From assembly GCA_001725415.1 (NCBI GenBank), contig MEGH01000025.1, forward strand, positions 1 through 58,263: DNA of 58,263 bases, given 5' to 3'. The stretch's first letter is position 1, and every line of letters begins with the position of its first letter. Position numbers and translations under genes: made by a program. The notes under the pieces are model-generated. The model worked only from the letters and a program-made list of their open reading frames with translations, made no database searches and was not told the DNA's origin. This DNA is from Pseudonocardia sp. SCN 73-27 (GTDB lineage Bacteria > Actinomycetota > Actinomycetes > Mycobacteriales > Pseudonocardiaceae). Below, one piece after another: positions 1 to 58,263 of this stretch.

Positions 1-836
<836 letters not shown>

Positions 837-856
837 CCCGCTTCTTCCGCGAATCC

Positions 857-905
857 CACGAACTGCCCTTTGCCGCAACTGAGCTGCCGCAGAGGGCAGT
901 TCGTG
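857..905. terminator. Family-2 intergenic palindrome after gltA, probable terminator
   Basis: Perfect 13-bp arms, CACGAACTGCCCT at 857-869 and its complement at 893-905, enclose 23 nt that include GCAACTGAGCTGCCGCA. The right arm is followed by TATTTC. It lies 20 bp after the gltA stop. A related, bulged element follows fadB at 29543. Confidence 0.7.
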
Positions 906-930
906 TATTTCGGCGGGGCCGGGGATCGCG

Positions 931-979
931 GACGAACGGCACAGTCACGCAACTGAACTGCCGCAACGAGCCGGTCGTG
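931..979. repeat. Decayed family-2 palindrome copy
   Basis: The left half ACGAACGGCACAGTC (932-946) matches the left arm of the element at 29543, and 949-965 repeats the loop of the preceding element with one mismatch. The right half (CCGGTCGTGC) no longer pairs well. It lies between the first palindrome and the photolyase start. Confidence 0.5.
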
Positions 980-1042
980 CAATCACGCCGACGGGCGAGT
1001 GCTCGGCGCGCGCCCGGTCCGGGGCGCCGCTAGCGTCGCCGC

Positions 1043-2374
1043 ATGGGTGCCGACTCCGTCGTCTGGTTCCGGCGCGACCTCCGTGTCCGCGACCAGCCGA
1101 CCTTCCTCGCCGCGGCCGACAGCGGACCGTCGGCGCTCGCGCTGTTCGTCCTCGACCCCGCGCTGCTCGACCCGTCCGGCCCCGCCCGGCGGACGTTCAT
1201 GTACCGCTGCCTGCGCTCGCTCGACGAGGCCCTCGGCGGCAAGCTGCTCGTCGTCAAGGGTGACCCCGCCGAGGTCGTGCCCCGCATCGCCGGGTCCGTC
1301 GGCGCGAAGACCGTCCACATCGCCGCCGACGACCGCGAGCTCGTCCGCACCGGATCGCCCTACGCCGTCGCACCCGGCCGCGTCACCAAGGACGACGGCG
1401 ACCCCTTCAAGGTCTTCACCCCGTTCCGCCGCGCGTGGGCCCGGCACGGGTGGCGCGGCCCCGCCGACACCTCCGCCTCGACCCTGGACTGGATCGACCC
1501 GTCCGACAAGGACGGTGGGCCCCGCGCGGTCCGCATTCCCGACGACGAGACCGTCGACGCCATCCTCCCCGACCCCGGCGAGGACGCCGCCCACCACCAG
1601 TGGAAGGCGTTCCTGTCCGACGCCGTCGACCGCTACGGCGACGACCGCAACCGCCCCGACGTCGAGGGCACGTCACGGATGTCGGTGTATCTCAAGTGGG
1701 GGTGCATCCACCCGCGCACGATGCTGCACGACCTGTCGCGCAAGCGGACCGACTCCGCCGAGACCTATCGCACCGAGCTCGCCTGGCGCGACTTCTACGG
1801 CGATGTCCTGCACCAGCGCCCCGACTCCGCCCGCAGGAACTACGACCGCTCCTTCGACGCGCTGCCCACCGCCTCCGGTGAGAAGGCCTACGAGCTGCTC
1901 GAGGCCTGGCAGGAGGGGCGCACCGGGTTCCCGATCGTCGACGCGGGGATGCGGCAGCTGCGCGACCAGGCGTGGATGCACAACAGGCTGCGCATGATCG
2001 TCGCCAGCTTCCTCGTCAAGGACCTGCACCTGCCGTGGTGGTGGGGCGCCCGGCACTTCATGCAGCTGCTCGTCGACGGCGACCTGGCCTCCAACCAGCA
2101 CGGGTGGCAGTGGACCGCCGGCAGCGGCACCGACGCCGCCCCCTACTTCCGCGTCTTCAACCCCGTCACGCAGGGCGAGAGGTTCGACCCCGACGGCGAC
2201 TACGTGCGTCGCTTCGTCCCCGAGCTCGCCGACGTGCCCGGCAAGGCCGTCCATCAGCCCTGGAAGCTGCCCGACGGCATCCCAGCCGGGTATCCGGAGC
2301 CGATCGTCGACCACAAGGCCGAGCGCGAGGAGGCCCTGGCCCGATACGAGAGGGTGAAAGCGGCCCGTCGCTGA
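1043..2374 (+). CDS. phrB: Deoxyribodipyrimidine photo-lyase (class I CPD photolyase)
   Basis: Light-driven repair of cyclobutane pyrimidine dimers. The 443-residue length is normal. The N-terminal Rossmann (photolyase) domain starts at SVVWFRRDLRVRD, the usual first strand. The C-terminal FAD-binding helical domain shows WRDFYGDVL, GRTGFPIVDAGMRQL, the region around MHNRLRMIVASF, WWWGARHFMQ and SNQHGWQWTAGSGTDAAPY, with conserved FAD and electron-transfer Trp/Asn positions. The ATG is preceded by a short TAGCGTCGCC leader, so the mRNA may be near-leaderless. It lies alone between gltA and a sunset-domain gene. The antenna type (MTHF or deazaflavin) cannot be read from this. Confidence 0.93.
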   Translation: MGADSVVWFRRDLRVRDQPTFLAAADSGPSALALFVLDPALLDPSGPARRTFMYRCLRSLDEALGGKLLVVKGDPAEVVPRIAGSVGAKTVHIAADDRELVRTGSPYAVAPGRVTKDDGDPFKVFTPFRRAWARHGWRGPADTSASTLDWIDPSDKDGGPRAVRIPDDETVDAILPDPGEDAAHHQWKAFLSDAVDRYGDDRNRPDVEGTSRMSVYLKWGCIHPRTMLHDLSRKRTDSAETYRTELAWRDFYGDVLHQRPDSARRNYDRSFDALPTASGEKAYELLEAWQEGRTGFPIVDAGMRQLRDQAWMHNRLRMIVASFLVKDLHLPWWWGARHFMQLLVDGDLASNQHGWQWTAGSGTDAAPYFRVFNPVTQGERFDPDGDYVRRFVPELADVPGKAVHQPWKLPDGIPAGYPEPIVDHKAEREEALARYERVKAARR

Positions 2375-2429
2375 GAAAGTGGATCACGGCCCCTCTAGGC
2401 TCGGGTGACGTCCGGAACGGAGGCATCCC

Positions 2430-3146
2430 ATGGCCGACGAGTCGAGCCGGCGACGGCGCCGGTGGATCCTGCCCGTGGTGCTGCTCGGTGCCGGTGGCGG
2501 TTGGGTCGCCTACCGGCGCCGTGCGACGACGGCGCCCGCCCCCGACCCCGGCGACGGTGTGGCCGTGACGGGTGCCCGGTCCGCGTCGGACCTCCTGCCG
2601 CCCGAGCCCGCCGCCGGCAGCCCGTCCGCGACCGTGACGCCGTTGCGCGCCACCGCGTCCGTCACCGCCTCCGCGCCCGCCGCGGCGGGGGTGGCGGCCA
2701 CCGACACCCGCGCCGAGGCCGACCGGAAGACCGAAGCGGAGAAGGCGGCTGCGGAGAAGGCTGCTGCGGAGAAGGCTGCTGCGGAGAAGGCAGCTGCGGA
2801 GAAGGCAGCGGTCGAGAAGGCGACGGCCGATCAGAAGGCCATGGCGAAGGCCGGTGCCGACCGGGCCGCCGCCGCGACGACGGCCGAGCCCCGCAGACCC
2901 GTCGCTGCTCCGGAGGACGCCGCCCCGGCCGAGGAGCCCTACGGCCCCGGCTCGGCAGCCCCGCTCGCCGACGGTTCGGCCCCCGGCCCGGAGTACACGA
3001 TCAAGGGCAACGCGGACTCGATGCTGTTCCACACCCCGACGAGCCCGTACTTCGGCCGGACCAAGGCCGAGGCCTGGTTCAAGACCGCCGAGGACGCCAC
3101 TCGAGCGGGCTTCACCGAGTGGAAGCCCAAGCGCCGCAAGTCCTGA
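2430..3146 (+). CDS. Sunset-domain membrane protein with (AAAEK)n helix
   Basis: Function unknown. The order of parts is a short basic N-terminus with RRRRR, one hydrophobic segment (about residues 11-25, [17 protein letters not shown]), a Pro/Ala-rich stretch, a run of Glu-Lys-Ala pentads at about residues 100-135, an acidic/Pro linker, and a C-terminal sunset-type domain (about 188-235) with [26 protein letters not shown] and GFTEWKP. Sunset domains occur in actinobacterial proteins beside ribosomal or envelope functions, but their role is not established. The pentads come from a 15-bp DNA repeat based on GCGGAGAAGGCTGCT (about 2737-2820), so copy number may vary. The upstream GGAACGGAGG is a fair ribosome-binding site. 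Confidence 0.75.
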
Positions 3147-3224
3147 CGGATCGCCCGCCGTGGTGCGGATCGCCCGCCCCGGGCCGCGCCCTGGGAAAGA
3201 CGCAGGTCAGACGTCGCTCACGGG

Positions 3225-4412
3225 TCAGGCGCGGGAGCGGAGGGCCTCCTTCAGGCTGACGCGCGCGCCGGTGCGCAGCACGGAGTTGCGGTAGATCCGC
3301 GCCGCCGCGAGGACGACGCCGGCGATGGCCAGCAGCGTCAGGGCGATGGCGACGAGGACCTGCCACAGCGGTGCGACACCCATGGCGGCGCGGGCGGGCA
3401 TGAGCGTCGGTGAGAACAGCGGGATGAAGCTCAGGATCGTGCCGAGAGTGTTGCGCGGGTCGTTGGGCAGCACACTGACGGCGAAGATGAACGGGATGAA
3501 CAGCGGGAACATGATCGGCGCGACGGTCGACTGCAGCTCTTCCTGCCGCGACACGAGCGAGCCCGCGGCCGCGTAGATCGAGGCGTAGAGGAAGAACCCG
3601 AGCAGGTACCAGATCACGGCGGAGACGAGGGCGCCCGCGGCGGCGGTGGGGATCGTCAGGATGCCGGTGGTCAGGGAGCCGACGAGCCCGATGGCGCTGA
3701 GGATCAGCAGCTGTACGAGGCCGACCAGCCCGAGCCCGAGGATCTTCCCGGTGAGCAGGTGGACGGGCCGGATCGTCGACAGCAGGAGCTCGACGACGCG
3801 GCTGGACTTCTCCTCGACGACGCCCTGGGCGACGGCGCTGCCGTAGCCGACCAGCGACATGAACAGCAGGACGGCCACGACGATGGCGAGTACGAGGCGT
3901 TGTCCGCGTTCGGGATCGACGGGTTCCTGGGTGTCGACGGTGACGGCCCCGCGGGCGGCGACAGCGGCGGGGTCCTGGCCGGCGGCGGTGAGCGCCTGGG
4001 TGAGGGTGGTCTGCTGGACGGCGCCGGCGACGAGCTGCTGCAGCGAGGAGTCGACGGTGTCCTTGCCCAGCAGGGTCCAGGTGCCGGGACCACCGTCGAG
4101 AAGGGCGTCGAGGTCGCCGTCGGCCACCTGGGCCTCGCCGGTGGCGCGGTCGACCCGGGTGATGGTGAGGGTGCGGTCCTGGGCCTTCGCGGCGTCCTGC
4201 AGAGCGGGTTCGAGCGAGGCCGTGGACGAGGTGAGGCCGAGGCTGTTGCTGGAGCTCTGGCTCCCGATGAAGCTGAAGAGCGCGATGTAGATCGCGAAGA
4301 TGACGATGGTGACGAGCAGCCCGATGGCGAAGCTCTTGGACCGGACCTGGGTGGTGAACTCGCGGCGGGCGACGAGCGCGACGGCCCGGCCGGGCGTGAG
4401 CGGGGCGGTCAC
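3225..4412 (-). CDS. ABC-2 family permease (NatB/YhaP-like)
   Basis: Membrane half of an ABC exporter, 395 aa. After the basic start (ARREFTTQVRSK) there is one N-terminal membrane helix near residues 24-44, a large extracytoplasmic domain of about 120 residues, and five or so helices in the C-terminal half, including VLAIVVAVLLFMSLVGYG and the motif VVEEKSSRVVELLLSTI typical of NatB/ABC-2 proteins. The start is GTG at 4412, whose GTGA overlaps the stop of the ATPase gene, with GAGGAG just upstream, so the two are translationally coupled. The substrate is unknown; the family exports Na+, peptides or drugs. A longer frame upstream is antisense to the ATPase and is not used. Confidence 0.88.
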   Translation of the reverse strand: MTAPLTPGRAVALVARREFTTQVRSKSFAIGLLVTIVIFAIYIALFSFIGSQSSSNSLGLTSSTASLEPALQDAAKAQDRTLTITRVDRATGEAQVADGDLDALLDGGPGTWTLLGKDTVDSSLQQLVAGAVQQTTLTQALTAAGQDPAAVAARGAVTVDTQEPVDPERGQRLVLAIVVAVLLFMSLVGYGSAVAQGVVEEKSSRVVELLLSTIRPVHLLTGKILGLGLVGLVQLLILSAIGLVGSLTTGILTIPTAAAGALVSAVIWYLLGFFLYASIYAAAGSLVSRQEELQSTVAPIMFPLFIPFIFAVSVLPNDPRNTLGTILSFIPLFSPTLMPARAAMGVAPLWQVLVAIALTLLAIAGVVLAAARIYRNSVLRTGARVSLKEALRSRA

Positions 4413-5308
4413 GACTCCTCCTCGGTGGCGGGGGCGGCGACGACGTCGCGGTAGAGCTCGGTGAGCGGGGGCCGGTGCGGGCCGAAGGAATGCACGGGGC
4501 CTGCGGCCATGGCCGCGCGCAGTACGTCCTGGTCGGAGGCGCCGTCGAGCTCGACGCGGGTGGCGTGCGGCCCGGACTCGACGACGCGGACGCCGGGGAG
4601 CGAGTCGGCCCAGCCGGGTGGGGGTCCGGAGACGTCGATGCGTTCGGCATCGCCGGTGCGCAGCTCGTCGACGGTGCCTGCGGCGACCATCCGGCCGGCG
4701 GAGATGATGCCGACGCGGTCGCAGAGGCGTTCGACGAGGTCGAGCTGGTGGCTGGAGAAGATGACGGGCACGCCGGTGTCGGCCTTCTCGCGCAGGACTG
4801 TGCTCATGACCTCGACGGCGACGGGGTCGAGCCCGGAGAAGGGTTCGTCGAGGACGAGGACCTCGGGGTCGTGGACGAGAGCGGCGCACAGCTGGACGCG
4901 TTGCTGGTTGCCGAGGGAGAGCTTCTGGACCTCGTCGCGGATGCGGGACTCGACGCCGAGGCGTGAGGTCCAGCGTTCGACGGAGGCGCGGGCGTCGGCG
5001 GCGTCGAGGCCGTGGAGGCGGGCGAGGTACTCGAGCTGCTCGCCGACCTTCATCTTCGGGTAGAGCCCGCGCTCCTCGGGCATGTACCCGATCCGGCGAC
5101 GTACGTCGGCGTCGATCGGCCTGTCCTTCCAGCGGACCTCGCCGCCGTCGGACGTGAGCACCCCGAGCACGATCCGCATGGTCGTGGTCTTGCCGGCGCC
5201 GTTGCTGCCGACGAACCCGAAGAGCTCGCCGGGCTGCACGGCGAACGTCACCTGGTCGAGTGCTTGTACGTGGCCGAACCGCTTGCTGATCCCCCCGATG
5301 TCCAGCAT
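4409..5308 (-). CDS. ABC transporter ATP-binding protein (NatA-like)
   Basis: ATPase partner of the permease encoded next, 299 aa from ATG 5308 (MLDIGGISKRFG). Walker A GSNGAGKTTTM, Q-loop region YMPEERGLYP, signature LSLGNQQRV (LSxGN variant common in NatA types), Walker B VLVLDEPFSGLDP and switch SSHQLD are all present. The EERGLYP segment and the C-terminal extension of about 75 residues fit the DUF4162-containing bacitracin/Na-type subgroup. A GTG at 5344 would add 12 residues but falls within the terminator hairpin of the upstream regulator, so the ATG is preferred. It forms a two-gene operon with 3225-4412. Confidence 0.92.
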   Translation of the reverse strand: MLDIGGISKRFGHVQALDQVTFAVQPGELFGFVGSNGAGKTTTMRIVLGVLTSDGGEVRWKDRPIDADVRRRIGYMPEERGLYPKMKVGEQLEYLARLHGLDAADARASVERWTSRLGVESRIRDEVQKLSLGNQQRVQLCAALVHDPEVLVLDEPFSGLDPVAVEVMSTVLREKADTGVPVIFSSHQLDLVERLCDRVGIISAGRMVAAGTVDELRTGDAERIDVSGPPPGWADSLPGVRVVESGPHATRVELDGASDQDVLRAAMAAGPVHSFGPHRPPLTELYRDVVAAPATEEES

Positions 5309-5335
5309 GGACGCGACCCTAGCGGGATGGGACGA

Positions 5336-5356
5336 ACCGGGCACGACGTGCCCGGT
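5336..5356 (-). terminator. Hairpin downstream of the mim regulator
   Basis: Nine-bp arms, ACCGGGCAC and GTGCCCGGT, around a GAC loop, 10 bp past the regulator stop on the minus strand. It separates the regulator from the ABC pair transcribed in the same direction. There is no T-tract. Confidence 0.6.
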
Positions 5357-5365
5357 CCGCGAGGT

Positions 5366-7273
5366 TCAGCGCGAGTCGGCCAACTGTGGCAACGAGATCC
5401 CGTACCCGCGGATCTTGCGGTAGATCGTCGCGCGGGACATGCCGAGCTGGCGGGCGGCCTCGGCCTTGTTGCCGTCGGTGTCGAGGAGCGCGTCGACGAT
5501 GGCATCGCACTCGATGGCTTCGAGCGGGGTCAGGACGCGGCGGGTGGTGGCCCGGGTCTCGGCCGGCAGGTCGACCGGCGTGATGGTGCCGGACCGCTTG
5601 CGCGCCACGATCTTGCGCAGCACCTGGTAGAGCTGCTCGACGTTGCCGGGCCAGCGGTTGCGCATGAGCACGCGCATGGCCTCGGGGGAGCAGGTGAGGT
5701 CGGCGCCGCGGGTGAGGCGCGCGATGAGGTGCGGGACCAGCTCGGCGACGTCCTCGATGTGGTGACGCAGCGGCGGGACCTCGATGGTCCGGGGGAACGA
5801 GTCGAGCAGCTCGACCATGTCGGCGCCCGCGTCGGCGTGGGCGCGGTCGACGGTCGCGACGACCCAGGGCCGCTCGGGGTCGGTCGACTCCCGGTGGGGT
5901 TCGAGGGTGTCGGCGAGGGCGCGCAGGCCCTCGGGCGGCAGCGAGTCGACGTGGCAGAGCACCAGGGTGCCGCCATTGCCGGTCTCGAGCTCCTCGCCGA
6001 CGTCGGAGAGCCAGCGGGGGCCGAAGTCGGAGGCGTCCATGACGCGCAGGTGGGCGGCGGGGTTGCGCAGCTGGTGGGTGGCGCGCGCGAGGGTGCGCTT
6101 GCCGGAGCCGGGCTCGCCCTCGAGGACGAGCCACTCGCGGGCCTGCAGGTGCCGGTCGACGGCCTGCACGCACTTCGTCCACAAGGGTCCGGAGCCGACG
6201 GCGGCGGGCAGCGACGTGGGCGGCGGCAGCGAGAGCGACCGGGTGGGCGCGGTCTCGGCCGACACGAGCTGGACGTGCAGCACCCCGCCGGTGACGCCGT
6301 GCTCGCCCCAGCTGGGACGGGTCTGGACGCGGGCGATCGCGCCGCTGGGCAGGTCGACGAGCAGCTGGCGGCGACGGCCCGTGGCCAGCGCCTCGGCACC
6401 GTGCGAGAGCAGGGAGCTCTGGTCGTTGGGGTCGACGAGCTGGCGGGCCTGGTCGTTCATCATCAGCAGGTCGTCGCCCATGGCGATGACGGCGCCGCGG
6501 TTGCGCTGGCAGGCGGCCAGGTAGTCGTGCAGCAGGGAGAGCTCGCGCCGGCCGGAGTGCTCGAGCAGTGTTTCCTCGATGCGCCGGGCGATGTTGGTGG
6601 CGACGGCGACCATCATCCGGTTCGCCTCACGTCGCCAGCAGGTCAGGTCGATGACGCCGATGAGCTTGCCACTGACCGGGTGCCGGATCGGGGCGCCCGC
6701 GCAGGCGAACTCCTCGAGGTGCTCGACGTAGTGCTCGTGGCCGAACACGAGGGCGGGGCCACGGCCTTCCAGGGCGGTGCCGATGCCGTTGGTGCCGACG
6801 TAGCGCTCCGCGTAGCTGAAGCCCGGGGCGAGCCAGATGCGGTCGAGACCCTGGTTGAGCTTGCTGTCGCCGCTGCGTCGGTCGAGGACCACGCCCTCGT
6901 CGTCGCACAGGATGACGCTGACCGGCTCGGTCGCGAGCTGGTCGCTGGTCTCCGCGAGGATCGGGCCGGCGGCCCTGCTGAGCAGGGAGTCGACGTCGAA
7001 CTCGGTCTCGTACGGGAGGTCGAGGTGGTCGACGGGGACCTGGAAGTTCCGCGACCGCGTCCACGAGGCGAGGATCGGCGCGCGGACCACGCCGGGCTCG
7101 ACGTGGTCGTCGGTGAGGAAGGCGGAACGAGCCTCTGCGACCCGGACGGCGGCGGCACCGACCGGCACCCGCACGACGTCGCCGTCGGTGTCCGCCGACT
7201 GCGCGGGACGGGGGTTCGCGTGTTCCGTCGAGTGGCCCAACCGGTTGCCCTCCTGGATGCAGCCGCCTGTCAC
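5366..7273 (-). CDS. mimR: AcoR/MimR-type transcriptional activator of the monooxygenase operon
   Basis: Expected to switch on mimABCD in response to substrate or product. In 635 aa it shows an AcoR-type N-terminal region (ILASWTRSR at about 67-75), a GAF sensor domain (about 110-240; YVGTNGIGTALEGRGPALVFGHEHY), a central AAA+ domain with Walker A GEPGSGKRT (386-394) and a Walker-B-like segment GGTLVLCHVDSLPP (about 434), and a C-terminal Fis helix-turn-helix (about 600-622; KAEAARQLGMSRATIYRKI). The sigma-54 contact loop GAFTGA is absent and the Walker A-B interval is short, as expected in a phylum without sigma-54. It is transcribed divergently from mimA across 350 bp. The start used is GTG 7273; it lacks a clear ribosome-binding site and may lie downstream. 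In mycobacteria MimR is required for mimABCD transcription. Confidence 0.88.
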   Translation of the reverse strand: MTGGCIQEGNRLGHSTEHANPRPAQSADTDGDVVRVPVGAAAVRVAEARSAFLTDDHVEPGVVRAPILASWTRSRNFQVPVDHLDLPYETEFDVDSLLSRAAGPILAETSDQLATEPVSVILCDDEGVVLDRRSGDSKLNQGLDRIWLAPGFSYAERYVGTNGIGTALEGRGPALVFGHEHYVEHLEEFACAGAPIRHPVSGKLIGVIDLTCWRREANRMMVAVATNIARRIEETLLEHSGRRELSLLHDYLAACQRNRGAVIAMGDDLLMMNDQARQLVDPNDQSSLLSHGAEALATGRRRQLLVDLPSGAIARVQTRPSWGEHGVTGGVLHVQLVSAETAPTRSLSLPPPTSLPAAVGSGPLWTKCVQAVDRHLQAREWLVLEGEPGSGKRTLARATHQLRNPAAHLRVMDASDFGPRWLSDVGEELETGNGGTLVLCHVDSLPPEGLRALADTLEPHRESTDPERPWVVATVDRAHADAGADMVELLDSFPRTIEVPPLRHHIEDVAELVPHLIARLTRGADLTCSPEAMRVLMRNRWPGNVEQLYQVLRKIVARKRSGTITPVDLPAETRATTRRVLTPLEAIECDAIVDALLDTDGNKAEAARQLGMSRATIYRKIRGYGISLPQLADSR

Positions 7274-7623
7274 GTCGTCGCGGCAGGAGCCATCGATCCG
7301 GACGGTACCGCCCGGACGGGAGGAACGATAGGGGCCCGGGAACTGACCACCGTCTCATATTGAGACCGCAGGTCAGGCCGTACGGGGGTGTGATTCCCGG
7401 CACGAGAGGCAGTGCCCCGGGGACCCGCGAACCCCTGATCACCACCCCTCGTGTCCGAGTCGCCACCGAGGGCGCCCGCGCTGTCTCCCGGTGAAGGCCC
7501 GGGCTCGCGGTCGAGATACGTCCCGGCGGCACGTCCAGCCGCCGGCCGTGACGAGGCCGCGAGGGCAATGGGGTCGATGCGGTCCACGTGTCGAACCTGA
7601 TACCCACCACGTGAGGAGACGAT
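7274..7623. promoter_or_regulatory. Divergent mimR-mimA control region, 350 bp without genes
   Basis: The only gene-free stretch over 300 bp. It contains one clean 15-bp inverted repeat at 7352-7366 and a strong ribosome-binding site GTGAGGAGA just before mimA GTG 7624. No convincing -35/-10 pair and no GG-N10-GC sigma-54 promoter is visible. A TGATACC at about 7597 could be a -10 with a poor -35. Confidence 0.7.
7352..7366. promoter_or_regulatory. Candidate MimR operator
   Basis: Perfect dyad GTCTCA-TAT-TGAGAC, 258 bp before mimA and about 86 bp before the annotated mimR start. Fis-type activators of the AcoR group usually bind such interrupted dyads upstream of the promoter. Assignment to MimR is inference. 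Confidence 0.55.
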
Positions 7624-9276
7624 GTGAGTCGGCAGAGTCTGGCTAAGGCTCACCAGAAGATCCAGGAACTCTCCTGGGAGCCGCAGTACCACGAGCCGTA
7701 CATGAAGTACGGAACCGACTACACCTTCCGCAAGGCCGCGAAGAAGGACCCGCTCAAGCAGGTCCTGCGGTCTTACTTCCCCATGCAGGAAGAGAAGGAC
7801 CACCGCGTCTACGGCGCCTCCGACGGCGCGATTCGCGGGAACATGTTCCGGCAGGTGCAGGAGCGCTGGCTGGAGTGGCAGAAGCTGTTCCTCAGCATCA
7901 TCCCGTTGCCGGAGGTCTCGGCCGCGCGGTCGATGCCGATGCTGTTCCACGTGGTTCCGAACCCGGAGCTGCACAACGGCCAGGCCATTCAGATGATCGA
8001 CGAGGTTCGCCACTCGACGATCCAGCAGAACCTGAAGCGCCTGTACATGAACAACTACATCGACCCGGCGGGCTTCAACAACAGCCTGCGGAACTTCCAC
8101 AGCGACTACTGCGGCACCATCGGCCGTCAGTTCGCCGAGGGGTTCATCACCGGTGACGCGATCACCGCGGCGTCGATCTACCTGACCATCGTGGCCGAGA
8201 CGGCGTTCACCAACACGCTGTTCGTGGCCATGCCGGCAGAGGCCGCCGCCAACGGCGACTACCTGCTGCCGACGGTCTTCCACTCGGTGCAGTCCGACGA
8301 GTCGCGGCACATCTCCAACGGCTACGCCACCCTGCTCATGGCGCTGTCGGACGAGGACAACCGCCAGCTGCTCGAGCGCGACCTGCGCTACGCGTGGTGG
8401 AACAACCACCGCGTCGTCGACGCCGCCATCGGTACCTTCATCGAGTACGGCACGAAGGACCGCCGCAAGGACCGCGAGTCCTACGCGGAGATGTGGCGCC
8501 GCTGGATCTACGACGACTACTACCGCGCGTACCTGATCCCGCTCGAGAAGTACGGCCTGGTCATCCCGCACGACCTGATCGAAGAGTCGTGGAAGCAGAT
8601 CTGGGAGAAGGGCTACGTCCACGAGGTCGCGCAGTTCTTCGCCACCGGTTGGCTCGCCAACTACTGGCGTATCGACGGCATGACCGACGAGGACTTCGAG
8701 TGGTTCGAGTACAAGTACCCGGGCTGGTACGACAAGTACGGCAAGTGGTGGGAGAACTACAACCGCCTCGCCGTGCCGAACGGGCACAACCCGATCGTCT
8801 TCGAGGACGTGGACTACGTCTACCCGGCCCGCTGCTGGACCTGCATGGTCCCGTGTCTGGTCCGTGAGGACATGGTCATGGCCGACGTCGACGGGGTCAC
8901 CCGTACGTACTGCCACGAGGTCTGCCGTTGGACGGACGTCGAGGCCTTCCGCCCGACGTACCAGGGTCGCGAGACCCCGAACATGGGTCGCCTGGTCGGC
9001 CACCGCGAGTGGGAGACCCTGTACCACGGCTGGAACTGGGCCGATGTCGTGTCCGACATGGGCTTCGTTCGGGACGACGGCAAGACGATGACGGCGCAGC
9101 CGCATCTGAACCTCGACCCCAACAAGATGTGGACCCTGGACCACATGCGTCGTTGTCCTCCGCTGGCCAGCCCCAACGTGCTGGTCAACGAGATGGACGA
9201 CGCCGGTAAGGCGGCGTTCCACGCCGACTACATCCGTCAGGGCCCAGCCGGACGACCGGCACCTGAGAACGCCTGA
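7624..9276 (+). CDS. mimA: Propane/phenol-type diiron monooxygenase, large hydroxylase subunit
   Basis: Catalytic alpha subunit of a soluble diiron monooxygenase of the MimA/PrmA type, which in mycobacteria and Rhodococcus oxidises propane, acetone and phenols with O2 and NADH. It has 550 residues, the family length. All six iron ligands are recognisable: E97 (LPEVSAARS), E127 and H130 (IDEVRH), E192 (AETAFTN), E226 and H229 (SDESRH). The C-terminal part has RCWTCMVPCLVRED and YCHEVCRW, a Cys-rich pattern of this subfamily. The start GTG 7624 is set by GAGGAGA and by the N-terminus MSRQSLAKAH shared with homologues. First gene of the operon. A hairpin in the gap before mimB may raise mimA transcript level over the rest. 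The actual substrate is not readable from sequence. Confidence 0.96.
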   Translation: MSRQSLAKAHQKIQELSWEPQYHEPYMKYGTDYTFRKAAKKDPLKQVLRSYFPMQEEKDHRVYGASDGAIRGNMFRQVQERWLEWQKLFLSIIPLPEVSAARSMPMLFHVVPNPELHNGQAIQMIDEVRHSTIQQNLKRLYMNNYIDPAGFNNSLRNFHSDYCGTIGRQFAEGFITGDAITAASIYLTIVAETAFTNTLFVAMPAEAAANGDYLLPTVFHSVQSDESRHISNGYATLLMALSDEDNRQLLERDLRYAWWNNHRVVDAAIGTFIEYGTKDRRKDRESYAEMWRRWIYDDYYRAYLIPLEKYGLVIPHDLIEESWKQIWEKGYVHEVAQFFATGWLANYWRIDGMTDEDFEWFEYKYPGWYDKYGKWWENYNRLAVPNGHNPIVFEDVDYVYPARCWTCMVPCLVREDMVMADVDGVTRTYCHEVCRWTDVEAFRPTYQGRETPNMGRLVGHREWETLYHGWNWADVVSDMGFVRDDGKTMTAQPHLNLDPNKMWTLDHMRRCPPLASPNVLVNEMDDAGKAAFHADYIRQGPAGRPAPENA

Positions 9277-9294
9277 GCGCGGGTCAGGTGAGGG

Positions 9295-9327
9295 GGAAGG
9301 GCCGGCGGCGCCACCGTCGGCCCTTCC
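9295..9327 (+). terminator. mimA-mimB intergenic stem-loop
   Basis: A 14-bp stem, GGAAGGGCCGGCGG with CCGTCGGCCCTTCC (one G-U), around CGCCA, with no T-tract. As mimB-D must be co-expressed with mimA, it is more likely an attenuator or 3'-end stabiliser than a full terminator. Confidence 0.6.
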
Positions 9328-9378
9328 TCTGCCAGGCCGAGTTCAGTTCATGTAGCTGGTCGACCGGTAAAGGAAGTC

Positions 9379-9729
9379 ATGGGTAACAAGCACATCGTGC
9401 GGTTCGAGCCGGTGGGCATCGAGATCGAGGTCGACGAGGACCAGAACATCCTTCGTGCCGCCGCCGAGCAGGGCGTCCAGCTCATGCACGGCTGCAAGGA
9501 AGGTCAGTGCGCCGCCTGCAAGTCCTTCGTGCTCGAGGGTGAGGACATCGACTACGACTCGTACTCGACGTTCGCGCTCCCGGACTACGAGAAGGAGGAG
9601 GGCCAGACCCTCCTGTGCAGGGCCCACGCGTACGAGGATCTGGTGATCGAGCTCCTCAACTACGACGAGGAGATCATCCGCAGCGGGCTGCCGCTGAAGA
9701 AGGGTGTCGCGGAGGTGGTCTCCAACTAG
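9379..9729 (+). CDS. mimB: Monooxygenase reductase, N-terminal [2Fe-2S] domain, ended by an in-frame TAG
   Basis: First half of the NADH:hydroxylase reductase. The 116 residues form a plant-type ferredoxin domain with the cluster cysteines C39, C44, C47 (CKEGQCAAC) and C80 (TLLC). The frame stops at TAG 9727-9729, right after GVAEVVSN. Reading on in the same frame gives AVTHDMRHLVLKL and the complete FAD/NAD domain, so intact mimB would be about 351 residues, the normal family size. One base change (for example GAG to TAG) explains the break. ATG 9379 is the expected start; GGTAAAGGAAG precedes it. As annotated the product could be a free ferredoxin-like protein. See the entry for 9745-10434. 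Confidence 0.85.
   Translation: MGNKHIVRFEPVGIEIEVDEDQNILRAAAEQGVQLMHGCKEGQCAACKSFVLEGEDIDYDSYSTFALPDYEKEEGQTLLCRAHAYEDLVIELLNYDEEIIRSGLPLKKGVAEVVSN
9727..9729 (+). other. In-frame amber codon splitting mimB
   Basis: TAG sits at the domain boundary of mimB, with no frameshift: ATG 9745 is 366 nt (122 codons) from ATG 9379. Homologous reductases read through this position with a sense codon; Glu is my recollection of the family, not a check. The operon shows no other damage. Confidence 0.85.
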
Positions 9730-9744
9730 GCCGTCACCCACGAC

Positions 9745-10434
9745 ATGCGGCATCTCGTGCTCAAGCTCCTCGAGCCCGAGGAGATCAAGTTCTTCCCGGG
9801 TCAGTATCTCGACATCATGGTGCCCGGCACCGAGGAGAGCCGCTCGTTCTCCATGGCCAACGTTCCGGGCCGCGAGGGACACTTCGAGTTCGTCATCAAG
9901 ATCTATCCCGACGGACTGTTCTCGGAGTTCCTCGCAGAAAAGGTCTCGGTCGGCGACCGGCTCGACGTCGAGGGTCCTTTCGGGACCTTCACGTTGCGCG
10001 AAAGCCGCTCCTCGCCGCTGATCTTCGTCGGTGGCGGGGCGGGGCTGGCTCCGGTTCTGGGTCTGCTGCGTTCGATGGCGGACCGTGGGGTCGAGCGTGA
10101 GGCCGTCTTCTACTACGGGGCCCGTGGGCAGCGGGACCTGTGTTTCGAGAAGGAACTGCGGGAGCTCGAGGAGCGAATCCCGAACTTCCGGTACGTCCCA
10201 GCCCTGTCGGAGCCGGCGGACGGCGACGACTGGGGCGGCGAGGTCGGGCTGATCACCGACGTGGTGAAGCGGCTCGAGTCGAGCCTGTCCGGGCGGGACG
10301 CCTATGTCTGTGGACCGCCGCCGATGGTGGACGCGGCGATCCCGGTGCTCGAGGCACTCGGCGTGCCCGAGCAGAACATCTTCTACGACAAGTTCACCAC
10401 CACCGGTGAACAAGGAGGCGAGGACGGCCAATGA
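9745..10434 (+). CDS. mimB: Monooxygenase reductase, C-terminal FAD/NADH domain (second half of mimB)
   Basis: FAD- and NADH-binding half of the hydroxylase reductase, 229 residues from ATG 9745. It shows the FAD motif RSFSMAN, the NAD-binding GGGAGLAPVLGLL, YVCGPPPMVDAA and the C-terminal NIFYDKF. It is in frame with the ferredoxin half, 15 nt beyond the TAG. No good ribosome-binding site lies at a proper distance; GGAGG at 9711 is about 28 nt away, so translation would need re-initiation after the TAG or readthrough. Starting at this ATG also removes part of the first beta-strand of the FAD domain. The stop overlaps the mimC start (ATGA). If nothing restores it, the monooxygenase lacks its electron supply unless another reductase substitutes. 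Confidence 0.8.
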   Translation: MRHLVLKLLEPEEIKFFPGQYLDIMVPGTEESRSFSMANVPGREGHFEFVIKIYPDGLFSEFLAEKVSVGDRLDVEGPFGTFTLRESRSSPLIFVGGGAGLAPVLGLLRSMADRGVEREAVFYYGARGQRDLCFEKELRELEERIPNFRYVPALSEPADGDDWGGEVGLITDVVKRLESSLSGRDAYVCGPPPMVDAAIPVLEALGVPEQNIFYDKFTTTGEQGGEDGQ

Positions 10435-11614
10435 CGACCACTCAACGTCCGGAACGCAGCGTTCCGAAGCCTACTTTCACCGACGCCGAGGCCGGCGCCC
10501 AGGAATTCCCCGACTCCAGCGCGAGCGCACGTCGCTACAACTACTACAAGCCTGCCAAGCGCAAGCAGACGCACTACGAGGACGTCACCGTCGACGTCCA
10601 GCCGGACCCGCGGCACTACCTCTCCCAGGGGTGGATCTACGGGTTCGCCGACGGCTCCCGCGGCTACCCGCTCACCTGGACGAAGCTCAAGGCCTGGGGC
10701 GTCGACGAGCCGGAGCCGGAGCGCGGCATCGGCTCCGGCGGGCGTCACGTCGCGGACTGGCCGGCCCACGGCTGGCACGAGTTCCGTGACCCCAACGAAG
10801 AATGGGAGATGACGTTCTACCGCTACAACGCGAACGTCGTCCGCCAGGTCAACCAGAACATCGAGAACGCCCGGGTCGCGAAGGCCTTCGACCAGTGGAC
10901 CCCCAACTGGGTCCAGTTCGTCGAGCGCAACGTCGGTGCGTGGATGCACGTCGAGCACATCCTCGGTCTGTACGTGTTCGCCGCGTGCAACCGGTCCGCG
11001 CCCACGAACATGCACAACACCGCCATCGCGGTGAACAGCATGCACAAGATCCGGTTCGCCCAGGACCTGGCGCTGTACAACCTCACGCTGTCGGAGGAGG
11101 TCGAGGGCTTCGACGGCACCGCGCACCTCGACGCCTGGAACAACGACGAGGTGTGGCAGGGCGTCCGCAAGGTGACCGAGGCCCTCACGGCCGTCGACGA
11201 CGACTGGGGCGAGATGATGTTCGCCGCGAACGTCGTCTTCGAGCCGCTGATCGGCGAGCTGTTCCGGTCGAACCTCGTGATGCAGGCGGCCGCCGGCAAC
11301 GGCGACTTCGTCACCCCGACCGTGATGGGCGCGGCGGAGTACGACTACGCCCAGCGCGACCTGCGCTGGACGCAGGCCTGCTTCGGTCCGCTCACCCAGG
11401 ACCGCGAGTTCGCCGACCACAACAAGCAGCTCATGCAGGGATGGCTGTCGCACTGGGTGCCGCAGGCGCTCGAGGCGGCTCGCACCCTGCAGCCGATCTG
11501 GTCGCTGCCCGACGCCAAGCCCCCGCGTTTCGAGGACAGCCTCGACCGCGCCAAGAACCGGTTCGCCGGAATCGTCTCCGATCTCGGACTGGAAGCCCCG
11601 AAGGAGCTGAACCT

Positions 11615-11618
<4 letters not shown>
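10431..11618 (+). CDS. mimC: Diiron monooxygenase, small hydroxylase subunit
   Basis: Beta subunit that pairs with MimA in the hydroxylase. It is a ferritin-like fold that has lost the iron ligands. The 395 residues fit MimC/PrmC. Typical segments are SARRYNYYKPAKRKQTHYEDVT near the N-terminus, QGWIYGFADGSRGYP, and the helix around VERNVGAWMHVEHILGLY. The ATG overlaps the mimB stop, and its own TGA overlaps mimD GTG, so B-C-D are translationally coupled. No damage is visible, which argues that the mimB stop is recent or tolerated. Confidence 0.95.
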
Positions 11619-13808
<2,190 letters not shown>

Positions 13809-13815
13809 CCCGCCG

Positions 13816-13852
13816 CGTCCCGCCCCGGTCTCACGAGGACCGGGGCGGGACG
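13816..13852 (+). terminator. Strong hairpin after groEL
   Basis: Fifteen paired bases, CGTCCCGCCCCGGTC with its complement, around TCACGAG, followed by ACTTTCG. Best candidate for the end of the mim operon transcript. Confidence 0.75.
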
Positions 13853-13937
13853 ACTTTCGCGGGGCGACGAGTGCGGGCCCGGTGGCGGGCGACCGAGGAC
13901 GCGGCATCGGGCATCGACCGGCCGGGAGGAGACCACG

Positions 13938-15080
13938 ATGTACCGCAGCGCGACCGCCGACTTCGTGGTCGTCGACGCCCAGGTGCACGCGTGGGACGGC
14001 AGCCCGTCGAACCAGGCGGGTCCGTCCGGGGAGGCCTACGTCGCCGAGCTGTACCGGCGCCACCGCCTGCTCGACCGCCAGCCCAACGCCGTCGACGCCG
14101 ACGAGTTCGCCCGCGTCACCGGGGAGGGCCTGCGTTCCGACGTCATCGGCGGCCACGTCGACCGGGCCGTGCTCCAGCCGCTGACCCTCGACGACCTGTT
14201 CGTCCTCGGGTTCAGCCCGACCGCCTGGCACGCCGAGCTCGCCGAAGAGCTGCCCGGCCGCTTCGTCCTCGCAGGCGAGGTCGACCCGGCACTGGGATCG
14301 GCGGGCGCACGCGGCCTCGCCGCCCGAGTCCGCAACGCCGACCTCCGCGGCCTGCACCTCGCCCCCGTGCACCGTCCCGGCGCCCGGATCCCCTTGGGGG
14401 AGCCGTGGTTGCGCCGGGTCCTGGCGCGGGCCGAGCAGTCGGGCGCGGCCGTCGTCCACCTCGGGGTCGGGCCGTCGACACCCTCGTGGCCGGGGGTGCC
14501 CGGATGGGCGATCCCGCGACGTGCCGACGTCGCCGCCGCGGCCGCCCGCCCCCGCCGCTGGCCCGACTGGGCCCACCCCGTCCGCGCCGGGTCGGCGCTG
14601 CCGGTGCGGTCGCCCGACCGCTCCGCAGGCCAGGGCGGGTTCGACCCGACGCAGCTGCGCGACCTCGCCGCCGCGCTGCCGCGCGTGCAGTTCGTCCTCG
14701 GCGCGGCCTGCATGCCGACGGCGAGCCTCTGCCGGCTCGCCCGGCTGCCCAACGTGCACGTCCTGCTCACCGAGCTGCTCGCCGGGCTGCGGCTGCACCG
14801 CGTCGACGCCGCCCGCGCATTCGGCGCGCTCCTGGAGGCGTTCGGCGTGCACCGCATGCTCTTCGGCAGCGGCTACCCTCTGATCCGGCCCGCCCGGCTG
14901 GTGCGTGAGCTCGTCGAGTTCCGGTTCCCCGACGAGCTGTGCGGCCGCTACGCCGACCTCGACGACATGGGCCGTCAGGCCATTCTCGGCGGCAATGCCG
15001 CCCGGCTCTACCGCATCCCGTTGCCCGCCGGTGCCGTTCCCGCGGTCCCGGCCGCGCTGCGCCCCGGCGCCGGCTCCTGA
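13938..15080 (+). CDS. Amidohydrolase-2-like protein of the mim locus, metal site degenerate
   Basis: TIM-barrel protein of the amidohydrolase_2 type, 380 aa, of the kind found in mycobacterial mim loci; its role there is unknown. The N-terminal metal motif, normally DxHxH, reads VVDAQVHAW (D13, Q15, H17), so one His is Gln. Near the C-terminus the usual GSD(Y/W)P is LFGSGYPLI, so the metal-ligand Asp is Gly. It may be a non-catalytic or differently metallated member. GGGAGGAGACC precedes ATG 13938. It lies after the groEL terminator, so it needs readthrough or its own promoter. Family assignment is moderately firm; catalytic activity is doubtful. Confidence 0.75.
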   Translation: MYRSATADFVVVDAQVHAWDGSPSNQAGPSGEAYVAELYRRHRLLDRQPNAVDADEFARVTGEGLRSDVIGGHVDRAVLQPLTLDDLFVLGFSPTAWHAELAEELPGRFVLAGEVDPALGSAGARGLAARVRNADLRGLHLAPVHRPGARIPLGEPWLRRVLARAEQSGAAVVHLGVGPSTPSWPGVPGWAIPRRADVAAAAARPRRWPDWAHPVRAGSALPVRSPDRSAGQGGFDPTQLRDLAAALPRVQFVLGAACMPTASLCRLARLPNVHVLLTELLAGLRLHRVDAARAFGALLEAFGVHRMLFGSGYPLIRPARLVRELVEFRFPDELCGRYADLDDMGRQAILGGNAARLYRIPLPAGAVPAVPAALRPGAGS

Positions 15081-15092
15081 CGGGTTTCTCCC

Positions 15093-15114
15093 GATGGGAC
15101 GTGTACGTCCCGTC
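15093..15114. terminator. Short dyad after the amidohydrolase gene
   Basis: GATGGGACGT and ACGTCCCGTC (one G-U) around GT. It could terminate the upstream gene or bind a regulator of the downstream symporter. Confidence 0.4.
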
Positions 15115-15263
15115 CGAACGGGGTAGCCCGACCGAGGCGCCGCTCGGCCGAGTGGCGCCCGGCCGTCGACCAGGCCCGGCCCGCGCGCAGTGGGGACCGG
15201 GACTGCTCCCGGTTGCAGGTGACGGTCGCCGGCCCCACGGCGGCGACTCTCGGGAGGTACGGC

Positions 15264-16613
15264 ATGACCACGACCGGCGCCGAACAGCGGCAGGACGGTC
15301 CCGAACACAGCGAGGTACCGGAGTCGACCGTCCGCAAGGCGGTCGGCGCGGCGGCGATGGGCAACCTCGTCGAATGGTTCGACTACGGCATCTACAGCTA
15401 CGTGACCGTGTACATCGCGGCGAGCATCCTCGGCGGTGAGAGCAGCTCCAACGTCGGTCTGGTTCTGGCTCTTTTCGCGGTCGCGTACCTGGTCAGACCG
15501 TTCGGTGGGATCGTTCTCGGACCCCTCGGCGACCGCATCGGCCGCAAGAAGGTCCTGGCGATGACGATCGTCACGATGTCCGGCGCGAGCTTCCTGCTCG
15601 GCTGTCTGCCGACGTTCTCCGTCGCCGGCTGGGGCGCGCCCGTCCTGCTGATCCTGATCCGGCTGGTCCAGGGCTTTGCGACCGGCGGCGAGTACGGCGG
15701 CGCGGCCGCGTTCATCGCCGAGTACGCCCCCGACAAGAAACGCGGCTTCTACTGCAGCTTCCTCGAGTTCGGCACGACCGGCGGGTTCGTCCTCGCCGCG
15801 GGCATGGTCACGATCCTCGAGGTCACGCTGTCGGACGCCGCCATGCACGCCTGGGGCTGGCGCATCCCGTTCCTCATCGCCGGCCCGCTCGGCCTGATCG
15901 GTCTGTGGCTGCGGTCGAAGCTGGAGGACACCCCGGCGTTCAAGGCGCTGGAGGACAAGGCCGAGGTCTCCGACTCGCCGCTCAAGGACGTCCTCACCAA
16001 GCACTGGCGCCCGATCCTCGTCTGCATCGGCCTCGTGCTGTTCTACAACGTCGCCGTCTACACGGTGCTGTTCTACATGCCCACCTACCTGCAGACGACG
16101 CTCAAGCTCGAGGCGACGCCCGCCCTGCTCTACGTGCTCGGCATGATGCTGGTGATCATGTTCGTGATCATCCCCGTCGGTGCTCTGTCCGACCGGATCG
16201 GCCGGAAGCCGCTGATCGTGACGTCGTGCATCGGGTTCATCGTGCTGTCCTACCCGGCGTTCCTGCTGCTGGACTCGTCGACGGTGTGGGGCACGGTCCT
16301 CGGCCTCGTGATCCTGGCGTTGCTGCTGGTCATGCTGCTCGGCACGATGTCGGCCACGCTGCCCGCACTGTTCGACACCGAGGTGCGCTACGGCGGCTTC
16401 TCCATCGGCTACAACATCTCGACGTCGATCTTCGGTGGCACGGCGCCCGCGATCCTGGCCTGGCTCGTGACCGCGACGGGGAACAACGCCTTCCCCGGTG
16501 TCTACCTCGCGGTGGCGTCGCTGATCTCGCTGGTGGCGGTCGTCGTCGTCAAGGAGAGCGCGCGCAAGCCGCTGCCCGGCGCCGTCCAGACCTCCGTGTC
16601 GTCGGCCGCCTGA
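15264..16613 (+). CDS. MHS-family metabolite:H+ symporter (MFS)
   Basis: Twelve-helix secondary transporter, 449 aa, of the metabolite:proton symporter branch (ProP, KgtP, ShiA relatives). Diagnostic are GNLVEWFDYGIYSY at the first helix, DRIGRKKVLAMTI in loop 2-3, FATGGEYGGAAAF in helix 5 and SDRIGRKPLI in loop 8-9. ATG 15264 follows GGGAGG at 7 nt; an upstream in-frame extension is ignored. Being next to the mim genes it may import a co-metabolised carboxylate, but substrate class cannot be derived from sequence. Its 3' end overlaps the convergent gene 16502-17272 by 112 nt. Confidence 0.88.
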   Translation: MTTTGAEQRQDGPEHSEVPESTVRKAVGAAAMGNLVEWFDYGIYSYVTVYIAASILGGESSSNVGLVLALFAVAYLVRPFGGIVLGPLGDRIGRKKVLAMTIVTMSGASFLLGCLPTFSVAGWGAPVLLILIRLVQGFATGGEYGGAAAFIAEYAPDKKRGFYCSFLEFGTTGGFVLAAGMVTILEVTLSDAAMHAWGWRIPFLIAGPLGLIGLWLRSKLEDTPAFKALEDKAEVSDSPLKDVLTKHWRPILVCIGLVLFYNVAVYTVLFYMPTYLQTTLKLEATPALLYVLGMMLVIMFVIIPVGALSDRIGRKPLIVTSCIGFIVLSYPAFLLLDSSTVWGTVLGLVILALLLVMLLGTMSATLPALFDTEVRYGGFSIGYNISTSIFGGTAPAILAWLVTATGNNAFPGVYLAVASLISLVAVVVVKESARKPLPGAVQTSVSSAA

Positions 16614-17272
16614 CGACCCTGCTCACGAGGAGCGTGCGCCTCGCCCACGAGGGTGCGGGCCACCTCCTGGGGGACGTCGGCGCAACGCACCATCGCGCCG
16701 TCGACGAGCAGCGGATGACGGGCCGGCGCGTTGCCCACGTAGGCGTGGACGTCGGGCAGGAGCGTGCCGTCGTCGGTGCGCACCTCGCCGGTCCGCATCC
16801 GGGCCAGCCGGTAGCGGCCGTCACCGTCGGGCGATGCGCCCTCGCACGCGTTCAGCACCGCGACCTGTTCGGGCGTCGCCAGCCACACCGCGTGCTCCTC
16901 GACGACGCCGGGTACGGCGGCCAGCACCGCGGGTCGCGCCCCGTCGCGCGTGCGCAGGCCGTACGCCCACACCGCGGCCAGCCCGCTCGTGCGCACCCGT
17001 AGCACGACGACCGGCTCCGGGCCCAGCCCCAGGAACTCCCGCAGCCACGTGATCTTCGACGGGTTGCGGTTCGACCCGTAGGACAGCACCGCCAGCCGTG
17101 CCGACGACGGCGCCGCACCCCGGGCCGCGAGCCAGTCGTCGAGCGGCTCGCCCGCCACCAGGCCCGCGACCAGCGGCAACCCCGTCCGGTCGACGTGCAC
17201 GAACGACGTCGGCGGGACCGCCCCGGGATAAGGATCGGCGGGAAATCTCTCGTCCGCGTACGGCCCCTCCAC
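16502..17272 (-). CDS. Gamma-glutamylcyclotransferase-like protein
   Basis: 256 residues from GTG 17272. SYGSNRNPSKI in the N-terminal third resembles the YGSN loop of the GGCT/AIG2 fold, which cyclises gamma-glutamyl amines; a catalytic Glu is plausible in VEEHAVWLA but not proven. The frame has clear protein-like composition (SFVHVDRTGLPLVAGL, PLLVDGAMVRCADVP). It extends 112 nt into the 3' end of the convergent symporter, where its last 37 codons are antisense; the functional domain probably ends before that. The start is chosen so that it does not enter mtnA; it is divergent from mtnA with 23 bp between them. Confidence 0.65.
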   Translation of the reverse strand: MEGPYADERFPADPYPGAVPPTSFVHVDRTGLPLVAGLVAGEPLDDWLAARGAAPSSARLAVLSYGSNRNPSKITWLREFLGLGPEPVVVLRVRTSGLAAVWAYGLRTRDGARPAVLAAVPGVVEEHAVWLATPEQVAVLNACEGASPDGDGRYRLARMRTGEVRTDDGTLLPDVHAYVGNAPARHPLLVDGAMVRCADVPQEVARTLVGEAHAPREQGRQAADDTEVWTAPGSGLRALSLTTTTATSEISDATAR

Positions 17273-17295
17273 CAGGGCGAGCCTAGAGTGGGCCG

Positions 17296-18260
<965 letters not shown>

Positions 18261-18264
<4 letters not shown>

Positions 18265-19454
18265 GGACGGGCCTGCAGAGCGTCACCTTCTGGCTGCTGC
18301 TCGTCGCGACGGTCCTCGCGTTCGGCGGCTACTCGCTGCTGCTGCCGATCGTCCCGCTGTGGGTGACCGAGGGCGGCGCGGGCCCGTTCGGCGCCGGCGT
18401 CACGACCGGTGTGCTGATGGCCGTCACCGTCGCGACCCAGTTCGCCGTGCCGTGGATGCTGCGCCGGATCGGGCACCGCTGGGTGCTGGTCATCGGCATG
18501 GTGTGCATGGGGGCTCCGGCGCCGCTGCTCGCGCTGTCGTCGGAGCTGGCCCCGGTGCTCGCCGTGACGACGGTGCGCGGCATCGGGTTCGGCATGGTCA
18601 CCGTTGCGGGCAGCGCGCTCGTCGCCGAGCTCCTCGACCCCGCCGAGCACAGCCGTGGCGCGAGCCGGTTCGGGCTGGCCGTCGGGCTGCCCCTGCTGGT
18701 CCTGCTGCCGACCGGGGTCGCCGTCGTCGAGTGGATCGGGTTCACCGCGGTGTTCCTCGGGGGCATGATCCCGCTGCTCGGCGCCGTGCTGATGCTGTTC
18801 ATGCGGATCGACCGTCCCTCCGCGGCCGGGCCGGTCACCGTCGACGACCCCGACGCCGCGACGGCCGGCATCGTCGCCACCGGGTCCGGGACGGTGCCCG
18901 AGTCGCCGGGGCGGCGCGGGGAGCTCGGCCCGCTGCTCGCGATGCTCGCCTGCGCCACCGCCCAGGGCGGCCTCATCACGTTCCTGCCGGTCACCGGCAC
19001 CGCGGCGGCCGCGACGGTGGCGCTGTTCGCGACCGCCGCAGGAAGCCTGGTCGGACGGCTCCTGACCGGCGAGCTGGTGGCCCGTCGCGACCTCGGGGGC
19101 CGGCTGCTCGTCCCCGGCGTGCTGATCGGAGCGGCCGGGATGGCCGCCGAGGTGCTCGCGTCGCTGCTCACGTCCGGTGGTGCGATGGTGCTCGTCGCCG
19201 GGGCGCTGCTCGTCGGCTTCGGGTTCGGCATGGTGCAGAACGACTCGCTCGTGACGCTGTTCGCCATCGGCGGGCCGGCGCGGTACGGGCGGGCGAGCGC
19301 ACTGTGGAACGCCGCCTTCGACTCCGGGTTCGGTGTCGGGGCCGTCGGCCTGGGTGCGGTCGCCGGCCCGTTCGGCTTCGCCGCCGCCTACGGCGCCGGT
19401 GCGGCGTTCCTGCTGCTCGTCGCGCCGTTCACGCGGAAACCGGCCCGAACATGA
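18261..19454 (+). CDS. MFS transporter coupled to mtnA
   Basis: 397 residues with about 12 hydrophobic helices, starting at GTG 18261 within the mtnA stop. The first helix region is FWLLLVATVLAFGGYSLLLP, and the two halves are separated by a hydrophilic loop at about residues 185-215. No strong family signature beyond MFS is visible; the RRIGHRWVLVIG loop replaces the usual DRxGRR. Coupling to mtnA suggests export of a pentose-like or sulfur salvage by-product, but this is a guess. Confidence 0.8.
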
Positions 19455-19474
19455 CGGTTCGAGAACGAACGGTC
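19453..19474 (+). terminator. Weak hairpin at the end of the MFS gene
   Basis: GACGGTTCG pairs with CGAACGGTC (one mismatch) around AGAA; it overlaps the stop codon. Confidence 0.35.
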
Positions 19475-19552
19475 CTCTCGGGTGTCGCTTGACAGGGTGG
19501 ATGACCGTTCCTGAAGCCTCCACCAGGGCCTTTCCGTTCGTACCGTGATCGT

Positions 19553-19915
19553 GTGACCCCACGTGACCTGGCTTCGGCGCTCGCCGCCCGGCTCGACGAC
19601 GTCGTTCCCGCCGGGCTGCACGTGCGCGCCGACGGCGCGCGGGTCGTGGTGCTGCGCGGCGACGCCGTCATCGGCGGATCGGCCGCACCCCGGCTTCTCG
19701 ACGGCGACCCCGGCGACCGGCAGGTGGCCACGGCCGCATACGCGACGATCAACGCCGTCCAGGAGGTCGTGGCGCACAGCGTCGCCTCGCCCTGGCCGGC
19801 GCGCTCCGGCGCCCGTCCCGTCCCGCAGGCGCGGCTCGACGGCCGCATCCTGCGCGCCTGGTACGGCCCGACCGAGCGCCCGGTCCTGGCCCTCGACCCC
19901 GTCCCGGTGCGCTGA
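19553..19915 (+). CDS. Small protein of unknown function
   Basis: 120 residues from GTG 19553. I do not recognise a family. It has no membrane segment and no Cys. The N-terminal half (MTPRDLASALAARLD; GLHVRADGARVVVL) looks like an alpha-beta domain with a short helix and strands; the C-terminus is Pro/Arg-rich. Codon use is typical for the genome. It stands alone between the MFS gene and a long palindrome that separates it from the convergent MBL gene. Confidence 0.6.
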   Translation: MTPRDLASALAARLDDVVPAGLHVRADGARVVVLRGDAVIGGSAAPRLLDGDPGDRQVATAAYATINAVQEVVAHSVASPWPARSGARPVPQARLDGRILRAWYGPTERPVLALDPVPVR

Positions 19916-19964
19916 TCCGGCATTCGGTCGGGGCGCGACGGGCCTCGCGGGCGCCAGAGCCTGG

Positions 19965-20000
19965 GAGTGGCAATGGTCGCTGCAGCGACCATTGCCACTC
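19965..20000. terminator. Family-1 palindrome between convergent genes (36 bp, perfect)
   Basis: GAGTGGCAATGGTCGCTG (19965-19982) is followed directly by its exact complement. It sits between the stops at 19915 and 20007 and would fold on both strands: a bidirectional terminator. It is related to the elements at 39197 and 58152. Confidence 0.75.
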
Positions 20001-20006
20001 ACGAGG

Positions 20007-20642
20007 TCAGTGACCCCGCCTGATCCACTCCTCGAGGTGGGGCAGCTCGGCGCCGATCGTGGTCGAGTCGCCGTGGCCCGTGCGGACCACCGTGTCGCCG
20101 GGCAGCGTGAGCAGCCGGTCGCGGATCGAGTCGATGATCGTGTCGAACGACGAGTACGACCGCCCCGTCGCGCCGGGTCCACCGTTGAACAGGGTGTCAC
20201 CGGTGAACAGCGTGCCCAGGTCCTCGGCGTAGAGGCAGGTCGAGCCGGGGGAGTGACCCGGCGTCGTGATGGCCCGCAGCCTCACCCCACCCGCCTCGAT
20301 GACGTCGCCGTCGCGCAGCTCACGGTCGGGCTTGCGGTCGGGCCAGGTCATCTCCCACAGCGGCGCCTCGGCCGCGGCCAGCAGGATCGGCGCGTCGAAG
20401 CGGTCCGACAGCTGGGGCGCCTGGTTGACGTGGTCGTCGTGGGCGTGCGTGCACACCACGGCGACGACGCGGCGGCCCGCGACGGCCTCGGCGATCTTCT
20501 CCAGGTCGTGGGCGGCGTCGACGACGACGACCTCGTTCTCGTCACCGACGACCCAGACGTTGTTGTCGACCTCCCAGGTGCCCCCGTCGAGGGAGAACGT
20601 GCCGGAGGTGACGACGTGGTCGACGGGGCCCGAGGGCGGCAT
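20007..20642 (-). CDS. MBL-fold hydrolase partner of MscR (Rv2260-like)
   Basis: Metallo-beta-lactamase-fold hydrolase, 211 aa, with THAHDDHVNQ, TTPGHSPGST, GDTLFNGG and TGHGDST, which make up the binuclear metal site. It is encoded directly after mscR with TGATG overlap, the same pairing as Rv2259-Rv2260 in M. tuberculosis. Expected to hydrolyse the S-formyl-mycothiol (or a related thioester) made by MscR, like a glyoxalase II; this role is inference from neighbourhood and fold. A family-1 palindrome ends the transcript. Confidence 0.88.
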   Translation of the reverse strand: MPPSGPVDHVVTSGTFSLDGGTWEVDNNVWVVGDENEVVVVDAAHDLEKIAEAVAGRRVVAVVCTHAHDDHVNQAPQLSDRFDAPILLAAAEAPLWEMTWPDRKPDRELRDGDVIEAGGVRLRAITTPGHSPGSTCLYAEDLGTLFTGDTLFNGGPGATGRSYSSFDTIIDSIRDRLLTLPGDTVVRTGHGDSTTIGAELPHLEEWIRRGH

Positions 20643-21727
20643 CAGAGGACCACCACCGAACGCAGGACCTCGCCGCGTTCCATCCGGTGGAAGGCCTCCT
20701 CGACGGCGTCGAGCCCGATCTCCTCGGAGACGAACTTGTCCAGCGGCAGCCGGCCCTGCAGGTAGAGGTCGATCAGCATCGGGAAGTCGCGGGAGGGCAG
20801 GCAGTCGCCGTACCAGGACGACTTGGTGGCGCCACCGCGCCCGAAGATCTCGATCATCGGGATCTCGAAGGTCATCTCCGGGGTCGGGACGCCGACCAGC
20901 ACCGCGGTGCCGGCGAGGTCGCGGGCGAAGAACGCCTGCTTGAGCGTCTCGGGCCGGCCCACGGCGTCGACGACGACGTCGGCGCCGTTGCCCCCGGTGA
21001 GCTCCTTGATGGCCTCGACCGCGTCGACCTCACGGGAGTTGACGAGGTGGGTGGCGCCGAAGCCCTTGGCCCACTCCAGCTTCGTGGGGTCGACGTCGAC
21101 GGCGATGATCGTCGTCGCGCCGACGAGGTTGGCGCCCGCGATCGCGGCGTTGCCGACGCCGCCGCAGCCGATGACGGCGATGGAGTCGCCGCGGGCCACG
21201 CCGCCGGTGTTGATCGCGGCACCGATGCCCGCCATCACGCCGCAGCCCAGCAGGCCGGCCGCCGCGGGCCGTGCCGAGGAGTCGACCTTGGTGCACTGGC
21301 CTGCGGCGACCAGCGTCTTCTCCGCGAACGCGCCGATGCCCAGCGCCGGGGACAGCTCCCGGCCGTCGGCGAGGGTCATCTTCTGCGTGGCGTTGTGGGT
21401 GTTGAAGCAGTACTGCGGCTTGCCCTTGGCGCACGCGCGGCACTCGCCGCAGACGGCGCGCCAGTTGAGGATGACGAAGTCGCCGGGGGCGACGTCGGTG
21501 ACACCGTCACCCACCGACTCCACGATGCCTGCGGCCTCGTGGCCGAGCAGGAACGGGAACTCGTCGTTGATGCCGCCCTCGCGGTAGTGCAGGTCGGTGT
21601 GACACACCCCGCAGGCCTGGATCGCGACGACCGCCTCACCGGGGCCGGGGTCGGGGACGGTGATCGTCTCGACGGAGACGGGCGCACCCTTGCTGTGGGC
21701 GACGACCGCGCGGACCTGTTGCGACAT
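20642..21727 (-). CDS. mscR: S-(hydroxymethyl)mycothiol dehydrogenase / S-nitrosomycothiol reductase
   Basis: Zinc-dependent class III-like alcohol dehydrogenase using mycothiol to oxidise formaldehyde and reduce S-nitrosomycothiol. 361 residues. Catalytic zinc site: CGVCHTDLH and GHEAAG. Structural zinc lobe: [15 protein letters not shown]. Nucleotide fold: [12 protein letters not shown] followed by acidic VDVD, indicating [19 protein letters not shown] and the [12 protein letters not shown] region match MscR. It forms a two-gene operon with the MBL hydrolase. Mycothiol use itself marks an actinomycete. Could support formaldehyde handling when C1 compounds arise from monooxygenase substrates. 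Confidence 0.93.
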
Positions 21728-21815
21728 GGCTTCTTCTCCCTGGGCTCGGCGTCGAGGGCGGGGCCTACCCGCGATTCATGCAGAGCCTTTCATGTGCGGG
21801 CAGGACCTTCGTCAC

Positions 21816-21829
21816 CCTCACCGGTGAGG
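21816..21829. promoter_or_regulatory. Perfect 14-bp palindrome between divergent mscR and crotonase genes
   Basis: CCTCACCGGTGAGG lies in the 126-bp divergent spacer. Next to it, TTCCCGGG occurs twice with 5 nt between. Possible operator; no regulator is assigned. Confidence 0.4.
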
Positions 21830-21853
21830 CATTTCCCGGGTTAGGTTCCCGGG

Positions 21854-22609
21854 GTGATCGAACGAGTCGACGACGACGGGGTCGCCATCCTGACCATGGC
21901 CCACGGGCCGGTCAACGCGATGGACATCGAACTGTGCGAGGGGATAGCCGAGACCTTCCGCGGGCTCGCGGCCGATCCGGCCCGCGCCGTGGTGCTCACC
22001 GCGGGTGGCGGCTCGTTCTCCGCGGGTGTCGACCTGAAGCGGTTCCTCGATGGTGGCGCGCCGTACGTCGAACGCTTCCTGCCCGCCCTCGCCGACTGCT
22101 TCCGCGCGATGTTCGACCTGCCCAAGCCGGTCGTCGCCGCCGTCAACGGGCACGCCATCGCCGGCGGGTGCGTCCTCGCCGCGTGCGCCGACGTCGTCCT
22201 CATGGCCGACGGCAAGGGCCGCATCGGCGTCCCGGAACTGAAGGTCGGCGTGCCGTTCCCGCGGATCGCGCTGGAGGTCATGCGGTTCGCGGTCGGCGAG
22301 GTCGGCGCCCGGCGGATGGTCATGGGCGCCGACACCTACAAGGCCGCCGACGCCCACGCCCTCGGCCTCGTCGACGAGGTCGTCGAGCCTGCTGCTCTGC
22401 GCGACAAGGCCGTTGGCCTCGCCAAGGGTCTGGCCGCCGACGTCCCGCCCGACACCTTCGCCGCCACCAAGACCGCGCTGCGCCGCGAGGCCGTCGACCG
22501 CACCGACCGGTACGCCGCCGACAACGACGAGACCGCGATCCGGCTCTGGAGCCGCCGCGCCACCGACGGCTGGGTCGCCGACTACCTGGAGCGCGTCACC
22601 AAGCGCTGA
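21854..22609 (+). CDS. Enoyl-CoA hydratase/isomerase family protein
   Basis: Crotonase-fold protein, 251 aa, GTG start. Oxyanion-hole and CoA motifs: GPVNAMDIELC, GGGSFSAGVDLKRFL and NGHAIAGGCVLAACADVVLM. At the acid/base positions the segment is IGVPELKVGVPFPRIAL, so one of the two hydratase Glu residues is present (PELKVG) and the second is not evident; isomerase or another crotonase reaction is possible. It is divergent from mscR and not part of the fad operon. Confidence 0.85.
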   Translation: MIERVDDDGVAILTMAHGPVNAMDIELCEGIAETFRGLAADPARAVVLTAGGGSFSAGVDLKRFLDGGAPYVERFLPALADCFRAMFDLPKPVVAAVNGHAIAGGCVLAACADVVLMADGKGRIGVPELKVGVPFPRIALEVMRFAVGEVGARRMVMGADTYKAADAHALGLVDEVVEPAALRDKAVGLAKGLAADVPPDTFAATKTALRREAVDRTDRYAADNDETAIRLWSRRATDGWVADYLERVTKR

Positions 22610-22659
22610 CGTCGCGTTCGTCCAGTCGCCGCCGCCGCCCCGCGCGGCAGGGTCGCACC

Positions 22660-22934
22660 ATGACGGAACCGACCCGCACCTTCGAGCTCCCGACGTGGGA
22701 GGACGAGGTCTACGCCGAGCCCGACGGGAGTACGCGATGGTGCGGCTGACCAAGACGTGGGACGGCGGGATCGTCGGCAGCAGCGAGGGACGGCTGCTGC
22801 AGGTGTTCCTGCCCACGGGCGCCGCGGCCTACGTGGGCATCGAGCGGGTCGAGGCGAGCGTCGACGGCCGGACGGGCACGTTCGTGCCGCAGCACATCGC
22901 CGCGGGCGACGCGACGGGCGGTGCGGGCCGCTAG
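22660..22934 (+). pseudogene. DUF3224 gene with a -1 frameshift and lost C-terminus
   Basis: Two overlapping frames together give one DUF3224 protein. Frame 1 from ATG 22660 encodes 29 residues (RTFELPTWEDEVYAEPDG) and stops at 22749. The next frame picks up GEYAMVRLTKTWDG and continues VGSSEGRLLQVFLPTG and YVGIERVEASVDGRTGTFV to a TAG at 22932-22934. The shift is one missing base in GGG at 22726-22728. The usual further 35-45 C-terminal residues (GTWTVVPGSGTGEL-like) are absent. DUF3224 proteins are lipocalin-like with no known activity. A sequencing slip could explain the shift but not the missing end. Confidence 0.65.
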
Positions 22935-22945
22935 CGTCTGCGGGT

Positions 22946-24106
22946 ATGGGATCACCGGTGATCGGGACGGGGCTCGCGCTCGGGGTGGTGGCCGGGACGG
23001 GCAGGCCCGGGCCGTCGCGGATCGCCGCGCCCACCCCGGCGGGCCCCCTCGACGTCGGAGGCATCGCCGCCACCGAGAAGACCGCCTTCGCCGAGACGCT
23101 CGGCCACCCGACCCTCGACGCGCTGCTCGCCGCGGGCCGCCCGATGTGGGCCGACGTCGTCGGCTGGCTCGGCGAGCGGCTGGCCGATCCCGACCGGATC
23201 GCACCGTTCCTGTTGCCCGACAACGGGATCGTGCCGGTGCTGCCGTTCACGGTCGCCGACTACGTCGACTTCTACGCCTGCGAGCAGCACGCGATCAACG
23301 GCGCACAGATCCTGCGCCCGGGCAGCGCGACGACCGCGCCGAACTGGCGGCACCTGCCCGTCGGCTACCACGGCCGGGCGGGGACGGTCGTCGTCAGCGG
23401 GACGCCGGTGACCCGGCCGTGGGGGCAGCGCGCGGCCGGTGACTACGGGCCGACCCGGGCGCTCGACGTCGAGGCCGAGCTGGGGTTCGTCTGCGGCGGA
23501 CCGGCGCGGAGCCCCGTGCCGGTGGACGACGCGTTGGACCACGTCTTCGGCGTCGTGCTCCTCAACGACTGGTCGGCGCGTGACGTGCAGTCGTTCGAGT
23601 CACGCCCGCTCGGGCCGATGCTGGGCAAGTCCTTCGCGACGGCGGTCTCCGCCTGGGTCACGCCGCTCGACGTGCTCGAGGCCGCGTGGGTCGACCCGCC
23701 CCCGCGCGACCCCGAGCCACTGCCGCACCTGCGCGGCAAGGCCGACCGCGGCCTCGACGTCACGATGGAGATCCGGCTCGGTGGCGAGCTCGTGTCGTCG
23801 CCACCCGCGGCCGACCTCTACTGGACGCCCGCGCAGCTCGTCACCCACCTGACGTCGAACGGGGCGTCGTTGCGGCCCGGGGACCTGCTGGGGTCGGGCA
23901 CGGTGTCGGGGGCGCGGCGCGAGCAGTGGGGCAGCTTCCTGGAGCTGTCGTGGGGTGGCGAGGACCCGGTCGCGCTGGCCGGCGGCGAGACCCGCACCTA
24001 CCTCGAGGACGGCGACGAGGTCGTCATCTCGGCGACGTTCCCCGGGCCGGGCGGGACGCGGCTCGCGCTGCCCGAGGTGCGCAACCGTGTCGTGCCCGCG
24101 CGCTGA
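22946..24106 (+). CDS. fahA: Fumarylacetoacetase
   Basis: Last step of homogentisate/tyrosine breakdown: fumarylacetoacetate to fumarate and acetoacetate. 386 aa from ATG 22946. FAH-family core is intact: VADYVDFYACEQHA, VGYHGRAGTVVVSG (catalytic His), LDVEAELGFVCGG, LLNDWSARDVQSFE, PLGPMLGKSFATAVS and LGSGTVSG. The N-terminal SH3-like domain is somewhat shorter than in typical 400-420-residue enzymes. No other homogentisate genes are nearby, so its partners are elsewhere. Confidence 0.9.
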   Translation: MGSPVIGTGLALGVVAGTGRPGPSRIAAPTPAGPLDVGGIAATEKTAFAETLGHPTLDALLAAGRPMWADVVGWLGERLADPDRIAPFLLPDNGIVPVLPFTVADYVDFYACEQHAINGAQILRPGSATTAPNWRHLPVGYHGRAGTVVVSGTPVTRPWGQRAAGDYGPTRALDVEAELGFVCGGPARSPVPVDDALDHVFGVVLLNDWSARDVQSFESRPLGPMLGKSFATAVSAWVTPLDVLEAAWVDPPPRDPEPLPHLRGKADRGLDVTMEIRLGGELVSSPPAADLYWTPAQLVTHLTSNGASLRPGDLLGSGTVSGARREQWGSFLELSWGGEDPVALAGGETRTYLEDGDEVVISATFPGPGGTRLALPEVRNRVVPAR

Positions 24107-24161
24107 GAGCTACGCGAGAACAGTCCGCTCGATGCGCGCGTAGTCGCCGGAAAAGGGGTCG

Positions 24162-24581
24162 CTACACGGGTCGCAGCGGTGCGGGCTCTCCGAGTGCGTC
24201 GGCGAGCATCGGCGGGATCTCGCGCTTGCCCGAGCCGTCGGTCCCGATCACGACGTAGGTGGTCCGGCCCGCGCAGGTGATCTCCTCACCGCGGCGGACG
24301 TCGAAGTCGAGGACGAAGCTGGTGCGGCCCAGGCGTGCCGTCGACACCGCGACGACGACGTCGTCACCCCAGCCGACACCGGAGCGCCAGTCGATCTCCG
24401 AGCGGACGAGCTGCACGTCGTGCCCGGCGTCGAGCATCTGCTTGTAGGGCAGCCCGCGGTCGGCGAGGAACGCCGCCATCGCCTCGTCGAACCACGCCAG
24501 GTACCAGGCGTTGAAGACGACGTTCTGGGCGTCGACCTCGAGGTACCGGACGGTGACCGGGAAGAGGAAGAGGTCAGCCAC
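24162..24581 (-). CDS. Hotdog-fold acyl-CoA thioesterase (4HBT family)
   Basis: 139 residues starting at GTG 24581. RYLEVDAQNVVFNAWYLAWFDEAM is the 4HBT signature region (shown by VRYLEVDAQNVVFNAWYL), with the catalytic Asp in EVDAQ; RSEIDWRSGVGWGDDV and FVLDFDVRR are typical strands. Hydrolyses an acyl- or aryl-CoA; substrate unknown. It overlaps the cupin gene by 8 nt, so the two form an operon. The longer minus-strand frame upstream is not part of it. Confidence 0.86.
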   Translation of the reverse strand: MADLFLFPVTVRYLEVDAQNVVFNAWYLAWFDEAMAAFLADRGLPYKQMLDAGHDVQLVRSEIDWRSGVGWGDDVVVAVSTARLGRTSFVLDFDVRRGEEITCAGRTTYVVIGTDGSGKREIPPMLADALGEPAPLRPV

Positions 24582-24900
24582 GGGCGCCTTCCGGCGGCGA
24601 GAACACGACCACGATCGAGAGGTCCTCGCTGACGTCGACGAACTGGTGCCGCTCACCGGCCGGCACGTAGACGACGCTGCCCGGACCGACCTGGTGCTCG
24701 CCGTCCTCGCAGCGCAACGTCGCCCGGCCGCGCGCCACCAGGTAGACCTCGTCCTCGGCGTGCGGGTGCTGACCGTCCTTGCCGCCCACCGGGATGCAGT
24801 AGGTGCCGACGGACAGGTCGGGGGAGCGGACGTGCTCGCGGTACTGGTTGGGTTCACCGTCGCGGACGGCGAAGACGCCGGCAGCTCGCAGGACCTCCAC
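24574..24900 (-). CDS. Small cupin-domain protein
   Basis: Single-domain cupin, 108 aa from GTG 24900. Motif 1 is GGKDGQHPHAEDEVYLVARG with metal ligands H, H and E; motif 2 is PAGERHQFVDVSED with the last His. Probably binds Fe, Mn or Zn; the reaction is unknown. The stop lies inside the thioesterase start. The minus-strand TATACG at 24914-24909 may be its -10, leaving almost no 5' leader. Divergent from the zinc-finger gene at 25012, with the LexA box between. Confidence 0.83.
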   Translation of the reverse strand: MEVLRAAGVFAVRDGEPNQYREHVRSPDLSVGTYCIPVGGKDGQHPHAEDEVYLVARGRATLRCEDGEHQVGPGSVVYVPAGERHQFVDVSEDLSIVVVFSPPEGARG

Positions 24901-24974
24901 GGGAGAAACGTATACCGGCGCAGAACGCGCCGCGCCTCCACCGACCGGGCGTTGCCGGACCCCGTTCACGCATG

Positions 24975-24988
24975 CGAACATGTGTTCG
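24975..24988. promoter_or_regulatory. LexA (SOS) box
   Basis: CGAAC-ATGT-GTTCG, within GCGAACATGTGTTCGA, matches the actinobacterial consensus TCGAAC-N4-GTTCGA except for the first base. It is 24 nt before GTG 25012 and 74 nt before the divergent cupin start. Confidence 0.75.
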
Positions 24989-25011
24989 AATCCGAGGTCG
25001 GGGGGAGAGTC

Positions 25012-25224
25012 GTGGCGACGGAGATCCTGCGGATGCACTGCTGCGGCGTCGAGTGGGTGGGCGCCGATCGCGCGCACTGCTGCCGGCGTACGGGTGGCTG
25101 TGGGGCGCTGTTCGACGACGCGACGCTGTGGGACGCGCACCGCAGGCGTGGGCGGTGTCACGATCCCCGCGAGCTGGGACTGGTGCAGACGCGCAACGGC
25201 ATCTGGCTGCGCCCAGCGGCCTGA
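25012..25224 (+). CDS. FDXHR-type small zinc-finger protein, probably SOS-controlled
   Basis: 70 residues from GTG 25012, preceded by GGGGGAGAG. Composition: paired cysteines (MHCCGVEW; HCCRRTGGCGALF), then DAHRRRGRCHDPRELGL and a terminal NGIWLRP. This is the pattern of the FDXHR putative zinc-binding family (Cys pairs, F...FD..HR, C..P, W) common in actinobacteria and their phages, whose function is not known; here the FDxHR core reads LWDAHRRRG. A LexA box immediately upstream predicts induction by DNA damage. Confidence 0.75.
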   Translation: MATEILRMHCCGVEWVGADRAHCCRRTGGCGALFDDATLWDAHRRRGRCHDPRELGLVQTRNGIWLRPAA

Positions 25225-25312
25225 CCTCCCCGACGCCGAGTTCGACGCGAGACTGCGCAGGTCATGATCGAACCAGTCTCCCGTCGAGGTCGGCGGAGAG
25301 TCCTGGGCGGGG

Positions 25313-26050
25313 TCAGCCGACGCGCTCGCGGATCGTGCGGTTCACGGCGCGGCCGAACGCGGCCACCACGCCCTGCACGGTGAGCGGCTTGAGCCGGGCG
25401 AGGGTCTCGGCGAGCCGGGCCCGTTGCGCCGCAGGGCGTCCGGCGTCGCGGTAGGGCTGCAGGACCTGCTGCTGGAACAGGGCCATCAGGTCCTCGGCGA
25501 GCGCCGTCGTGTGCTTGGCGATCAGCTCGTGCGAGTCGCGCAGCAGCTCGGGCGGCAGGCCGGAGTCGAGCATGTCGAGGCCCGGGCCCAGGGCGCCGTG
25601 CAGGCGGACGGTCCCGTCGCCCCGGACCTCGACCACGCCGAGGATCTCCAGGTCGGCGAGGGCGGCGTCGTCGAGGGTGCGGCCGGCGCGGCGGTCCAGC
25701 TCGGCGCGGTCGACGTCCTCCAGGTGCTCGGGCACCCACGGTGCGAGCAGCGCCCGCTGCAGGGCGAGGTCCTCGGGGCCGGTGCCGTGCGGGACCCGTT
25801 CGAGGTGGCGCTCGATGGCGGCCAGGGTGAACCCGAGCGCGGACATCTCGCCGATGAGCTCCAGGCGGGCGACGTGCGCGGGGCCGTAGAGCCCGGTGCG
25901 ACCGCGCAGCCGTGGCGGTCCGACGAGCCCGCGCCCGGCGTAGAACCGGATCGTCCGGACGCTGATCCCGGTGCGTTCGGCGAGCTGGTCGATCGTGAGC
26001 TCGGCCGGCCCTTCCGGGTGCAGTGCGTTGTCCGTCGGGTGGACTGCCAT
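25313..26050 (-). CDS. MerR-family regulator of the fadAB operon
   Basis: 245 residues. N-terminal MerR winged helix at about 18-85: LTIDQLAERTGISVRTIRFY, then LRGRTGLYGPAHVARLELI. The C-terminal part is long and helical with no metal Cys, so it probably senses an organic ligand such as an acyl-CoA. It is divergent from fadA with a 91-bp spacer that holds a MerR-style promoter (26071-26100). Control of fadA-fadB by this protein is inference from position. Confidence 0.88.
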   Translation of the reverse strand: MAVHPTDNALHPEGPAELTIDQLAERTGISVRTIRFYAGRGLVGPPRLRGRTGLYGPAHVARLELIGEMSALGFTLAAIERHLERVPHGTGPEDLALQRALLAPWVPEHLEDVDRAELDRRAGRTLDDAALADLEILGVVEVRGDGTVRLHGALGPGLDMLDSGLPPELLRDSHELIAKHTTALAEDLMALFQQQVLQPYRDAGRPAAQRARLAETLARLKPLTVQGVVAAFGRAVNRTIRERVG

Positions 26051-26070
26051 GTGAGGAGGCTACGACCTTC

Positions 26071-26100
26071 TTGACCTATGTGACAGTGCTGCTGTAACAA
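26071..26100 (+). promoter_or_regulatory. fadA promoter with MerR-type operator in its spacer
   Basis: TTGACC (26071-26076) and TAACAA (26095-26100) are separated by 18 bp, and GTGACAG-TGCTG-CTGTAAC (26080-26098), a dyad with 7-bp arms, fills the spacer. This is the geometry MerR proteins act on. Confidence 0.7.
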
Positions 26101-26141
26101 AGATGGTGCCGACAGAGCCGTCCTGCAGACGAGAGGTCCGC

Positions 26142-27362
<1,221 letters not shown>

Positions 27363-27363
27363 C

Positions 27364-29535
27364 ATGACCTCTGTGGATAACGGCGAGCAGCAGGCCGTCC
27401 GCTGGGAGAAGGGTGCCGACGGGATCGCCGTCGTCACCCTCGACGACCCCGGCAAGAGCGCCAACACCATGAACGACCGCTACAAGGCAGCCATGGGTGC
27501 GACCGTCGACGCGCTCGTCGCGGCGAGGGACGACCTCACCGGCGTGATCATCACCTCGGCCAAGAAGACCTTCTTCGCCGGTGGCGACCTCGAGGCCCTG
27601 TCGGCGGCCCAGCCGTCCGACGCCGGCGCCGTCATGGAGAACGTCACCGAGATCAAGGCCCAGCTGCGCAAGCTGGAGACCCTCGGCAAGCCCGTCGTCG
27701 CCGCCATGAACGGCACCGCACTCGGCGGCGGCCTGGAGATCGGGCTCGCCTGCCACCACCGCATCGGTCTCGACGCCCCCGGTGTGATCTACGGGCTGCC
27801 CGAGGTGACGCTGGGCCTGCTGCCCGGCGGGGGTGGCGTCACCCGCATCACCCGCATGCTCGGGATCATGAACGGGTTCATGCAGGTCCTGGCGCAGGGC
27901 CAGCGGCACAAGCCCGCGAAGGCTCTGGAGATCGGGATCGTCGACGAGCTCGCGTCGACCCCCGAGGAGATGCTGGAGAAGGCCAAGGCCTGGATCGCTG
28001 CCAACCCGGACGCCGCGCAGCCCTGGGACAAGCCGGGCTTCAAGGTCCCCGGCGGCACGCCGTCGCAGCCCAAGCTCGCCGCGATCCTCCCGGCCTTCCC
28101 GGCCAACCTCCGCAAGCAGCTCAAGGGCGCCCCCATGCCCGGCCCGCGCAACATCCTCGCCGCGGCCGTCGAGGGCACCCAGGTCGACTTCGACACCGCC
28201 TTGCGGATCGAGTCGCGCTACTTCGTCGAGCTCGTCGTCGGCCAGGTCTCCAAGAACATGACCAAGGCCTTCTTCTTCGACCTGCAGGCCATCAACGGCG
28301 GCCGCTCCCGTCCCGACGGCTTCGAGAAGTGGAAGCCCCGCAAGGTGGCCGTCCTCGGTGCCGGGATGATGGGCGCCGGCATCGCGTACTCGTGCGCGCT
28401 GTCGGGGTGGGACGTCGTGCTCAAGGACGTCTCGCTCGAAGCCGCCGAGAAGGGCAAGGCCTACTCCGAGGGCCTCGTCGCCAAGGGTGTGAAGCGCGGC
28501 AGGACCACCCTGGAGAAGGGCGAGGCGCTCCTGCAGCGCATCACCCCGACCGACGACTACAACGACCTCGCCGGCTGCGACATCGTCATCGAGGCCGTCT
28601 TCGAGTCGGTGGCGCTCAAGCAGGAGGTCTTCCGCGAGGCCATGAAGGTGATCGAGCCGGACGCGCTGCTCTGCTCGAACACCTCCACCCTGCCCATCAC
28701 CGAGCTCGCCGCCGGCCTCGACCGCCAGGGCGACTTCATCGGGCTGCACTTCTTCTCGCCCGTCGACAAGATGCCGCTCGTCGAGATCATCAAGGGCGAG
28801 CACACCTCCGACGCCACCGTCGCCAAGGCCTTCGACGTGACCCTCGGGATGCGCAAGACCCCGATCGTCGTCAACGACAGCCGCGGCTTCTTCACCTCGC
28901 GCGTCATCGGGACGTTCCTCAACGAGGGCATCGCGATGCTCGCCGAGGGCGTCGACCCGCAGACGATCGAGCAGGCGTCCTCCCAGGCCGGCTACCCCGC
29001 GCCCGTCCTCCAACTGATGGACGAGCTCACGCTCACGCTGCCGCAGAAGATCCGCAAGGAGTCGCAGGCGGCCGCGGGTGACAACTGGGTGGCGCACCCC
29101 GCCGACGCGATCGTCGACAGGCTGGTCGAGCTCGGGCGGCCCGGTCGCTCCGGCGGTGCGGGCTTCTACGAGTACGTCGACGGCAAGCGTGCCGGGTTGT
29201 GGCCCGGGCTCCGGACGGAGTTCGGCGCGACGAACCACGACGTCGACCTGCACGAGCTCTCGGAACGGATGCTCGTCATCGAGGCGCTGGAGACGCAGCG
29301 CTGCTTCGACGAGGGCGTCCTGGAGACGGTTCCCGACGCCAACATCGGTTCGATCTTCGGCATCGGCTTCCCGGCCTGGACCGGCGGCGTGGTGCAGTAC
29401 GTCGAGGGCTTCCCGGGTGGTGTCGCGGGCTTCGTCGCCCGGGCCGACGAGTTCGCGAAGAAGTACGGCGAGCGCTTCGGTGTGCCGGACTCGCTGCGCG
29501 CCCGCGCCCGCGCCTCGGGCACCGCGGCGGCGTAA
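27364..29535 (+). CDS. fadB: Multifunctional enoyl-CoA hydratase / 3-hydroxyacyl-CoA dehydrogenase
   Basis: Alpha subunit of the trifunctional beta-oxidation complex, 723 aa. The N-terminal crotonase domain (about 20-220) has [27 protein letters not shown] and [15 protein letters not shown]. The NAD domain starts at about 330 with [15 protein letters not shown], and the dehydrogenase domain has [28 protein letters not shown] (catalytic His region) and [12 protein letters not shown]. All three parts look intact. It begins one base after the fadA stop. A family-2 palindrome follows 7 nt after its stop. Confidence 0.95.
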
Positions 29536-29542
29536 CCGATCT

Positions 29543-29595
29543 CACGAACGGCACAGTCGCGCCACTCAGTTGCGCGACTGTGCCGCTCGTTCGTG
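29543..29595. terminator. Family-2 palindrome after fadB
   Basis: CACGAACG-GCACAGTCGCGC (29543-29562) pairs with 29572-29595; the right side carries a 4-nt CGCT bulge between the 12- and 8-bp helices. The loop contains CACTCAGTT. Related to 857-905 and 931-979. Confidence 0.7.
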
Positions 29596-29647
29596 TCCGG
29601 CGCCGCTTTCTCAGCTTTGATTCAGGCAAATCGGGCACGGTGGGTGG

Positions 29648-30271
29648 GTGGCCGACTGGATTTTCTCGATCGTCGACCGGCTGGGCGCCGCGGGCGTGGG
29701 GTTGCTCATCCTGCTGGAGAACCTGATCCCACCCGTCCCGTCCGAGCTGATCCTGCCGCTGGCGGGGTTCAGGGCCCGGGCGGGTGCCATGGACGTCGTG
29801 CTCGTCTGGGCATTCGCCACGGCGGGCTCACTGCTCGGCGCGGTGATCCTCTACGCGGTCGGCGCCGGGCTCGGATACGAACGGCTGCAACGGCTCGCGT
29901 CGAAACGCTGGTTCGTCCTCGTCAGCGTCTCCGACCTCGAACGGGGCCGGCGGCTCTTCGAGCGCTGGGGCGGCTGGATCGTGCTGCTCGGCCGCTTCGT
30001 GCCGGTGGTGCGCAGCGTCGTCTCGGTGCCCGCAGGCCTTGCGCGACAACCGATCGGCCGCTTCATGGTGTTGACGGCGGTCGGCAGCGGCGTCTGGAAC
30101 GCCGTGTTCATCGGGGCCGGCTGGATGATGGGGGAGCACTGGGACCAGGTCGAGGGCTGGCTGGGGCCGGCGAGCTACATCGTCGTCGGGCTGGTTCTGG
30201 TCGGGCTCGTGTGGCTCGCGATGCGGCGGCGTCGTTCCGGCTACCAGGGCGTGCACCGTCTGCGCAGGTGA
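29648..30271 (+). CDS. DedA-family membrane protein
   Basis: 207 residues, inner-membrane protein of the DedA/SNARE-associated superfamily; relatives act as lipid (undecaprenyl-P or phospholipid) flippases and in membrane homeostasis. Typical motifs: ENLIPPVPSELILPLAGF near the N-terminus and GRFVPVVRSVVSVPAGLARQ (broken here as GRFVPVVRSVVSVPAG). Four to five hydrophobic segments, basic tail. GTG start with a weak ribosome-binding site. It is read into the convergent GCS2 gene with only 4 bp between stops. Confidence 0.9.
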   Translation: MADWIFSIVDRLGAAGVGLLILLENLIPPVPSELILPLAGFRARAGAMDVVLVWAFATAGSLLGAVILYAVGAGLGYERLQRLASKRWFVLVSVSDLERGRRLFERWGGWIVLLGRFVPVVRSVVSVPAGLARQPIGRFMVLTAVGSGVWNAVFIGAGWMMGEHWDQVEGWLGPASYIVVGLVLVGLVWLAMRRRRSGYQGVHRLRR

Positions 30272-30275
30272 GAGC

Positions 30276-31367
30276 TCACAGGGTTGCGGAGAGGGCCACG
30301 TCGCGGAGGTCGCCGCCGCGGGCCAGGACGGCGCGCTGGGCCACCGCGCCCGTGCCGCGCGACCGGACCTCCGTCAGCAGCTCCTTCACCGTCGCGGTGT
30401 CGCCGGCCTCGTCGAGGGCGTCGCCGACATGGCGCAGCAGCAGGTCCACCACGTCGTCCGCGGGGGCGGGCCGCCAGGTACGGGGATCGAGCAGGGAACC
30501 GTCGAGACCCGAGCGGGCCGCGCGCCACGACGCCAGCCGCAGCACCTCCACCCGCACCTCCGGGGCGGGCTCCCCGGCCCGCCACGACCGCACCGCGGTC
30601 TCGACCAGCGCCCGGGCCAGCGCGGCGACGAGGACGGCGTCGCCGGGTTCGCAGCACACGTCGGCCACCCGGATCTCCAGCGTGGGGTGCTGCGCCGACG
30701 GGCGGACGTCGAAGTAGACCATCCCCTCGTCGAGGACGGTGCCCGTCGCGACCATGGTGTCGACGGTCTCCCGGTACACCGCGAGCGAGCCGAACGCGCC
30801 GGTGGGCCCGGCGCTGGGCCACCGCGACCACACCTGCTGGCGGTAAGCGGAGTAGCCGGAGTCCTCGCCCTGCCAGAGCGGGGAGTTGGCGCTGAGCGCG
30901 AGCAGCGGGGCCAGCCAGGGACGGACGCGGTCGAGCGCGGCGACGGCCTCGTCGTCGGACGAGACGGCGACGTGGACGTGGCAGCCGCACGTCATGCTCT
31001 CGGCGACGGTCAGCCCGAACCGTTCGGCCATCCGCCGGTACCGCGGGCCGTCCGACACGGTGGGTTCGGCGGGCAGCGGCGACGTCGCGATCGCGGCGGG
31101 CACGGTCCCGGCGACGGCAGCCGCCTCCACCGCGGCGGCGCGGGCCTCGCGCAGGCCCCGGTGCAGGTCGTCGAGGGTGCTCGCGGGCTGCGTCCCGGTC
31201 TCGAGCATCTCGCTGTGCAGCTCGCCGGTGACCTCGGGCGCGTCCTCGGGCGATCCGGGCCGTTCGTCCAGATGGCGCAGCACGACCCCGCCGACGGCGC
31301 TCGGCCGTCCGGTTGCGGGGTCCACCAGGAGGAACTCCTCCTCGACGCCGACCGTGCGTACCGTCAC
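30276..31367 (-). CDS. Carboxylate-amine ligase, GCS2 (YbdK) family
   Basis: 363 residues of the glutamate-cysteine ligase 2 type. VGVEEEFLLVDP carries the metal-binding Glu cluster; TCGCHVHVAVS and HPTLEIRVADVCC are the family signatures. YbdK-type enzymes have weak gamma-glutamyl-cysteine synthetase activity in vitro and their physiological role is unknown; in mycothiol organisms they are unlikely to make glutathione. Starts GTG 31367, divergent from the ANTAR gene. Confidence 0.9.
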   Translation of the reverse strand: MTVRTVGVEEEFLLVDPATGRPSAVGGVVLRHLDERPGSPEDAPEVTGELHSEMLETGTQPASTLDDLHRGLREARAAAVEAAAVAGTVPAAIATSPLPAEPTVSDGPRYRRMAERFGLTVAESMTCGCHVHVAVSSDDEAVAALDRVRPWLAPLLALSANSPLWQGEDSGYSAYRQQVWSRWPSAGPTGAFGSLAVYRETVDTMVATGTVLDEGMVYFDVRPSAQHPTLEIRVADVCCEPGDAVLVAALARALVETAVRSWRAGEPAPEVRVEVLRLASWRAARSGLDGSLLDPRTWRPAPADDVVDLLLRHVGDALDEAGDTATVKELLTEVRSRGTGAVAQRAVLARGGDLRDVALSATL

Positions 31368-31449
31368 GGGAGCAACGTAGCCGGGCGCGTTGCCCGGCCG
31401 CGCAGCGCGGAGGATAGTTCCGGCACGACGAGTCGGCGATCGGAGTGGC

Positions 31450-32223
31450 GTGGCGACTGAGCAGGACTGGGCGAACGATCGGTACGCGTTCGTCGAGGGC
31501 CGTGAGGGCGCCTCGTCGGGGCTGCTGGCCGGTCAGTTCGTGAGCCTTGCGGAGCGGCTGCTCGAGGCGACGACGGTCCACGAGGTGCTGCGGCGGGTCG
31601 TCGACGCGGGCAGGGCGGTCGTCGCCGGGGCCGACCTGGTGAGCGTGACGATGCGGTCGTCGGAGGGTGGCTTCCACACCCCCGTCGAGACCGACATGAT
31701 GGCCACCCGGCTCGACGAGCTGCAGTACTCCCTCGACGAGGGGCCGTGTGTGGAGGCGACCCGCACGCCCGGGCTCGGCCTCATCGCGTGCGCCGACCTG
31801 CAGGCGGGTGCGGAGTTCCCGCGCTGGGGCCCGGCCGCCGCGACCACCGGGGCGCGCAGCGTGCTGGCCGTCGGCCTGTTCCCGGCCGGGGAGGCCCCAC
31901 GGCTCGGGGCGCTGAACTTCTACTCCTTCGCCGTCGACGGGTTCGCCGCCGCCGACCCGGACATCGCGCTGATACTGGCGGCGCACGCGTCGACGGCGCT
32001 GGCGGCCACGAAGGGCAGCACCGCCGCCGAGCTGGAGGTGGCCCAGCTGAAGGAGGCCCTGGCCAGCCGCGACGTGATCGGCCAGGCCAAAGGCATCCTG
32101 ATGGAACGTCGCGGGATCAGCGCGGCCGAGGCGTTCGACGTGCTGCGGTCGGCGTCGCAGTCGCTGAACGTCAAGCTCGCGCAGGTCGCGCAGACGATCG
32201 CGTCGCGCCGCGCGGAGCTGTGA
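31450..32223 (+). CDS. GAF-ANTAR regulator (RNA-binding antiterminator type)
   Basis: 257 residues. GAF domain at about 25-170 (SLDEGPCVEATRTPG; RSVLAVGLFPAG). C-terminal ANTAR three-helix domain at about 190-250: LKEALASRDVIGQAKGILM, then RRGISAAEAFDVLRSASQSLN and LAQVAQTI. ANTAR proteins bind paired hexaloop hairpins in mRNA leaders to prevent termination; this architecture is abundant in actinomycetes. GTG 31450 with GGAG at -5. Its last 53 nt overlap the convergent acyltransferase gene inside an 18-bp repeat array. Confidence 0.9.
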   Translation: MATEQDWANDRYAFVEGREGASSGLLAGQFVSLAERLLEATTVHEVLRRVVDAGRAVVAGADLVSVTMRSSEGGFHTPVETDMMATRLDELQYSLDEGPCVEATRTPGLGLIACADLQAGAEFPRWGPAAATTGARSVLAVGLFPAGEAPRLGALNFYSFAVDGFAAADPDIALILAAHASTALAATKGSTAAELEVAQLKEALASRDVIGQAKGILMERRGISAAEAFDVLRSASQSLNVKLAQVAQTIASRRAEL

Positions 32224-33601
32224 GCCGTCGCCGAGCTGTGAGCCGGCACGGGGCCGTGAGCCGGAACCGGGCGGTGAGCCGGGCCGGCACCGGCCGCGTC
32301 GCCAGCAGGTAGCCGACCGCGACGAGCGCCGACCACGCGGCGGGCTCCGCGACGACGGCGAGCAGTCCGGCGTCGACGTGCGGGGCGAACCCGCGGGCGG
32401 CGAGCCCCAGCATCCCGGCCGCCGCCAGGACCAGCCCGGCGTACACGGCGACCGGTGAGGCGCCGCGGCGGCCGGCCGTCGTCGACCGGGTCTCCCACGA
32501 GCCGAACGCGCGGACCAGCACCACGAGGACCACCAGCAGCCCGCCGATCCACAGGGGCGCGCCGGCCAGCCACAGCGGCCCGAACGGGTCGGGGGTGTGC
32601 GAGCCGACGCCCAGCGTCAGCACCCCGACCCCGACGACGAGCGCGCTCATGTGCCACAGGAACACCGTCATCGTGCGCGGGGCCAGGACGGCGAGGCCAC
32701 GCGCGACGGGCCGCCACGTCGCGAACCGGACCAGGGCGGGCTTGAGCGCGAACAGCACGCCCAGCTGGGCGATCGCGAGCGTCACCAGGCACAGGGTGGG
32801 CGGGCTCATGTTGGAGACGGGCGCGCCCGGCATCCCGATCATCGATGCCGGGTAGGGCCCGAAGCCGACGAGCGCAGCCGTCGCGGCCAGCCCCGCGACC
32901 CCGACGAGTGCGGCGCCGCGACGGCCCAGCCCGGCGAAGCGACCATCGGCGTAGGCGACGCCGACCTGGTGGACCGCGACCCAGACGAGGATCGCGTTGA
33001 CGTAACCGACCAGCGGGACACCGGCGAACCGCAGCACGTCGGTCGCCGCGGCGCCGAGGACGAGCGGGATCAGCACGGCGAGCCCGGAGCGGCGGTGCAG
33101 GGCGACGGTCAGCGGGGTGAGCGCGACCAGGATCAGCTGGACGACGAGGAACCACAGCAGCTGCGGCACCGTGCTCGCCGCGAGGTGCAGCGGCTGGCCG
33201 GGGACCCCGAGGGCGAGCAGCACGACCGGCAGCGGCAGCCACACCACGACCAGCGCGGCGACCGGCAGCACCAGCCGGTGCAGCCGGCCGACGAGCCAGC
33301 CCGCGGCGTCGCCACCCTTCGCCTTCGTCCGTGCCCACGAGATCGCGCCGGCCGCACCGGAGGCGAAGAACACCAGCGGCATGACCTGCCCGACCCACGT
33401 CCACGCCCAGGCGCCGGGTGCGGAGAGCGCGTTGCCCGCGACGAGCGCGTCCCCGTCGCGGGTGATCACCGGCATCAGCCAGTGCTGGACGACGACGAGC
33501 GCGATGGCGCCGCTGCGGATGAGGTCGAGCAGCACGTCACGGCCCTTGCCGGGGCGCGCTGCGGCCGGGTTCCGGGGCGGAGTGGCGGTCGGCGTCGTCA
33601 T
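32171..33601 (-). CDS. Acyltransferase-3 family membrane protein
   Basis: 476 residues, about 10-11 membrane helices, of the acyltransferase_3 (OafA/NolL-like) family that acylates envelope glycans or lipids. The first segment is RDVLLDLIRSGAIALVVVQH (the family's R/H region), followed by WVGQVMPLVFFASG and FLWHMSALVV near the end of the core. ATG 33601 is the start; the longer frame upstream enters the Dabb gene. The C-terminal tail has four RLTAxx hexapeptides made by the 18-bp repeats and crosses the stop of the convergent ANTAR gene. Confidence 0.82.
   Translation of the reverse strand: MTTPTATPPRNPAAARPGKGRDVLLDLIRSGAIALVVVQHWLMPVITRDGDALVAGNALSAPGAWAWTWVGQVMPLVFFASGAAGAISWARTKAKGGDAAGWLVGRLHRLVLPVAALVVVWLPLPVVLLALGVPGQPLHLAASTVPQLLWFLVVQLILVALTPLTVALHRRSGLAVLIPLVLGAAATDVLRFAGVPLVGYVNAILVWVAVHQVGVAYADGRFAGLGRRGAALVGVAGLAATAALVGFGPYPASMIGMPGAPVSNMSPPTLCLVTLAIAQLGVLFALKPALVRFATWRPVARGLAVLAPRTMTVFLWHMSALVVGVGVLTLGVGSHTPDPFGPLWLAGAPLWIGGLLVVLVVLVRAFGSWETRSTTAGRRGASPVAVYAGLVLAAAGMLGLAARGFAPHVDAGLLAVVAEPAAWSALVAVGYLLATRPVPARLTARFRLTAPCRLTARRRLTAPRGATRSSARPARA
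32215..32285. repeat. 18-bp tandem repeat at overlapping convergent gene ends
   Basis: About four imperfect copies built on the core GTGAGCCG (for example GAACCGGGCGGTGAGCCG). On the minus strand they encode RLTAxx four times in the acyltransferase tail; on the plus strand the first copy supplies the TGA of the ANTAR gene. Confidence 0.7.
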
Positions 33602-33722
33602 GCGTCGAGCCTGTCGCCGGGGGCTCGGGAGAACAGCGGGGCCAGCAGGCGTCGTCGCAGCGGCTGACCCGACGCGGGAGGTGGGGCTGGCCCCACCCCG
33701 CCGGTGTGGCACCGTGAGCGCC

Positions 33723-34013
33723 GTGATCCGAAACGTGGTGGTGGGAACCGTCAAGGACGGCGTGACGACCGAGCAGATCGAGGAGGCCCTCGCGGCCATC
33801 CGCGGGATGCAGGTCCCCGGCGTGGAGCTCGACGTGCACACCGGTGTCGACCTGGGCCTGCGCGAGGGGAACGCGAACTTCGCGATCACCGTCGACGTCG
33901 CCGACGAGGAGGCCTACAAGGTCTACGACGCCGACGACGAGCACAACCGCATCCGGCGCGAGCTGTTCGCCCCGATCGCCGCGTCGATCCAGCGGATCCA
34001 GATCCGCCTCTGA
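33723..34013 (+). CDS. Stress-responsive alpha/beta-barrel (Dabb) domain protein
   Basis: 96 residues from GTG 33723 (GTG 33714 would add three). VIRNVVVGTVKDGVTTEQIE, the segment GVELDVHTGVDLGL, and FAITVDVADEEAYKVY with a terminal DEHNRIRRELFAPIAAS show the Dabb dimeric ferredoxin-like fold. Members range from plant stress proteins to polyketide or olivetolic cyclases; no catalytic prediction here. It is encoded on its own upstream of an ABC pair, with no visible ribosome-binding site, so possibly leaderless. Confidence 0.82.
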   Translation: MIRNVVVGTVKDGVTTEQIEEALAAIRGMQVPGVELDVHTGVDLGLREGNANFAITVDVADEEAYKVYDADDEHNRIRRELFAPIAASIQRIQIRL

Positions 34014-34093
34014 CGCCGTCGGGCGCAGCGCAACGGTCCGCCGGGCGCAGCGTGGGCCGATCGGAGTCGGCCCGGGGGCACGATGACCTCGTG

Positions 34094-34975
34094 ATGCGTC
34101 TCGAGGGGGTGCGCAAGCGGTACGGCCGGCGGTCGCCGGAGGTCCTCGCGGGGATCGATCTCGACCTGGAACCCGGCCGTCCCGTCGTGCTCCGGGGCGG
34201 GAACGGCTCAGGGAAGTCGACGTTGCTGCGCATCGCCGCGGGCGCGTCCTCGCCCTCGGCGGGTCGGGTCGTGGGGCGCCCGCGAGTCGTCGGGTACGTA
34301 CCCGACCGGTTCCCGGCGCAGCTGCGCATGCCTGTCGGGGCCTACCTGCGCCATCTCGCCGCCATCCACGGCGCCGGACCCGACGCGGTGCGGGAGGCGA
34401 CCGAGCTGCTGGCGGAGATGTCGTTCTCCGCGGGCGTGGGAACGCCGATGCTGCAACTGTCCAAGGGCAACGCGCAGAAGGTCGGCCTCGCCCAGGCGCT
34501 CACCTGCGGCGCCGGGCTCGTCGTGCTCGACGAGCCGTGGTCGGGTCTCGACGCCGAGTCGTCCCCGCTGCTGTCGGCCCGCCTCGACGCGGTGGCCGCC
34601 GCCGGCACCACCGTCCTGGTGGCCGACCACACCGCGCACGGTCCACGGCTGGCAGGCGCGACCGTCCTGCGGGTGGAGGCGGGCACCGTGCGGCCCGAGG
34701 AGGCGCCGCCCCCGGTCGACGAGGTGACCGTCATCGAGCTGGCGGGCGACGGCGACCCGCGGTCGGCGGTGCGGTCGCTGCCGCCGGGGTCGGAGTCGCG
34801 GGTCGTGCCCGGTCCGGGCCCGGCGTCGTGGCGGCTGCGGCTGCGCGTGTCGTCGGCCGACGGCGACGCGGTGCTGGCCGCGGCGATCGCCCGCGGGGCC
34901 ACGGTGCTGTCGGTGCGGCGCGAGGCCGTCGCGGTCCCGGCGCCGCCCCGCCGACGTGTGGAGGCCCGGCCGTGA
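34094..34975 (+). CDS. ABC transporter ATP-binding protein, atypical signature
   Basis: 293 aa from ATG 34094 (GTG 34091 is adjacent). Walker A RGGNGSGKSTLLRI, signature LSKGNAQKVGLAQAL instead of LSGGQ, Walker B LVVLDEPWSGLD, H-loop VADHTAH. The last ~80 residues are a non-conserved extension (RSLPPGSESRVVPG). Stop overlaps the permease GTG. Likely a small two-gene exporter; substrate unknown. Confidence 0.87.
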   Translation: MRLEGVRKRYGRRSPEVLAGIDLDLEPGRPVVLRGGNGSGKSTLLRIAAGASSPSAGRVVGRPRVVGYVPDRFPAQLRMPVGAYLRHLAAIHGAGPDAVREATELLAEMSFSAGVGTPMLQLSKGNAQKVGLAQALTCGAGLVVLDEPWSGLDAESSPLLSARLDAVAAAGTTVLVADHTAHGPRLAGATVLRVEAGTVRPEEAPPPVDEVTVIELAGDGDPRSAVRSLPPGSESRVVPGPGPASWRLRLRVSSADGDAVLAAAIARGATVLSVRREAVAVPAPPRRRVEARP

Positions 34976-35631
34976 GCGCGATCGCCGTCTCCCGGTTCCT
35001 GCTGTCCGACCTCTACCGCTCGCAGCGGGCCGTCGTCCCGATCATCATCCAGGCCGCGATCCTCGCGATCCTGTTCGGTGGCGACCCCGGGCCGCTGCCC
35101 GCGCCCTGGGCGGCGTCGGCGCTCGCGCTGTACCCGATCGCGGCGTGGCTGGGCATCGTCGTCGCCAACACCGAGGACCCGATCCAGCGGCACGTCACCG
35201 TCGTCGCCGCAGGCGGGGTGGGGCGGGTCGTCGGCGGGATCCTCACCCTGGCCCTCGCGGGCGACGTGCTGCTGTCGCTGATCTCGGTGGTGTGGCCGAT
35301 GGTCGCGACGCACTACCCGCACCCGCCGTCCGTCGTCGCCCTCGGTCTCGGCGGTCACCTGGTCTGCGCGGTGACCGGCACGGCCGTCGGGCTGCTGTGC
35401 GCGCGGCCCGTCGTCGGCAAGGTCGGCTGGTCGCTGCTGGCTGCGGGCACGGTCGTCGTCGTGACGGGGACGCAGTCGCACGTGCCACCGGTCGGGACGG
35501 TCGTGCGGGCGCTCACCTCGGGCGGGCCGCCGGGATCGGGGGCCGTCGTCGGCACCGGTCTCGTCATCGCGGCAGTGCTGGCCGTCCTGGCCGCCGGGGT
35601 GTCGGCGGCGGTGGCCCTGCGGTCGGGCTGA
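34972..35631 (+). CDS. Membrane protein partner of the ABC ATPase
   Basis: 219 residues, six predicted hydrophobic segments (for example VVPIIIQAAILAILFGG, LVCAVTGTAVGLLCARP and AVVGTGLVIAAVLAVLAAG). No recognisable family motif; identified as a permease by hydrophobicity and by the GTGA overlap with the ATPase. The early SDLYRS-type cytoplasmic start resembles ABC-2 permeases of short type. Confidence 0.75.
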   Translation: MSAIAVSRFLLSDLYRSQRAVVPIIIQAAILAILFGGDPGPLPAPWAASALALYPIAAWLGIVVANTEDPIQRHVTVVAAGGVGRVVGGILTLALAGDVLLSLISVVWPMVATHYPHPPSVVALGLGGHLVCAVTGTAVGLLCARPVVGKVGWSLLAAGTVVVVTGTQSHVPPVGTVVRALTSGGPPGSGAVVGTGLVIAAVLAVLAAGVSAAVALRSG

Positions 35632-35639
35632 ACCAGGCG

Positions 35640-36326
35640 TCAGTACTCGTAGGGGTCCTCCGGCGTGGGGACCACCGTCAGGTCGGTGACCTCCAACGCG
35701 GGTGACCAGCGGTTGTCCTTCGCCGCCTGCGCGACCACCGTGCCGCGTACCCGCACCCACGTGTCGACGGGCAGCTCCGCCACCCCCGGCCCGTTGACCC
35801 GCAGCGTGTACGGGCGGGCGTCGGCCGCGCAGCAGGCGATCGTCATCCGCGCGACCACGATCTCGCCGCCGCGGTGGGCGACGAACCCGGTCACCGTGAG
35901 GTCGCGACCGTCGCCGAGCGATCCGTCGATCGAGCGGGCCACCGCCTCGGCGACGCCCAGTTCGGCGGGCCCGGGCGGCAGTCGTGGGATGTCGGCCACG
36001 ACCGCGATGGGTGTCGGGGTGTGCCGGGCGATCGCGTCGGCGCCCAGCGCGGGCGGCGCGACCAGCGCGATCACCATCACCGGCAGCACCAGCAGCCACG
36101 GCGACGACCCCGCCCGGTGGTCGTGACCGTCCGAGGCGTGGACGGCGCGGCCGCGCAGGTCGCGGATCGTCGCCACCACCGCGAGCACGACCATGACCAC
36201 GCCCGCACCGATCAGCCACCACCGCTGCGCGGGGCGGACGTAGCGCAGGAACGTGTCGTCGGCGGCGATCCGCACCAGCGCGGCGCCGAGCAGGAACAGC
36301 ACGGCGTGCTGGGTCTCCCGGCGCAT
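35640..36326 (-). CDS. TIGR03943-family membrane protein
   Basis: 228 residues. Two N-terminal membrane helices (HAVLFLLGAALVRIAADD and WWLIGAGVVMVVLAVVATI), one more around residue 85, then an extracytoplasmic domain with DLTVTGFVAHRGGEIVVARM, CCAADARPYTLRV and WVRVRGTVVA. This is the partner always seen with UPF0718 permeases. Function of the pair is not established; zinc or metal homeostasis has been suggested in Firmicutes and actinobacteria. Translation is coupled to the permease by TGATG. Confidence 0.85.
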   Translation of the reverse strand: MRRETQHAVLFLLGAALVRIAADDTFLRYVRPAQRWWLIGAGVVMVVLAVVATIRDLRGRAVHASDGHDHRAGSSPWLLVLPVMVIALVAPPALGADAIARHTPTPIAVVADIPRLPPGPAELGVAEAVARSIDGSLGDGRDLTVTGFVAHRGGEIVVARMTIACCAADARPYTLRVNGPGVAELPVDTWVRVRGTVVAQAAKDNRWSPALEVTDLTVVPTPEDPYEY

Positions 36327-37306
36327 CAGCGGACCCCCAGCACCACGACGCCCGCGGCGAGACCGCACAGGATCGCGACGACGAACGTCGCCGGGGCGAA
36401 CCGGGCCGCGAACGCCCGGCCGAACGTGCCCGCCTGCAGAGCGACGAGCTTGACATCGACCGCCGGGCCGACGACCAGGAACACCAGTCGGGGCACCAGC
36501 GGCATCGCCGACAGCGACGCCGCGACGAACGCGTCGGCCTCGCTGCACAGCGCCAGCACCACCGCCAGCACGGCCATGACCAGCACCGCGAGCAGCCACT
36601 GGTCGGCGAGCCCGGCCGTCCACGACGCCGGGACCAGCACCGACAGGCACGACGCCACCAGTGCGCCGACGACGAGCAGACCACCGGCCGAGACCAGGTC
36701 GTGGCGCGCCGACTCCGCGAACACCGCCCACCTGTTGCCGCCCTGCGGGACCGGGGTGCGGACGCGCTCCGCGATCCACTCCACCTTCCCGGCGCGCTGC
36801 CACAACCAGCCCATGACGCACGCCGTCGCCAGCGACCCGACCGCCCGCGCCACCACCACGCCCGGCTCGCCGGGGAACGCGACGGCCGTCGCCACCAGGA
36901 CGACGGGGTTCACCGCCGGCGCCGCGAGCAGGAACGCGAGCGCCGCCGCCTCCGGCACGCCCTGGCCGATCAGCCTGCGCGCCACCGGCACCGACGCGCA
37001 CTCGCACCCCGGCAACGCCAGCCCCGCGAGGCCCGCCACCGGCACCGCCGCACCTGTCCGGCTCGGCAGCACCCGGCGCAGCGCCGCGGGCGACACGAAC
37101 GCCGCGATCGCCCCCGACACCAGCACCCCGAGCACCAGGAACGGCAGCGCCTGCACGCAGATCGCGACGAACACCGTCGCCACCGTGCGCACCACCGGCG
37201 CGCCCAGCACCTCGACGATCCACGGGCGGGCGACCAGCGCCACGACCAGCAGGGCCGCGAACACGTAGAGCGAGTTCACCCGGGCCGGGCGCTCGGTCGT
37301 CGTCAC
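36326..37306 (-). CDS. UPF0718/DUF318 permease
   Basis: 326 residues with eight or so membrane helices. Family marks: LPGCECASVPVARRLIGQGVP (seen as LPGCECASVPVARRL), FLLAAPAVNPVVLVATAVAF, and CSEADAFVAASLSAMP in the second half. The GCECxS and CSEAD motifs bear the conserved cysteines of the family. First gene of the two-gene unit with the TIGR03943 protein. Transport substrate is unknown. Confidence 0.87.
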   Translation of the reverse strand: MTTTERPARVNSLYVFAALLVVALVARPWIVEVLGAPVVRTVATVFVAICVQALPFLVLGVLVSGAIAAFVSPAALRRVLPSRTGAAVPVAGLAGLALPGCECASVPVARRLIGQGVPEAAALAFLLAAPAVNPVVLVATAVAFPGEPGVVVARAVGSLATACVMGWLWQRAGKVEWIAERVRTPVPQGGNRWAVFAESARHDLVSAGGLLVVGALVASCLSVLVPASWTAGLADQWLLAVLVMAVLAVVLALCSEADAFVAASLSAMPLVPRLVFLVVGPAVDVKLVALQAGTFGRAFAARFAPATFVVAILCGLAAGVVVLGVR

Positions 37307-37379
37307 GAAGTGGATCGTGCCGCATCGGGCTGCTCAGCCGGCGAGGAACCGCCGAGCCGGTTGCGTCCGAAAAGCCTGC

Positions 37380-37943
37380 TCACGAGGGCCGGTCGTTCAC
37401 GATCACCAGGTCCGCGTGGTCGGCGGTGCGCTCCCGCGCGTGCCAGGCGGTCTCCTGCGCCGCCCAGCGCTCCCGGAACGGCGCGTAGCCGGGCCAGTCG
37501 GGCCGCGCGCGCAGCCGACGCTCCCGCGTCGCCGCGTCGCACTCGACCCAGACCGCGACGTCGGTGAACGGCCGCAAGGCCGCCGCCCCCGCCCCGCAGC
37601 CCTCCAGCAGCACCACCGGCACCGGCGCGAGCTCCCGCGCACCCGCCCGTGCGCCACGCGTCCAGTCCCAGGGCCACCACCGCGCCGGGCGGCCCTCCGC
37701 GAGCGGACGGGCCATCCAGTCGACGGCCAGCGGCACCGCCGCCGCCAACCCGTCCCAGCCCGGGTACAGCTCCTCGAGGCTCAGCACCGGCGCCACCAGC
37801 TCGAGGCCGACCGCGTCGGCGATGCGTGACTTGCCCGATCCCGAGAACCCGTCGACCGTCACCAGCCGGGTCCCTTCCCGGACGCGCGCCCGGACGGCCT
37901 CGACGACCAGCGCGACCTGCTCGTCCAGCCGTGCCCGCGCCAC
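37380..37943 (-). CDS. P-loop kinase, uridine-kinase-like
   Basis: 187 aa. Walker A DGFSGSGKSRIAD in the first 45 residues; the Asp-containing segment SLEELYPGWDGL resembles the substrate site of uridine kinase/phosphoribulokinase-like proteins; VPVVLLEGCGAG is the Walker-B strand; ECDAATRERRLRAR is the lid region. It lacks enough sequence for a confident substrate. Small nucleoside or sugar kinase of this type are common in actinomycetes. Divergent from the ECF sigma gene with 68 bp between starts. Confidence 0.75.
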   Translation of the reverse strand: MARARLDEQVALVVEAVRARVREGTRLVTVDGFSGSGKSRIADAVGLELVAPVLSLEELYPGWDGLAAAVPLAVDWMARPLAEGRPARWWPWDWTRGARAGARELAPVPVVLLEGCGAGAAALRPFTDVAVWVECDAATRERRLRARPDWPGYAPFRERWAAQETAWHARERTADHADLVIVNDRPS

Positions 37944-38011
37944 GTCGCAATCCTCTCCTCCCGCAGTACGGCACGCTGAACCGGTCGGGCCCGCGATCCG
38001 TCTGGAGGGAG

Positions 38012-38548
38012 GTGACCGCGTTGCGCCGTCCGCCGGACCCGGCGGAGGAGTACCTCCGAGCGCTCTACGAGCAGCTCGGTGGCCCCCTGCACGGCTACGC
38101 GCTCAAGCTCACCGGCGATCCCGGCCGGGCCGAGGAGATCGTGCAGGAGACCCTGGTGCGTGCCTGGCGGCGCGCCGACCTCCTCGACGCCGACCCCGCC
38201 GCCCTGCGCGCCTGGATGTTCACCGTCGCCCGCAACCTCGTCACCGACCAGTGGCGCGCCGCCCGCGCCCGCCCGCGCACCGTCTCCGACGACGCGGCCC
38301 TCGACTCCACCGTCGCCCCCGGCGACGACGCCCTCGACCAGGCCGTCCAACGCTGGACCGTCGCCGCGGCCCTCGACCGGCTCTCGCCCGACCACCGGTC
38401 CGTGCTCATCGAGACCTACTACGAAGGACGCTCCGTCGCCGAGGCCGCCGCACGGCTCGGCATCCCGCAGGGAACGGTCAAGTCCCGGACCTACTACGCG
38501 TTGCGCGCGCTGCGGCTGGCGCTGGAAGAACTGGGGGCGGCGCGGTGA
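38012..38548 (+). CDS. ECF RNA polymerase sigma factor
   Basis: 178 residues. Region 2: YALKLTGDPGRAEEIVQETL and VRAWRRADLL, then WMFTVARNLVTDQWR. Region 4: SPDHRSVLIETYYEGRS and AAARLGIPQGTVKSRTYYAL, the promoter -35 helix. It resembles SigL/SigK-type ECFs with zf-HC2 anti-sigma partners. Start GTG 38012 is fixed by GGAGGGAG. Its stop overlaps the anti-sigma GTG. Target promoters are unknown. Confidence 0.92.
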   Translation: MTALRRPPDPAEEYLRALYEQLGGPLHGYALKLTGDPGRAEEIVQETLVRAWRRADLLDADPAALRAWMFTVARNLVTDQWRAARARPRTVSDDAALDSTVAPGDDALDQAVQRWTVAAALDRLSPDHRSVLIETYYEGRSVAEAAARLGIPQGTVKSRTYYALRALRLALEELGAAR

Positions 38549-39195
38549 CCGGGGACGATCCGATGCGGCTGGAGCTGGGCGCCTACCTGCTGGGCAGCCT
38601 CGCGCCCGCGGAACGCGCGACCGTCGACACGCATCTGGCGACCTGCGCGGACTGCCGCGCCGAGCTGGCCTCCCTCGCGCCCCTGCCCGGGCTGCTCGGG
38701 CGGCTGACCCCCGAGGAGGCCCGCGAGGGGCTCGTCCAGCCTCCCGCCGACCTCTTGCCCCGCACGCTGGCCGCCGTCGGTGCGGACCGGCGGCGGGAAC
38801 GCCGGACCGTCCAGCGGTGGCGGCTGCTGACCGCCGCGGCCGCAGTCGCCGCACTCGCCGGGCTGGGGGTCACCGTCGTCCCGATGATGACGCCCGGCCC
38901 CGCCTCGACGCCGATGGCCGCGGTGGCGGGCGTGGGCGCGTCCGGGTCCGGCGTGCTGGAGGCCCGCACGTGGGGGACGGCGCTGCAGCTCACCCTCAGC
39001 GGGCTGCCGCCGGCCGGCAGCTATCAGGCCTTCGCGACGTCCCACGACGGCCGCACCGAGGTCGTCGCCTCCTGGGGGCCGACCCCGAGCGGACGCGCCA
39101 CGATCCAGGGCGCCACCGCGATCCAGCGTGCCGACCTCGCCGAGGTCCAGGTGCGCACGAACGACGGCCGTCCGCTGATGACCCTGCCCTGCTGA
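38545..39195 (+). CDS. Membrane anti-sigma factor with zf-HC2 domain
   Basis: 216 residues. The N-terminal zinc-binding anti-sigma domain has ELGAYLLGSLAPAERATVDT then HLATCADCRAEL, the HxxxCxxC motif. One membrane helix at about residues 98-118 (TAAAAVAALAGLGVTVVP). The extracytoplasmic part (about 125-216) is an RskA-like domain: LQLTLSGLPPAGSYQAF and VVASWGPT. So it is of the RskA type, released by intramembrane proteolysis on an envelope signal. Coupled to the sigma gene (GTGA). The family-1 palindrome starts 2 bp after its stop. Confidence 0.9.
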   Translation: MTGDDPMRLELGAYLLGSLAPAERATVDTHLATCADCRAELASLAPLPGLLGRLTPEEAREGLVQPPADLLPRTLAAVGADRRRERRTVQRWRLLTAAAAVAALAGLGVTVVPMMTPGPASTPMAAVAGVGASGSGVLEARTWGTALQLTLSGLPPAGSYQAFATSHDGRTEVVASWGPTPSGRATIQGATAIQRADLAEVQVRTNDGRPLMTLPC

Positions 39196-39196
39196 A

Positions 39197-39246
39197 AGCC
39201 TGTGAGCGGTAACGGTCGCCATGGCGACCGTTACCGCTCACAGGCT
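39197..39246. terminator. Family-1 palindrome, 50 bp and perfect, between convergent genes
   Basis: Left arm 39197-39221 starts AGCCTGTGAGCGGTAACGGT and the right arm 39222-39246 is its exact complement. It fills the gap between stops at 39195 and 39256, so it should act in both directions. Its arm differs by two bases from the one at 58152, and the changes found in both halves are compensated. Confidence 0.85.
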
Positions 39247-39255
39247 CGGGTCGGC

Positions 39256-40368
39256 TCAGTGCTGGTGGACGATCACGCCGCGGATCAGCTCGCCCGACAG
39301 CAGGTGCTCGTAGCCCTCGTTGATCTGGTCGAGGGTGTAGGTGCGGGTGAGCAGCTCGTCGAGCTTCAGCTGCCCGTCGCGGTAGAGGTCGAGCAGGCGC
39401 GGGATGTCGGTCGTCGGGTTGCAGTCGCCGAAGAGGCTGCCGCGCACCGTCTTGCGCCACAGCACGGCCTCGGTGCCCGACAGCGTGATCGTCTTGTCCT
39501 TGAACGGGGCGAGCGCCGTGATGACGACGGTCCCGGACTTGCTGATCACCTCGAACGCGGCGTCGACGACGTTCGTCGTCACGTTGCCGACGGTGATGAT
39601 CGCCGACGTGGCACCGACACCGCGGGTCAGCTGCTTGGACAGCTCGAGGGCCTCCTCGGCCGTGGCGACGGCGTGCGTCGCGCCGAGGCTCATCGCGGTG
39701 TCGCGCTTGAGGGTCGTCGGGTCGACGGCGATGACGTGCCGTGCCCCGGCGAGGTGGGCGCCCTGCACGGCGTTGATGCCGATACCGCCGATCCCGTAGA
39801 TCACGACGGTGTCGCCCGGCCGGACGTCGGCGGAGTTGACGGCCGACCCCCACCCGGTGGGGACGCCGCAGCCGACGAGTGCCGCGACCTGCAGCGGGAT
39901 GTCGGGCTCGATGCGAACGGTCGAGCTCTCGTGGACGACGCCGTAGGTGGAGAAGGCGCCGACCATGCACATGGCGCCGTAGCGGCCCGCCTTGCCCGAG
40001 AGCGGCCAGTTCCCGGAGGGGAGGTGCCCGCGCATCGTGTACGCGCCCATGTCGCAGAGGTTCTGCCGGCCGATGGAGCACCAGTGACAGGTGCCGCAGG
40101 TCGGGAGGAAAGAGGCGACGAAGTGGTCGCCGGGCTTCACACGCGTGACGCCGGGGCCGACCTCCTCGACGACGCCCGCACCCTCGTGGCCGAGCACGAT
40201 CGGCAGCCAGGCACCCATGTCGCCCTGCTGGATGTGCAGGTCGGAGTGGCAGAGGCCGGTGTGTGTCCAGCGCACCAGGACCTCGTGGTCGCCGGGTGCG
40301 GCGAGATCCAGCTCCTCGATCTCGAGCGGCTTGCCGACCTCGTGCAGCACCGCAGCAGTCGTCTTCAC
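39256..40368 (-). CDS. NDMA-dependent-type alcohol dehydrogenase
   Basis: Zinc alcohol dehydrogenase, 370 aa, of the actinobacterial group that keeps its nicotinamide cofactor tightly bound and is assayed with NDMA. Catalytic zinc: TGLCHSDLHIQQ and GHEGAG. Structural zinc: CGTCHWCSIGRQNLC. Dinucleotide fold: GIGGIGINAVQGAHLAGA with following VDPT. It could oxidise alcohols formed by the monooxygenase (1- or 2-propanol), but it is 25 kb away and not in the mim operon. Product otherwise well supported. Confidence 0.9.
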   Translation of the reverse strand: MKTTAAVLHEVGKPLEIEELDLAAPGDHEVLVRWTHTGLCHSDLHIQQGDMGAWLPIVLGHEGAGVVEEVGPGVTRVKPGDHFVASFLPTCGTCHWCSIGRQNLCDMGAYTMRGHLPSGNWPLSGKAGRYGAMCMVGAFSTYGVVHESSTVRIEPDIPLQVAALVGCGVPTGWGSAVNSADVRPGDTVVIYGIGGIGINAVQGAHLAGARHVIAVDPTTLKRDTAMSLGATHAVATAEEALELSKQLTRGVGATSAIITVGNVTTNVVDAAFEVISKSGTVVITALAPFKDKTITLSGTEAVLWRKTVRGSLFGDCNPTTDIPRLLDLYRDGQLKLDELLTRTYTLDQINEGYEHLLSGELIRGVIVHQH

Positions 40369-40557
40369 GGTCGTTGACCTCCTCGTCGCGACGCCTCGAT
40401 CCTGCCCCGATCATCGACGTGTGTCCTGCTCTGGGGGCGATCGCGGGGACGTGGTCGTCGTCACCCACGGGCCGCGCCGGCGCCGTAGAGTCGGGACGCC
40501 TCCGACCCCGGAAGTCGCCGTGACCCGTGCCCGCACGCCCGTCCGACGGACCGCCGC

Positions 40558-41220
40558 GTGAACGCGCCGAGCCCGGGCCGCGACGCCCGGATCGCGGCGG
40601 GGATCGTCGTGCTGCTGGTCCTGGGTGCCGCGGTCGCAGGAGCGTTCCTGCTGCGCGGTGGCGGGCCGACGACGACGGTCGTCGGTGCGGCGAGCCCGCA
40701 GGCCGGTGGGGCGCGCGGAACCAGTGGGCCGCCGCCGGTCACGGGCGGGGTGCGGGCGTCGGCGACGTGCACGTCGGCACCCAGCCGTGCCTCCGACGGG
40801 ACGCCGACCACCTTCGACCCTGGCAACGCCGTCGACGGCCGGCCCGACACCGCGTGGCGCTGCGACGGCGACGGCGCCGGGCGGCAGATCGTCCTGCGGC
40901 TCCCGGAGAAGGTGCGCGTCTCGGAGCTGACGATCGTCCCCGGCTACGCGAAGATCGACCCGGGCGACGGCTCCGACCGCTACGCGCAGAACCGGCGGAT
41001 CACGTCGATGACCGTCGACACCGGGACGGGCGCCGCGACGCCGGTGTCGCTCGACTCGTCGCCGACGCGTCGTGACCCGCAGACCGTCCGCTTCCGCGCC
41101 GCCGAGACCTCGACCGTGACGCTGACGATCCTGACCTCCGACCCCGGCCGGGCGGTGGGGACGCAGCCGGCGTCGGACCGCGTCGCGATCTCGGAGATCA
41201 CCTTCCCCGAGCTGCGCTGA
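40558..41220 (+). CDS. Membrane-anchored protein with discoidin-like (F5/8 type C) domain
   Basis: 220 residues, GTG start. Cytoplasmic N-terminus, one membrane helix at about residues 14-34 (GIVVLLVLGAAVAGAFLL), a Gly/Thr/Pro linker, then a beta-sandwich domain of about 150 residues starting SATCTSAPSRASDG. NAVDGRPDTAWRCDGDGAG, the segment IVLRLPEKVRVSELTIVPG and VAISEITFPELR are classical for F5/8C or NADase-type carbohydrate-binding domains. Probably binds envelope glycans outside the cell. No enzyme domain. Confidence 0.8.
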   Translation: MNAPSPGRDARIAAGIVVLLVLGAAVAGAFLLRGGGPTTTVVGAASPQAGGARGTSGPPPVTGGVRASATCTSAPSRASDGTPTTFDPGNAVDGRPDTAWRCDGDGAGRQIVLRLPEKVRVSELTIVPGYAKIDPGDGSDRYAQNRRITSMTVDTGTGAATPVSLDSSPTRRDPQTVRFRAAETSTVTLTILTSDPGRAVGTQPASDRVAISEITFPELR

Positions 41221-41231
41221 CCCCCGCGCCG

Positions 41232-41279
41232 ACCCGTGAGTGGCGTTATTGGTCATAGCCAATAACGCCACTCACGGGT
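41232..41279. terminator. Family-1-like palindrome after the discoidin gene
   Basis: Arms of 21 bp, ACCCGTGAGTGGCGTTATTGG at 41232-41252 (first 20: ACCCGTGAGTGGCGTTATTG) and 41259-41279, around TCATAG. It shares GTGAGTGG with the other copies but has its own inner stem. It stands between convergent stops at 41220 and 41282. Confidence 0.8.
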
Positions 41280-41281
41280 GG

Positions 41282-41457
41282 TCAGGTGCCGGCGGGGGAG
41301 GCCTCGTGGATCGGGGTGAGGTCGATCCCGGCGGTCTCGGGCAGCCCCGACAGCGCGACGATGCTCGCGATGGCCAGGAACGCCATCGCACCCGCGATCA
41401 GCCACGGCACCCCACCGGCGGCGGCGAGCAGGCCGACGGCGAGGGCGTTGCCTACCA
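41282..41457 (-). pseudogene. 3' remnant of an MFS transporter
   Basis: About 58 C-terminal residues remain: GNALAVGLLAAAGGVPWLIA, AFLAIASIVALSGLPETAGI and the tail DLTPIHEASPAGT. The last helix and SGLPETAG are typical of MHS/sugar MFS ends. Everything 5' is gone; no start is present. It meets a LysR-like 3' remnant on the other strand at about 41457. Confidence 0.65.
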
Positions 41458-41530
41458 CCCCGACGGGCGGCCACCGGCCGTCGAGGCGTTCCTCACCGCG
41501 GCCCGCGACGCCGGCCGCGAGGTGCGCTGA
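41458..41530 (+). pseudogene. 3' remnant of a LysR-like regulator
   Basis: About 24 residues, HPDGRPPAVEAFLTAARDAG, ending at TGA 41528-41530, resemble the C-terminal helix of LysR proteins (PAVxAFLxxAR). No start or helix-turn-helix is left. Assignment from so short a tail is tentative. Confidence 0.4.
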
Positions 41531-41543
41531 ACGGCGCCCGGGC

Positions 41544-42245
41544 TCAGATCGTCCCGCGCAGCTGCTGGACGAGCCCGGCCAGCACGATGTCGAGGCCCTC
41601 GTCGAGCTCGGCGCGACCGTCGAAGGTCGCCAGCTCGTGGGCCAGCGCCCGGATCCGGGGGAAATCCTTGGCGGGCAGGCGGTGCAGGCCCAGCCGGAGC
41701 AGGTCGTCGGTCTCGTCGGGGTCGGCCACCTGCTCCTGAACCTCGTTGAGCACATGCCCGTGCAGGAAACCCATGAACAGGCGGTAGCCGTGCAGCGCGC
41801 CCTTCTGGTCGAACCCGGCCCCGATCAGCAGGTCGACGATCGCCTCCAGCGGGCGTAGCGTGCCCTGCGGTCGCAGCCCGAGCGGGGTGCCGAGCGGGCG
41901 CATGACCAGCAGCGGTACGGCGTGCGGATGGGCCAGGGCCAGCTCTCGGAAGCTGTGTGCGCAGCGGCGCAGCACGGCCTCCCAGTTCGACACCGCGTCG
42001 GGCGACGGCACCTCGAGTTCGGACAGGACCAGCTCGACGACGTCGTCGAGCAGCTCGTCCTTGCTCGCGGCGAACCGGTAGAGCCGCATCGGGTCACGGC
42101 CCAGGGCCCGTCCGAGCCGCCGCATCGAGAGCGACTCCACGCCGTCCCGGTCGATCATCCGCAGTGCCTCGGTGAGCACCGTGCGCCGGTCGAGAGCCGA
42201 CCGCCGACCGTTGCGGGTGGTGCTCGTCGCTCCTTCGGCCGCCAT
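41544..42245 (-). CDS. TetR-family regulator
   Basis: 233 residues. DNA-binding helix-turn-helix at about 20-68: DRRTVLTEALRMIDRDG and LSMRRLGRALGRDPMRLYRF. The C-terminal ligand domain is the TetR_C type (LALAHPHAVPLLVMRPL, FMGFLHGHVLNEVQEQ). Divergent from the cold-shock/desaturase genes. The spacer holds two tandem CTAC-N3-GTAG dyads near a -35 TTGACA, so it probably represses both directions and senses an acyl-CoA-like ligand. Ligand identity is a guess. Confidence 0.9.
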   Translation of the reverse strand: MAAEGATSTTRNGRRSALDRRTVLTEALRMIDRDGVESLSMRRLGRALGRDPMRLYRFAASKDELLDDVVELVLSELEVPSPDAVSNWEAVLRRCAHSFRELALAHPHAVPLLVMRPLGTPLGLRPQGTLRPLEAIVDLLIGAGFDQKGALHGYRLFMGFLHGHVLNEVQEQVADPDETDDLLRLGLHRLPAKDFPRIRALAHELATFDGRAELDEGLDIVLAGLVQQLRGTI

Positions 42246-42316
42246 CGATCCCCCCTCCCCGTCGCCGCGCCGGGAGCCCCCGGCTCCCCGCCACGCCTCG
42301 ACGGCCGCCCCCCGGC

Positions 42317-42361
42317 TTGACAGTCGAACGCTACGGCGTAGCGTCTACACCGTAGCGCTAC
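42317..42361 (+). promoter_or_regulatory. Promoter with tandem TetR operators before csp-like/desaturase genes
   Basis: TTGACA at 42317-42322; TAGCGT at 42339-42344 (16-bp spacer) is a fair -10. CGCTACGGCGTAGCG (42329-42343) is a 15-bp dyad, and a second CTACACCGTAG (42345-42355) follows 15 bp later, joined to the palindrome GTAGCGCTAC (42352-42361). They overlap the promoter, as for repression. Confidence 0.7.
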
Positions 42362-42434
42362 ACCTGCTCGCGACGAAGCCGGGCAGGCGTCCGGGTCCCG
42401 GGCGGCCCCCGCGCACGCCCGGCAGGAGGTCGGC

Positions 42435-42635
42435 ATGGTCGACGGCAACGTCACGTGGTTCGACCCGCAGCGCGGGATCGGCTCGATCGCCCTGGAGGAC
42501 GGCACCGAGGTCGCCGTGTCCGGCGCGCAGATCGACGGCGGTGGCGTCCAGACCCTGCGCCCGGACACCAAAGTGGCGTTCACCCTGGTCGACGGCCCTG
42601 ATGGGCCCCACGCGATCGACGTGTGGACCCCGTGA
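42435..42635 (+). CDS. Divergent cold-shock-domain-like protein
   Basis: 66 residues, beta-barrel length of a CspA. GNVTWFDPQRGIGSIAL aligns with the CSD start, but the RNP1 motif (KGFGFI) is replaced by RGIGSI and RNP2 (VFVHF) by VAVSG, removing the aromatic nucleic-acid contacts. It may have lost RNA binding or bind something else. AGGAGG is 6 nt before ATG. First gene of the module TetR-regulated with the desaturase. Confidence 0.75.
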   Translation: MVDGNVTWFDPQRGIGSIALEDGTEVAVSGAQIDGGGVQTLRPDTKVAFTLVDGPDGPHAIDVWTP

Positions 42636-42666
42636 CCGTTCCCGACTCCGAGGAGACCCCTTCACC

Positions 42667-43614
42667 GTGACGACCGCGACCGCGCCGGCCCCCACCGGCA
42701 GCGGCCCCAAACCCGTGATCGACGGACGCCGCCCCCACGGCCAGGTGGCACTGGTGTACGTCGCCGTCATCATGCCGATGCTGGCCGTGCTCGTCGCTGT
42801 CCCGCTCGCGTGGGGATGGGGGCTGACCTGGACCGACATCGGCCTCGCCGCGGGGTTCTACCTCGTCTCGGCGCTGGGCGTCACCGTCGGCTTCCACCGG
42901 CTGTTCACCCACCGCTCGTTCAACGCGAACCGTCCGCTGCGCATCGCGCTCGCGATCGCCGGCAGCACGGCGCTGCAGGGCGACGTCCTCAGCTGGGTCG
43001 CCGACCACCGCCGCCACCACGCGTTCTCCGACAAGGAGGGCGACCCGCACTCGCCGTGGCGCTTCGGCACCTCGCCCACCGCACTGGCCAAGGGCCTGTG
43101 GTGGTCGCACGTCGGCTGGCTGTTCGAACCGGCCCGCACAAACGCCGACCGGTTCGCCCCCGACCTCGTCGCCGACCGCGACATCTCGGCGATCAGCCGC
43201 CGCTTCGGCCTGCTGACCCTCGCCAGCCTGCTCGCCCCGGCGCTGCTCGGCGGCCTGATCAGCATGTCCTGGTGGGGCGCGGCCACCGCGTTCGTCTGGG
43301 CGGGCCTCGTCCGGGTCGCCGTCCTGCACCACGTGACCTGGTCGATCAACTCGATCTGTCACGTGCTGGGCGACCGTCCGTTCGCCAGTCGCGACCGTTC
43401 GGCCAACGTGTGGCCGCTCGCGATCCTCTCCATGGGAGAGTCCTGGCACAATCTGCACCACGCCGACCCGACGTGCGCCCGACACGGTGTGCGGAGGGGC
43501 CAGATCGACATCTCGGCGCGCGTCATCTGGGTGTTCGAAAAACTCCGATGGGCCGACTCGGTCCGTTGGCCCACCCCGGTACGCCTGGAGCGGCTGGCTC
43601 GCTCCACCGCATGA
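42667..43614 (+). CDS. Acyl-CoA delta-9 desaturase (membrane di-iron)
   Basis: 315 residues from GTG 42667 with GAGGAG upstream. Introduces double bonds in fatty acyl chains using O2. His boxes: HRLFTHRSF, VADHRRHHAF and SWHNLHHADPTCARHG, all eight histidines in place. Four membrane segments around them. Close to DesA3/SCD-like enzymes of actinobacteria. Between two cold-shock-domain genes, so probably a membrane-fluidity module. A hairpin follows the stop. Confidence 0.92.
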   Translation: MTTATAPAPTGSGPKPVIDGRRPHGQVALVYVAVIMPMLAVLVAVPLAWGWGLTWTDIGLAAGFYLVSALGVTVGFHRLFTHRSFNANRPLRIALAIAGSTALQGDVLSWVADHRRHHAFSDKEGDPHSPWRFGTSPTALAKGLWWSHVGWLFEPARTNADRFAPDLVADRDISAISRRFGLLTLASLLAPALLGGLISMSWWGAATAFVWAGLVRVAVLHHVTWSINSICHVLGDRPFASRDRSANVWPLAILSMGESWHNLHHADPTCARHGVRRGQIDISARVIWVFEKLRWADSVRWPTPVRLERLARSTA

Positions 43615-43616
43615 CC

Positions 43617-43638
43617 CCGGCCCTCCCAGGAGGGCCGG
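43617..43638 (+). terminator. Hairpin after the desaturase gene
   Basis: CCGGCCCTC and GAGGGCCGG around CCAG, immediately after the stop at 43614. The cspA gene downstream probably has its own promoter. Confidence 0.6.
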
Positions 43639-43678
43639 TGCACGACCCGCTCGAAGTTCAGAGTTCAGGAGAAGGTAA

Positions 43679-43882
43679 ATGGCACAGGGCACCGTGAAGT
43701 GGTTCAACGGCGAGAAGGGCTTCGGCTTCATCGCCCAGGACGGGGGCGGCGCCGACGTGTTCGTGCACTACTCCGAGATCGAGGGCAGCGGCTTCCGTAA
43801 CCTCGAAGAGGGCCAGCGCGTCGAGTTCGAGATCGGGCAGGGTCAGAAGGGCCCGCAGGCCCAGGGCGTTCGCGCGCTCTGA
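43679..43882 (+). CDS. cspA: Cold-shock protein
   Basis: 67-residue canonical CSD RNA chaperone: [20 protein letters not shown] holds RNP1 and DVFVHYSEI holds RNP2, with all aromatic contacts. AGGAGAAGG is 5 nt before ATG. In contrast to the degenerate CSD at 42435. Followed by a textbook terminator. Confidence 0.95.
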
Positions 43883-43900
43883 CGCTTCCTTTCGTCGCAC

Positions 43901-43939
43901 ACAGAAGACCCGGCCCCTTCGGGGGGCCGGGTCTTCTGT
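43901..43939 (+). terminator. Intrinsic terminator of cspA
   Basis: 17-bp stem starting ACAGAAGACCCGGCCCC with a TTCGG loop. No T-tract, but the stem is the strongest in this part. Confidence 0.85.
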
Positions 43940-43961
43940 CGTTGCGAGGTCGATCAGCAGG

Positions 43962-44246
43962 TCACAGGCGCAGGCGCGAGCGGCGGCGGCCGTAGAGGCC
44001 CGACACGAGGGCGACGCCGAGCGCGGCGACCAGGACCTGGACGAGCAGTTCCATCCAGTCGATGCCCGACGTCTCGGTCGGGATGCCGAGCGCGCGGGCG
44101 AGCGCGGTGCCGACGAACGCGGCCACGATGCCGACGAGGATCGTCAGCCAGATCGGGATGCGCTGCTTACCGGGCAGCACGAGACGGCCGAGCGCACCGA
44201 TGATCAGACCGATCACGATGGCCGTCAGGATTCCGGTGATGGTCAT
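43962..44246 (-). CDS. GlsB/YeaQ/YmgE-family stress membrane protein
   Basis: 94 residues; three membrane helices: ITGILTAIVIGLIIGALGRL, then LTILVGIVAAFVGTALARAL and LLVQVLVAALGVALVSGLYG. The first helix followed by VLPGKQ is the family signature. Small integral protein induced by general stress in many bacteria; role unknown. ATG 44246 has GGAGG upstream. The upstream in-frame extension is rejected because it lacks a ribosome-binding site. Confidence 0.9.
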   Translation of the reverse strand: MTITGILTAIVIGLIIGALGRLVLPGKQRIPIWLTILVGIVAAFVGTALARALGIPTETSGIDWMELLVQVLVAALGVALVSGLYGRRRSRLRL

Positions 44247-44316
44247 GCCGTCCTCCAGGTCCGCGGTCACCGCCCTCGGGCGACCGGCGCCACTGACTAC
44301 CCGAACGCTCAGGGAA

Positions 44317-45573
44317 TCAACCGCGGACCGGGCCATCCGGGCGACGCAGCGTGAGCGAGTCCCGGCGCCGGGCGAGGTGGGATCGCTCGATCGTGTTCTC
44401 CGTCCGGGCGATCGCGGCGTCGAACGCGGCCGCGGCCTCGTCGGTCCGGCCGAGACGTTGCAGGAGGTCGGCCCGGATCGCGTGCAGGACGTGGTGGGCG
44501 TCGAGACCCTCGATCCCGTCGACCTCGGCCAGGGCCGCGGCCGGTCCGTCGACCTCGGCCACGGCGACCGCCCGGTTCAGGGTGACGACGGGGCTCGGGG
44601 CGAGCATCGACAGCTGGTCGTAGAGGGCGACGACCTGCCCCCAGTCCGTCGCGGCCGTCGAGACGGCGTCGGAGTGGACGGCGTTGATCGCCGCCTGGAC
44701 CTGGTACGGCCCGGGGGCGTTCCGACGCAGGCAGCGCCGCACCAGCTCCTGCCCCTCGGCCACCAGGGCGCCGTCCCACCGTGAGCGGTCCTGCTCGGGC
44801 AGCGGCACGAGCTCGCCCGCCGGACCGGTGCGGGCCGGCCGTCGGGACTCGACGAGCAGCATCAACGCCAGCAGGCCCGTCACCTCGGGTTCGTCGGGCA
44901 TCAGCTCGGCCAGGACACGGCCCAGCCGGATCGCCTCGGCGCACAGGTCGTCGCGGACCAGCGCGTCGCCCGACGTCGCCGTGTGGCCCTCGGTGAACAC
45001 CAGGTAGACGACGGCGAGCACCGCCCGAAGCCGGTCGGGGAGCTCGGCCTCGCTCGGGACGCGGTACGGAATGTGCGCGTCGCGGATCTTCGCCTTGGCG
45101 CGCACCAGCCGCTGCGCCATCGTCGGCTCCGGCACGAGGAAGGCGCGGGCGATCTCGGCCGTGGTGAGCCCACCCAGCAGCCGCAGCGTCAGAGCCACCT
45201 GGGCGGGCCGGTTCAGCGCGGGATGGCAGCACGTGAAGATCAGCCGCAGCCGGTCGTCGCCCACGGGGTCCTCCTCGATCTCCGTCTCCCCGGACGCCTC
45301 GGTCGGCGCGAGCCGCGCGACGGCCACGCCGCGCGCCTCCCGCGCGCTGTCACGACGGTGCCGGTCGACCGCACGCCGCCGCGCCGTCGTGATGATCCAG
45401 CCCGCCGGGGCCGGGGGCAGACCGTCGGCGGGCCAGCGGCGGACGGCCTCGGTGAACGCGTCCTGGACCGCGTCCTCGGCGAGGTCGATGTCGCCCAGGA
45501 CCCGGACGAGGACGGCGACCGCGCGGCCGTACTCGCGGGCGAAGACCGCCGCGACCTCGGCCGGAGAGGTCAT
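44317..45573 (-). CDS. ECF42-group sigma factor with TPR-like C-terminus
   Basis: 418 residues, more than twice normal ECF length. Sigma region 2 ([20 protein letters not shown], then [12 protein letters not shown]) and region 4 ([33 protein letters not shown]) in the first 190 residues; the remainder is the helical TPR-like/DUF6596 domain of ECF42 ([32 protein letters not shown]). ECF42 factors lack an anti-sigma and are encoded with DGPF proteins. Here the partner gene directly precedes with ATGA overlap. Low sequence doubt. Confidence 0.93.
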
Positions 45574-45920
45574 GCGCCGCTGCCTGCCATGGGACGCACC
45601 TCGATCGGCAGGGTCAGGACCCGCGCGGCCCGCTCCGCCCAGTGCAGCGCCACGTCGAGGTCGGGCGCGTCGATCACCCAGATGCCGCCGACGTGCTCCT
45701 TGCCCTCGACGTACGGGCCGTCGGTGATCAGGACGTCGTCGCCCTTCGCGGTCACGACGGTCGCCGACGACGGCGGGGTGAGGCCTGCGGTGAACACCCA
45801 CACCCCGGCGGCGCGCATGTCGTCGTTGAACGCCGCGAGGCCCTCCATGATCGGGCCGAGGACCTCCGGCGGCGGGGGCGGGCCATCGGGCTGCTGGATG
45901 GAGAGCAGGTAGTGGGCCAT
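45570..45920 (-). CDS. DGPF/YCII-domain partner of ECF42
   Basis: 116 residues, dimeric ferredoxin-like fold of YCII-related proteins, with [20 protein letters not shown] holding the DGP(F/Y) motif. Always found by ECF42 sigma genes, but its role in their control is unresolved. ATGA overlap with the sigma gene. Confidence 0.9.
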
Positions 45921-45993
45921 CGTCGGCTCCTCCGTCTCGTGTTGCGGGTCGGTCGCCCTCTACACGCGGCACCCGTGCCGGGATCGACACCCG

Positions 45994-46953
45994 TCAGGAA
46001 GGTTTTCCGTCCTCCGCGGTGACGGGCAGCTCCGCCGCCGGGCGCGCCCGCGTCAGGACCACACCCGCCAGGATCAGCGCACCGCCCGCCAGCTGCCACG
46101 GGCCCGGCAGTTCGCCCAGCAGCAGCCACGTCACCAGCGCCGACGCCACGACCTCGAGCAGCGCGACCAGCGACCCGCGGGTCGCGCCGATCCGCGACAC
46201 CGCGCCGACACCCGCCCCGTACGCCAACAGGGCGCAGACCAGCGCCAGCACCACCGCCGGCAGCACCCAGCCGACGTCGGCACCCGCCAGCAGGACCGCA
46301 CCGTCCGGCGGGATCGCCACGACGACCGGGACGATCCCGACGAGCCCGCACAGGGCCACGACGACCGTGCCGATCACCATGCCGACACCGACCAGCACCA
46401 GCGGTGGCGTCCGAGCTCCGGCCCGGTCGACCACCAGGAAGTACGACGCCCAGCACACCGCGCCGAACAGGCCCCACGCGATGCCACGCCAGTCGAGTGC
46501 ACCGGCCGACCAGATCTGCAGCACCATCAGCAGCCCGGCCACCGCCAGGACCGCGCCGACCACCGTCGTCCGCGACGGCGGCCGGCGGCGCACCAGCCAC
46601 ACCCAGACGATCACCAGGACCGGGCCCAGGTACTCCAGCAGCAGCGCGACCGCGACCGGCACGTACTGCATCGCCGAGAAGTACCCGACCTGCACACCCG
46701 CGACGGCCAGCGCGCCGTAGAGCAGCAACGCCGGGCCGTCGGCGCGCAACGCGGCCAGGACCCCGGGCCGGGCGATCGCGAGGATGACGAGCAGCACGAC
46801 GGCCGCGCCCCCGATGCGCACCAGCACCGCGCCCGCGGACGACCAGCCCGCGTCGATCAAGGCCTTCGCGACGGGGCCTGCCACCCCGAACGACGCCGCC
46901 GAGACGAGCCCCAGTGCGAGGCCCGTCGTCGTGCGGCTGCGTCCGGAGGTCAC
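45994..46953 (-). CDS. EamA-family (DMT) exporter, copy 1
   Basis: 319 residues with ten hydrophobic helices in two EamA repeats (ALIDAGWSSAGAVLVRIGGA; SRIGATRGSLVALLEVVASA). GTG 46953 is chosen by alignment with the paralogue at 47446; TTG 46986 would add 11 residues. Drug/metabolite superfamily, exporting amino acids or similar. Paralogous to 47446-48438: LLLEYLGPVLVI.VWVWLVRR and GSLVALLEVV occur in both. RidA gene lies between. Confidence 0.87.
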   Translation of the reverse strand: MTSGRSRTTTGLALGLVSAASFGVAGPVAKALIDAGWSSAGAVLVRIGGAAVVLLVILAIARPGVLAALRADGPALLLYGALAVAGVQVGYFSAMQYVPVAVALLLEYLGPVLVIVWVWLVRRRPPSRTTVVGAVLAVAGLLMVLQIWSAGALDWRGIAWGLFGAVCWASYFLVVDRAGARTPPLVLVGVGMVIGTVVVALCGLVGIVPVVVAIPPDGAVLLAGADVGWVLPAVVLALVCALLAYGAGVGAVSRIGATRGSLVALLEVVASALVTWLLLGELPGPWQLAGGALILAGVVLTRARPAAELPVTAEDGKPS

Positions 46954-46963
46954 CCCCGGGGCC

Positions 46964-47329
46964 TCAGCCGATGTGGGCGTACGCAACGAGCTCCACCCTG
47001 ATGCCCTCGACGGCGAGCCCGCTCGCGCCGATCACCGCACGGTGCGAACCCATGGGCGCCGACCAGACCTTGTTGAACTCCTCGACCTCGGAGACGTCGG
47101 TCAGGTCGCAGATCACCTGGGCGATGTTCTCGATGTCCCCACCCGCGGCGCAAACGGTGCGCACCAGGTCGTCCAGGACGAGCGTCGCCTGGTCGTGCAT
47201 CGAGCCCGACTCGATCCGGCCGTCATCGGCGATGGGCACCAGGGCCGCGTGCATGGTCCCGCCCGCGGGGGTGGCCCACGACAGCAGCGGGTGCTCGCCG
47301 AGATGGGTGGAGACGGATCCGACGGTCAT
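46964..47329 (-). CDS. RidA/YjgF-family protein
   Basis: 121 residues. Members hydrolyse reactive enamine/imine intermediates such as 2-aminoacrylate. The segments GGTMHAALVPIADDG, GDIENIAQVICDLTD and MGSHRAVIGASGLAVEGIRV fit the Rid superfamily, including the conserved RxxV/I and E of the C-terminus (VEGIRVELVAY). It stops 10 bp before copy 1 of the exporter, so co-transcribed. Confidence 0.85.
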   Translation of the reverse strand: MTVGSVSTHLGEHPLLSWATPAGGTMHAALVPIADDGRIESGSMHDQATLVLDDLVRTVCAAGGDIENIAQVICDLTDVSEVEEFNKVWSAPMGSHRAVIGASGLAVEGIRVELVAYAHIG

Positions 47330-47445
47330 GGACGCTCCGCAGGTACGGGTCGGCGCGGGCGGCAGCGCACGGCTCGCCGACGCCGACACGCTGGAAATCG
47401 CCACTCTGCGAGCTCGGCTGCGTCCCTGTCGGCCCCGCACGGTGA

Positions 47446-48438
47446 TCACCCGGGGGCTCGTTCGTCGTGCGGCGCCGGCACCTCGCCCGGGACCGGGCCG
47501 ACGACCGGCGGCGGGTCCACCGCGGCGACCGCGGTCGGCTCCGACCGGGTCAGCACGATGCCGAGCAGGATCAACACCCCGCCCGCCAGCTGCCACAGCC
47601 CGGGCAGCTCGCCCAGGAGCGCCCACGACGCGATCGTCGAGACCACGACCTCCAGCAGCGCGACCAGCGACCCCCGCGCGGCCCCGATGCGCTCGATGGC
47701 CGCGACGCCCGTGAGGTAGGCGACGACCGTCGACACCAGGACGAGCAGCGCCGCCGCGACCGGCCACCCGACATCGGCGCCCGCCAGCAGTACCGGCCCC
47801 TCCGTGGGCGCGGTCACGAGGATCGGCAGCACCCCGACCAGCCCGAGCACCACGACGACGGCCGTCCCGATCGTCATGCCGACACCGGCCAGCACCGTCG
47901 GCGGGGTCTCGGTCGCCCGGTCGGCCAGCAGGAAGTACGACGCCTGGCACGCCGCAGCGGCGAGCCCCCACGCGATACCCGCCGGGTCGAGCGCGCCGCC
48001 CGACCACACCTGCACGACCAGCAGCAGGCCGACGATCGCGACCAGTCCGCCCAGGATCGTCCGCTTCCCCGGCGGCTGCCGGCGCACCAGCCACACCCAG
48101 GCGATCACCAGGACCGGACCCAGGTACTCCAGCAGCAGCGCGACGCTCACCGGCAGGTAGCGGATGGCGTTGAAGAACGCGACCTGCACGCCCGCGACCG
48201 CGAGCGCGCCGTAGACGACCAGCGCCGGCCCGTCGGCGCGCAACGCCCGCACGACCCCTGGGCGGGTCACCGCGAGCAGCACCAGCAGCACGGCCGCCGC
48301 GCCGCCGATGCGCACCAGCACCGCGCCCGCCGACGACCAGCCCGCGTCGATCAGGGACTTGGCGAACGGCCCGGACAGGCCGAACGCCGTCGCGGAGACG
48401 ACGGCGAAGCCCAGCCCGGAGGAGGTGCGGGTGTTCAC
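47446..48438 (-). CDS. EamA-family (DMT) exporter, copy 2
   Basis: 330 residues from GTG 48438 (ATG 48483 is a longer alternative). Ten-helix DMT protein: LIDAGWSSAGAVLVRIGGAA, VALLLEYLGPVLVIAWVW and IGAARGSLVALLEVVVSTI are nearly the same as in copy 1, so the two arose by duplication. Its C-tail is Pro/Val-rich (VDPPPVVGPVPGEVPAPHD). First gene of the EamA-RidA-EamA unit. Confidence 0.87.
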   Translation of the reverse strand: MNTRTSSGLGFAVVSATAFGLSGPFAKSLIDAGWSSAGAVLVRIGGAAAVLLVLLAVTRPGVVRALRADGPALVVYGALAVAGVQVAFFNAIRYLPVSVALLLEYLGPVLVIAWVWLVRRQPPGKRTILGGLVAIVGLLLVVQVWSGGALDPAGIAWGLAAAACQASYFLLADRATETPPTVLAGVGMTIGTAVVVVLGLVGVLPILVTAPTEGPVLLAGADVGWPVAAALLVLVSTVVAYLTGVAAIERIGAARGSLVALLEVVVSTIASWALLGELPGLWQLAGGVLILLGIVLTRSEPTAVAAVDPPPVVGPVPGEVPAPHDERAPG

Positions 48439-48514
48439 GTGTTCGATGCGGCGAGGATCGTCATGACCCGACGAGCCTGCCATCCGGGGCCGACAGACGT
48501 CCGTCGGACAGGAC

Positions 48515-48616
48515 GGACGTCTCAGCGCCGGACGTCTCAGCGCCGGACGTCCCGGCGCCGGACGTCCCGGCGCCGGACGTCCCGGCGCCGACGTCCCGGC
48601 GTCGGGTGTCTCAGCG
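48515..48616. repeat. 15-bp minisatellite
   Basis: Seven units of GGACGTCTCAGCGCC or GGACGTCCCGGCGCC; the first five are exact in length (48515, 48530, 48545, 48560, 48575), then one of 14 bp and one diverged unit running into the last codons of the TrmO gene. No spacer sequences, so not CRISPR. Confidence 0.85.
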
Positions 48617-49072
48617 CTCGTCGCTGAGGACGGGCTTGATGTCGAGGACCGGGGTGCCGTCGACGGCTTCGAGGTCGCGGACGCGGATGCGGCCGGGTTC
48701 GGCGGCGGTGATCGTGACGCGGTGCAGGCCGACGGGGTTGGGGCGGTCGGCGGAGCGGGTGGCGAAGACGCCGCGCAGGGGCGCGGCGGGGTCGTCGCGG
48801 GGGTGGACGACGAGCGTGTCGCGGTCGGCGCGGTGCAGCCAGGTGAGCACCAGGACCTCGGCGCCGGCGGTGAGGTCGCGGGCGGCGTCGCGGTAGTCGT
48901 CGCCGAAGACGACCCAGGCCTCGGCGCCGCCCTCGTCGCCCTGTTTCGGCGCGACGCCGGGGTCGGTGAGCGGCGAGGAGACGCGCCCGATCACGACGAC
49001 GCGCGGGCCCTCGCCGAGGACGGTGTCGACGAGCGCGGGGGCGTCGTCGGGGGGCAGGGGGTCACCGGTCAT
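48611..49072 (-). CDS. TsaA-like tRNA t6A methyltransferase (TrmO family)
   Basis: 153 residues from ATG 49072. RGVFATRSADRPNPVGLHRV, then VRDLEAVDGTPVLDIKPVLS is the TrmO/UPF0066 core (SAM-binding loop). The enzyme N6-methylates t6A37 in tRNA-Thr. It is shorter than E. coli TrmO, missing the C-terminal domain, as usual in actinobacteria. Its 3' end runs into the minisatellite. Confidence 0.85.
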   Translation of the reverse strand: MTGDPLPPDDAPALVDTVLGEGPRVVVIGRVSSPLTDPGVAPKQGDEGGAEAWVVFGDDYRDAARDLTAGAEVLVLTWLHRADRDTLVVHPRDDPAAPLRGVFATRSADRPNPVGLHRVTITAAEPGRIRVRDLEAVDGTPVLDIKPVLSDER

Positions 49073-49181
49073 GAGGCGATGATGGAACAGGGCGCCGAGC
49101 AGCAGGTCGTCGCGGTGTCGGGATCGTGCAGGCGGAGTTGCGGGACTAACGTGCGGGTCCCGACGACGGCAGGAGGGCACG

Positions 49182-49589
49182 ATGACCTCGGTGAGCGTCC
49201 GCTACATCGTCGACGACGTCGACGCCGCGATCGGCTTCTACTGCGGGCACCTGGGGTTCACGGAGGTCATGCACCCGGCGCCGACGTTCGCCATGCTCGG
49301 CCGCGGCGACCTGCGGCTCGTCCTCAGCGCGCCTGGAGGCGGCTCGGGCGGCGGCCAGGCGATGCCGGACGGTCGCGTCCCCGCGCCGGGCGGCTGGAAC
49401 CGGTTCGCGCTGGAGGTGGACGATCTCGACGCCGTCGTCGGTGCGCTGCGGGCGGCGGGTGTGGCGTTCCGCAACGACGTCGTCGCCGGGGTCGGTGGTC
49501 GGCAGGTGCTGGTGGACGACCCGTCGGGCAACCCCGTGGAGCTGTTCGAGCCGGGCCGGCCGGAGGCACGGCTCGACTCTCCGGGCTGA
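49182..49589 (+). CDS. VOC-superfamily (glyoxalase/bleomycin-resistance-like) protein
   Basis: 135 residues in one paired beta-alpha-beta-beta-beta unit: VRYIVDDVDAAIGFYCGHLG and RFALEVDDLDAVVGALRAAG at the repeats, ending DDPSGNPVELFEP with the metal Glu. Substrate unknown. ATG preceded by AGGAGGGCACG. Confidence 0.88.
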   Translation: MTSVSVRYIVDDVDAAIGFYCGHLGFTEVMHPAPTFAMLGRGDLRLVLSAPGGGSGGGQAMPDGRVPAPGGWNRFALEVDDLDAVVGALRAAGVAFRNDVVAGVGGRQVLVDDPSGNPVELFEPGRPEARLDSPG

Positions 49590-49676
49590 GCGTCCTCGAT
49601 CGGATGGGTGTCGCGACACGCCACACGATCGAGGGTCCTGCGGTGACGCGCGTCGCGGCGACCTCGTTGAACCGTC

Positions 49677-49862
49677 ATGGGTGATCCGGAGGACATGCGG
49701 GGGAGCGTCGCCGGTGGCGAGCACATCCCGATCAACTCGAGGCCCGGCACGGGTGCGGCGGTCGATCTCGGCTGCCGCTGCCCCGTGCTGGTGAACGGGC
49801 CGGCGACGCCGTCGGCCGAGCTGCTCGTCGCGCCCGACTGCGGGATGCACGCCGCGGTGTGA
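49677..49862 (+). CDS. Small conserved-looking Cys protein
   Basis: 61 residues. SRPGTGAAVDLGCRCPVLVN plus a final APDCGMHAA. Small actinobacterial and phage proteins with GCxCPVxDN and a later CxxH are known to me as unnamed families; function none. Weak start context. Codon position bias supports coding only moderately. Confidence 0.5.
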   Translation: MGDPEDMRGSVAGGEHIPINSRPGTGAAVDLGCRCPVLVNGPATPSAELLVAPDCGMHAAV

Positions 49863-50089
49863 CATGTCGGCGCCGACGGGCAGGTCGCCGGGGCCGGTCG
49901 CGCAGACCCCCCGGCTGTCCGCCGGCCCCGGCGTGAGCCGATCCTCCCGACGACGTCGGGGCGCCGCGACCGAAGGCGGTCGACGGCTGCCCGACGGGTG
50001 GGCGAACCGCGGATGAACCTGCTGCGTCCGGGGTGCCGGTGGGCGAGCCCACACGGCGTCGTGGGCGGTGTGGTGTCCTGACCGTTCGG

Positions 50090-51421
50090 TCAGGTGCCCG
50101 ACGCGGCACGGGCCGGTGCGGCGACCTGCGGTCCGGTGTCGTGCCGGTCGGCCCGCAGCACCCGTGCGACGAACGCCGGCCGCAGCAGTGCCTGCGGCGG
50201 GTCGACCAGGCCGGTCACCTGGAGGAACGCATGGGCGACGACCGGGTCGTGCCCGGCGGCGCGCTGCACCCGGGCGACCCAGCGCCCGATGACGGCGGCG
50301 GCACGTCCCCGGTCCACGTCGACGCGCGGGTCGGCGGAGTCGGCGCCGACGGTGTTGTCCCAGCCTGCGGCGGTCGCCTGCAGCAGCCGTCGGTGGACGC
50401 GGCGCGGCTGCGGATCCGGGTCGTGGGCGAGGGTCCGGCGCAGCTCCTCGGCCTGCAGCGCGGCCATCGTCATCCCCTGGCCGTAGACGGGGTTCACCGC
50501 GCACAGCGCGTCGCCGACGAGGATCAGCCCGCGTGGCCCGTCGACCCTCTCGAGCCGGCGCCGCCGGTTGTCGGGGAACCGCATGGTGCGCAGCGGCCCG
50601 CACGGTTCGGCGCCGGCGAGGACCTCGGCGACGTCGGGGAACGGGAGCGTGGCGGCGTAGCGGTGGAATCCGTCGGGATCGGTGGGGGCGCTCTCGCCGA
50701 GCGTGCCGCCGAGCCCGACGACGTACTCGCCGCCCTCGACCGGGAACACGGCGCCGCTGCGGCTGTTGCCCGGCACGCCCGACATGAGGACGACCTGGTC
50801 ACCGTCCATGGCGTCGTCGCGGAGCCGGAACCTCCCGCAGGTGTAGGCGACGTCGACGCGCACCGAGTCCACCGGCGGCTCCGGGAACCCCAGCGCCCGC
50901 AGCCACACGTCTGCCCGGGAGTTGCGGCCGGAGGCGTCGACGACCAGGTCGGCGGTGATCGTCCGGCCGGCGTCCACCTCGACGCCCGTGACACGCCCGT
51001 CCTCGGCGACCAGGCCGAGCACCGCGCAGCGCTCGACGATCGTCACCGCGGGCAGCGCACGGACCGCCGCGCGGACGTGCGCCTCCAGCAGGGGCCGGCT
51101 CGACAGCAACGACGCGCCCTCGGTGACGCGGGCGAACCGGACCCCGGCCAGGAGGAACCGGAACCGCTCGACGGGGCCTTCCATCGCGCCGTCGCGCAGC
51201 AGACCGTCGACGAGGTCGGGGAACAGGTCGTCGAGGATCTGACGACCGCGGGGCAGTAGCGCGTGGGGGAAGGGGCCCTGCGGCACCCCGCGCCGGGGTT
51301 CGGCGCCGTCGGGGAGGGTGTCGCGGTCGAGAACGGTGACGTGGTCGAACGTCTCTGTCAGGACGCGGGCGGCGAGCAGCCCGGCCATCCCTGCTCCGAG
51401 GACGACGGCGTGTGCGGGCAT
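50090..51421 (-). CDS. FAD-dependent oxidoreductase (group A flavoprotein monooxygenase-like)
   Basis: 443 residues. ADP-binding GAGMAGLLAARVLT near the start, a DASGRNSRADVWL segment after the middle, and GLILVGDALCAVNPVYGQGM (GD motif) in the second half: the PHBH fold. The HALLPRGRQILDDLFP and GQGMTMAALQAEEL signatures match the actinobacterial family related to geranylgeranyl reductase and tryptophan halogenases. Aromatic or terpenoid substrates are possible; undefined. Confidence 0.87.
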   Translation of the reverse strand: MPAHAVVLGAGMAGLLAARVLTETFDHVTVLDRDTLPDGAEPRRGVPQGPFPHALLPRGRQILDDLFPDLVDGLLRDGAMEGPVERFRFLLAGVRFARVTEGASLLSSRPLLEAHVRAAVRALPAVTIVERCAVLGLVAEDGRVTGVEVDAGRTITADLVVDASGRNSRADVWLRALGFPEPPVDSVRVDVAYTCGRFRLRDDAMDGDQVVLMSGVPGNSRSGAVFPVEGGEYVVGLGGTLGESAPTDPDGFHRYAATLPFPDVAEVLAGAEPCGPLRTMRFPDNRRRRLERVDGPRGLILVGDALCAVNPVYGQGMTMAALQAEELRRTLAHDPDPQPRRVHRRLLQATAAGWDNTVGADSADPRVDVDRGRAAAVIGRWVARVQRAAGHDPVVAHAFLQVTGLVDPPQALLRPAFVARVLRADRHDTGPQVAAPARAASGT

Positions 51422-51492
51422 CGGGACCTCCGGTGTCGTGGGAGGCCGGACGGTGCCGTGGCGGGGTGCTCACCCACCAGACCGGGAACTGC

Positions 51493-53472
51493 TCATCTCC
51501 TGTCCACGGCCGCGAGCAGCTCGGCGACGCGGGCGGTCGCGGCGGCGAGGTGGCGCCGGTAGGTGGAGAACGGCAGGCCGAGGACGTCGGCGGCCTTCTC
51601 CTGGGTGCCTGCGGGACGGACGAAGGTGCGGTCGAGGACGCGGTGCAGGCGCGCGTCGCGGGGGTCGGCGCGCAGGGTGTCGATCGCGGCGAGCAGGGCG
51701 GCGCGGACGTCGTCGCCGGAGGCCCGGCCGGTCGTGGCCAGCGGGGACGCGGCGAGCCGGTCGGGGCGGTGCAGGTCGCGCAGGGCCGCACGGACGACCT
51801 CGGCGTCGGCCGGCTCCGGGGGCGGGGCGGGTGCAGGGCCGCCGACGACGTCGCTGAAGGTGTTCGACGGCCGGGTGCGGACGTCGAGGGCGTAGGTGGC
51901 GGTCCCGCGGTCGCCCTGGACGGTGTCGAGCTCGGGGACACGGACGAACCCGATGATCTCCAGGAGCGGGCCGTTGAAGGTGGGGTCGGCGGTGATGGCC
52001 ATGTCGAACGCCAGGCAGGGCCGCGTGACGGCCTCACGGATCGTCCGGACCGACACGACGTCCTGCATCGGCGACCGGCGTTCGGCGTGTTCGCGGTGGG
52101 CGAGGAAACGCACCGCGGTGAGCTCGTGGTCGGGGCGCAGACCCTGGGCGCGCGCCCAGTCGCGGGCCCGGGCGGCGAGAGGGTCGGCGCGCAGGACCTG
52201 CGGGCTCGCGTCGTGCAGGGAGACCGACACCATCGCCCCGTCGACGCGCCCGCGGTCGCCGATGACGACCACGCCGCCGGGCTGTTCGTCGACCCACGCC
52301 AGCACGGCCCCGGCGGCCTCGGTGCCGACGTGCCCGGCGACGATCTCGCGCAGTGCGGGGAGCTCGTCGGGTTCGACGGGGCGCGCTCTGACCAGCCCGA
52401 ACGTCGACCAGTCGTACCAGGTGGCCATGCGCGGGTTGTGCCGGAACTCGAAGAGGAGGTCGAGCATCGCCTGTTCGCGGGCGCCCGCGGAGGCCGACCG
52501 GACGCGCGCCACGGTCCAGTCGCGCAGCCGTTGGTACAGGGACTCGGCGGCGACGGGGTCGCGCCAGCGCAGGTCGGCGACGAGGACGTCGCGGACGAGG
52601 TCGTGCGGGACGAGCCCGCGGTCGCCGGTCTCGACCCACGAGCGGGTGCGCAGCCAGTCGAACAGTTCGCCGGGGTCGGGGCCGTCGTCGGTGGGGACGA
52701 CGTCGCGCAGCAGCGCCTCGGTGGTGGTGCGGGCGGAGGCGCACACCCGCAGCGCGTCGAGGTGCCGCGGTGTGGGGGCGGCGTCGACGAGGCGGGGGAC
52801 GAGCGTCTCGAGCAGGGCGGGCCCGACGACGCCGCCGTTCCCGGGTCCGGCGGCCAGTTCGGCCGCGACGGTGAGGGCCAGCGGATGACCGCGGGCCAGC
52901 GCCAGCACCTCGGCACGGATCCCCGGAGGGAGGTCGGCCGCGGCGAGCAGGTCGGCGGCCTCGCCGGCATCGAGCGCGCCGAGCCCGACGACCCGCGACA
53001 GCGCCCGCCAGGCCGGGTCGTCCAGCCAGCCGCGCGTCGGCGGTTCCCGGCCCGCGAGGACGGTCAGCGCGTCACCGGGCAGAGCGGGGACGAGCTCCTC
53101 GCGCACCCAGCCGTCGAGCGGGCCGAGGAGTTCGTAGGCGTCGACGAGCAGGACCGGCCGGCCGTCGACGGGTGCGAGGGCGGCGTCGCGGATCGCACGC
53201 GGGTCCGGGGTGTCGCGGCCGTCGACGCGGACGACGGTGGCCTCCGCGGCGCGGGCGAGGTCGCCGTACATGCGCAGCAGCGCGCTCTTGCCGATCCCGC
53301 CGGGCCCGTGGACGTGCAGCACCGCGAACGGCGGTTCGACGCCGGCGGGCAGCTCGACGGCCTGCCGGAACAGCTCCAGCTCGCGGTGCCTGCCGATGAA
53401 CGCGCCACGTCGTGCGGCGGCCACCCGACCGGCGACCGTCGCCGGGCCTGCGGTGGCACGCCGTTCCGGCAC
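51493..53472 (-). CDS. Large STAND-type ATPase regulator
   Basis: 659 residues from GTG 53472. NTPase domain at about 20-200: Walker A HGPGGIGKSALLRMYGD, Walker B RPVLLVDAYELL. Middle (about 200-450) helical winged-helix/TPR-like, and a C-terminal segment of about 80 residues with QEKAADVLGLPFSTYRRHL, a sigma-4-like helix-turn-helix. It looks like a signal-transducing ATPase with DNA binding at the end; its trigger is unknown. Upstream frame continues without a good start. Divergent from the Asp/Cys-rich gene. Confidence 0.78.
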   Translation of the reverse strand: MPERRATAGPATVAGRVAAARRGAFIGRHRELELFRQAVELPAGVEPPFAVLHVHGPGGIGKSALLRMYGDLARAAEATVVRVDGRDTPDPRAIRDAALAPVDGRPVLLVDAYELLGPLDGWVREELVPALPGDALTVLAGREPPTRGWLDDPAWRALSRVVGLGALDAGEAADLLAAADLPPGIRAEVLALARGHPLALTVAAELAAGPGNGGVVGPALLETLVPRLVDAAPTPRHLDALRVCASARTTTEALLRDVVPTDDGPDPGELFDWLRTRSWVETGDRGLVPHDLVRDVLVADLRWRDPVAAESLYQRLRDWTVARVRSASAGAREQAMLDLLFEFRHNPRMATWYDWSTFGLVRARPVEPDELPALREIVAGHVGTEAAGAVLAWVDEQPGGVVVIGDRGRVDGAMVSVSLHDASPQVLRADPLAARARDWARAQGLRPDHELTAVRFLAHREHAERRSPMQDVVSVRTIREAVTRPCLAFDMAITADPTFNGPLLEIIGFVRVPELDTVQGDRGTATYALDVRTRPSNTFSDVVGGPAPAPPPEPADAEVVRAALRDLHRPDRLAASPLATTGRASGDDVRAALLAAIDTLRADPRDARLHRVLDRTFVRPAGTQEKAADVLGLPFSTYRRHLAAATARVAELLAAVDRR

Positions 53473-53687
53473 CGGTCGGACGGTAACGGTGCGCTCGGAT
53501 GCCGTGTAGAGCCGAACGGGCCGACGCGTCCGGGGGTGGGGTTCGCCCCCGGCTGCGGACGGGGGAGCGCTCCTCAGGGGTGGGGGGCCGGCACGGTCGT
53601 CCTGACCTGCACAAACGGGCAAAGTTCTTCTCGACGGAGCAACAGCCCGGACCACGGGAAAGACCCGAGACGGAAACGAGGCCCGAA

Positions 53688-53927
53688 ATGTTCAAGAGCC
53701 AGTGTCACAGCAGCAGCAAGTGGGACCGCGACGACAGCGACTGGGGCGGCTACGGCGGCGGCTACAAGGACAAGAACTGCTGGGAGCCCCGTGAGAAGTA
53801 CGAGGAGTGCTACGACAAGAAGAACGACTGCGACGACTACGACAAGTGGGACTGCGACGACAAGTACTCGAAGTGCGACGACGACAAGTACGGCTGCGAC
53901 GACAACTACGACTACTCCAACAGTTGA
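53688..53927 (+). CDS. Asp/Cys/Tyr/Lys-rich small protein
   Basis: 79 residues, no known family. After a Gly/Trp/Tyr-rich start (WGGYGGGYKDK) comes an Asp-Lys-Tyr-Cys-rich region of about 40 residues. Cysteines at 6, 31, 41, 48, 56, 63, 70; from 41 on their spacing is 7, 8, 7, 7. 19 Asp, 11 Lys, 9 Tyr. Such repeats could bind metal ions or crosslink. No signal peptide. Clear stop, then a strong hairpin at 53946. Upstream, 215 bp of leader separate it from the ATPase regulator. Confidence 0.7.
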   Translation: MFKSQCHSSSKWDRDDSDWGGYGGGYKDKNCWEPREKYEECYDKKNDCDDYDKWDCDDKYSKCDDDKYGCDDNYDYSNS

Positions 53928-53945
53928 GCGACTCGCAGTGACCGG

Positions 53946-53981
53946 GAGCGCGTACGGGCGGTGATGCGCCGGTACGCGCTC
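53946..53981 (+). terminator. Terminator hairpin of the Asp/Cys-rich gene
   Basis: GAGCGCGTAC and GTACGCGCTC with inner GGCG/CGCC, separated by one G-G mismatch; loop GTGATG. Followed by TCGTGC. Confidence 0.75.
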
Positions 53982-54042
53982 TCGTGCATTCGGGGGGTCG
54001 TCTCTGCACGCGCACGACCCGATCGGGTTATTGTTCGAACCG

Positions 54043-55047
54043 ATGGCCACGGGATCGCACGGTGGCGCGTCACTGCAGGTGGCGCTGCCTCTGCAGCCGA
54101 CCCGGAGCTTCGACACGGCGTGTACACGCGTGATCGACTATCTGTGCGCGGCGATCCCGATGGGTGCGTGGGCCGTCACGCGAGTTGTCGATGGCCGACA
54201 GCTGATTCTCACTGTGCGTGGCGAGTCCTACGAGGTCGGCGACGGGACCTCGCTGCCCTTCAGCGACTCGATGTGCCGCGTGATGGTCGCGGGTGAGGCG
54301 CCGCGGATCGCACCTGACGTCTCCGGCGTCCCGGCCTACGCGCGCATCGCGGGCGCGCTCCCCTTCGACGTCAACGCCTACGTCGGCACCCCGATCGTCT
54401 GGCCCGACGGGTCGCTGTTCGGGACGGTCTGCGGCTTCGACCCGGCGACGAAGCCCGACGGTCTGCGCGCCCACATGCCGCTGCTCGACCTGTTGTCGAG
54501 CCTGCTGTCGTCGGTCCTGGAGGCCGACCTGGGCGCGACGTCGGCGGCGCGGGCCGCGGAGATCGCCCGGCGCGAGGCCGACGTCGACCCGCTCACGGGC
54601 CTGCTCAACCGGCGCGGCTGGAACCGATTCCTCACGCAGGAGGAGCACCGCTTCCGCCGGTTCGGAGACTCGGCGAGCGTTCTCGTCATGGACCTCGACA
54701 ACCTCAAGGCCGTCAACGACACGTGGGGCCACGAGGCGGGCGACGCGTACATCCTGCGGGCGGCGCGGGCGCTGGCGTCGACGGTCCGCTCGGGAGACGT
54801 CCTGGCCCGGCTCGGGGGCGACGAGTTCGGCGTCATCGCGGTCGGCTGCACGCCCGAGCAGGGCGCCGAGCTGGTGGTACGGGCCTCGCGCGCCTTGTCC
54901 GACGCGGGGGTGTCCGGCTCGTTCGGGCATGCGCCCTACAGCATCGTCGCCGGCTTCCCCGGCACGTGGCGCGCCGCCGACGAGGCCATGTACGAGCAGA
55001 AACGTCGCCGCCGCGGCGGACCGCCGCGTCCGCACCGGCGCGTCTGA
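54043..55047 (+). CDS. GAF-GGDEF diguanylate cyclase
   Basis: 334 residues from ATG 54043. Sensor GAF domain at about 20-160 (VDGRQLILTVRGESYEVGDG; FDVNAYVGTPIVWPDGSLFG). GGDEF domain at about 180-320: DPLTGLLNRRGWNRFL, the active motif LARLGGDEFGVIAV, and I-site RSGD five residues upstream, so product inhibition by c-di-GMP is expected. Cytoplasmic sensor. No c-di-GMP effector is nearby. Confidence 0.93.
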   Translation: MATGSHGGASLQVALPLQPTRSFDTACTRVIDYLCAAIPMGAWAVTRVVDGRQLILTVRGESYEVGDGTSLPFSDSMCRVMVAGEAPRIAPDVSGVPAYARIAGALPFDVNAYVGTPIVWPDGSLFGTVCGFDPATKPDGLRAHMPLLDLLSSLLSSVLEADLGATSAARAAEIARREADVDPLTGLLNRRGWNRFLTQEEHRFRRFGDSASVLVMDLDNLKAVNDTWGHEAGDAYILRAARALASTVRSGDVLARLGGDEFGVIAVGCTPEQGAELVVRASRALSDAGVSGSFGHAPYSIVAGFPGTWRAADEAMYEQKRRRRGGPPRPHRRV

Positions 55048-55051
55048 GACG

Positions 55052-55738
55052 TCAGATCGACGCCTTGCGGGCAGCCGCGTGCACGGACGGGACCACAGGG
55101 CTGAGCCGCAGTGCCCGACGCACCCGGGTCACCGCGTCGCGCGAGCCGTCGAGGTCGACGAGCCCGTCCCGGGCGGCGGCCGACAGCCCGATCCGGCCCT
55201 CCCAGATCTGGTAGAGCACGCCGAGCGGCGACCGCAGGGTCACGTCGACGTCGTGCCCGGGGTCGGTCAGGCACAGCGACACGTCCTGCGGCTCGACGAC
55301 GAACCAGAAGCGGCGACGACGTGCGTCGGGCATGTCCACGTGCAGCACCGCGCGCCGGCCGTCGAACGGGGCAGGGTCGATGCCCGCGCGGATCCACCAC
55401 ATCAGCACCATCGGGTCGAGCTCGTCGGGCCGCGGCTCCCCGAACGCCCAACGGGCACCCCACTCGGCCAGCCCGAACACGACGGGCCGCAGGTCCTCGC
55501 ACGCGGGTGTCGGCGTGTAGGCGCCGTCGGTGTGGACGACGAGCCCGTGCCGCTGCAGCTGGTCGAGCCGCTTGGACAGCAGGCCGCGTGACATTCCCGG
55601 CAGCCCGCGGGCCAGCTCGTTGAACCGGGTCGCGCCGACGAGGAGGTCGCGGATCACCAGGAGCGTCCACCGATCGCCGAGGACCTCCAGCGACCGGGTG
55701 ATCGGGCAGTACTGACCGTACCGGGACACACGGAACAT
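55052..55738 (-). CDS. HxlR-family regulator with extra C-terminal domain
   Basis: 228 residues. N-terminal winged helix of HxlR type: YCPITRSLEVLGDRWTLLV, then LARGLPGMSRGLLSKRLDQL. C-terminal 110 residues are an SCP2-like domain (FWFVVEPQDVSLCLTDPG). Stops 4 bp after the GGDEF gene ends. Divergent to the acyl-CoA dehydrogenase-like gene, which it likely controls. Confidence 0.9.
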   Translation of the reverse strand: MFRVSRYGQYCPITRSLEVLGDRWTLLVIRDLLVGATRFNELARGLPGMSRGLLSKRLDQLQRHGLVVHTDGAYTPTPACEDLRPVVFGLAEWGARWAFGEPRPDELDPMVLMWWIRAGIDPAPFDGRRAVLHVDMPDARRRRFWFVVEPQDVSLCLTDPGHDVDVTLRSPLGVLYQIWEGRIGLSAAARDGLVDLDGSRDAVTRVRRALRLSPVVPSVHAAARKASI

Positions 55739-55801
55739 GCTCCTCCGACCGGTACAGATTGGGAACTATCGACGTCGTCCGATCCGCCGGACGCTCACGC
55801 C

Positions 55802-56929
55802 ATGACATCGACACTCGCACCGACCACCTCTTCCACCGACGCCGACGTCCTCGCGCTCGCCGCGCACGTCGGAGCCACCGCAGCCGACCACGACGCCCTC
55901 CACGACCGCGACGCCACGTTCGTCGCCGAGGCGTACGCCGCGGCCGCCGACGTCGGCTACCTACGGCTCGCGGTACCGGCCGAGTTCGGCGGGCTCGGCG
56001 CCTCCATGCGGCAGGTCGTACTCGCGGAGGAAGAGCTGGGGGCCCGGTCGGGCGCCACCGCGCTCGCCGCCGCCATGCACCTCTACCTGAGCCTCGTCCA
56101 GTGCTGGCGGCACCGCCGCGGCGCCGCCGACGCGGAGACCGCGCTGCGCCGCATCGCGGGCGGGCTCGTCATCGCGACCAGCGGTGGGTCGGACTGGGTG
56201 TGCCCGACGACGAGGGCCACCGAGGTCGAGGGCGGCTATCGCTTCGACGGCCGCAAGACGTTCTGCAGCCAGGCGCCCGCGGCGGGCGCGATCTCGACGT
56301 CGGCGACGTTGGGCGAGGGACCCGACGCCGTCGTGCTGCACGCGACGGTGCCGTTGTCCGCGCCAGGGGTCCGGATCGTCGAGACCTGGGACACCCTCGG
56401 GATGCGCGGGACGGCCAGCCACGACGTGGTGTTCGACGGGGTGCACGTGCCCGCGGCGTCGATCACCGGGAAGCGGCCCTACGGCGTGCTCGCCGGTCCG
56501 CTGCTCGCCGCGGCGGTGCATTTCGCGCCGGTCGCCGCGGCGGCGTACCTGGGGATCGCGCGCGGCGCCGCCGAGGAGGCCACCCGGATCGCGAAGCCCG
56601 GCTCCGAACGGCTGCTCGGCGACATGCAGGCGCGGCTGCGCGTCGCACGCTGGGCGCTGCACTCCGCGGTCGCCGAGATGGGCGACGACCCGGCCGTCGA
56701 CGAGGACACCCTCGCCGCCGTCATGACGGCGAAGCGGCATGTCGTGCTGGAGGCGCGGACCGTCGTCGACATCGCGCTGGAGGTCGCGGGCGGGCGCGGG
56801 TTCTTCCGGTCCTCGCCGCTGGAGCGCGCCTACCGCGACGTCCGGGCCGGGATGTTCCATCCGCTCACCCCGGAGGACACCCTCGCGCTGCTCGGCCGGC
56901 GTGCCGCGGCGGACGTCAGCGGCCGGTGA
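55802..56929 (+). CDS. Acyl-CoA dehydrogenase-family flavoprotein
   Basis: 375 residues. LRLAVPAEFGGLGASMRQVV at the start, TSGGSDWVCPTTRATEVEGG in the beta domain and LGMRGTASHDVVFDGVHV are ACAD-family landmarks. No clear catalytic Glu; the C-terminal VAGGRGFFRSSPLERAYRDV is like DszC/SfnC-type flavin monooxygenases. So it may oxygenate a reduced-flavin-dependent substrate instead of dehydrogenating acyl-CoA. Divergent from the HxlR gene. Confidence 0.88.
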   Translation: MTSTLAPTTSSTDADVLALAAHVGATAADHDALHDRDATFVAEAYAAAADVGYLRLAVPAEFGGLGASMRQVVLAEEELGARSGATALAAAMHLYLSLVQCWRHRRGAADAETALRRIAGGLVIATSGGSDWVCPTTRATEVEGGYRFDGRKTFCSQAPAAGAISTSATLGEGPDAVVLHATVPLSAPGVRIVETWDTLGMRGTASHDVVFDGVHVPAASITGKRPYGVLAGPLLAAAVHFAPVAAAAYLGIARGAAEEATRIAKPGSERLLGDMQARLRVARWALHSAVAEMGDDPAVDEDTLAAVMTAKRHVVLEARTVVDIALEVAGGRGFFRSSPLERAYRDVRAGMFHPLTPEDTLALLGRRAAADVSGR

Positions 56930-57455
56930 CGCCGTCGACCCGTTCGCGCAGCATGTCGGCGTGACCGAGGTGGCGGGCGTACTCGGTGTGCATGTGCGCC
57001 AGCACGGCGCGCACCGACATCGCCCGCCCCCGGAAGTCGATCTCGTGGTCGAGGGGGGCGCTGGCAAGGGCGGCGTCGGCGAGCGGCAGCTCCGCGACGA
57101 ACGTGGCGACGTCGCGCTCGGCGTGGGCGGGGTCGGCGTCGTCGAAGTCGCTGTCGTCGCCGGGGCCGCCGTACAGCGGGGCGACGTCCTCGCCCGCGAT
57201 GCGCTGCCGCAGCCAGACCCGCTCGACCTTCGCGAGGTGGCGGACCAGGCCGAGCAGCGACAGCGTCGACGGGGGCAGCGGCCGCTCCGCGAGCTGCTCG
57301 GCCGTCAGGCCCGCACACACGTTGAGCAGGCAGGACCGTTGCCGGGCGAGCATCCCGAGCAGGATCGGGCGCTCGTCGCCGGTGATCGGGCCGTCGGTGA
57401 TCGGCAGGGTGGGCGGCTCGGCGGGGAACGGCGACGTCCATGTCACGCAGATCAT
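56916..57455 (-). CDS. DinB/DUF664-family protein
   Basis: 179 residues. LVRHLAKVERVWLRQRIAGE and AHMHTEYARHLGHADMLRE contain the DinB four-helix-bundle metal residues (H..., H...H). Actinobacterial relatives use mycothiol or bacillithiol as S-transferases. Starts at ATG 57455 (GTG 57461 as alternative). Convergent end overlaps the dehydrogenase gene by 14 nt. Confidence 0.85.
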   Translation of the reverse strand: MICVTWTSPFPAEPPTLPITDGPITGDERPILLGMLARQRSCLLNVCAGLTAEQLAERPLPPSTLSLLGLVRHLAKVERVWLRQRIAGEDVAPLYGGPGDDSDFDDADPAHAERDVATFVAELPLADAALASAPLDHEIDFRGRAMSVRAVLAHMHTEYARHLGHADMLRERVDGVTGR

Positions 57456-57503
57456 CTTCACGCACCGCCGATGATTTCGGGGCGCGGGCGCGGTCGTAGG
57501 AGC

Positions 57504-58145
57504 ATGACCGATGTGCGCAGCCGTGATGCCCTGTGGGACGCGATCCGGACCGAGCGGGCCGCGCTCGCCGACGACCTCGCCGATCTCGCCCCCGACGAGT
57601 GGGCGCGCCCGTCGCTGTGCGGGGACTGGACCGTCGAGGAGGTCGTCGCGCACCTGACCGCCGCGGCGAGCATCGGGCGCTGGGCGTGGATCCGCAGCAT
57701 GCTCGGCGCCCGCTACGACCCCGACGTACACAACGCCCGCCGCCTCGCCGAGCACCGCGGCGCCACGCCGGCCGAGACGCTGGCGCGGTTCCGCGCGGTG
57801 GTCGACCGTGACACCGCCGCGTCGGGGCACACCCCGGCGTGGCTGGGCGAGGTCGTCGTCCACGCCCAGGACATCAGGCGCCCGCTCGGCATCGAGCACA
57901 CGTACCCGGTCGAGTCGCTGACGGCTGTCGCGACGTTCTTCGCGGCCCGCAACTTCGCCGTCGCCAGCGGCACGGTGTCGAAGGGCCTGCGCCTGGAGGC
58001 GACGGACGGCCCCTTCACCGCGGGCGAGGGGCCGCTGGTCAGCGGCCCGACCCTCGCGCTGGTCATGGTGATGGCGGGCCGCCGCGCGTACTTGGACGAC
58101 CTCACCGGGCCGGGCGTCACGACGATCACCCAGCGGCTCGGGTGA
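57504..58145 (+). CDS. Mycothiol-dependent maleylpyruvate isomerase-like protein
   Basis: 213 residues, TIGR03083/MDMPI_N fold. PSLCGDWTVEEVVAHLTAAA, with the metal His in HLTA, and LGEVVVHAQDIRRPLGI with the second His pair. MDMPI family needs mycothiol; the natural substrate of this member is unknown. The ATG is preceded by TAGGAGC. Divergent from the DinB gene, and both are mycothiol-type S-transferase folds. Family-1 palindrome starts after 6 bp. Confidence 0.87.
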   Translation: MTDVRSRDALWDAIRTERAALADDLADLAPDEWARPSLCGDWTVEEVVAHLTAAASIGRWAWIRSMLGARYDPDVHNARRLAEHRGATPAETLARFRAVVDRDTAASGHTPAWLGEVVVHAQDIRRPLGIEHTYPVESLTAVATFFAARNFAVASGTVSKGLRLEATDGPFTAGEGPLVSGPTLALVMVMAGRRAYLDDLTGPGVTTITQRLG

Positions 58146-58151
58146 GCGAAG

Positions 58152-58184
58152 AGCCTGTGAGCGGTAATGGTCGCTATAGCGACC
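58152..58184. repeat. Family-1 palindrome, broken by an insertion
   Basis: Left arm AGCCTGTGAGCGGTAATGGT... (58152-58176, 25 nt) is intact, then TAGCGACC (58177-58184), the first 8 nt of the right arm. After it symmetry ends abruptly at TGTCGAG. Its arm is 23/25 identical to the element at 39197. Confidence 0.85.
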
Positions 58185-58263
58185 TGTCGAGTCTCGGGAC
58201 ATGTGAGACATCTGCTGTCTCAACACATCGAGGACACTGACATGCCCGCTGGTGGGCTGACCC
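58185..58263 (+). mobile_element. Probable left end of an insertion sequence
   Basis: The sequence begins TGTCGAGTCTCGGGACATGT at the precise point where the palindrome breaks. The internal dyad TGAGACA-TCTGC-TGTCTCA at 58204-58222 is followed by GAGGACACTGAC and an ATG at 58242. The TG start suits IS481/IS3-like elements. The rest is outside the window, so family and target duplication cannot be seen. Confidence 0.65.
58242..58263 (+). CDS. Possible transposase start (partial)
   Basis: ATG and six more codons (MPAGGLT) run off the end. GAGG lies 10-11 nt before it. Supported only by its place inside the inferred IS end. Confidence 0.35.

Follow-up and report, generated by a model that had tools for sequence, protein, structure and literature searches.

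A Mim/Prm-type reductase gene interrupted by a single in-frame TAG, probably a recent nonsense allele, in a Pseudonocardia genome

The window, meaning the whole 58,263-base stretch of DNA analysed here, corresponds to bases 1-58263 of contig C25. The genome it comes from is 6.95 Mb long, is assembled in 99 contigs and has a completeness of 99.99. Among named relatives, P. dioxanivorans CB1190 and Pseudonocardia sp. N23 are the nearest to this genome. The part of the window that concerns us carries a monooxygenase gene cluster with these features.

5366-7273, minus strand: divergent GAF/Fis-family regulator (635 aa, stop-free; GAF, AAA_lid_14 and HTH_8)
7624-9276, plus strand: mimA/prmA-type hydroxylase large subunit (550 aa, GTG start, intact; Pfam Phenol_Hydrox, 1.5e-58)
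9379-9729, plus strand: upstream piece of mimB, with the 2Fe-2S ferredoxin domain, a linker and the start of the first strand of the FAD barrel (Fer2, 7.4e-14); ends at the TAG
9727-9729, plus strand: in-frame TAG (codon 117; sense in all 59 other genus places)
9745-10434, plus strand: downstream piece of mimB, with the FAD barrel minus its first strand and the NAD-binding domain (FAD_binding_6; NAD_binding_1, 3.2e-20)
10431-11618, plus strand: mimC-type hydroxylase small subunit (intact, stop-free; Phenol_Hydrox, 1.5e-42)
11615-11992, plus strand: mimD-type coupling protein (125 aa, intact; MmoB_DmpM, 1.3e-23)
12123-13808, plus strand: GroEL-like chaperonin gene, mimG-type (561 aa; Cpn60_TCP1, 2.6e-73)

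The two mimB pieces belong together. The ORFs at 9379-9729 (116 aa) and 9745-10434 (229 aa) share one frame, offset by 366 bases, and this frame (351 aa as a whole) is open throughout except for the TAG. The downstream piece starts at the first ATG past the stop, 15 bases after it (codon 123). Intact orthologues in N23 and CB1190 align across codons 1-351 with the TAG as the sole interruption, which indicates a single gene that has been split, as opposed to a chance pair of ORFs. All four ferredoxin cysteines (Cys 39, 44, 47 and 80), invariant in the family alignment, are in the window translation. The frame lies between the A and C hydroxylase genes, its end overlapping the mimC start by 4 bases, with the D gene and the GroEL-like gene following. 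By its sequence, the gene at 9379-10434 is a Mim/Prm-type reductase gene (mimB/prmB) interrupted by one stop, and here the preliminary description, which had proposed an in-frame split by a single TAG, is borne out. It was also right that the halves and mimA, mimC and mimD carry no other damage, as mimA, mimC and mimD, and the GroEL-like gene too, are stop-free and align at full length with N23, and the halves show no stop but the TAG. The mimA product is 99.3% identical to its counterparts in both N23 and CB1190, 124 of 124 mimD residues align with the N23 orthologue, and so do 635 of 635 residues of the regulator.

The cluster resembles known ones. Published prmABCD clusters are described as running A-B-C-D, with genes for a GroEL-like protein and a Fis-family regulator close by (PMC4428276), and the window has the same arrangement. 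Likewise, a table for strain DSM 45062 gives MimA 550, MimB 348, MimC 395, MimD 131 and MimG 561 aa, similar to the 550, 351 (whole frame), 395, 125 and 561 aa of the window (PMC7176365). The same table lists an alcohol dehydrogenase, Adh1, with MimG on one side and an amidohydrolase-like protein on the other, whereas in the window an amidohydrolase directly follows the GroEL-like gene (PMC7176365). The 129 bases between these two window genes (13809-13937) hold no alcohol dehydrogenase. Two ORFs elsewhere in the window, 20642-21727 and 39256-40368, both on the minus strand, we take by eye to be alcohol-dehydrogenase-like. The mim region (4369-13849) is 93% identical to N23 in DNA; most other listed pieces of the window are at about 83-89%, with the exception of 1-848 (95%).

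What sets the window apart from Mim/Prm reductases is the in-frame TAG at codon 117. A survey of the genus gave a DNA match, some only short, in 59 of 62 genomes (own included), and the stop column was analysed in all 60 near-full-length places, window included. The residue there is E in 43, D in 11, N in 2 and Q, T or S in 1 each; the one stop is that of the window. Homologues aligned at this position thus have a sense codon in 59 of 59 other genus places, with an acidic residue in 54. The same stop occurs in 0 of these 59. No stop stands at the column in a second set of 47 loci either; 35 of these have Pseudonocardia titles and come mostly from the organisms of the genus places. At the column of ATG 9745, ATG is found in 52 of 60 places (window included; 51 of 59 others), CTG in 5, ATC in 2 and CTC in 1.

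Reductases with other interruptions were also seen. That of Pseudonocardia sp. CNS-139 (L077, the same as L134) has a frame that ends at codon 290, in the NAD domain, and its C-terminal part continues in another frame. It is a different lesion in a different place from the window TAG. A MAG locus (L072) has a reductase with a frame break, and its match stops at the locus end.

Where the stop cuts the protein matters for what the pieces could do. In the intact N23 and CB1190 proteins, Pfam places FAD_binding_6 at residues 112-204, so that residue 117 is the sixth residue of the match in the two intact relatives scanned. The preliminary description had placed the TAG between the two electron-transfer domains, and this is inexact. 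Its suggestion of a modular version of a fused reductase is weakened too, since the cut falls within the FAD domain. The FAD_binding_6 match of the downstream piece begins at profile position 16, compared to 3 in the intact relatives. An AlphaFold model of the N23 reductase (37-row alignment, mean pLDDT 75.9, pTM 0.60, mean 86 over block 111-120) has strands at 107-120 and 123-132, and residue 117 is within the former. According to this model, the TAG interrupts the FAD barrel within its first strand. A product begun at ATG 9745 would therefore be predicted to lack that strand.

Other chains bear on this prediction. Two stand-alone modules, flavin reductase (1qfj) and the FAD/NAD part of MMO component C (1tvc), consist of the two domains that the downstream piece carries. 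For both, and for 6l2u (FAD only), the match to the family profile begins at position 110, ahead of the stop, and the three appear to contain the strand that is left on the upstream piece of mimB here. Other, more distant FAD/NAD chains have match starts from 108 to 165 among the reductase rows listed (for example, 4eh1 at 135), and since these local matches start elsewhere, the case for the lost strand depends mostly on the closer chains and the N23 model. The fused ferredoxin-FAD-NAD reductases GcoB (5ogx, 4.8e-64), BenC (1krh, 2.1e-59) and T4moF (4wqm, 2.3e-49) match nearly the whole profile of the intact relatives. Each of these is one chain, whereas the window chain is interrupted in the first FAD-barrel strand. 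It thus lacks the complete FAD and NAD domains on one chain with the ferredoxin that characterize a working MimB/PrmB reductase.

Despite the stop, both halves of mimB still look constrained. We counted window-unique codons against N23 and CB1190, and the synonymous to non-synonymous ratio is 4:1 in the upstream piece and 8:1 in the downstream piece (total 12:2). Elsewhere it is 8:1 in mimA, 11:0 in mimC, 7:2 in mimD and 34:9 in the GroEL-like gene. Pairwise dN/dS values are 0.138 (window-N23), 0.089 (window-CB1190) and 0.100 (N23-CB1190) for the downstream piece and 0.078, 0.104 and 0.021, respectively, for the upstream piece, the last from very few changes. Under neutrality, finding at most 1 non-synonymous change of 9 in the downstream piece has a p of about 1e-4. 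A rough Poisson bound, based on the assumption of a selected ratio of 0.1 and on tree-free parsimony, limits the unconstrained share of the branch to at most about 11% for this piece. There is no clear relaxed selection. Constraint kept in both halves leaves three readings of the stop (very recent origin, an error, or tolerance of it), which these data do not separate.

The reading we favor (probability about 0.6) is a recent nonsense allele of an otherwise normal mimB/prmB gene, expected to deprive the monooxygenase, whose other parts are intact, of its electron supply. The stop is private to one genome, the orthologues in relatives are intact and no wider decay is seen. An ordinary recent nonsense pseudogene allele has the same pattern, and we found no difference from it. 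The TAG read at codon 117 would end translation begun at 9379, releasing a free ferredoxin domain. Little or no working reductase would be made, because the downstream piece has no recognizable ribosome-binding site and would be without the first barrel strand. NADH electrons would then no longer reach the hydroxylase via its own reductase. The substitution pattern suggests that the operon is otherwise intact because the lesion is too young for decay to have followed. Counted against this reading, the constraint and strong domain matches in both pieces would suit a young lesion, an error or a tolerated stop equally. The preliminary description had offered four options: recent loss, a wrong base, re-initiation and read-through. 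The first two fit best, and the other two find no positive support beyond the retained constraint. As recent loss and a wrong base explain that constraint equally well, it lends no special support to re-initiation or read-through.

The main rival is a wrong base: the draft assembly would have an error in its consensus here, and the gene would be intact in the organism. We consider this unlikely, but it deserves the most serious attention of the alternatives. It would fit a change that affects one codon only, is private to the window genome, leaves neither half with relaxed constraint and occurs in a draft in 99 contigs. However, substitution errors are generally rare in such assemblies, and this assembly is not visibly error-ridden. 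Orthologues were scanned for stops in strongly constrained comparisons (pN/pS below 0.25, 150 aa or more). Against CB1190, the window gave 16 ORFs and 2 stops, one in mimB and one at residue 53 of 494; against N23, it gave 24 ORFs and 1 stop, that in mimB. In 100 kb of contig C5, a stop was found in 1 of 22 comparisons with CB1190 and 0 of 32 with N23. This C5 stop, a TGA, is four codons into the aligned part of its ORF and probably ahead of the true start. The TGA at residue 53 of the 494-aa CB1190 ORF (26052) was also set aside, being ahead of the start of the N23 counterpart (26103). Stops admitted by looser thresholds fall in ORFs opposite a real gene (36426-37358) or in ORFs without coding base composition (22643-24103 and 23997-23368). 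Partial alignments (under 85%) made up 2 of the 16 comparisons with CB1190 and 4 of the 24 with N23 in the window; for C5 the counts were 2 of 22 and 0 of 32. In the reverse direction, stops in the relatives' copies were found in 1 of 19, 1 of 20, 1 of 21 and 2 of 30 comparisons; four of the five are near the end of an ORF or alignment, and the fifth, from the set of 19, affects residue 67 of a 632-aa ORF that is over-long. Apart from the mimB stop, the scan against CB1190 and N23 thus turned up no convincing internal stop, either across the window or in the 100 kb of C5, and an error-prone assembly was rejected as a general cause. So far as tested, the mimB stop appears to be an isolated lesion.

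It is improbable that the pieces work as two separate proteins, a free ferredoxin and a reductase re-initiated at ATG 9745. The shared frame, short gap and available ATG would permit this, as would the strong domain matches and constraint of both pieces. However, no recognizable Shine-Dalgarno sequence precedes ATG 9745. Its duplex with the anti-Shine-Dalgarno sequence has an energy of -2.4 kcal/mol, a value reached by 61% of positions 7624-16599, compared to -10.9 for mimC, -8.3 for mimA, -7.3 for mimD and -4.9 for mimB. The mimB start itself is modest (reached by 25% of the same positions), so this argument against ATG 9745 is not absolute. In addition, the methionine is missing in 8 of 59 other genus places and the first barrel strand, which 1qfj, 1tvc and 6l2u appear to keep, would be lost. 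The split lies inside that strand and not at a domain boundary, and it recurs in no relative. For the missing Shine-Dalgarno sequence, the methionine not always kept and the lost strand, we judge a working split by re-initiation unlikely.

More doubtful again is a real, tolerated stop, with the free ferredoxin fed by another cellular reductase or by a re-initiated FAD/NADH piece. In that case, a reductase that is a single chain in almost every relative examined would exist here in two pieces. This genome has one match to the upstream piece at the DNA level and, at the protein level, 10 matches other than the downstream piece itself, with 27-35% identity. A close paralog as backup was rejected, because the three best of these 10 FAD/NAD matches (C41, C24 and C86) are only 32-35% identical. 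By eye, the C41 ORF is presumably flavohemoglobin-like, and those on C24 and C86 adjoin ORFs that we take to be molybdopterin-oxidase-like. A TGA inside the C86 match looks like the boundary with the preceding gene.

Least probable is that the TAG is read through often enough to give some full-length reductase: the downstream piece is constrained, its frame is open to the normal end and low-level near-cognate misreading may occur, but the genome offers no sign of amber suppression or pyrrolysine use. Among its 46 tRNA matches, all run through ARAGORN, 0 have a CUA anticodon, although these are family-model matches that an unusual tRNA or one in an assembly gap could escape. RF1 is over the cut-off and intact, while the sole PylS-like match is below it (1 of 14 controls was over the cut-off). 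We thus found neither a suppressor or pyrrolysine tRNA with its synthetase nor a stop conserved in place among relatives. As mimD also terminates in TAG, this codon serves as an ordinary stop here.

If the nonsense allele is real, the strain would be a natural variant with a Mim/Prm-type monooxygenase but no reductase of its own for it, and so of use in testing whether other reductases can feed the hydroxylase. Otherwise, it calls for caution from annotators, as the cluster appears complete by domain content yet is probably without electron supply, or carries a base error. Outside the window, the genome has four more Phenol_Hydrox matches, on contigs C62, C34 and C81 (L207-L209). Those on C62 and C34 lie no more than 2.5 kb from a contig end. 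Small ORFs adjoining these extra matches on C62, C34 and C81 are presumably Rieske-ferredoxin-like, judged by motif.
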